From a virus, in IMG/VR virus record IMGVR_UViG_3300023174_008871, positions 1 through 23,753 of that record: a stretch of DNA of 23,753 nt; one strand, written 5' to 3'. The notes below the pieces were generated by a model. That model worked only from the letters and a program-made list of their open reading frames with translations. It had not been told where the DNA came from and made no database searches. The translations under genes and the position numbers were made by a program. Below, one piece after another: positions 1 through 23,753 of the stretch (the first letter of the stretch is position 1; each line of letters opens with the position of its first letter).

Positions 1-1
1 C

Positions 2-523
2 GTCAAGGGTGGCATAGCTCATATTGCTGTTGTTGAAACAACATCAGGAGTAACAGTTACAGATGAGAATGGTAAGACCGTTACACTTCAATCTGGTGAA
101 GGTATCTCTGCTGCTCCAGGTGGCATGTTATCTACTGAGCCTAGACCAGTTGATGTAAAAGAAATGACTTCTTCTTCTCTATTTACAGAGCAAGGATTGG
201 CACCGCTCGCTAATGATGCGCTGATCAAAGGTGTTGCTGGCGCTCAAGAGACTGCAAAAGCCTTAGGTTTTTCTTTTACAAGTGAAATTAATGATGTTGT
301 AGCAGGTAGAATTGATAGTGCTGCTGCATTGGTCAGGACAAGCGGTGTCGATATACCTGATATTGATACTGCTGCAGGTGGAGAAGCTGCAGGAAGTAAT
401 GCACCAGCGGGTAGTGGGGCAGGAGCCATCTCTGGTTCACAACAATTTAATCCTTTAATGAACCCTAATCTTGTTCCTCCAGTTAACTCCAAACCCAACC
501 CATTTGAAGCTACACCCATTTAA
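2..523 (+). CDS. FecR-like domain protein, 3' part (5' end outside window)
   Basis: The reading frame is open from base 2 and ends at the TAA at 521-523, so the true start lies upstream of the window; an internal ATG at 125 is unlikely to be the start because coding-like sequence runs through it. The first ~40 residues alternate beta-strand-like stretches (AVVETTSGVTVTDENGK, then VTLQSGEGISAAPGG) as in FecR-type domains, which bind or sense in the periplasm in bacterial proteins. The remainder is Ala/Gly/Ser/Pro-rich and low in complexity, ending in a Pro/Asn-rich tail. In a phage this is more likely a virion or host-surface interaction module than a sigma regulator. The domain match is from pattern recognition only; the role is unknown. 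Confidence 0.7.
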   Translation, partial: VKGGIAHIAVVETTSGVTVTDENGKTVTLQSGEGISAAPGGMLSTEPRPVDVKEMTSSSLFTEQGLAPLANDALIKGVAGAQETAKALGFSFTSEINDVVAGRIDSAAALVRTSGVDIPDIDTAAGGEAAGSNAPAGSGAGAISGSQQFNPLMNPNLVPPVNSKPNPFEATPI

Positions 524-645
524 TTTAAGCTTGACTCAACTTAATTACACACATTTGCATAAGTAATATTACCAGACAGGCTTTTATCGCACAAATTGAA
601 TTAACAACAGCCAGCCCAGCAACCATTGCAGGCATAAGAAATGCA

Positions 646-1641
646 TTGAGTGCTGCTCCTATTGGAGTGCCAGTGACCAGTCAATATTTTGTTGATGCCA
701 ACAGAACTGATGATTACACACAAGATGGCAACCTATTAACACCATACAAAACATTGAGTGCAGCATATGCAGCTGCAAAAATTGGAGCTACCAGACTCAA
801 TCCCAAGTACATCAACTTGCTCAGCAGCATCACAGAAAATTTAACCATGGACACAGGTTATGTGGGATTGCAAGGATTCACCAATTCCGGTGTAAGAGCT
901 CCCTTGTATTTGAATGGCACCATCACCATTGCTCCTATTGCAGGCACAATCACTGACAATTTTTTTGGCATCACAAATTTGGCTATTCTCAAACCTGAAG
1001 TGACCAGTGGCAATTGCATTGATGTGCTAGGAGGTGCTGTACCCCTGAGAGTATTCCTGGAATCTGTTTGGCTTCAAAATGGAAGCACTGGTTCTTTTGG
1101 GGTAAACATTAATAACACTGGCACATCAAGTGTTGTTAATGGGCAACTGTGCCAATTCAGCCCTTTTGCCACTGGTGGCGGTATCAATGTGATAAATGGC
1201 ATTTGCAACATGAACAATTGTGATTCCTCTGCAGGTAATGCTGCATGTGTGGCCATGTTCAATGTGCAGAGTGTAGGTGTGCTCAATTTTACAAACTGTA
1301 CATTGGAAGGAACAGCTCAACAGATGATAAATTGCGTGGGAGGCACCTATGCAGTTAACAATCTGAGCATGACTCAGACCTTGATGACAAACAATCTGAC
1401 CACTGGCCATGGCATCACACTGAGTGCAGGTACCATAGCCAACTTGGCTAATAGCGGTTTCAACATACTCACTGGCGCAGGCGCCAAAGCAATCAATGGT
1501 GTGCAATCTGCCAATCTTACCACACCGCCATTTTCTCTGGTGTTCTTCAGCAATGTAGCTTTTGCCAATGCCCCAGGCACCACACTGGTGAGAAACACCA
1601 CTGTCACTACCAACAAGGCTGCTTATTCAGTCATGAGTTAA
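646..1641 (+). CDS. Beta-helix (pectate-lyase-like) phage tail fibre or adhesin candidate
   Basis: The protein of about 331 residues is rich in Asn, Thr, Gly and Ser, with regularly spaced hydrophobic strands, as in right-handed parallel beta-helix proteins of phage tail fibres and tailspikes. The N-terminal part contains DANRTDDYTQDGNLLTPYKT, a pattern common at the start of such domains (tandem 'D-G-...-PYKTL-AAY'). No obvious catalytic motif is seen, so binding rather than hydrolysis is favoured. The given start is TTG at 646, but coding-like sequence continues upstream in frame to about 559 (SNITRQAFIAQIE), where the only candidate start is an ATA; the next upstream stop is at 532-534. 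The true N-terminus is therefore uncertain. The stop overlaps that of the convergent minus-strand gene. Base composition looks richer in G+C than the glycan operon. Confidence 0.75.
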   Translation: MSAAPIGVPVTSQYFVDANRTDDYTQDGNLLTPYKTLSAAYAAAKIGATRLNPKYINLLSSITENLTMDTGYVGLQGFTNSGVRAPLYLNGTITIAPIAGTITDNFFGITNLAILKPEVTSGNCIDVLGGAVPLRVFLESVWLQNGSTGSFGVNINNTGTSSVVNGQLCQFSPFATGGGINVINGICNMNNCDSSAGNAACVAMFNVQSVGVLNFTNCTLEGTAQQMINCVGGTYAVNNLSMTQTLMTNNLTTGHGITLSAGTIANLANSGFNILTGAGAKAINGVQSANLTTPPFSLVFFSNVAFANAPGTTLVRNTTVTTNKAAYSVMS

Positions 1642-1904
1642 TGAGCAAAAGTTAAGTTGCCACCTTCAAACAAAAGGTCATTTCCCCCATAAGTTATTTC
1701 ATTATCATAACTAAAAGGAACTGCACCGCCACCATCATATCCTCCTGTGGCAGTGTCTGCTGAATGTTCATGCAATGCTCTTTCTTCTTCAAGCATCCTC
1801 TCATAAATGATCTTTTTTTGCAGTTGTCTGTTATTGCATGCAATCACAACAGGTTGCACAGGCCTCTTGTCATATTGCTGCAATGCATGCACATACATGT
1901 TCAT
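1638..1904 (-). CDS. Hypothetical phage protein, 88 aa, last gene of lysis cassette
   Basis: I do not recognise this gene. It starts at ATG 1904, just after the endolysin stop (1915-1917), and would be co-transcribed with it. The N-terminal half is charged and probably helical (Gln/Lys/Arg/Glu-rich, with LQKKIIYERMLEEERALHEH as a likely amphipathic helix). The C-terminal half is Gly/Asp/Asn-rich and low complexity (TGGYDGGG, YGGNDLLFEGGNL). No signal peptide or membrane segment is visible. Its stop overlaps the stop of the beta-helix gene on the other strand. Its position suggests a late gene; its function is unknown. Confidence 0.6.
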   Translation of the reverse strand: MNMYVHALQQYDKRPVQPVVIACNNRQLQKKIIYERMLEEERALHEHSADTATGGYDGGGAVPFSYDNEITYGGNDLLFEGGNLTFAH

Positions 1905-1914
1905 ATGTTATTAT

Positions 1915-2400
1915 TTAGGCAATATATTTGCGAAGATTGTTGTTTCTGTTGGTCCAACCTTTGAGAAATTTCTTTAAACTAGCTTTATTGTAGGCCAAGT
2001 TCTCGTAAAAAGTTTGACGTTGATCAATAACTTTATTAGCCAATTTATATGAATCTGACCTCTGCACAGAAGCCAATGTTTTGGGTCCAATGATGCCATC
2101 TGGCTCTGTGCCTACTGCTCTTTGAAGAAATCTATTAGATTGCTTCTGGCCAGTGTTCACACAACAATCCAAATAAACACAATCTAGGGGCCATATAAAC
2201 TGCTCGCAATTGAATCTAACCCAATACTCAGTGAAGTATATGTCAGTTGCTTCATCAATGGTTAATTCCTTCATGTTAACATCTGGATGGCTTCTTTTGT
2301 CTATGCCATAATTTGTTTCGCCTCCTGGATCATCTGGATCATTGGTATATCCACCTTCTGCATCCAGTACAAACTTTATGGATTTCTGAAAATCGTTCAT
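1915..2400 (-). CDS. Endolysin, GH108-type N-acetylmuramidase with C-terminal peptidoglycan-binding region
   Basis: The 161-aa protein opens with the GH108 signature around residues 13-33: DAEGGYTNDPDDPGGETNYG, in which Glu15 of EGGY is the expected catalytic acid. The family cleaves the beta-1,4 bond between N-acetylmuramic acid and N-acetylglucosamine. Residues ~95-160 (GTEPDGIIGPKTL, then DQRQTFYENLA) match the PG_binding_3 type C-terminal domain usually paired with GH108. There is no signal peptide or SAR segment, so export should depend on a holin, for which 3626-3889 is the candidate. The length is typical of GH108 phage lysins. The start ATG overlaps the stop of the upstream small lipoprotein (ATGA), which fixes the start and implies translational coupling. 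Confidence 0.93.
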   Translation of the reverse strand: MNDFQKSIKFVLDAEGGYTNDPDDPGGETNYGIDKRSHPDVNMKELTIDEATDIYFTEYWVRFNCEQFIWPLDCVYLDCCVNTGQKQSNRFLQRAVGTEPDGIIGPKTLASVQRSDSYKLANKVIDQRQTFYENLAYNKASLKKFLKGWTNRNNNLRKYIA

Positions 2401-2558
2401 CTGTCAAAAGAATGTTCGTTGAATGTTTTGGTGCTAGCATCTTCTGCAGCCTGCATGGTTGGGACATCTGAGTATTTGCTTTTGTGTTGTTCAGATGATG
2501 AAACAGGCGCGCAGCTGACTAGCACTGTACTCATTAGCACTAGGACTATCAATCTCAT
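2397..2558 (-). CDS. Small lipoprotein, 53 aa, coupled to endolysin
   Basis: This short gene runs from ATG 2558 to TGA 2397-2399. It begins with a lipoprotein signal peptide: MRLIVLVLMSTVLVSC, lipobox LVSC with Cys16 as the lipidated residue. The mature part of about 38 residues is hydrophilic (APVSSSEQHKSKYSD and onward) with no other recognisable domain. It begins four bases after the stop of the preceding lipoprotein and its stop overlaps the endolysin ATG (ATGA). Small phage lipoproteins next to endolysins are often outer-membrane spanins (Rz1-like), so this is a candidate o-spanin. The role is inferred from position and lipobox only. Confidence 0.7.
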   Translation of the reverse strand: MRLIVLVLMSTVLVSCAPVSSSEQHKSKYSDVPTMQAAEDASTKTFNEHSFDR

Positions 2559-2562
2559 GCTA

Positions 2563-2982
2563 TTATTTAACTAAATCTTTGGCTTTATCCCAAATGGAAT
2601 CTGGCTCTTTGCCATCTTTGCGCCAACTGTTCAAAATAGCATAATATACCAGATGCTGCTGATCTATGATGTAAAGTTTGTTACCCTTCTTGTCTGTGAA
2701 CTCTTCTATTCCTGAATTGATGTCTAGGTCCACACCTTTAAAGGATTTAAATCTAATTTTGTATGTCTTGATGAGAGTATTGTAGCGCAACAAACCAAAT
2801 GGTGTTATAATACCCCTGCCATCATCAAGAAAGCCGATAAATCCAGAATTCTGTACATCATAACCAGTGGGTGTTGAGGCATCATAGGAGGCAATTTCAT
2901 CCTTAACTTTATCAGGTGTTACTGTAGTGCAGCTACAGAGCAATAAACTACTCAGCGAGAGAATCGCGAATCTTTTTAACAT
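2563..2982 (-). CDS. Lipoprotein, 139 aa, lysis cassette
   Basis: The N-terminus is a clear lipoprotein signal: positively charged MLKR, hydrophobic core FAILSLSSLLL, lipobox LCSC with Cys18. The mature domain (~120 aa) is mixed alpha/beta with no motif I recognise; it includes a Gly/Asp stretch (GFLDDGRGIITPFG) and a charged C-terminus. Its start lies inside the preceding 66-aa gene, giving a 35-nt out-of-frame overlap (2948-2982), an arrangement reminiscent of Rz/Rz1 spanin pairs. It is larger than a typical o-spanin. It may be an outer-membrane lipoprotein acting in envelope disruption or superinfection exclusion; this is inference. Confidence 0.75.
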   Translation of the reverse strand: MLKRFAILSLSSLLLCSCTTVTPDKVKDEIASYDASTPTGYDVQNSGFIGFLDDGRGIITPFGLLRYNTLIKTYKIRFKSFKGVDLDINSGIEEFTDKKGNKLYIIDQQHLVYYAILNSWRKDGKEPDSIWDKAKDLVK

Positions 2983-3148
2983 TTTTCTCCTTTACTGCTT
3001 TTTCAATTTCGTTTTCGTGGTCAGTTTCCTTTTGTTGAAGCTGGCGGTCTTTCATTTCCTTAGTATTCTTTGCACCAAATACATTATTGATAGCACCAAA
3101 TATTCCAGAAATGGCGCCTAATAATGCTTGTAAAATACCGCTTGGCAT
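2948..3148 (-). CDS. Small protein with hydrophobic N-terminus and charged helix; spanin- or antiholin-like candidate
   Basis: The 66-aa product has a hydrophobic, glycine-containing N-terminal stretch (residues 4-26: GILQALLGAISGIFGAINNV and onward) and then an almost entirely charged, helix-forming region (NTKEMKDRQLQQKETDHENE and onward, to residue 66). This one-membrane-segment plus coiled-coil layout resembles inner-membrane spanins (Rz-like), although the first segment is weakly hydrophobic and could be an amphipathic pinholin-type helix. The start overlaps the stop of the upstream lipoprotein (TAATG at 3148), and its 3' end contains the start of the next lipoprotein. I cannot decide between spanin and holin roles from sequence alone. 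Confidence 0.65.
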   Translation of the reverse strand: MPSGILQALLGAISGIFGAINNVFGAKNTKEMKDRQLQQKETDHENEIEKAVKEKNVKKIRDSLAE

Positions 3149-3633
3149 TAGTCTACGTACTCTTCAGTAGCTGTCTTACAGCCTTTAGCAATAGCGTTAA
3201 GTATATCGACTCCGAGCTTTGCATCACCATTGAGCTTAGTAAATTGTGTAGCGTAGATATCTTTAACAATAACTACATACTTAGCCCAGTGTGTCTTATC
3301 TTGAGGGAGATAATCAGTTAAAGCTTTTTGAAGTTGATCAGGTGTTGGTGTGGCGCCTGCTGTTAAACCTTCTACAATTACAGCTACATGATTAATCATC
3401 TTAGCTTTTTCAACTCTATCTTCAGGGTTAAGAGCCTGCTCAAGCACAACTGTACACGCTAGCGTTACAGCTGGCGCAATATAGGGAAGAGCATTTTCTA
3501 CTGCCTCTCTAGATGTAGTACCACCGGTATCCGAGCCTCCGTTGCCACCGTTATTTGTGGCACATGCAGTAAATAAAAGTGAAATAGCGAGAATGGGTAA
3601 AATATTTTTCATACAAATACTTAGCTTAACCAT
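3148..3633 (-). CDS. Lipoprotein, lysis cassette
   Basis: The product carries a lipoprotein signal peptide, MKNILPILAISLLFTAC, if translation starts at the ATG at 3612 (codon 8); the longer form from ATG 3633 adds seven residues (MVKLSIC). The shorter start gives the more canonical signal peptide; the longer one overlaps the holin stop by 8 nt. After the lipidated Cys comes a Gly/Asn/Thr-rich linker (ATNNGGNGGSDTGG) and a mostly helical domain of ~120 residues containing ALNPEDRVEKAKMINHVAVI and Cys residues near both ends. I do not recognise a family. Its place between the holin candidate and the spanin-like gene suggests an envelope role during lysis. Confidence 0.75.
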   Translation of the reverse strand: MVKLSICMKNILPILAISLLFTACATNNGGNGGSDTGGTTSREAVENALPYIAPAVTLACTVVLEQALNPEDRVEKAKMINHVAVIVEGLTAGATPTPDQLQKALTDYLPQDKTHWAKYVVIVKDIYATQFTKLNGDAKLGVDILNAIAKGCKTATEEYVD

Positions 3634-3889
3634 TTATTATTTCTACTTGTTTAGATTCTTTTTCTTGCCGAGTTCGGCTAATAGATTGATCAATAAACGC
3701 TCTTACCGCAATAAATCCTTGTAGAATAAAATTAGAAAACATAATAACAGCAGCTACATTTGATATTTCGCTAAAGTTTTTATATCTACTAATATCTGTA
3801 ATAAAGGCTGGTATCGCTGCTATAAAAAAATACAGCAATGCTCTAAACCAAGCACAATTTCTCATAAAATTATTTATTCGGCCATTCAT
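3626..3889 (-). CDS. Holin candidate, two transmembrane segments
   Basis: The 87-aa product has two predicted membrane segments: residues ~15-36 (FRALLYFFIAAIPAFITDI) and ~43-66 (NVAAVIMFSNFILQGFIAV). A short charged N-terminus and a strongly charged C-terminal tail (ISRTRQEKESKQ) flank them. This fits a class II type phage holin, which forms inner-membrane lesions that release or activate the endolysin. It is the first gene of the minus-strand cassette ending in the GH108 lysin, and it lies 19 nt downstream of a perfect TATAAATA late promoter box. The assignment rests on topology and context, not on a family motif. Confidence 0.75.
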   Translation of the reverse strand: MNGRINNFMRNCAWFRALLYFFIAAIPAFITDISRYKNFSEISNVAAVIMFSNFILQGFIAVRAFIDQSISRTRQEKESKQVEIING

Positions 3890-3897
3890 TTTTTATG

Positions 3898-3925
3898 TTG
3901 ATTTAAGGTATTTATATGTTATTAT
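3898..3925 (+). promoter_or_regulatory. Sigma-70-like promoter upstream of the GC-rich small gene
   Basis: TTGATT (3898-3903) and TATTAT (3920-3925) are separated by 16 nt, resembling -35 and -10 elements. The start site is predicted near 3932, directly ahead of a strong Shine-Dalgarno, AAAGGAGG (3934-3941), 8 nt before the ATG at 3950. The element overlaps the minus-strand late box at 3909-3916, so use of the two promoters may be mutually exclusive. AT-rich sequence produces such matches by chance, so confidence is moderate. Confidence 0.45.
3909..3916 (-). promoter_or_regulatory. T4-type late promoter box for the lysis cassette
   Basis: The minus strand reads TATAAATA here, identical to the T4 late promoter box recognised by the gp55-type late sigma factor. 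The start site is expected about 6 nt after the box, near 3903, giving a 13-nt leader before the ATG at 3889. The box lies within a divergent sigma-70-like promoter for the plus-strand gene at 3950. It depends on sequence match and position only. Confidence 0.6.
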
Positions 3926-3949
3926 TAAAAATGAAAGGAGGAATTCAAA

Positions 3950-4147
3950 ATGTCAATCGATTATACTAATAAAGATCTTCGGCCGAAGACGTTCTACGTT
4001 AAGATTGAGCGTTCCCGTAGCGGTCAGTTTACCGTTAAGCGCGCTCGCGTCCTCGAGCAGAAGAATCAGTATGCGACCACCATCCGTCGTGTGGACGCTC
4101 GTGATCTGACCCGCGCGATTCGTCGCAGCGGTCTCCAGGTCGCCTAA
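3950..4147 (+). CDS. Small basic GC-rich protein, 65 aa, unknown function
   Basis: I do not recognise this family. The product is very basic: Arg-rich with KIERSRSGQFTVKRARVLE in the middle and TIRRVDARDLTRAIRRSG near the end, and probably a beta-rich first half and a helical C-terminus. That suggests binding to nucleic acid or ribosomes, by inference. Counted directly, the gene is about 55% G+C, rising above 60% in its last 120 bases, against roughly one third for its neighbours, with many C- or G-ending codons (CGT, CGC, CTC). It is a self-contained unit: sigma-70-like promoter, near-perfect SD (AAAGGAGG), and a strong terminator right after it. This looks like a highly expressed gene, either recently acquired or codon-optimised. 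Confidence 0.85.
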   Translation: MSIDYTNKDLRPKTFYVKIERSRSGQFTVKRARVLEQKNQYATTIRRVDARDLTRAIRRSGLQVA

Positions 4148-4180
4148 TTCCTCCTCTGCAAGAGTTTTGCAGAAAAATTA

Positions 4181-4209
4181 ATACCGAGAGAAATCTCGGT
4201 ATTTTTTTT
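4181..4209 (+). terminator. Rho-independent terminator after the GC-rich small gene
   Basis: A perfect 9-bp stem (ATACCGAGA with TCTCGGTAT) closes a GAAA tetraloop at 4190-4193 and is followed by a run of eight T (4202-4209). A second hairpin (CTGCAA / TTGCAG, 4156-4172) precedes it without a T tract and may stabilise the transcript end. The terminator isolates the small gene from the downstream genes. Confidence 0.9.
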
Positions 4210-4230
4210 GTCTATGGGACTATATAATAT

Positions 4231-4458
4231 ATGGCAGCTTCAAAAACCAATCCGCAAGCAGGTGGGAGAACACCTGGGTCTAGAACTTCTATTATTAGAA
4301 AGAGAATGTTAGATGGTAAAGAAGTTAAGCCAGTTTGGTATTGTGGCAAATGGGAAGGATATGGCTCTTATATGTCAGGCCATGTTGATGGTGTTACTGT
4401 ATGTGATAAAAACGGAAAACCTTTTGGATTTAGACAAATTGGCAAATTAGAGCCTTGA
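4231..4458 (+). CDS. Hypothetical phage protein, 75 aa
   Basis: I do not recognise this gene. The first ~30 residues are basic and probably disordered (ASKTNPQAGGRTPGSRTSII). The rest looks like a small beta-rich fold with aromatic and Gly residues (VWYCGKWEGYGSYMSGHVDG) and ends in KLEP. It starts 21 nt after the terminator T-run, immediately behind an AT-rich stretch (TATATAATAT), with no Shine-Dalgarno visible. It uses AT-rich codons like the rest of the phage, unlike the gene upstream. It lies 31 bases ahead of the tRNA. Function unknown. Confidence 0.65.
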   Translation: MAASKTNPQAGGRTPGSRTSIIRKRMLDGKEVKPVWYCGKWEGYGSYMSGHVDGVTVCDKNGKPFGFRQIGKLEP

Positions 4459-4476
4459 TAATAAAAAAAATTCCTT

Positions 4477-4484
4477 TATAAATA
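4477..4484 (+). promoter_or_regulatory. T4-type late promoter box for the tRNA-tmRNA pair
   Basis: A perfect TATAAATA ends 5 nt before base 1 of the tRNA. Because T4-type late transcription starts about 6 nt after the box, the predicted start coincides with the mature 5' end of the tRNA at 4490. It would drive both the tRNA and the tmRNA 12 nt downstream of it. Confidence 0.55.
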
Positions 4485-4489
4485 TGTAT

Positions 4490-4564
4490 CGCGGGGTAGA
4501 GAAATCTGGTTAACTCGCAACGCTCATAACGTTGAGATTGTCGGTTCAAATCCGACCCCCGCTA
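4490..4564 (+). tRNA. Initiator-type tRNA-Met (CAU)
   Basis: A 75-nt cloverleaf is visible. The acceptor stem pairs GCGGGG with CCCCGC (six pairs) plus an unpaired C1 opposite U72, and A73 is the discriminator. The anticodon stem is CAACG/CGTTG with loop CTCATAA (CAT at 4525-4527). The T arm is GTCGG-TTCAAAT-CCGAC. The unpaired 1-72 position and A11:U24-type D stem are hallmarks of bacterial initiator tRNA, and the 5' CGCGGGG and T loop match the E. coli tRNA-fMet closely. The three consecutive G:C pairs normally found at the base of the initiator anticodon stem are not complete here. No 3' CCA is encoded, so the host enzyme must add it. Confidence 0.9.
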
Positions 4565-4576
4565 GTTATTTGACAT

Positions 4577-4983
4577 GGGGCTGTAATGGTATCGATTGAA
4601 CAGTGGAGTTCATGAGAGCAAGTACCGGGGCATGCCGGTTTACCAATAGCAATCATATTAAATGCCGAAGATAACTTCGACATGGCTATGAGTCTCGAAG
4701 AAGCTGATGCAATTCTTGCAGCAGCAGGCTTTGTAGATGCAGAAGCCGAACTCGAGCTAGTTTAAGCTCGATCGTTCTACTGTAGATTAAAGTTTGTAAA
4801 GTAGAGCGTGTTACTAACTTTCGTGTAGTTTGGGTTCTAACAATTAATAAATTACATGTACAAAATTGTTATGAGTAAGGGCTTTTTGTTTGGTTTAATC
4901 CTTATGAAATCTTAACTGAAATAAACTTGTAGTGCTTATGAATGAATCTATTCAAGACGAGAGTTCAATTCTCTCCAGCTCCA
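4577..4983 (+). ncRNA. ssrA: Transfer-messenger RNA (tmRNA), one-piece
   Basis: The 5' end GGGGCTGTAATGGTATCGA and the 3' end GAGAGTTCAATTCTCTCCAGCTCCA are the classic tmRNA termini (GGGGCTG pairs with CAGCTCC; A4983 is the discriminator; CCA is not encoded). At 407 nt it is a normal one-piece length. A PK1-like GC-rich fold lies at 4622-4644, and a 9-bp H5-like stem (CGTTCTACT / AGTAGAGCG) follows the tag. The tag frame that stays open runs from GCC at 4664 to TAA at 4763-4765, giving 33 residues: AEDNFDMAMSLEEADAILAA in the first part, ending ...AELELV. That is much longer than the usual ~10 and lacks a terminal LAA-type degron. It rescues stalled ribosomes together with SmpB, which would come from the host or elsewhere in the phage. 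Confidence 0.95.
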
Positions 4984-4988
4984 GGCTC

Positions 4989-5777
4989 TTAACCTATTAA
5001 AAATAAATTTTTAAGACTAGGGTTCATATACAACGCTGCAGTTGCTACGTTTGATACAGGGTGTATAAAATAATCGCATTTGCTAAGAGCAACCCCCTCT
5101 AAGTAATGGTTAATAGTGTCTTTTACATTTAAAACACTTCCATTGCGGTGCGATTCTAAATCATAAGCTGTCGCTGTCCTTGTAGTGTTTTTATTATAAA
5201 TGATATTATATTTATCTTTAAAATAATTTAAATCTTCATTATTATCAATAGCACAAACAACAACAAATTCTTTTAAGTTGAAACTATTAATAGCATCTAT
5301 ATATTGTTCTTTTGTAGGGGAAACACGGTTGGGTTGTTCTGTAGATAGATGATTGTTACGTATTAAAATACCTATTTTGGGTACATCTTTGTACATTTGA
5401 AATTGTTTTTGATATATTTCCTCAAATGTACTGTCAACAAGATCAGTATGTTTTATAAATTTTTTATAAGCTTTGTAATATGTATCTCTCCATTTTTGAT
5501 CAACACATGTATATTTGTCAGCTGCAAAATGTGCTGTAAAACTGACATCAATATATGCATCAACTATTTTTGTTTCTCGTGATGGAATATTGTTATTATA
5601 CTCTACGAATAACGGTCTAAAGTTATCGTCATTATTATAGCAAAATGCACTTACATCATGCATATTCCATTCTACTTGATTAATAATGTCATAATATTGT
5701 ACTAATCCCTGTATGGTTTGATTGAATTGGGAAAAAAAACCTCCAAAACAATTATGTGGTCTAAATATTATTTTCAT
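4989..5777 (-). CDS. Glycosyltransferase-like protein (fucosyltransferase-like, GT-B type)
   Basis: The 262-aa protein opens with KIIFRPHNCFGGFFSQFNQT, resembling the N-terminus of O-/alpha-1,6-fucosyltransferase-like phage proteins. In its second half it has GILIRNNHLSTEQPNRVSPT (an Arg-His sugar-nucleotide binding style segment, ~residues 137-157). A C-terminal block, HPVSNVATAALYMNPSL (~240-256), is a pattern seen in GDP-sugar-using GT-B enzymes, where it contacts the nucleotide. The family call is by resemblance and tentative. It is the last gene of the 15-gene glycan operon, and its ATG overlaps the stop of the short upstream gene (ATGA). It converges with the tmRNA, leaving only 5 nt between them. 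Confidence 0.7.
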   Translation of the reverse strand: MKIIFRPHNCFGGFFSQFNQTIQGLVQYYDIINQVEWNMHDVSAFCYNNDDNFRPLFVEYNNNIPSRETKIVDAYIDVSFTAHFAADKYTCVDQKWRDTYYKAYKKFIKHTDLVDSTFEEIYQKQFQMYKDVPKIGILIRNNHLSTEQPNRVSPTKEQYIDAINSFNLKEFVVVCAIDNNEDLNYFKDKYNIIYNKNTTRTATAYDLESHRNGSVLNVKDTINHYLEGVALSKCDYFIHPVSNVATAALYMNPSLKNLFLIG

Positions 5778-5983
5778 AAGTTAATATATTTAACGTATTT
5801 CAAGAAATTGCTACTTGCTTTTTCATACAATGCGTGTATATGACCATCTGTAAAAGGACAGTTATTAGTATAATAATAATCAACTTGATGCCCGTTTTGC
5901 CTGAATAAAATTGCTATTGTTTGAAGATATTTCTCTATACCCCCAGACACGAGACCGCAAAACTTGACAAATGCTATTCTCAT
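5774..5983 (-). CDS. Truncated glycosyltransferase (N-terminal GT-B fragment), 69 aa
   Basis: The start MRIAFVKFCGLVSGGIEKYL followed by QTIAILFRQNGHQVDYYYT is the N-terminal Rossmann strand, Gly-rich loop and first helix of a GT4-type glycosyltransferase, a family normally 300-400 residues long. Only about 50 residues of it remain; the product then ends in KYVKYINL and a stop. Everything needed for donor binding is missing, so it cannot be an active GT on its own. It nevertheless keeps ATGA overlaps with both neighbours, which suggests either a deletion remnant still carried in frame or a small partner subunit for the next gene. Confidence 0.6.
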   Translation of the reverse strand: MRIAFVKFCGLVSGGIEKYLQTIAILFRQNGHQVDYYYTNNCPFTDGHIHALYEKASSNFLKYVKYINL

Positions 5984-6774
5984 TGGTATACCTCTTTAAA
6001 AAGCTCTATATCCGCTTTTATTTTATCTAATGTTTGCTCTTCTTGATAATTACACTCTAATGCAATCCATTTGTTATAGTGAAATTTTTTAATCGTAGCG
6101 GCAATCTCCCTATTATTAATTGTTGCTATTGTCTTTAGCCCTGGTGCACTAATGTGTATGTGCTCAATTAAATCAAACCCTTTGTCAAAAATAGCCGCTA
6201 CACTTTCATTGTTTATTATAGTGGTACTAATATCTAAATTTATTTTAAAATTAGCGTGATTAACTTTCTTTACAAAATCTAGTGCATCATAGGTATTAAC
6301 CATAAAATTACAACCATATTGCCTAGGGTTTGGTTCAAAACAAACTATACAATTGTATTTTTTTGCAATATCGGACATTTCTTTAAAAATTGCTACTGCA
6401 TTATTATAATTAAAATTTGCTGTATTTTTAATAAATCTATTTTTAGGAGAACCAAATACTAATATACCAACACCTAGTTTATTTGCTAAACTAAAGCACT
6501 TATCTAGCTTTTTAAAAATAATTGCTTTTTCCTTATTACCGTCAAATATAGAAACCGGCGGGCAAGAAAAAAGCAAAGATTGCATGCCAATAATTTTTAA
6601 TTTTGCCTCTGTAACTTCTTTTATTACTTTTTTGACATCAATAGAATTAATTTCACCAATAAGTGTTGGTGCTATATCAAGCCCGCAAATATTTAAGTCG
6701 CGCAAGTAATCATATATTTGAGCGTTACATTCCGTCTTCCACCCAATATTACTTACCGATAGATTCGTATTCAT
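5980..6774 (-). CDS. Sugar phosphate isomerase/epimerase-like TIM-barrel enzyme
   Basis: The 264-aa protein matches the xylose-isomerase-like TIM-barrel (AP_endonuc_2) superfamily. Barrel strands carry probable metal ligands: Glu147 in VCFEPNP, Asp181 in INLDIS, His207 in HIHISAPG and Glu240 in IALECNY. Enzymes of this type isomerise or epimerise sugars or related hydroxy-keto compounds using a divalent metal. It starts inside the 3' end of the SDR gene (26-nt overlap) and ends with an ATGA overlap. Together with the adjacent SDR and FAD oxidoreductase it probably makes or modifies a sugar used by the neighbouring transferases. The substrate is unknown. Confidence 0.82.
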   Translation of the reverse strand: MNTNLSVSNIGWKTECNAQIYDYLRDLNICGLDIAPTLIGEINSIDVKKVIKEVTEAKLKIIGMQSLLFSCPPVSIFDGNKEKAIIFKKLDKCFSLANKLGVGILVFGSPKNRFIKNTANFNYNNAVAIFKEMSDIAKKYNCIVCFEPNPRQYGCNFMVNTYDALDFVKKVNHANFKINLDISTTIINNESVAAIFDKGFDLIEHIHISAPGLKTIATINNREIAATIKKFHYNKWIALECNYQEEQTLDKIKADIELFKEVYQ

Positions 6775-7510
6775 GTTTAAACTCCTTTAAATCATTTAAA
6801 ATCTGTTCTTTTGTATAAAAATATTTCCTTCCTGGTAAATGCTTTGTTTGCATATCATATTCAAAATTTGTTTTAATATTATTATTCAGGGTAATATTAA
6901 ATACGTCCTTATAGATGTCGTCAACCAATAAAGGCTCTGTTGCAAGATTAACAATACGTAAATTACTTTTTAAAAAATAATTTAAATCTGAACCTAAGCG
7001 CTTCACATTATAAATTTGAACTTTTGCTGTCTTGTTCACTTTGTGTAGCTCATGCTTGTTGAGCCCATCATAAATTACATTTTTTTTGAAGCCGTGGCCA
7101 TACATTATAGGTAATCTTACAATAAGATAGTTTGGGAATAATGTTTTTACTTGCTCTTCTAGCAAGTATCTATTTCGACCATAGCGGTTTGCATTATCAC
7201 GAGAACCAGGTACATCTTCATTTACATTACTTGGAGGTTGGTATACATCGATCGTAGATATTAACACAAACATATTAGCTTTTATAGTTTTAATATTTTC
7301 AATAAACAAAAGTATATTTGCATAGTCTTTTTCAGGATCTTGATTCACAAGCCATCTAGAAGAGGAATTTCCGCATGATACAACCAAGTCAAATTCCTTG
7401 AATTTAATATTATCAATATTTTTTGAATTATAAAAGTCAGTAAATTTTAACTGTTTATCAAGAGCCTGGCCTATAAACCCTGTATGACCAATTAAAGCAT
7501 TATTACTCAC
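6749..7510 (-). CDS. NAD-dependent epimerase/dehydratase (extended SDR family)
   Basis: The start chosen is GTG 7510, which has a well-spaced SD-like AAAGAGG upstream and gives MSNNALIGHTGFIG; a TTG at 7528 is possible but sits in that SD. The GxxGFxG dinucleotide motif is at residues 8-14. A Ser/Thr strand (LISTIDVY) and the active-site region follow. The latter reads YGRNRYLLE, so the catalytic Tyr-x-x-x-Lys has Arg in place of Lys. It is ~253 aa, shorter than typical nucleotide-sugar epimerases (310-340). The 5' end overlaps the FAD oxidoreductase stop and the 3' end overlaps the isomerase start. It likely acts on a nucleotide sugar in this pathway. Confidence 0.8.
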   Translation of the reverse strand: MSNNALIGHTGFIGQALDKQLKFTDFYNSKNIDNIKFKEFDLVVSCGNSSSRWLVNQDPEKDYANILLFIENIKTIKANMFVLISTIDVYQPPSNVNEDVPGSRDNANRYGRNRYLLEEQVKTLFPNYLIVRLPIMYGHGFKKNVIYDGLNKHELHKVNKTAKVQIYNVKRLGSDLNYFLKSNLRIVNLATEPLLVDDIYKDVFNITLNNNIKTNFEYDMQTKHLPGRKYFYTKEQILNDLKEFKHEYESIGK

Positions 7511-8585
7511 CACACAACCTCTTTGCAAATATAGCTGCTATGTATGGGGCGGAAATTAATTTACCCTCACGAACCGTGAAGAAGTCTATCTTATAGTGTT
7601 GCTTTATTATTCTTGTAGCTCTAGAATCACCCCGTGCACTAGAAGGTATAGGTCTATTAGCATATAGTGAATATTTGTATTTTAAATTATTAAAAAAAGG
7701 ATAATACTGTAATCCGTGTTTTAACATTTGCTTCCAATTACTTTTATATTTTTTACTCCTTGTAAAAATTGTACCTGTAGTTCTTCTGACAACAGAATTT
7801 TTTACATCATAAACAAGATAATGACGATCATGTCCTGCATGAGGTAGTATAGAGATATACGGGCCATCCATAACAGTAAGAGCAGGTATCTCGACATTTG
7901 ATTTGACAACAGCAACTTCAGTCTCTTCAAAAATATACTTTGTTAATCTGTCTTTAATATGAAAGAGCTTAAGAATATTATTAGCGTTTGTATATGTACA
8001 GTTAATAATTTTATCTACACTAAGTAATTTCTTATCATTTTCGCTGTTAAGTAGTAGCATACCGTTAACCCACTTTACGTTTTCAATTTTAAAGTTTAAT
8101 AGCAGTGCAATATTACGATCGTAAAGTTCTTTTATAATTTTTTTTCTAAATTTATTAATATCTATGCAGGCCTCTCTAACTTTAAAAGAGTCATCTATTT
8201 TTGCTCTATTTAAAAACATTTCTTTTGGCCAAGAGCTCCTACACTCAAGTTTTTCAGCTTTCATAATAGATTTAAATTTTCTTGAGGACGTCTTTGACTT
8301 TTTGCAGATTACATAAAAAAAATCTGGAAATACTAAGCAATCTTTATAATTTTTTGTAAAATACTCATAACCTAATTTACACTCTTGTATAGTATCTCTT
8401 GACCTAGGATAATGATAGCCGAGGTGAATTCTGTTGTGGTTATTTTTTGATGTTTCCCAGAGAATTTCTTTATTCGCGTCAACTATTGTAACATTATATT
8501 TTTTAGACAATTCAAGCGCAATAGTAATACCGTGTATACCTGCGCCTATGATGAGAACGTTTTTTTTTAAGGGCAACATATTCAA
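7503..8585 (-). CDS. FAD-dependent oxidoreductase (DAO family)
   Basis: The 360-aa protein has an N-terminal Rossmann fold with VLIIGAGIHGITIALELS (GxGxxG at residues 14-19) and the acidic residue ending strand 2 in VTIVDA, which binds FAD ribose. A conserved block, HNRIHLGYHYPRS (~49-61), and a long substrate domain follow, and the C-terminal FAD segment contains REGKLISAPY. This is the D-amino-acid-oxidase-like family, oxidising amine or hydroxyl groups. Members occur in surface-glycan clusters next to SDR and isomerase genes, as here. It overlaps the upstream GT10 gene by four bases (ATGA). The substrate is unknown. Confidence 0.8.
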   Translation of the reverse strand: MNMLPLKKNVLIIGAGIHGITIALELSKKYNVTIVDANKEILWETSKNNHNRIHLGYHYPRSRDTIQECKLGYEYFTKNYKDCLVFPDFFYVICKKSKTSSRKFKSIMKAEKLECRSSWPKEMFLNRAKIDDSFKVREACIDINKFRKKIIKELYDRNIALLLNFKIENVKWVNGMLLLNSENDKKLLSVDKIINCTYTNANNILKLFHIKDRLTKYIFEETEVAVVKSNVEIPALTVMDGPYISILPHAGHDRHYLVYDVKNSVVRRTTGTIFTRSKKYKSNWKQMLKHGLQYYPFFNNLKYKYSLYANRPIPSSARGDSRATRIIKQHYKIDFFTVREGKLISAPYIAAIFAKRLCGE

Positions 8586-9427
8586 AGTATTTTTTTAAAA
8601 AAATCTGTTAATGGATCAAGTGACGGTTCTCTACCCTCAAAAAGATAATTGTTTTTCATAGCTTTATATGCTCCTTCATTTGTATCTAGCTCAATGATTT
8701 TCTCAATATATTCATCAATATTTTTAAAATTGTAGAAATTTAAAAAAGAGTTTGGGTTAAAGTCTTTTTCACATTCATTATCAGCCCAGTATAATGGCAG
8801 ACAGCCTGCAGCTTTTGCATGTAATATTCTATTTGTATAATAACCAGGGTGAATTCGATTTTCAAAACAAAGTTCAAATTTATAATCCGATGTTGTTTTG
8901 AGCTTTACATCTTCACCATAAAACCAGTTACTAAAAGGCTTACCATAACAGTCTACTTTTTTATATTTGCTTAGCTTATCAACTATTTCAAATCTATGCG
9001 GTGAATCTGTGTTAAAGACAAATGTGCAGAATTTTTCCTTTGGCTTGTGCATCAATAAATTATCTTTCATTGCGCGTAGGGGTACTACAAAGCGAGGATT
9101 TCCATAATTTTTCTTATTAAACCAATCAATATTGATAAACCATAGCGGTAAACGAAAATTTCTATCATTATAACTATCAAAATCAAACGTTAGAGAGTAA
9201 TCACATTCGCTAAAATTGGGACGTAAATTTTCGCCTGTGTAGTAGATTTTTTTTGTTTTAGACCGGTTTATATAATGATGTTGTTGTCCGAAACAGGAAT
9301 ATATTAATACGTCTGGTTGATTATCAAAAGATACCACCTCTATTTCAGTAAAAGTAGATAGTAGATCAGAAAAAAAATTATTTTTTGAATCAAATTGATC
9401 CCAAAAATCAGCAAAGGCTATCTTCAT
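8582..9427 (-). CDS. GT10 family alpha-1,3/4-fucosyltransferase
   Basis: The 281-aa protein has the GT10 hallmarks. YYTGENLRPN (residues 62-71) sits in the acceptor half. In the donor half, YKFELCFENRIHPGYYTNRI (~182-201) is followed by AKAAGCLPLYWAD, matching the bacterial GDP-fucose-binding motif (as in Helicobacter FucT). The family transfers fucose from GDP-fucose to an acceptor sugar, often GlcNAc. There is no signal peptide or TM segment. Neighbours are a FkbM methyltransferase upstream and the FAD oxidoreductase downstream, each with an ATGA overlap. No GDP-fucose synthesis genes (gmd, fcl) are visible here, so the donor would come from the host or elsewhere. Confidence 0.88.
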   Translation of the reverse strand: MKIAFADFWDQFDSKNNFFSDLLSTFTEIEVVSFDNQPDVLIYSCFGQQHHYINRSKTKKIYYTGENLRPNFSECDYSLTFDFDSYNDRNFRLPLWFINIDWFNKKNYGNPRFVVPLRAMKDNLLMHKPKEKFCTFVFNTDSPHRFEIVDKLSKYKKVDCYGKPFSNWFYGEDVKLKTTSDYKFELCFENRIHPGYYTNRILHAKAAGCLPLYWADNECEKDFNPNSFLNFYNFKNIDEYIEKIIELDTNEGAYKAMKNNYLFEGREPSLDPLTDFFKKIL

Positions 9428-10071
9428 TGTGGTAATGGCAAGTTCTTGTTTAAATATATTACATTGCCGCTTTTTGATTGTTGATCCAACTCTTCTGACT
9501 TACATTCAAAACTGTTATCGAGTAAAAATTCCTTAAACTGTGGATACAAAATATTTCCCTCATATTGTTCAGATAAATTGACTTCCGAAAATAATACTCT
9601 AGTAGACTTTAATGTAATTGGTGCCGCCATTAGCACTACAGGCTCATAGCCCTGTAGGTCCAGCTCCAAACAGTCAATATATGCAATATTTTTTTTCTTA
9701 ACAAAATCATCTAGATTTAAAGTTTTTGCTGTAATAACTTCTTTAAACGTTAGATCAGGATGACTGTGTAGTAGATCTTTTGGTTTCAAGAGCGAGGATG
9801 CACCCCAGGGTTCTCCAAATCTATCGCTTACATAGAAATCAAGAATCTCATCAGACTTAGCACCGAGTGCATTTCCATAGAGTTCGACATTATGTCGCTG
9901 AAAAAGCTGTAAGTTGTTATTTGTAATATGGTATTGTCTGGCGTTAGGCTCGAAAGCATAAATTTTACCTTGTGGATATAAACCGCTATACTCGATTAAA
10001 TCCTCACCATTACCCGTACCAGCTTCAATAATAGTTGGAGTTTGTCTTGTAATGTATGGGGCTATATTCAT
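9424..10071 (-). CDS. FkbM-family SAM-dependent methyltransferase
   Basis: The 215-aa product carries the FkbM pattern: SAM motif IIEAGTGNGED (residues 14-24), FEPN (40-43), a LNLDDF segment near residue 118, and LELDLQGYE around 136-144. This family methylates hydroxyl groups, typically on sugars of glycans. It is a class I methyltransferase, cytosolic, close to the normal domain length. It sits 23 nt after the GT25 gene and overlaps the GT10 start by four bases, so it probably methylates the glycan built by these enzymes. Confidence 0.87.
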   Translation of the reverse strand: MNIAPYITRQTPTIIEAGTGNGEDLIEYSGLYPQGKIYAFEPNARQYHITNNNLQLFQRHNVELYGNALGAKSDEILDFYVSDRFGEPWGASSLLKPKDLLHSHPDLTFKEVITAKTLNLDDFVKKKNIAYIDCLELDLQGYEPVVLMAAPITLKSTRVLFSEVNLSEQYEGNILYPQFKEFLLDNSFECKSEELDQQSKSGNVIYLNKNLPLPQ

Positions 10072-10094
10072 GCTTATATTTTAATGTCGAGCTG

Positions 10095-10748
10095 CTAGTA
10101 AGCCACAGTCACATGTGGTTGAACACTCGATAAAAACCGTTGTCTTAATATAGGATTATTACTCTGTGTTGTTTGCTCTAGACCTTTAAGAAGGTAATAA
10201 GACTTTAAGCCTAAATCTGTAACAACATCATTTAACTTATGATCATAGCCTTTTAACGGGCTAACTAGCTTAGGTATAATTTTTTCTGCACATTCTTTGG
10301 TATAAAGAATTGCGTGACCACATCTTGTTGTGTAATTTGGTTCCCAGTGCATTATTTCATCTTTCAGTGCACCGGGTACACCAATATTACAGCAATCACC
10401 CAGCATCAAGAGATCCCCTTTATTGGAGATAAACGTATTCAGAATGAGAGGAAAATCATTTACAAATTCATCTGTCAAGACAACATCATCTTCAAACACA
10501 ATAAAATAAGAGTAATTATTTTCTACGCCTTGCTCTAAGGCAGATTTAAATTTTAAAAACAAAGAATATTCGTTTTTATTTATTCGTTTTTCTACCGGGT
10601 CAATTGTAAGTGTTTCAGGCGGAAAAGTCTCAACCCATACAGGGTTGATAAAGTATTTTCCTAACTGGTTAAGCATATACGCTTTTCTCTCTGTAAGTTT
10701 GTTGTGATGTACAACAAATACAGGTATGGTAATATTACCCGCCGACAT
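10095..10748 (-). CDS. GT25 family glycosyltransferase (LPS-type)
   Basis: The 217-aa protein begins ITIPVFVVHHNKLTERK, the strand-and-Arg start of GT25 enzymes, and carries the acidic metal/nucleotide motif FEDDVVL (residues 85-91), followed by a Gly-rich acceptor region (GDCCNIGVPG) and CGHAILYTKECA. GT25 includes LPS galactosyltransferases such as LgtB and Lex2B. Its start overlaps the upstream GT gene by 14 nt. A shift in host LPS or a virion glycan are both possible targets. Confidence 0.85.
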   Translation of the reverse strand: MSAGNITIPVFVVHHNKLTERKAYMLNQLGKYFINPVWVETFPPETLTIDPVEKRINKNEYSLFLKFKSALEQGVENNYSYFIVFEDDVVLTDEFVNDFPLILNTFISNKGDLLMLGDCCNIGVPGALKDEIMHWEPNYTTRCGHAILYTKECAEKIIPKLVSPLKGYDHKLNDVVTDLGLKSYYLLKGLEQTTQSNNPILRQRFLSSVQPHVTVAY

Positions 10749-11556
10749 ATTCTAGCCATTCTCTAAATAACCAATTAGACCCATCAGAGAAATCCCCACC
10801 AGTAAAATGTCTCAACCGTACCTTATCTTTTGTAGTTGAAATTATATCGTACATATTCTTTTTACCGTTCTCACTAGTTTCTTCTAAGAGTTGTGTCACA
10901 TTCCATTCAACAGGTAGAATTTCTATATTTTCAATAAGTTCTGAGAGCTCGAAGAATGTATGCTCGTTTTTATTACTATGAAAACCATAATTAGGCAATT
11001 CAGTAAATGGTACCCAACTATGCGCTTTAATACCAGCCGCATGATAAAAAGCGTCTTGATCATGATCACACATAGGTGCATGTGTATTAAAGTTTTCTCT
11101 ATATACATTAAAATTGCGAAGCCTGTCAAACCGCTCTTGATCGAGAATTACTCTTATTAATTTTTTTGTAAAGTCATTAACTTTGAGTGAAAATACTCCC
11201 GTATTGTGTGAGTTACCCGAGTCGATCGCATATGTAAAGCTTTTATTTGTTTGTAAAGGTTGATCGAGCTTTGCAACGAACACATCACAGTCTATATATG
11301 AGATTATATCCCCATCATTTACAATACCTTGATCAATAGCAAGCTTACATAGCCACCATCTTGCAAAGCGCTTATCATCTCGCGGATTAAAGGGATGGAC
11401 TATAACAGGTGGCAGTGCTAGCCTATCTGGCGTCGCTTCAATTAATTTAAACCCATGCATATCACAATATTTTTTTATTCTCGGAGAATTATACTTTAAG
11501 TATAACTCCTGTCTTGTACCAGGGTAATTAGGAATAGTAATAAAAAACTTTTTCAT
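10735..11556 (-). CDS. GT-A fold glycosyltransferase (GT34/GT8-like)
   Basis: The 273-aa protein contains a DxD motif, YIDCDVFV (Asp89-Cys-Asp91), preceded by a KR(F)ARWWLCKLAIDQG helix typical of galactosyl- or mannosyl-transferases of the GMA12/MNN10 type (GT34) and GT8 relatives. The C-terminal part has PVEWNVTQLL and RLRHFTGG, where the late His commonly completes the metal site. It precedes and overlaps the GT25 gene, with a 20-nt gap after the exostosin-like gene. The family is assigned by motif layout, so the exact donor sugar is unknown. Confidence 0.75.
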   Translation of the reverse strand: MKKFFITIPNYPGTRQELYLKYNSPRIKKYCDMHGFKLIEATPDRLALPPVIVHPFNPRDDKRFARWWLCKLAIDQGIVNDGDIISYIDCDVFVAKLDQPLQTNKSFTYAIDSGNSHNTGVFSLKVNDFTKKLIRVILDQERFDRLRNFNVYRENFNTHAPMCDHDQDAFYHAAGIKAHSWVPFTELPNYGFHSNKNEHTFFELSELIENIEILPVEWNVTQLLEETSENGKKNMYDIISTTKDKVRLRHFTGGDFSDGSNWLFREWLEYVGG

Positions 11557-11576
11557 TGCATTATTATATTGTAGTG

Positions 11577-12365
11577 TTAACTGTTTTCAAGGAGTTCATT
11601 TATTTGCCTAATATAGTACTGCAGGTCGCTTAATATAGTAGCTCGCTGCATTAATAATTCATATTTTTCGTCAATTAAATCACGACTTAATTGCCCCCAG
11701 TCGTCCAAAAACAGTATTGGTTCGCTTTTAAAATAGTGTAGCGGAATACTTTTTAAACATATGGGTATTGTTTTAAGATACATACTTTCCCATATTCTAT
11801 GACAATCAACACTATTGCCTGGCGGTGATATAATGTATTTGTATGTACTGACTTTTCTTAAATAACTTTCATAGTCATGCTTAACAAAATCAAAATCTAT
11901 AAACGGTAATTGACGTAGTTTTTTCATTGCATTGTATCTTTGTTCGGGATTTGTATTTGGATCAAAGTTACAATAAACTAAATTTGTCTTTTGATTATTT
12001 TCGTTAATAATCTTTACCATTGTTTGCTTATTACCGTGTGGCCAAACCTCGTTCGCCATACCTATTGGCATGGCTTGTAATTTAGGATGCAACGAGTGCA
12101 CATTCATTCCAAACCATTTTATTAAAAAGGGATTTTCTAAAATATTAGTATTACCAGGAATTGAAAAATCTGAATCATGTGTTAAAAGTATAAATTTATA
12201 ATTAATTTTTGGCAAAATTGCGGTTGCAAACTCATTTATATAATCGGTTTTTATGAAAAAAATATTATTTTTTGGTGAAAGGTCAATCTTTACACCGTGT
12301 CTTGAAATAAAGTTTTTTGCTAATTCTAACACCCTGTCTGGTGTTATAATGAATTTATCATTCAT
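11577..12365 (-). CDS. Exostosin/GT47-like glycosyltransferase
   Basis: The 262-aa protein ends with a GT-B donor-site pattern: YKYIISPPGNSVDCHRIWES (residues ~176-193) followed by MYLKTIPI. This is the 'P-G-N-x-D-x-x-R-x-W-E-x-x-x-x-G/K-x-x-P' signature of exostosin-like enzymes (GT47, RXYLT1-like). The N-terminal half is divergent. It overlaps the upstream transferase by four bases (ATGA at 12362-12365). Such proteins recur in marine phage glycan clusters, and the substrate is unknown. Confidence 0.72.
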   Translation of the reverse strand: MNDKFIITPDRVLELAKNFISRHGVKIDLSPKNNIFFIKTDYINEFATAILPKINYKFILLTHDSDFSIPGNTNILENPFLIKWFGMNVHSLHPKLQAMPIGMANEVWPHGNKQTMVKIINENNQKTNLVYCNFDPNTNPEQRYNAMKKLRQLPFIDFDFVKHDYESYLRKVSTYKYIISPPGNSVDCHRIWESMYLKTIPICLKSIPLHYFKSEPILFLDDWGQLSRDLIDEKYELLMQRATILSDLQYYIRQINELLENS

Positions 12366-13285
12366 AAAAAGGCCGGGATAGCTTTTTTATTTTGTAAATG
12401 CAAATTAAAAAGCGGTAATTTACCGTGTTCGTAGATAATAAACGGCTTATCTTTGAACACCACTTCAATTGTCTTTTGTTCAAGATGTTGACCCGCGTAG
12501 TGCAGTGGATTAATATAGCCTCTTTCATGTCCGTTGTTTGTACCGCCAAGATACTGACCGTATGAAGTAGGGTCAAATAACATATTGAGCTTGTCTACAT
12601 TTTCTCCTTGATCACCAAAAGGTAGACACGGAAGCATTTTATAGTTTTTATTATATTGATATATAAGATATAGAAAATTCATATCAGTAATGTACTGATA
12701 GGGTATATTAAGTATTTTTCTTATTTCTTCCTCGCCTTTGCGTAATAGTTTAAAATGTAGATTTAATAGGTTTTGTGCTGAGTCTCTATCTCTAAGAAAA
12801 ATTATTGCTGGGGCTGAATCAAGAATTTTTTCATTACTAAAACCAAATTCACCCGATTCAAACACCTTTAAAAAAGGCGTAATATCATTAGAAAAGATTA
12901 GATTATCTGCCTCGACATGAAATGTATTCTTTAGACCGTATTCATACACAAAGATGCAATAATATATTACACGTAAGAAAGCATGATATAAAAAAACATC
13001 TTGTCTGTAGCGAGACCATTTTTCATCAAACATTTTTATAAACTGTCTATACAAAGGTGAGGCGTGAAGACTTTCTATAGTCACTATTTCTACATCGTTA
13101 AATAAAGCTTTAGCCGCGCTATATTGAGATTTAGTTGTTAAAAAAAATGCTCTATTAAAATTTTTTTTATTAAAATTTAATGTTTTGATATAATATTCGG
13201 GGATTGTATTATATGTAAAAGGGTATTCACCTTCACCGATCGTGAATGCACTATCAATAAAAACATATACAATATTATCTAGCAT
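12362..13285 (-). CDS. Putative GT-A glycosyltransferase, 307 aa
   Basis: The protein has a motif, FHVEADNLIF (residues 122-131), resembling the DxD region of GT-A enzymes (Glu-x-Asp), preceded by the helix RYRQDVFLYHAFLRVIYYCI. The N-terminus (IVYVFIDSAF) looks like the first Rossmann strand. The C-terminal region includes a Gly/Asn-rich segment (GQYLGGTNNGHERGYINPLH) and LFNLHLQNKK. The late Asn/His in the latter may complete the active site. No named family is recognised with certainty. Its start codon shares one base with the stop of the upstream gene (13285). Confidence 0.65.
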   Translation of the reverse strand: MLDNIVYVFIDSAFTIGEGEYPFTYNTIPEYYIKTLNFNKKNFNRAFFLTTKSQYSAAKALFNDVEIVTIESLHASPLYRQFIKMFDEKWSRYRQDVFLYHAFLRVIYYCIFVYEYGLKNTFHVEADNLIFSNDITPFLKVFESGEFGFSNEKILDSAPAIIFLRDRDSAQNLLNLHFKLLRKGEEEIRKILNIPYQYITDMNFLYLIYQYNKNYKMLPCLPFGDQGENVDKLNMLFDPTSYGQYLGGTNNGHERGYINPLHYAGQHLEQKTIEVVFKDKPFIIYEHGKLPLFNLHLQNKKAIPAFL

Positions 13286-14031
13286 TATGCGAGCCCTCTA
13301 TGATGAAAAAATATTTGAGGATACAGATATTTTTCACTCTTTACATAATTACCCCATTCAGATGGTTCTCTAGCTAGGGTTAAGTTATACTTAATAGCCA
13401 GCAGCGAAAGAATAGATTGATCGTGTCTGTGATCGCGAAAACCCGGAAAGTTATCCCCGTATTTGTTCGCTATATCTGTAATAACATGTTCATCTTGACA
13501 ATAATTTAAATATTCTTCAAAAAACGATACTGCAAAATTATTTTTTTTAACTAAGATATATGACGCATCAATTTGATTGCCGTGGGTGTATTTTTCATCA
13601 AGACAATCCATTAGTTTGAAACAATCATATTTTGTAAACATGTAGTTTTGCCAAATACCGCCTTTTACCTCCTTATCGTTATGTGTACCATCTCTATTTT
13701 CAAAAAGTAATACACCTGACTGCTCTTTATCTACCAAATCAAACAATGGCTGTGGATTATCAATAACAGTATTACCACTATCAACATAAAATACGTAATC
13801 ACCATCCTTAACCAAATTGAGTGCATCTCTAATAATATAACCCTTCCATAACCAATACCCGCCGCCACGCTCTTGCGTTAAGATATGTTTATTTTTTTCA
13901 TAAAACTCTTTGCCTATCATACCAGGGTGATATGAAATATGACCATTAAAATATTGTTTTGCAGAATTAACTAATTGTTGCTGCGATCTGTAATAATAAG
14001 GTTTATTGGCGTAGCTTATAATAATTTTCAC
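13285..14031 (-). CDS. Putative GT-A glycosyltransferase, 248 aa
   Basis: The start is GTG 14031. Residues 55-67 read RGGGYWLWKGYII, and residues 81-86 contain FYVDSG, the equivalent of the DxD motif in a family of bacterial and phage GT-A transferases. DHRHDQSILSLLAIKYN and a C-terminal FFHHRG follow, which supply further metal and donor contacts. This pattern is seen in capsule or LPS glycosyltransferases of unknown specificity. It lies 39 nt after the preceding gene, the largest gap in the operon, with no clear SD. Confidence 0.72.
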   Translation of the reverse strand: MKIIISYANKPYYYRSQQQLVNSAKQYFNGHISYHPGMIGKEFYEKNKHILTQERGGGYWLWKGYIIRDALNLVKDGDYVFYVDSGNTVIDNPQPLFDLVDKEQSGVLLFENRDGTHNDKEVKGGIWQNYMFTKYDCFKLMDCLDEKYTHGNQIDASYILVKKNNFAVSFFEEYLNYCQDEHVITDIANKYGDNFPGFRDHRHDQSILSLLAIKYNLTLAREPSEWGNYVKSEKYLYPQIFFHHRGLA

Positions 14032-14070
14032 ACTATTTTATTGTATAAAGAGTCAACTAGAATTCAATAG

Positions 14071-14922
14071 TTAATTAAAGCTTTTGTAATTTTGTTTAAA
14101 CCATTCGTCATTGAAATACTGTTGCTCTAGCTCAAGCTCGTTCTTGTGAGGTGTACAGTAGTTTACACCCGGTCGTCTTAGTAGCACTGTAAACAAATAG
14201 TTATGCCACATATCTACATCAAACTTAGAAGGCTTCCAATATAGTGAAAAATTATGATCTCTTTCTGCAGAATCTTGATGAGAGTCGTCACCGTGTATAA
14301 TATGAAACGTTGGGGCGGGCCATTTATTGCATAGTGTAGAGTTACCATGACGCATGCATAATGTTGCGTAGTGCACATCCCAACACGGATGACCTAGGAT
14401 ATAAGGAGAAAATTTATCTTTGTTTTGCTGCCACCATTTACTTCGAATACAAAAAGTATCAAAGCCGGCCACTTGAAAGTGTTCGTTATAAATTGAATCC
14501 GAGAGTGTATTTATATTTTTTATTGCAAGTCTTGAAGCAGGGTAACAATCGTAATCGGTAGACAAAATAAATTTTATGTATCTATCGGAAATAATAATAT
14601 CGTCATTAGTAAAAATAAAATAATCATAATTATCTAGTTCAGATAATTTTGTGAAAAGCTCATTCATTATAGGTAAGGTTTTTTTCGAAGGACGTTTAAT
14701 ATAATTTTTACTACTATCCTTCAAAACTCTGAGTGTAGGTATATCTGCATGATATCTTCCTTTTATTTGTTCATCTACAAACTGTACATTATAAAGATCT
14801 ATATTAGGATATTTTTGTCTAATCTTTAGAAAAGATTCTATAGCCAGCTCAGTTCTCTTGTTCTCACCGAACAAATTAACCGCAAAAGCAATCTTTTTAT
14901 CTGACGATGTAGTAGCTGACAT
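14071..14922 (-). CDS. Putative glycosyltransferase, 283 aa
   Basis: The 283-aa protein starts with a strand-helix unit, KIAFAVNLFGENKRTELAIE, and has the acidic motif YFIFTNDDIII (residues 101-111), a GT2/GT-A-type nucleotide and metal site. Later, HPCWDVHYATLCM and WPAPTFHIIHGDDSHQ provide His/Asp residues expected near an active site. I cannot name the family. Its 5' end overlaps the GMP reductase stop by 26 nt, so the two are translated from one message. It has no membrane segment. Confidence 0.62.
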   Translation of the reverse strand: MSATTSSDKKIAFAVNLFGENKRTELAIESFLKIRQKYPNIDLYNVQFVDEQIKGRYHADIPTLRVLKDSSKNYIKRPSKKTLPIMNELFTKLSELDNYDYFIFTNDDIIISDRYIKFILSTDYDCYPASRLAIKNINTLSDSIYNEHFQVAGFDTFCIRSKWWQQNKDKFSPYILGHPCWDVHYATLCMRHGNSTLCNKWPAPTFHIIHGDDSHQDSAERDHNFSLYWKPSKFDVDMWHNYLFTVLLRRPGVNYCTPHKNELELEQQYFNDEWFKQNYKSFN

Positions 14923-15874
14923 TTTTTAATGAGCTTAATGATGCCCCTCCACTATAGCTGACAGCTGAAGATAGATCTTGCTTAATCTCTTCTAATTTGT
15001 CAAGATATGTAATATTGTTTTCTCTTATTTTTCTCAAAGTTCCCTCAATATGTGTTTTATGTTGTTTATTATGTTCAGATGCAGACCCAAAATATAGTTT
15101 ATACTTTACACCGTCCTCATCAGTTACAACTTCAGAAGGACTATCACAGCATTCTGCAAATAGTGAACCGCACATTACCATATCAGCTCCAGCAACTATA
15201 GCTTTTGCAATATCACCATTCGATTTAATCCCGCCATCGGCTATAATAGGCACATCAACATTACAAGCCTCTTTAATAGCCCTAACACAGGTAAACATGG
15301 GTATCGTAAAGCCTGTCTTGTCTTTTGTTGTGCAAGCATTGCCCTGTCCAATACCAACTTTGACTGCATCTGCACCGGCGTTTACTAGATCAGTCACTCC
15401 TTCTGAGGTCGCAACATTACCTGCAATTAAAAATGTACCGGGTAAATTATCCTTAATGTATTTTATCATATCTATAGCTACCAATGAATGCCCGTGCGCG
15501 ATATCCAAGGTTATATATTCCGGGGTAAAAATAGTTTTTAAACTTGATACTAATTCTCTATCCTCTTTCTTCACACCTACACTCATTGAAATGTACGCTA
15601 GGTCTTTTCTATTACCTTCCACAGAAGCCCAATTTACAAGAGCTGTATTAGTATTATCAAATCTGTGCATCACATAAAAATAACCACTATTAGATAGTTT
15701 TTTTGCTAACTCCCAGTCAATAGTACATTTCATATTTGCAGGTATTACTGGAAGCTTAAAACGACGTTTTCCTAGAAGAACACTAGTATCCGCATCACGA
15801 CGCGTTGTTAAAACCCCGCGCTTAGGTGCAAGAGCAACGTCTGAATATCTGTATGCGTGTTTACTATTTTGCAT
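14897..15874 (-). CDS. guaC: GMP reductase (GuaC, YumD-like type)
   Basis: The 325-aa protein is a complete IMPDH/GMPR TIM barrel without CBS domains. LDIAHGHS lies at 123-130. The catalytic loop VGIGQGNACTTKDKTG (173-188) has Cys181 as the nucleophile and the Thr-Thr-Lys/Arg-x-Lys-Thr-Gly sequence that distinguishes GMPR from IMPDH. IADGGIKSNGD (211-221) and MCGSLFA bind phosphate. YFGSASEHNK plus a C-terminal QDLSSAVSYSGG match the Bacillus GuaC form. It reduces GMP to IMP with NADPH, releasing ammonia. Its place inside a glycosyltransferase operon, overlapping genes on both sides, is unusual; it may recycle purines from host RNA or adjust guanine nucleotide pools. Confidence 0.92.
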   Translation of the reverse strand: MQNSKHAYRYSDVALAPKRGVLTTRRDADTSVLLGKRRFKLPVIPANMKCTIDWELAKKLSNSGYFYVMHRFDNTNTALVNWASVEGNRKDLAYISMSVGVKKEDRELVSSLKTIFTPEYITLDIAHGHSLVAIDMIKYIKDNLPGTFLIAGNVATSEGVTDLVNAGADAVKVGIGQGNACTTKDKTGFTIPMFTCVRAIKEACNVDVPIIADGGIKSNGDIAKAIVAGADMVMCGSLFAECCDSPSEVVTDEDGVKYKLYFGSASEHNKQHKTHIEGTLRKIRENNITYLDKLEEIKQDLSSAVSYSGGASLSSLKNVSYYIVR

Positions 15875-16667
15875 ATTTTTTGTAAATAGTTTTCATTATT
15901 TTTTTTACGTCTTCGGAGGATGTATCCGGTACCCTGTTTTCCCAGGCTGGTGCATAACCATGTTTATTAACAAAAAGTTGCGCACCCTTTTTAATATTTT
16001 CCATCCAATCCTGCCGTGGACGAATTGCACTACTAGCTTCCGAGCATTCTATTTCATCTAAATAATCAGTGCTGTTTGCTATATCAGGAAAATTCCAATA
16101 CGGGGTACAATAGCCTGCTTTAGCAATACGATAATCGTGATCAACATGTTCAAATGCATTTGTATAATTTTCATCAATTAACCCTACTTTTTCGAGAACT
16201 TCTTTTGTATAATAACAGAAAGCACCTACGCTATGTGTGTTAATAGCAATTTTTATTCCGGGATATTCAACAACAAATTTAGGTACCGGTCTACCTCCTG
16301 ATATACCGTCTTTATTGGCCGGCCCGTGGTAACCAAAGTTAAAGTGCTGGATACCGGTGATGTTTCTCGCTCTTATATATTCATTAAAGACTTCTTGTTT
16401 TTTTACTATAATATCGTCTTCAATAGTAAAGATGTCTGTACAGCCTTTATTAAGTAAATGTTTAAAAATCTTATTTTTAGATTTACCTACCCCTACATTT
16501 TGTTTATTATGAATATAGGTAAACTCTCTTTCTTTAGTTAATTTTTCCCAATCTTCAAAATTAGACCCGTCGTTAACTACAACAAGCTCAACGTCTTTAG
16601 GTATAGATCTAAAACATTTAAGAAAGAAACTAGGCCTATTACATGTAACAATTCCAGCGCCAATCAC
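15864..16667 (-). CDS. GT2-like glycosyltransferase, first gene of glycan operon
   Basis: The 267-aa protein begins (GTG 16667) IGAGIVTCNRP and contains ELVVVNDGS (residues 27-35) and IEDDIIV (82-88), the nucleotide-binding and DxD-type motifs of family 2 GT-A enzymes. FEHVDHDYRIAKAGY (~177-191) supplies the later acidic/catalytic region. It has no TM segment, so it acts in the cytosol. As the first gene of the 15-gene minus-strand block, it lies 60 nt from the divergent tail-adhesin gene. Its stop overlaps the GMP reductase start by 11 nt. Confidence 0.85.
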   Translation of the reverse strand: MIGAGIVTCNRPSFFLKCFRSIPKDVELVVVNDGSNFEDWEKLTKEREFTYIHNKQNVGVGKSKNKIFKHLLNKGCTDIFTIEDDIIVKKQEVFNEYIRARNITGIQHFNFGYHGPANKDGISGGRPVPKFVVEYPGIKIAINTHSVGAFCYYTKEVLEKVGLIDENYTNAFEHVDHDYRIAKAGYCTPYWNFPDIANSTDYLDEIECSEASSAIRPRQDWMENIKKGAQLFVNKHGYAPAWENRVPDTSSEDVKKIMKTIYKKYAK

Positions 16668-16713
16668 TTAATTATTATAGTAATAATATACGTATTGCAA
16701 CTGGTGGGTCAGT

Positions 16714-16721
16714 AATAAATA
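16714..16721 (+). promoter_or_regulatory. Late-promoter-like box before the tail adhesin gene
   Basis: AATAAATA, one base different from TATAAATA, ends 6 nt before the ATG at 16728. If it acts as a late promoter, transcription would start at about 16727, one base before the start codon, leaving no leader. Confidence is limited because AT-rich DNA often contains such a string. Confidence 0.35.
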
Positions 16722-16727
16722 ACAAAT

Positions 16728-17576
16728 ATGGCGCTAGAAAACACTGTTAATATTAAGGATTTAACCAAAATTGACGAAATTAATCCAGGTGATTTACTAG
16801 TAGTAGAAACAACTAACGGTACAACTGCTTTAGATTTTCAAAATTTTGTGGTGGGACCCGACAATGTTAGCTGGTATACAGCTTTTGAAACTGTTAGTAC
16901 AAATTTATTTGGACTAAGCGCTAGAGTATCTACACTTAGTGCTGATATGGTTAGTAAACCTTCAGGCTTCACAACAGTAGTCTCATATAGCAACGGAAGT
17001 GGACCGGGCTTAATACCTGGTAATGTAAGAAATGTTAGAGTCACAGTAGTCGGTGGAGGCGGTGGTGGTGGTAGTGCAACATCAACCGCAGGCTCTGCTG
17101 GCGGTGGCGGCGGTTCAGGAAGCGTTGTTGTAAAGTACTTTACAAATATTTCAAGTTATAGCTTTACCTACGCTGTAGGTGCCGGTGGTGCAGCAGGTGC
17201 CGCGGGGTCAAATTCATCTTTTGTATTGGGCGGAACTACCGTACAAGCAATTGGCGGTTCAGCAGGCTCTGCGGGTAGTGCTAGCGCTAGTACAATAGTT
17301 GCTGGAGGGGCCGGCGGCACAGCTGGTACCGGTGGTGATTATACACTTGTAGGTTCCGCTGGTAGTAATGGTATTGGCGGGGCAGCGGTCGCCTCATCTA
17401 CAGGTGGTAATGGTGCCCCTGGTTATTTGGGCCTAGGCGCTGGCCGTGGCGGTGTTGGTAGTGGTGGTGCAGGTACAGCTGGTGCAAACGGAACGGGAGC
17501 CGGTGGCGGTGGTGGAAACGGTGCGTCTGGTGCAGGTGGTTCAGGTGGAAACGGATTTATACTTATCGAATATTAA
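16728..17576 (+). CDS. Glycine-rich tail fibre tip or adhesin protein
   Basis: The N-terminal ~100 residues form a likely virion-attachment region (LTKIDEINPGDLLVVETTNG, then a helical FGLSARVSTLSADM). From residue ~110 the protein is glycine-rich to the end, with runs such as VVGGGGGGGS, GGGGGSGSV and GAGGGGGNG. It closes with GGNGFILIEY, the typical end of phage glycine-rich receptor-binding domains. T4-like gp38 adhesins also use polyglycine-helix sandwiches, but this is not evidence of direct homology. It is divergent from the glycan operon and convergent with the small gene at 17573-17815 (stops overlap). A role in host recognition is likely. Confidence 0.8.
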   Translation: MALENTVNIKDLTKIDEINPGDLLVVETTNGTTALDFQNFVVGPDNVSWYTAFETVSTNLFGLSARVSTLSADMVSKPSGFTTVVSYSNGSGPGLIPGNVRNVRVTVVGGGGGGGSATSTAGSAGGGGGSGSVVVKYFTNISSYSFTYAVGAGGAAGAAGSNSSFVLGGTTVQAIGGSAGSAGSASASTIVAGGAGGTAGTGGDYTLVGSAGSNGIGGAAVASSTGGNGAPGYLGLGAGRGGVGSGGAGTAGANGTGAGGGGGNGASGAGGSGGNGFILIEY

Positions 17577-17815
17577 TACTGAAACGTATTAGTGTCCTCA
17601 GGCTGTTCTTCTTTGTGGAAAGGTAATGCTTTATTAATCTTATGAAGAATATGCTTATCTTTCAACCCTAGCCCCTTTAATCTAGCGTATTCTTTTCTAA
17701 AAGCATTTTTAAACTCTAAGGATAGATTAAAATTACGCGGGTAAAAAAGTCTTGAAACAGTGCGAATCGGTCTATAGCTTTCTATTATTTTCTTAGCTTT
17801 ATTATCGAAATTCAC
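17573..17815 (-). CDS. Hypothetical phage protein, 80 aa
   Basis: I do not recognise this gene. It starts at GTG 17815, just after the kinase stop, and is probably co-transcribed with the kinase. The product is basic in its first part (KKIIESYRPIRTVSRLFY, FRKEYARLKGLGLKDKH) and acidic at the end (KEEQPEDTNTF). It looks mostly helical, with no membrane segment or signal peptide. Its stop overlaps the tail adhesin stop on the other strand. Confidence 0.6.
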   Translation of the reverse strand: MNFDNKAKKIIESYRPIRTVSRLFYPRNFNLSLEFKNAFRKEYARLKGLGLKDKHILHKINKALPFHKEEQPEDTNTFQY

Positions 17816-17825
17816 CTATTATTTA

Positions 17826-18521
17826 TTACAAAATACCTTTTTCTTTATTTAAAAACTCTTTTTGGTCACGCAGCAAACGTTCCATTTTATTAATCTCATC
17901 CATATTAACAAGGCTTTGCTCTTCACCGTACATATCTCCTTCTGGAGTAACATACATTGATATCTGTTCCAATCGTTCTTCTGTACTACCTGTTAATTCA
18001 ATTAATGCTGGGCTATCGTTAGGTGGAAGGAAGGGAGATACACCGGTTGTTTGTATTTGCTTACTAATCGCTTTAAACAAGTTGTCTGTCTCTATAATAT
18101 ATTGAGAATCAGTCTCTCTTACTTTATTGTTTTCTATCGGGCCCATTAAATCTCTTGTTGTTAGAAAGATTATATCTAACGATTTCATACCTTCTTGTAC
18201 TAGACCTATTGACTTGTTGATATAGTCTTCTGTAAATCCTTTCTTTCTCTTGTCAAAAGCCCACATAGAATAAACAATATTGTCGAGAGGACACCTATCA
18301 TATACTACTTTATCATGTGGCGTATATGGTTTTTGTTGAGCAACCATAAACTCTAAAATTGATCGCTGTATTTTTTTGTCAGTATTTTTGCTATGTTTAT
18401 TCTCTGGTATTAGCTGTCTATAGCTTGTTACTGGTGTCTTGTATTTCGGCCACCTCTGTAAAAAAGCATTTAATGTTGTGGTCTTGCCTGTACAAGCGGC
18501 ACCGCTAAAAGCAATTCGCAT
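17826..18521 (-). CDS. P-loop NTPase/kinase (AAA_28, NadR-like)
   Basis: The 231-aa protein opens with a Walker A motif, FSGAACTGKTT (residues 5-15), and has YDRCPLDNIVY (~74-84), the acidic/Arg pattern that in deoxynucleoside and NadR-type kinases contacts the substrate. A LDIIFLTTRDL strand (~113-123) follows, near the expected Walker B position. The C-terminal third is charged and helical. It may phosphorylate a nucleoside or nucleotide precursor. Homologues occur in marine T4-like phages as 'AAA family ATPase'; the substrate is not known. It lies 30 nt downstream of the 641-aa gene's stop, with no SD close to the ATG. Confidence 0.78.
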   Translation of the reverse strand: MRIAFSGAACTGKTTTLNAFLQRWPKYKTPVTSYRQLIPENKHSKNTDKKIQRSILEFMVAQQKPYTPHDKVVYDRCPLDNIVYSMWAFDKRKKGFTEDYINKSIGLVQEGMKSLDIIFLTTRDLMGPIENNKVRETDSQYIIETDNLFKAISKQIQTTGVSPFLPPNDSPALIELTGSTEERLEQISMYVTPEGDMYGEEQSLVNMDEINKMERLLRDQKEFLNKEKGIL

Positions 18522-18551
18522 ATCTATATAATATTAGCTTATCTGACTTTA

Positions 18552-20477
18552 TCAAGGGCCAAAGATTGACTTGAATATATCGTCAAATGTCATCGGAGGG
18601 TTATTAAACTTATCTGGTTTTGTATATTCTGAGGCGCTCATACCTTCTCTTCCAAGCGGATTTTTTTCTGTGGCTCCTTGAGGTATATTCTGCGTTACAA
18701 TTCGTCCCGTCCTAAGACTTTGCTCTTTATCTTTTGCTCCAATTTCTGGTGCACCTTCAAGCTCATTAAATTTAGATTCTTTATCATACGGGACAACTGA
18801 TGTAGCATTTACCTCTTCAGGCGAAGAGCCGTCAGGGTTCATTATTTGCTGACCTGGACGAATTACGTTTTTAATTTCTTCCCATTTTTTGGTTTGACTA
18901 TTATAACGTGCAGGTGTTGCAAAAGAACCTAGTGCTGCAGCCTGTGCCGGTGTTAATACTTTACCACCATATGTGTATACTGTAGGTTCGGGTGCTTGTA
19001 ACGGTACTAAACCAATATCTTTTAATGATTGTTTTGTGGTTTTAATTTTCTTACCATCTGAGGTTGTAAAATCTACAACCTCCTCAGGACTTGCACCCGC
19101 TGTACCTAATGCTGTGGAGCCGCCTGCTTCCGGTTTAAAAAGTTGATCCGCTTTTTGTTTTAACGGGTTCAAAATATTGGCAGCTAACCTTGCTGCAGCT
19201 TGCTTATACATCCATGCTTTTGCTGCAGCCCCTGTCGCTAAACGAGCAGCAACCTTAGTACCAGTACTAAATTTTTTCCCTGCATCCGCTACATCTCCTG
19301 CGGCCTCAGCACCTTTTTCTGCTGTTTTTGTAGCCACAGCCGCTTCCTTTTCAGCCGTTTTTGCAATTGTGGTTACCTCTTTTTCCCCAGTTTTGGCGCC
19401 TATTTCACCTAAATCTTCTAACCCCTTAAGCGCTTTTGTTGCTGTAGTTGGTGTAGGTGCTTCTGGAAACTTAATACTAGGGTGAGCCGCCTTAATTGCG
19501 TCAATAACTTTTTCTTTAGTAGTTCCATTTTTTATTGCTATAGAATCTAATGACTGACCAATTAATTTATCATCAGATTTTGCAACTATATATTTTAAGG
19601 TATTTTCAATACCATAATCAGCGTTTCCCTCTTGACTTCTATAGAGCTTTTGATCATCAACTAATTTTTTAAATATAGGGTCGTTATCTATTTCTTTAGC
19701 AAGCTTTGTTGTTTCATCAGCAGCTTTTTTTGCAAACCCTCCATCTATTTTTGCTTTATCCTCAGCCGATAATGCTTTATAGTCCTTATAGTCCATACCT
19801 TTAGGGCTAGGTGTACCGGCTTTTAACTCTACACCTGTACTTTTACCGATTGACTTCTCTAATGCAGCTAATTCATCTGATGTTGCTCCTAGTTCTTTTG
19901 TTACTTTTGTCGCGGCTTCTACTGCAGCAGGTGATCTAGAGACCAACTTACTAATCTCTTCAGCAGCTTTAATAACTTTATCGGGATGTTTTTCTGCGCT
20001 TTTTATCAAAAATTTTATACCACCCCTTGCTGCAGCAACACCGACTTCGGAACCAGCACTAGCTACAGCGCCTGGAATAGCACCTATACCAGCACCACCA
20101 ACAGCGCCTGCAGCTGTTGCACCGACTGATACAAACAACGGTATGTTAGGTATACAATTAACGAGGTTTAACAAATATAACGCAAAATTTAATGTAGAGG
20201 GGTTGCTTCGATAATGTAATAATGCTTCTGCAGTATCATCCCACGAAGATATCCCTGTAGGGTCAAGCAATTCCCATGCTGTAGCCGCAACCTTACCCGG
20301 GATAGATTCAGCATCACCCATAACACCCTTGACAAAAGAACCAGCATTTTTTTTAAACTCAACAGTTTTTTTGGCCCCGGTCTCCAACGCATTACCAACA
20401 GCATGCTTTAAATCATCGTACATACCTTCAGCGACTAGAGCATCGGTAAGTTGAATAAATTGTTTAAAAGTTTTCAT
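18552..20477 (-). CDS. Large putative head-internal/ejected protein with membrane segments
   Basis: The 641-aa protein starts MKTFKQFIQLTDALVAEG, resembling the T4 capsid-targeting peptide (MKTYQEFIAE) that sends internal proteins into the prohead and is removed by the gp21-type protease; here a cut after Glu17 (VAE/G) is plausible. A hydrophobic, Ala/Gly-rich stretch at ~97-150 (LYLLNLVNCIPNIPLFVS, then AGAVGGAGIGAIPGAVA) could insert into membranes. The middle is helical and Lys/Ala-rich with tandem 'KTAEKE/KTAEKG' repeats (~375-390). A possible LysM-like segment (SLDSIAIKNGTTKEKV) lies at ~305-320, and the C-terminus is Pro-rich. The stop of the M15 gene abuts its ATG, so the two are coupled. 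The ejection role is inference. Confidence 0.7.
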   Translation of the reverse strand: MKTFKQFIQLTDALVAEGMYDDLKHAVGNALETGAKKTVEFKKNAGSFVKGVMGDAESIPGKVAATAWELLDPTGISSWDDTAEALLHYRSNPSTLNFALYLLNLVNCIPNIPLFVSVGATAAGAVGGAGIGAIPGAVASAGSEVGVAAARGGIKFLIKSAEKHPDKVIKAAEEISKLVSRSPAAVEAATKVTKELGATSDELAALEKSIGKSTGVELKAGTPSPKGMDYKDYKALSAEDKAKIDGGFAKKAADETTKLAKEIDNDPIFKKLVDDQKLYRSQEGNADYGIENTLKYIVAKSDDKLIGQSLDSIAIKNGTTKEKVIDAIKAAHPSIKFPEAPTPTTATKALKGLEDLGEIGAKTGEKEVTTIAKTAEKEAAVATKTAEKGAEAAGDVADAGKKFSTGTKVAARLATGAAAKAWMYKQAAARLAANILNPLKQKADQLFKPEAGGSTALGTAGASPEEVVDFTTSDGKKIKTTKQSLKDIGLVPLQAPEPTVYTYGGKVLTPAQAAALGSFATPARYNSQTKKWEEIKNVIRPGQQIMNPDGSSPEEVNATSVVPYDKESKFNELEGAPEIGAKDKEQSLRTGRIVTQNIPQGATEKNPLGREGMSASEYTKPDKFNNPPMTFDDIFKSIFGP

Positions 20478-21119
20478 TTAACCTCTATATTCAAAATGAT
20501 ATGGATCACCAGCTATAGCAGCAAAGTGCCAGCCAAATTTTGGTCCATTCTTTTGAAACCAATTATATGCAGCTGTTCCCGGTTGTATATCTACAGCATT
20601 TCCAAGGCCGTGTTTTGATTTTCCTGATTTACCAACTACTTTATGCCCCTCACGTGAAAGCCCGCCTTGGTGCTCTAAATTTCTATAAGCACTGTTTATT
20701 GGTATTTGCTCACCAAACGTTCTTTGGGCCATTAAAAATGCATCCGCGGCTTTCGGGCTTAAATAAGCGGTATTACCATACCATTGTCTAGCCCCTGAAG
20801 GACCTGCATCGTACTTACCGACAGGCTTTAATTCCTGTTGTGTTAATTGCCCGTTTTTATTTGCAGCTGCAGTTTGCTGCGGTTGGGTTGGTGCAGTTAT
20901 TTGTGTTGGCACACTTGTTGTTGCAACGTTTTGCTGTGTTACAGCGGGAGCAACCCGTTGTGGTGCAGCTTGCTGTGTTGGTACAGCGCGCATCGGAGCA
21001 TTGGTTTGCAAAGGATATGTTTGTTGTTGTGTAGCTTGTTTTTGAGGCAATCTAGGTTGTCTTGCAGTTGCACCAGAAACATCAAACCGCGCCTCAGCTA
21101 TAAACTCCTTAAAAGTCAT
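20478..21119 (-). CDS. Capsid-targeted M15-type (VanY-like) peptidase
   Basis: The start is ATG 21119, giving MTFKEFIAEARFD; the longer form from TTG 21125 is unlikely. This N-terminus closely matches the T4 internal-protein targeting peptide, with a consensus prohead-protease site (I-A-E/A). A Gln/Ala/Pro-rich linker (~20-90) follows. The C-terminal half is an M15 peptidase: INSAYRNLEHQGG, SKHGLGNAVDI (zinc ligands His170 and Asp177) and DPYHFEY (third ligand His208). M15 enzymes cut peptide bonds in peptidoglycan stem peptides. Together these suggest a virion-packaged peptidase ejected to open the wall during entry. It heads a two-gene unit with the 641-aa protein. Confidence 0.85.
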   Translation of the reverse strand: MTFKEFIAEARFDVSGATARQPRLPQKQATQQQTYPLQTNAPMRAVPTQQAAPQRVAPAVTQQNVATTSVPTQITAPTQPQQTAAANKNGQLTQQELKPVGKYDAGPSGARQWYGNTAYLSPKAADAFLMAQRTFGEQIPINSAYRNLEHQGGLSREGHKVVGKSGKSKHGLGNAVDIQPGTAAYNWFQKNGPKFGWHFAAIAGDPYHFEYRG

Positions 21120-21126
21120 TATCAAT

Positions 21127-21134
21127 TATTTATA
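21127..21134 (-). promoter_or_regulatory. T4-type late promoter box before the M15 peptidase gene
   Basis: The minus strand reads TATAAATA, ending 7 nt before the ATG at 21119. A start about 6 nt after the box (near 21121) would leave a two-base leader, and no Shine-Dalgarno is present. A structural, head-associated gene would be expected to be late, in agreement with this box. Confidence 0.55.
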
Positions 21135-21190
21135 GATAAATAACGTACAAAACCTTATATTAATAAAGGCTTGATAAGCAAGTTTTTAAG

Positions 21191-21937
21191 TTATACTTTT
21201 AAAGCTTTGTCCCAAATAACCAGCTGTAACCTTGGACTAAACTTAAGGTCATGAGCCTTACAGAGTTCTGCAATCATTGCTGCTTTTTCTGTATGCTCTG
21301 CTCTACTACCACAACATGGCATTAGCCATACTCTATGCTTTGGAACTAGTACGTCTGGATGTTCAATGTACTTTTGATATACTTCGTCTAGATCTTTTGT
21401 ATCATTAATTACAAATTTAAAACCGGAACCCGCACTTACGTGCCATCTCAGCACGACAGGTTTATATCGTTTTTCTTCAGGATCACCATTATTAGATAAC
21501 TTAGGTGATGTGGTATATGTAACTTGATATACTGACCACTCGTCTAATGGTTGTATGGTTGCATTTGTTTCAAAGTCTATCTTGGGTATAAAGCCATTTC
21601 TTTTAGCGAATTCTCTAACTAATTCTAATAATGCTTTTTGCTGAATAAGAGGTTCACCACCAGTAATCTTCCATATTGCCCCGTTACGCAAATGCTTTAT
21701 ATATCCCTCCTTTTGAAGAAGGTCTAGTATTTCATTAATTGTAAAACGGTTTTTTACAGACCAACTAACAAAACTGTCACAACCATGTGGTGAATCAGCT
21801 GAAGCAAATCCTTTACACGTTAGGTTACACATTGAAACGCGCATGAATACTGAAGGTGTACCAGCATATTCACCCTCACCTTCTATAGTATAAAAAATCT
21901 TATCATCGCTTAAGAAAATAATAGGCTGTTCACTCAT
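21191..21937 (-). CDS. queE: 7-carboxy-7-deazaguanine synthase (QueE), radical SAM
   Basis: The 248-aa protein has TIEGEGEYAGTPSVFMRV at the N-terminus, then a modified cluster motif in which Cys37 and Cys41 (CNLTC) are followed by Cys53 in SPHGCDS. This gives CX3CX11C instead of the usual CX3CX2C; an extended loop is known in some QueE subfamilies. WKITGGEPLIQ (89-99) is the SAM-binding GGE motif. QueE converts 6-carboxytetrahydropterin to 7-carboxy-7-deazaguanine with SAM and a 4Fe-4S cluster, an early step towards preQ0, queuosine or deazaguanine DNA modification. It is divergent from phoH; queD lies nearby. Confidence 0.93.
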   Translation of the reverse strand: MSEQPIIFLSDDKIFYTIEGEGEYAGTPSVFMRVSMCNLTCKGFASADSPHGCDSFVSWSVKNRFTINEILDLLQKEGYIKHLRNGAIWKITGGEPLIQQKALLELVREFAKRNGFIPKIDFETNATIQPLDEWSVYQVTYTTSPKLSNNGDPEEKRYKPVVLRWHVSAGSGFKFVINDTKDLDEVYQKYIEHPDVLVPKHRVWLMPCCGSRAEHTEKAAMIAELCKAHDLKFSPRLQLVIWDKALKV

Positions 21938-21973
21938 TATTAATATAATATATACTTTATTCAGTTATTCAAG

Positions 21974-21981
21974 AATAAATA
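21974..21981 (+). promoter_or_regulatory. Late-promoter-like box before phoH
   Basis: AATAAATA ends 7 nt before the ATG at 21989. If used as a late promoter, the start would fall two bases before the start codon. It differs by one base from the T4 consensus, and chance occurrence is possible in this AT-rich intergenic region. Confidence 0.35.
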
Positions 21982-21988
21982 TATATAG

Positions 21989-22732
21989 ATGTCGAAAAAA
22001 GACAGACAGCTTAAAAAAGCTGCCAAATTACAAGCGAAGGATGAAAACGGTATCCTTAAAAATGATATTTTTTTAAACTTTAAAATTGATCAAAAATTTC
22101 ACTTAAACGATCATCATAAAGCTTTTGTTGAAAAAGCTATGGACAGTTCCTCGCAGATACTCTTCTGTGATGGTCCTGCCGGTTCATCTAAAACCTACCT
22201 AGCTGTATATGTTGCTCTGTCTATGCTTAGGGATAAGAAGATAGATGAAATTGTATATATAAGAAGTATAGTAGAATCTGCGACGAGAAAATTAGGAAGC
22301 TTACCTGGGGAAGTAGATGAAAAATTTAAGCCATGGAGTATACCTCTTATAGAAAAATGTGACGAGCTTGTCGGTAAGCATATTACAGAGATGTTGTTTA
22401 ATAGTGACTATTTAAAAAGTATACCTGTTAATTTCTTAAGAGGAGCAACATTTACAAATAACGTCGTTATTGTAGATGAAGCACAAAACCTCGAACATAG
22501 TGAGCTAGTTACAATACTAACACGTTTCGGTAAAAATTGTAAATTGTTTATTATTGGAGATTCTCTACAATCTGATATTCAAAAATCAGGCTTCGAAAAA
22601 ATAATGAAAGCTTTTGATACAGAGCAAAGCCATGAAAACGGTATCAATGCATTCCATTTTACAGAAGAGGATATTACAAGAAGTAAGTTGCTGAAATATA
22701 TTGTTAAGGTTATTAGTACAATTAAAAAATAA
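21989..22732 (+). CDS. phoH: PhoH-like P-loop ATPase
   Basis: The 247-aa protein has the PhoH core: Walker A-like DGPAGSSKTYLAV (residues 61-73), RSIVESATRKLGSLPGEVDE (~92-111), GATFTNNVVIVDEAQNL with Walker B Asp-Glu, and a sensor region IIGDSLQSD. In the Walker A motif the Gly before Lys is Ser (GSSKT rather than GTGKT). PhoH proteins are ATPases/RNA helicase-like and are very common in marine phages; the role is unsettled, perhaps in RNA or phosphate metabolism. A basic N-terminal extension (KKDRQLKKAAKLQAK) precedes the core. It is transcribed divergently from queE and converges with queD (stops adjacent). Confidence 0.93.
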   Translation: MSKKDRQLKKAAKLQAKDENGILKNDIFLNFKIDQKFHLNDHHKAFVEKAMDSSSQILFCDGPAGSSKTYLAVYVALSMLRDKKIDEIVYIRSIVESATRKLGSLPGEVDEKFKPWSIPLIEKCDELVGKHITEMLFNSDYLKSIPVNFLRGATFTNNVVIVDEAQNLEHSELVTILTRFGKNCKLFIIGDSLQSDIQKSGFEKIMKAFDTEQSHENGINAFHFTEEDITRSKLLKYIVKVISTIKK

Positions 22733-23380
22733 TTACAATCCCCAACTAGTACCACCTAGTGGGTTTGACCACCCAGATGTGACTGTGTTTCCTACAGCTG
22801 CAGGTGTTGGTCCAGGAGCATTGCCCGTTGTATTAGTATTACTTTCTACCTTTACATTTTCAATAGGCTTTTGATCAAACGGAAGCTCAAATTGCTCTGC
22901 ATTTACTTTGGCTGTATGCTTACCACATGAACACGTATAACTCTCTACAGAGACTATTGCTGAATTTTTATCATGCTCCCACACTTCAACCTTACTGACC
23001 CAGCATCTATTATTTGTAATACCTCTTACATGCGAGTCTGCTACATCAAAACACCATTCTGCTGTTCTTTCAATACCTACCCCCTTAGGCATAATTCTTA
23101 AATCTACAGCCCCCAGCTGATGTAACTGTTGAAAGTTATTTAAAAGAGGATCATCCCCAGCAATACAGAGTGTATGGTCAAATTGTTTTTCTAAAACTTG
23201 CTTAAGTGCTTTTAGACCCCCAAAATCTACAACCCAATTTCTTTCATCCAATCTATCACATTCAAACCAGAATTTAGCTACTAGTCTATACCCGTGTATA
23301 AACTTACAATGGCTATCGGCCCTCCATTGTCTGAACGCGCAGCTACCTAATTCAATTATTTTTGTACTCTCAAATTGCAT
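22733..23380 (-). CDS. queD: QueD-like 6-carboxytetrahydropterin synthase, divergent, with C-terminal tail
   Basis: The first ~150 residues match the PTPS/QueD fold: SHCKFIHGYRL (23-33), with Cys25 at the catalytic position, WVVDFGGLK, FDHTLCIAGDDP, and ERTAEWCFD near the active site. QueD makes 6-carboxytetrahydropterin from dihydroneopterin triphosphate for QueE. Two of the three usual zinc histidines are not at their normal places: the 'AAH' position reads CAF and HGH reads HGY. The enzyme may use other ligands or have another activity. A ~60-residue tail follows a Cys pair (TCSCGKH) and is Asn/Thr/Pro-rich, ending NPLGGTSWGL. It is 215 aa against ~120 for bacterial QueD. Confidence 0.83.
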   Translation of the reverse strand: MQFESTKIIELGSCAFRQWRADSHCKFIHGYRLVAKFWFECDRLDERNWVVDFGGLKALKQVLEKQFDHTLCIAGDDPLLNNFQQLHQLGAVDLRIMPKGVGIERTAEWCFDVADSHVRGITNNRCWVSKVEVWEHDKNSAIVSVESYTCSCGKHTAKVNAEQFELPFDQKPIENVKVESNTNTTGNAPGPTPAAVGNTVTSGWSNPLGGTSWGL

Positions 23381-23415
23381 ATGTTTATATTAATATGCAA
23401 ATACGACTAATCAAG

Positions 23416-23610
23416 TTATTTCTTTTGATTTGCTTTGCAGTCTGCACAGCCATCGCAGTCGCAACCCTCTGTAGCATACTTACATTTATTCTCCTCTGTA
23501 ACAACATTAAACGTATAATATTTACTAAGAAAATTAGCTACAGCGCTATCGAAGCTTTCGTTCATTTTTTTACCAATTGTCTTTTTTGATGATCCGGATT
23601 TTAATGGCAT
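23416..23610 (-). CDS. Small phage protein with Cys-rich tail, 64 aa
   Basis: The N-terminus MPLKSGSSKKTIGKKM is the start of a widespread family of small phage proteins ('MPLK-G-SKKTI'), usually ending in an Ala-rich helix. Here the second half differs: it holds Cys43, 50, 52, 55 and 58 (spacing CX6CXCX2CX2C) with several Asp residues, which could bind a metal such as zinc or an iron-sulfur cluster. It begins 6 nt after a TATAAATA box that overlaps the upstream gene's stop, so it is probably transcribed from its own late start. Function unknown. Confidence 0.75.
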   Translation of the reverse strand: MPLKSGSSKKTIGKKMNESFDSAVANFLSKYYTFNVVTEENKCKYATEGCDCDGCADCKANQKK

Positions 23611-23616
23611 ATATGT

Positions 23617-23624
23617 TATTTATA
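23617..23624 (-). promoter_or_regulatory. T4-type late promoter box before the Cys-rich small gene
   Basis: TATAAATA on the minus strand ends 6 nt before the ATG at 23610 and overlaps the stop codon (23620-23622) of the upstream gene. The predicted start is near 23611, one base before the ATG, with no room for a ribosome binding site. Confidence 0.5.
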
Positions 23625-23753
23625 GCAAACCTCTGCTTTTTAGAATCTTTGTTAGATCTAGAACGGGCTTCCCGCTACGTCTACTTTCTGGCGTAGCCAT
23701 AAGCTGTTGCATAGCTTTGTCAAAGTTCTCTAGGTTTTCGTCTTTTTTATGAA
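23620..23753 (-). CDS. Hypothetical protein, 3' part only (5' end outside window)
   Basis: On the minus strand a frame is open from the window edge to the TAA at 23620-23622. The visible C-terminal 44 residues are charged (KKDENLENFDKAMQQLMATP, then ESRRSGKPVLDLTKILKSRG) and end in LL. They look helical and basic, with a Ser/Arg-rich patch. No family is recognised, and the true length is unknown. Confidence 0.6.
   Translation of the reverse strand, partial: HKKDENLENFDKAMQQLMATPESRRSGKPVLDLTKILKSRGLL

Follow-up and report, generated by a model that had tools for sequence, protein, structure and literature searches.

A hypervariable sugar-gene island anchored by a GT2 glycosyltransferase gene next to a phage fibre gene

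The window analysed here, a stretch of 23,753 nucleotides (IMG/VR record IMGVR_UViG_3300023174_008871), carries a hypervariable island of sugar genes whose only constant member across relatives, its first GT2 glycosyltransferase gene, lies beside a fibre gene. On our tentative reading, the island builds an oligosaccharide by a soluble route on a virion protein, with the adjoining fibre as the first candidate. As acceptor, the virion fibre is slightly favoured over the lipopolysaccharide (LPS) core of the host, and DNA is unlikely.

Extent and gene content of the island

A preliminary description had drawn a block of 15 overlapping minus-strand genes, and the tiling of open reading frames (ORFs) agrees: 15 ORFs cover positions 4989–16667, most of them overlapping; neighbouring ORFs overlap or are spaced by no more than about 40 b, and the GC content is 32 % as compared to about 40 % outside. 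On one side the island is bordered by a tmRNA gene (4577–4984, plus strand; RF00023, 86.1 bits), which was also found in five relatives (L163, L174, L176, L181, and L182), and on the other side by the fibre gene. The glycosyltransferases, initially put at about ten, come down to about eight intact ones, six of them with family or fold support, because one is a GT4 stump, the ORF at 4989–5777 has no family, and other assignments were corrected. The earlier assignments to GT2, GT10, FkbM, DAO, SDR, and TIM-barrel families all hold in family searches.

The anchor gene B01 (15864–16667; all B genes are on the minus strand) encodes a GT2 glycosyltransferase (PF00535, E 1.2e-8; phrog_2456, E 1.8e-27). 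Two enzymes previously left as unnamed GT-A types are also GT-A enzymes by predicted structure: B03 (14071–14922, NDD motif) is modeled as GT2-like (AF2 pLDDT 88; Foldseek matches to TarP/SpsA, E 5e-7 to 2e-5) and B05 (12362–13285, EADN motif) as GT8-like (AF2 pLDDT 92; XXYLT1 and glycogenin, E 2e-7 to 2e-6). B04 (13285–14031), for which no Pfam family was found and family searches were silent, is a probable GT-A glycosyltransferase by its DxD-like motifs, with a VDSGN motif and phage homologues, one of them inside the sugar cluster of P-TIM68. B07 (10735–11556, DCD motif) is a probable GT34/GT8-like enzyme as first described, the GT34 part of this label coming solely through one relative that matches PF05637 (E 4e-4). 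PDB profiles yielded nothing usable for B04 and B07, and when the profiles of B04, B05, and B07 were compared with each other, the similarity was weak. For B08 (10095–10748), the proposed GT25 match is present (PF01755, E 2.7e-4) but lies under the Pfam cut-off, with relatives at 28–36 %; the enzyme is thus best called GT25-like. B10 (8582–9427) is a GT10 fucosyltransferase-like enzyme with PF18025 and PF00852 above cut-off and a match to Helicobacter pylori FucT (E 2e-29), from which it deviates at two donor-site positions; a homologue resides in the S-SKS1 cluster. The stump B14 (5774–5983) retains just 69 aa from the N-terminus of a GT4 enzyme (58 % to a 365-aa GT4-like protein in L181).

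B06 (11577–12365), formerly called exostosin-like, is newly placed by homology in CAZy family GT114, and a GT47 assignment was replaced by this one after PDB profile searches. It matches the PBCV-1 xylosyltransferase A075L both by phmmer (E 8e-27, residues 57–249) and by profile (E 5e-53, profile positions 3–258), and its D66, R143, and R190, which are invariant among 10 phage sequences, align with the catalytic Asp73 and the phosphate-binding Arg158 and Arg208 of A075L. The activity that marks GT114 is the transfer of xylose from UDP-Xyl onto O4 of fucose, as in A075L, and B06 may share it. Bacteria also carry GT114 homologues.

The remaining genes comprise an FkbM methyltransferase (B09, 9424–10071; TIGR01444 above cut-off and PF05050), a DAO-type FAD oxidoreductase (B11, 7503–8585; PF01266, E 2.5e-16) without close relatives in IMG/VR or among public phages, an SDR/NAD-dependent epimerase-like protein (B12, 6749–7528) narrowly over the cut-off (PF01370, E 1.7e-4), and a xylose-isomerase-like TIM barrel of the sugar isomerase/epimerase type (B13, 5980–6774; PF01261, E 4.5e-16) that matches D-psicose/D-tagatose 3-epimerases with E 4e-4. 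The last gene of the block, B15 (4989–5777), has no Pfam or PHROG match above noise. B02 (14897–15874) encodes a GMP reductase (356.6 bits against NF003966, over that model's cut-off of 344; its 328 against TIGR01306 falls short of the 465.65 set for the latter) with 45–47 % identity to phage homologues, and hence an enzyme of purine metabolism and not a glycan gene. The block thus includes one non-glycan and one broken member, B02 and B14.

The reported lack of carrier-lipid and export genes was borne out in most respects. The undecaprenyl-phosphate sugar transferase family PF02397 was found neither in the block nor in any of 26 related contigs of up to 230 kb (bacterial controls positive in 9 of 14), the Wzx flippase family PF01943 was found in 0 of 22 related contigs (bacterial controls positive), and none of the block proteins has a membrane-like segment (best 19-residue Kyte–Doolittle mean below 1.6). 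To the claimed lack of a Wzy polymerase, only this lack of membrane segments speaks. A Wzx/Wzy or gtr-type pathway is rejected on these results, and gene content here and in relatives supports the suggestion of a soluble pathway acting on a cytosolic acceptor.

A constant GT2 gene facing a fibre gene

The phages of this group are T4-like and come from fresh or marine water. Cultured phages are no more than distant relatives (PhoH at most 39 % identical), and the group carries QueE, QueD, and QueC, all outside the island. In line with a T4-like genome, gp23 is present in 16 of the 22 large relatives, the window being a fragment that does not include it. Across about 60 syntenic loci, the island is hypervariable and measures 3–14 kb in relatives; 263 island proteins of 22 relatives fall into 110 clusters, and most of B08–B15 are almost private to the window. 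B01 is kept in all 22 large relatives at 40–77 % identity. In the comparison with related phages that had been proposed at the outset, the GT2 gene beside the fibre gene is kept and the genes behind it turn over. The original picture of one specific pathway overlooks this hypervariability as well as the GMP reductase.

The divergent neighbor C01 (16728–17576, plus strand) encodes a fibre protein (PF21722, E 1.2e-10; phrog_863, tail fiber) with a conserved N-terminus and a glycine-rich, variable C-terminus, and is a candidate glycan acceptor. A homologous fibre N-terminus adjoins B01 in 40 of the 45 listed loci. In partial Mantel comparisons (controls: PhoH, QueE, kinase), GT2 similarity follows that of the fibre (r 0.52 for the N-terminus and 0.34 for the C-terminus, p 0.0005), as compared to r 0.10 and p 0.06 for the kinase, a co-variation that physical linkage alone can explain. 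In one group of relatives, the island shares its strand with an adjoining structural module that holds gp23.

Two promoter-type motifs occupy the interval between the two genes. Upstream of B01 lies an early/middle-type box, TTGCAATA-N13-TATAAT (16671–16700, minus strand), which precedes the GT2 gene in the window and in relatives: its 23 matches in 2.56 Mb include 19 before B01, as opposed to 1 match in shuffled sequence. C01 is preceded by a T4-type late promoter element, AATAAATA (16714–16721, plus strand), present upstream of C01 in 12 of 12 regions and of C02 in 42 of 44. The T4-type late element occurs in none of 43 B01 upstream regions and, in relatives, before 6 of 158 island genes versus 52 of 172 structural-side genes.

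What the glycan may be attached to

The reading we tentatively favour assumes that the island is turned on early or in mid infection via its own promoter before the constant GT2 gene. The soluble, phage-made transferases would draw on nucleotide sugars of the host, and the oxidoreductase, SDR, isomerase, and methyltransferase would form a small tailoring set. GT2 would initiate the chain on an acceptor that is conserved and made by the phage, from which a short branched oligosaccharide could be grown sugar by sugar at a site accessible from the cytosol. Neither a lipid carrier nor a flippase or polymerase would be required, and the exchangeable genes downstream would determine the outer structure of the oligosaccharide. 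The acceptor would be a virion protein, foremost the adjacent fibre protein. Expression timing, initiation by GT2, donor sugars, and acceptor are all inferred in this model. It is slightly favoured by the conserved GT2 gene that adjoins and co-varies with the fibre gene, by the homology of B06 to a capsid-decorating GT114 enzyme, by the position of the island next to the gp23 module in one group of relatives, and by the precedent of virions glycosylated by phage enzymes. A more specific version, in which a modular, chlorovirus-like system of a conserved initiating GT2 and exchangeable cytosolic transferases including GT114 places a strain-specific branched oligosaccharide on the phage's own fibre, is conceivable though rather unlikely.

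Two observations count against a virion acceptor, namely the existence of bacterial GT114 homologues and the distant match of B01 to virion-glycosylating phages (Myrna gp234, 29 % identity, a lead rather than membership). Others at the same time argue for host-surface remodelling, a possible but somewhat doubtful alternative in which the enzymes extend or cap the LPS/LOS core on the cytoplasmic side of the inner membrane, with a host exporter carrying the product out; if true, superinfection or re-adsorption of progeny would be blocked. The early/middle-type promoter and the scarcity of late elements among island genes are unexpected for a purely late, virion-directed system. GT25 and GT10 enzymes are typical of LPS core synthesis, as are heptose genes, which the analogous clusters of P-TIM68 and S-SKS1 hold together with epimerases. 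The 24 LPS genes of P-SSM2 are likewise read as changing the host surface, which was proposed, not proven (PMC2984593). Core sugars, moreover, need no flippase, and changing host surfaces would suit the island's turnover. However, host-surface remodelling does not predict a constant GT2 gene tied to a fibre gene, genes for heptose, Kdo, or lipid A are absent from the window, and one relative has an island of just four genes. Of the three acceptors offered initially, virion protein and host LPS core are both retained.

The island might also be mixed or decaying cargo, that is, an acquisition hotspot that gains and loses sugar genes with no single common product. The GT4 stump, the GMP reductase within the block, the fast turnover, low GC, and the tmRNA border would fit, but 14 of the 15 ORFs seem intact and follow one another closely on a single strand, B06 retains its catalytic residues, and the anchor GT2 is present in every large relative, making this improbable. 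A glycan on modified phage DNA bases is very improbable: although B01 has marginal matches to TAGT (PF20691, E 0.08) and phrog_842 (E 4.7e-4), and base modification is likely in the phage group given its QueE, QueD, and QueC, the modification genes seen are those for 7-deazaguanine, outside the island and without a known glycosylation step, TET/JBP (PF12851) was found in 0 of 22 relatives (the positive control being likewise silent), a search of 27 contigs for TGT (PF01702) came up empty (a divergent phage DpdA may escape this model), and about eight different glycosyltransferases including a fucosyltransferase and a GT114 enzyme would be unusual for DNA.

Relation to known systems

Glycan/LPS clusters of this kind are already known in the T4-like cyanophages P-SSM2, S-SKS1, P-TIM68, and S-SCSM1, which share with the island a T4-like phage background and an extended, unbroken series of genes for glycosyltransferases, epimerases, and a fucosyltransferase, as well as the B04 and B10 homologues named above. 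The island is set apart from them by its small number of genes for nucleotide-sugar synthesis, by its GT114 enzyme and GMP reductase, and by the constant GT2 gene that faces a fibre gene. Wzx/Wzy O-antigen or capsule clusters and gtrABC serotype conversion likewise combine glycosyltransferases with sugar-modifying genes, but the island lacks their initiating transferase (PF02397), flippase (PF01943), and membrane proteins. Phage-encoded enzymes are known to glycosylate virions (PMC12363180). The mycobacteriophages Che8, Corndog, and Myrna, examples of virion glycosylation, encode glycosyltransferases too, in some adjoining a methyltransferase, but these are few and the phages are of another class.

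Capsid glycosylation in PBCV-1 also employs virus-encoded, mostly soluble transferases and a methyltransferase, and A075L, the homologue of B06 with shared key residues, is a xylosyltransferase that decorates the major capsid protein (PMC9614988). PBCV-1 differs in being a eukaryotic algal virus with dispersed genes and a proven acceptor. Sugar-gene clusters in T4-like aquatic phages have been unexplained since P-SSM2, and a constant transferase beside a fibre gene, followed by exchangeable genes, amounts to a natural experiment able to separate the virion from the LPS explanation. The GT114 enzyme common to chloroviruses and phage provides a defined biochemical starting point.

Composition of the sugar gene block

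The minus-strand block of fifteen genes proposed in the preliminary description was recovered by ORF calling on the window (listed in IMG/VR as linear, 23,753 b), where fifteen minus-strand ORFs tile positions 4989-16667 with a GC content of 32.3%, as compared to 40.4% left and 38.8% right of the block. Family scans assigned a GT2 (15864-16667), a GMP reductase (14897-15874), an A075L/RXYLT1-like gene (11577-12365), a weak GT25 (10095-10748), an FkbM (9424-10071), a GT10 (8582-9427), a DAO (7503-8585), a weak SDR (6749-7528), a TIM barrel (5980-6774), and a GT4 stump (5774-5983), and no family to 4989-5777. DxD-like motifs mark 13285-14031 and 10735-11556, the latter with a GT34 match in one relative only. 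Structure-based assignment, initially envisaged for each enzyme, extends to two genes without family, whose confident models match GT-A enzymes: 14071-14922 (pLDDT 88) resembles TarP and SpsA, and 12362-13285 (pLDDT 92) XXYLT1 and glycogenin. The SDR retains GHTGFIG; at the YxxxK site it has YGRNR, and its activity may thus differ from that of a normal epimerase. The GMP reductase sits within the sugar operon; some related genomes, L006 and L164 among them, carry relatives of it at other positions.

Three PDB entries of PBCV-1 A075L were matched by a profile of the 11577-12365 family at E 5e-53, and by the single sequence at 8e-27. CAZy family GT114 was founded on A075L, in which Asp73 is the base and Arg158 and Arg208 bind phosphate (PMC11571054); in the alignment, their counterparts are D66, R143, and R190, which are invariant across ten phage sequences. 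On the major capsid protein, A075L attaches xylose to the fucose of the core N-glycan. Since bacteria also carry GT114-like genes, the homology suggests the reaction type, not the acceptor. In a position-by-position alignment of the GT10, Asn and Arg replace Glu and Lys at positions 249-250 of H. pylori FucT, which we take to be donor-contacting residues; its donor may thus be other than GDP-fucose.

Variation of the island among relatives

PhoH and GMP-reductase searches gathered about 60 syntenic loci, from which 22 islands were retrieved. Their 263 proteins fell into 110 single-linkage clusters, many of them singletons. Where the far border is readable, islands comprise 4-18 genes and 3-14 kb, with one relative reaching 17 kb and enclosing a 2,179-aa fibre gene. 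In relative L163 (6554-16789), the island includes a fibre-like gene of 2,179 aa, a gene of 417 aa, and one for a protein of 813 aa, in which visual inspection showed subtilase-like motifs (GHGTHCTG). A shared gene order, which the preliminary description suggested looking for, is seen for the first genes (15864-16667 and 11577-14922), which recur in order in several relatives, but not for most of the eight genes within 4989-10748, which are nearly private to the window. Among the 25 commonest Pfam families (one representative per cluster), relatives add further sugar genes: GT2, GT11, GT25, GT4, epimerases, GDP-mannose dehydratase, RmlD, UDP-galactopyranose mutase, and FkbM. A gene pair is common to two distant islands (L169:17318-18042 and L173:876-1641); one of its small proteins has a hydrophobic segment, and the second, also small, is possibly the DUF4254-like protein of the tally. 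In close relatives, as in the window, the left border is a tmRNA gene, while in another group the island continues on the same strand into a gp23-bearing module.

Sugar-gene clusters of this kind are already known from T4-like cyanophages, including S-SKS1 (with a homologue of 8582-9427) and P-TIM68 (with a homologue of 13285-14031). As far as these tools show, the following are new: a GT114 gene within such a cluster, the anchor formed by the constant GT2 and the fibre gene, the contrast between promoters, and the tmRNA gene at the border.

The GT2-fibre anchor and the proposed acceptor

All 22 large relatives carry the GT2 gene, and in 40 of 45 listed loci its divergent neighbour (in the window the fibre gene, 16728-17576, +) encodes a protein about 190-340 aa long, whose N-terminus is recognisably common to these loci and whose C-terminus varies and is glycine-rich in some. 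Controlling for PhoH, QueE, and kinase, partial Mantel tests related GT2 similarity to that of the neighbour (r 0.52 with its N-terminus and 0.34 with its C-terminus, both p 0.0005), as compared to r 0.10 (p 0.06) for the kinase. Physical linkage could yield the same pattern, and the correlation is thus supportive rather than conclusive. Eight relatives (L115, L098, L099, L121, L122, L124, L125, and L127) carry the anchor GT2 as a tandem pair, accompanied by a distinct fibre N-terminus in those of them among the listed loci.

A late element of T4 type, NATAAATA, is found no more than 65 nt from the fibre gene in 12/12 non-redundant loci and from gene C02 in 42/44, and as near to GT2 in none of 43 (2.6 expected); across relatives, it precedes 6 of 158 island genes versus 52 of 172 structural-side genes. 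In front of GT2, the window and its close relatives instead carry TTGCAATA-N12..15-TAWAAT, interpreted here as a putative promoter of early or middle type. Of 23 matches in 2.56 Mb, 19 precede GT2 (several in near-identical loci, leaving fewer independent cases), with one match in shuffled sequence.

The simplest reading is that soluble enzymes would transfer sugars one after another onto a cytosolic acceptor. For this acceptor we tentatively propose, at somewhat less than even confidence, a virion protein, given the constant pairing of GT2 with a fibre gene, the relationship to GT114, and earlier cases of virion glycosylation in mycobacteriophages (PMC12363180, PMC11600133) and chloroviruses (PMC9614988). 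Remodelling of the host surface, which we hold only slightly less likely, would fit the early- or middle-type promoter, the LPS-type enzymes, and the published interpretations of S-SCSM1 (PMC9602691) and P-SSM2 (PMC2984593). A lipid-carrier route is unlikely, because, as initially claimed, the block's proteins contain no membrane segments, and neither undecaprenyl-phosphate sugar transferase (PF02397) nor Wzx (PF01943) was found in the block or in up to 26 related contigs, while bacterial controls gave matches.

tmRNA, probable 7-deazaguanine and probable lysis genes

The tmRNA gene (4577-4984, +; Rfam RF00023, 86 bits) was missed by ARAGORN in the window. Its tag frame, AEDNFDMAMSLEEADAILAAAGFVDAEAELELV, spans 33 aa, as compared to the commonest tag length of 10 aa (PMC11915505), and lacks the customary LAA ending; 23 other loci, not all of them on separate contigs, conserve it with many synonymous changes. 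The tag possibly does not mark proteins for degradation. QueE and QueD genes occupy 21191-21937 and 22733-23380, and QueC occurs in 18 of 22 large relatives; the phage group thus probably makes a 7-deazaguanine precursor, perhaps destined for its DNA. Positions 1915-3633 form a probable lysis region, with a GH108 endolysin and two small lipoprotein-like genes that may encode spanins.

Follow-up and report, generated by a model that had tools for sequence, protein, structure and literature searches.

An uncultured T4-type phage probably delivers a cell-wall peptidase together with its DNA, and perhaps a partner that inserts into the membrane

Results

Two tagged genes in a phage fragment

The phage analyzed here probably ships a cell-wall peptidase into the bacterium together with its DNA, since two of its genes (ORFs A and B) both carry a T4-type head-loading tag. 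The ORF B product, a putative membrane-inserting partner of the ORF A peptidase, is perhaps shipped too. The window, the whole stretch of DNA that was analyzed, is a 23.7-kb fragment (23,753 nucleotides) of an uncultured T4-type phage (an IMG/VR virus record). Packaging in the head is predicted by comparison and is well supported by the tag in orthologues and in stand-alone M15 proteins, by the separate lysis cassettes, and by the presence of gp21 and gp23 in relatives.

Both genes lie on the minus strand at the coordinates given in the initial annotation (Table 1). The stop codon TAA of ORF A directly abuts the ATG of ORF B at 20477, forming a TAAATG junction. The pair is flanked by queE, phoH, and queD on one side and by a thymidylate-kinase-like P-loop protein on the other. 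Elsewhere in the window (23416-23610), a small Lys-rich protein lacks 42 aa, deleted in frame, when compared with the near-identical contig L002 (1443-1763).

Table 1. Positions of the features of ORFs A and B in the window
Feature	Position	Strand	Basis or remark
T4-type late-promoter-like element, TATAAATA	21127..21134	-	7 nt before the ORF A ATG
ORF A, tagged M15 (VanY-like) zinc peptidase, 213 aa	20478..21119	-	ATG at 21119; starts MTFKEFIAEARFDV
Capsid-targeting-like propeptide MTFKEFIAE, predicted gp21-type cut after Glu9 (IAE↓A)	21093..21119	-	IPII/IPIII pattern; relatives
Gln/Pro/Thr-rich low-confidence linker, residues 10-84	20868..21092	-	sequence; pLDDT <50 at 16-84
M15B peptidase domain, residues 85-213, motifs SKHGLGNAVD and DPYH	20481..20867	-	motif and fold search
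AGAGG, Shine-Dalgarno-like, for ORF B	20482..20486	-	sequence
ORF B, tagged 641-aa helical protein, family of the window's phage group	18552..20477	-	starts MKTFKQFIQLTDALVAEGMYDD
Capsid-targeting-like propeptide of ORF B, MKTFKQFIQLTDALVAE, predicted cut LVAE17↓G	20427..20477	-	L127 alignment; IPI precedent
Conserved DPTG module, hydrophobic segment (98-116) and Gly/Ala run, about residues 62-150	20028..20292	-	alignment
C-terminal motif of ORF B, VYTYGGKVLTPAQAAALGSFATP, common to other cassette proteins	18912..18980	-	comparison

TAAATAA-type elements like that before ORF A precede almost every orthologous or equivalent gene in relatives, and resemble the late promoter of T4 and of T4-like cyanophages (NATAAATA in the latter; PMC2984593). 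G006, a relative of 229.7 kb, has the element just upstream of genes that include those for the portal, gp21 protease, tail tube, baseplate, and tail fibre, while those for RNR, polymerase, and helicases lack it. The exceptions are PhoH and a clamp loader in one direction and MCP and the sheath in the other. The distance from the box to the start codon is short, about 2-15 nt (21120-21134 in the window; equivalents in L127, L130, and L139), which would imply nearly leaderless late mRNAs.

M15 peptidase domain of ORF A

Pfam gives a weak VanY match to ORF A (E = 1.3e-3), and phmmer finds no match to it in PDB. In contrast, the fold search with the model of residues 85-213 retrieves VanXY, VanY, and LdcB with Z scores of up to 12.3. 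The M15 zinc site (H, D, and H ligands and the catalytic acid) is complete, and the pattern SxHGxGxxxD...[DE]xxH is invariant in relatives. The complete M15 zinc peptidase proposed initially is therefore clear from the model, the fold search, and the invariant active site. ORF A shares the fold and the zinc site with VanXY, VanY, and LdcB but is 22-28% identical to them over the domain, and they are chromosomal or resistance enzymes. These nearest folds belong to carboxypeptidases that trim stem peptides, so that the term wall-cutting goes beyond the evidence.

The tag and the [ILV]xE site are kept in ORF A orthologues with 47-62% identity. The orthologue in G006 (62%) begins with MVSYRQFIKE↓A and that in L126/L127 (47%) with MISFKKFVKE↓A, where the arrow marks the predicted cut. 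A profile scan yielded 55 M15 loci of two kinds. The first comprises large tail- or tape-measure-type proteins without the tag. In the second, M15 is stand-alone or N-terminal, and [ILV]xE↓A closes a short N-terminal stretch immediately ahead of the domain, as in L130, L277, L278/L279, L292, L268, L302, L283, and L300, all from uncultured phages; the L179 protein has FLNE↓V at the same kind of site. The Glu residue is invariant in the M15 relatives, some of which (second kind) are fused to peptidoglycan (PG)-binding and GH19 domains. In this M15 set, gp21 is present in the L279, L298, and L300 records and was not found in seven others, which are mostly short. No tagged M15 protein was found among the cultured phage records in the collection.

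Comparison with T4 internal proteins

In the T4 record, the N-termini of IPII and IPIII read MKTYQEFIAE↓A. IPI starts with MKTFKEF and reads MKTFKEFTSTTTPVSTITE↓A without Glu10. The IPI precursor has 95 aa and its mature form 76 residues (PMC3012670), indicating a cut after Glu19. In the T4 capsid-targeting sequence (CTS), the aromatic residues at positions 4 and 7 are needed for targeting and residues 8 and 10 for processing, and the propeptides are 10-19 residues long (PMC9026906). The corresponding residues are F4, F7, and I8 in ORF B and are shifted by one in ORF A (F3, F6, and I7). ORF A, one residue shorter, keeps both the targeting and the processing residues, whereas ORF B keeps the targeting half. 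Both have a Glu-ending prohead-protease pattern, IAE9↓A in ORF A and VAE17↓G in ORF B, the latter like IPI rather than IPII and IPIII.

The lack of the canonical Glu10 leaves LVAE17↓G as the sole plausible protease site in ORF B. The propeptide aligns without gaps with MKTFKQYVANEYKPLNE17↓G of L127, and IPI provides the precedent for a tag without Glu10. The tag and plausible cleavage site ascribed to both genes from the outset are thus found in ORF A, while ORF B has the tag and a site only at this later position.

Relatives were fetched through queE (80 records, 59-99% identity). Among 20 large records, namely relatives and four tag-bearing contigs, the gp21 protease (PF03420) is found in 13, and gp23 (PF07068) in the same 13, including G002, G003, and G006. 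We infer gp21 and gp23 of the window's phage from these relatives, the fragment being too short to reach the genes. Furthermore, among 17 other contigs with the tag (30-78 kb), at least 6 have gp23, a floor because the contigs are fragments. Head targeting, as claimed in the initial annotation, is supported well for ORF A (CTS residues, orthologues, gp21/gp23 in relatives, the late-promoter-like element, and an endolysin encoded elsewhere) and fairly well for ORF B. The two proteins share with IPI, IPII, and IPIII the N-terminal tag, its aromatic residues 4 and 7, and the [ILV]xE↓A/G site. However, the known T4 cargo consists of small basic proteins and the Alt ADP-ribosyltransferase, whereas in the window the tag heads a peptidoglycan peptidase and a helical protein of 641 aa.

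N-terminal tag across viral contigs

Viral contigs were searched for DNA encoding MKTFK[EQ]FI, a pattern that leaves residues 10 and 11 free. Matches occur in at least 119 contigs, some with two to four tagged genes, and the 8-residue tag heads at least 86 non-redundant proteins that are mutually unrelated beyond residue 11. Among the matches listed, residue 10 is Glu in 71 of the 86 proteins and residue 11 is Ala (27) or Ser (11) in 38. The per-ORF chance of the exact 8-mers is approximately 5e-9 from composition. Judged from these sequences, the tag is not a product of chance, and Glu10 followed by Ala or Ser is a site of the T4 prohead-protease kind.

Pfam matches among the tagged proteins include two ADP-ribosyltransferase exoenzymes, one ART-PolyVal, and two SAM lyases, along with single matches to a zeta toxin, a glucosaminidase, and a lytic-transglycosylase-type DPBB. 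T4 Alt is itself an ADP-ribosyltransferase packaged in the head. This domain set fits putative ejected effectors. A loose regular expression for the tag over whole genomes gave few matches, about twice the reversed-motif control. The tag counts in G002, G003, and G006 are therefore not claimed to be significant, and the case for the tag is built on the collection-wide scan and the orthologues.

ORF B and its locus

Searches with ORF B alone against phage genomes, viral contigs, Pfam, PHROGs, and NCBIfam gave nothing above chance, and its relatives were reached only through the queE neighbourhood. The orthologue in L127 is 33% identical and keeps the tag and the site. The family occupies the same locus in L126-L130, L139-L141, L179, and L243. 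Its members have a conserved module, [DE]P[TS]G[VIL]xS, together with a single hydrophobic segment and a run of Gly/Ala. Several members have only loose tags, for example MVTYKQYDVVVGEG in L140. DUF6861 and SseC match an ORF B orthologue only below the cut-off, and distant DPTG matches in giant proteins of L246 and L248 likely reflect module sharing instead of orthology.

The initial description of long Ala/Gly hydrophobic segments holds for one segment (KD 1.65), the single one over the threshold, and the Gly/Ala run that follows, but not for several long segments. The AlphaFold model is poor (mean pLDDT 46.5). The protein is helical as first described, while the membrane or channel role assigned to it is suggested by composition and weak profile matches.

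The gene upstream of the B-family member should be noted. It encodes an M15 protein in the window, L126/L127, and L129/L130, where the two genes are adjacent and coupled as initially described. In L179, a tagged M15 protein, a tagged glucosaminidase, and a B-like protein stand in a row. In contrast, L128, L139, and L243 have a different, unnamed protein upstream, L140/L141 have no enzyme beside the B-family member, and in G006 the tagged M15 gene stands alone, far from queE and without ORF B. Pairing of A and B is thus frequent but not obligatory. An L,D-transpeptidase assignment of the L128 upstream gene, made by eye (HPDG...GCIGI), found no support in Pfam, PHROGs, NCBIfam, or PDB.

The 184-aa product of a third L127 gene (13366-13920; MKPFNKFFLREG...) bears the C-terminal 52 residues that end ORF B in the window; a putative fusion or fission of cassette proteins is behind this arrangement.

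Discussion

In a T4-type myophage, ORFs A and B would be expressed late and become internal proteins of the head. The tag at each N-terminus would bind the prohead core, and a gp21-type protease would remove it after Glu9 in ORF A and Glu17 in ORF B. By analogy with T4, the mature proteins would lie among the packaged DNA and be ejected with it. The VanY/VanXY-fold peptidase would then act on peptidoglycan stem peptides, most likely loosening the murein where the DNA passes, and the hydrophobic, Gly/Ala-rich module of ORF B would most likely enter the inner membrane for passage or anchoring, which is the weakest step.

We regard late internal head proteins that are cleaved and ejected with DNA as the best explanation as a whole, with moderate confidence. 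The site of action of ORF A is the least certain point of the mechanism, and a murein hydrolase would be without murein in the cytoplasm, where T4 internal proteins end up (PMC9026906), unless it works during its passage. In fold, ORF A is closest to carboxypeptidases, the nearest cultured relatives of its M15 domain are baseplate-hub proteins, ORFs A and B are not always together, and ORF B has a poor model and no family match. The entry machine envisaged initially is less well supported than head packaging, as the membrane role of ORF B comes from composition and the pair is not obligatory.

Both proteins may instead be packaged and ejected while ORF A cleaves cytoplasmic wall precursors (UDP-MurNAc-pentapeptide or D-Ala-D-Ala) and stops wall synthesis. 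Known targets of zeta toxins are wall-sugar precursors, and a zeta-toxin domain also lies behind the tag. VanXY and VanY are the closest folds, enzymes of the VanXY kind being able to cleave cytoplasmic precursors, and T4 internal proteins do reach the cytoplasm (PMC9026906). However, related proteins with the tag have glucosaminidase, GH19, and PG-binding domains, which need polymeric murein, and we consider precursor cleavage unlikely.

Still more doubtful is the reading in which ORF A, like the M15 proteins of cyanophages, is a peptidoglycan hydrolase of the tail or baseplate hub and ORF B is a tail protein. The best cultured relatives of the M15 domain, from the Kyanoviridae phages DSL-LC03 (49% identity, WJZ47892) and S-SCSM1 (43%, PQC12_gp158), are encoded in a baseplate-hub operon, the S-SCSM1 one being noted as a virion protein, and the top profile is a tape measure (PHROG 16823). 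These homologous domains, however, are in tail position, and the tail-type proteins lack the head tag and have other N-termini. Their size also exceeds that of ORF A, at 320 aa in DSL-LC03 and 560-1100 aa among the IMG/VR proteins. ORF A encodes a 213-aa stand-alone protein with a head-protease-type propeptide and lies among queE, phoH, and the P-loop kinase, away from tail operons, as do its tagged orthologues.

We give very little credence to ORF A as an endolysin acting at the end of infection with ORF B as a holin-like helper. M15 endolysins are common in phages, PHROG endolysin profiles match, and a late-promoter-like element precedes ORF A. However, the window has a separate lysis cassette (1915-3889, minus strand) with a GH108 endolysin (PF05838, 3.6e-22), two lipoproteins, and a holin-like protein, and ORF A is outside it. 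ORF A would thus not be the endolysin, and it is not placed like a tail enzyme. The cassette is syntenic with G006 198787-200869 and G003 113118-115056, which contain an untagged M15 protein, and G006 has its tagged M15 separately. GH108 in the window against untagged M15 in G006 and G003 is a putative non-homologous endolysin swap. Similarly, tags that serve only as scaffold-binding elements, with ORFs A and B as non-ejected core or packaging aids, are highly improbable, as the M15 active site is intact and conserved and effector-like enzyme classes lie behind the tag, although T4 IPIII affects head assembly (PMC9026906).

Returning to head packaging with ejection, uncultured T4-type phages could, tentatively, use a single short, cleavable tag as a modular code to ship many enzymes in a varying set that includes a standing entry kit, a T7-like ejection machine. 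The kit would consist of a murein peptidase or glucosaminidase and a DPTG-module membrane protein, in a contractile-tailed phage. In T7 (gp14-15-16) and P22 (gp7-16-20), a murein-cutting enzyme and envelope-spanning proteins leave the virion with the DNA, and the same logic is proposed for ORFs A and B. However, no homology was found, profile searches with ORF B giving no match, and the window's phage is of the T4 type, with a contractile tail and a tail tube of its own. Polyvalent proteins, proposed as capsid-packaged effectors with DD-peptidase and lysozyme domains breaching murein (Iyer et al. 2017, PMC5512222), resemble the proposed ORF A in being packaged murein enzymes but are multidomain, whereas the window has single enzymes behind a cleavable T4-type tag.

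The capsid-targeting system and the proposal of DD-peptidase domains on packaged polyvalent proteins (PMC5512222) are thus already known, and a review suggests that T4-like phages load various proteins via the CTS (PMC9026906). Within the literature searched, single peptidoglycan enzymes that bear a cleavable tag of the T4 type appear to be new; no survey of CTS-tagged cargo was apparent in the titles and abstracts of papers using the CTS phrase. If our reading is correct, peptidoglycan enzymes join the T4 capsid-targeting cargo as a new class for a known tag. The rule M-x(1-3)-F-x-x-F-[IVL]-x-E↓A/S would then predict proteins delivered by uncultured T4-type phages, including ADP-ribosyltransferases, SAM lyases, and NAD-type nucleotidyltransferases.

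Several other N-termini should be noted. A tagged NMN/nicotinate adenylyltransferase-like protein (MKTFRQFLIES...GVFPGAFKPPHKGH; identity by motif only) recurs in L126 (2178), L127 (3032), L131 (2878), L149 (3201), and G006 (170652); if packaged, it might act as an early NAD-restoring counter-defence. A tagged protein in G006 (173248), G002 (14395), and G003 (81069) has a VDTGNSxxNVLHA motif, like a tagged Zn_protease match (PF05618), and is a candidate head-packaged protease. In L249 (1256-5645), at least three tandem genes start with M(KM)KLL(F/L)ENWRK(F/Y), a second tag-like N-terminus on unrelated proteins. Several cassette proteins (L128 13124, L140 3312, L179 13404, L243 4881, and L277 3872) share an N-terminus of approximately RDxxLIxxxYxxI...E, which may be an alternative address tag.
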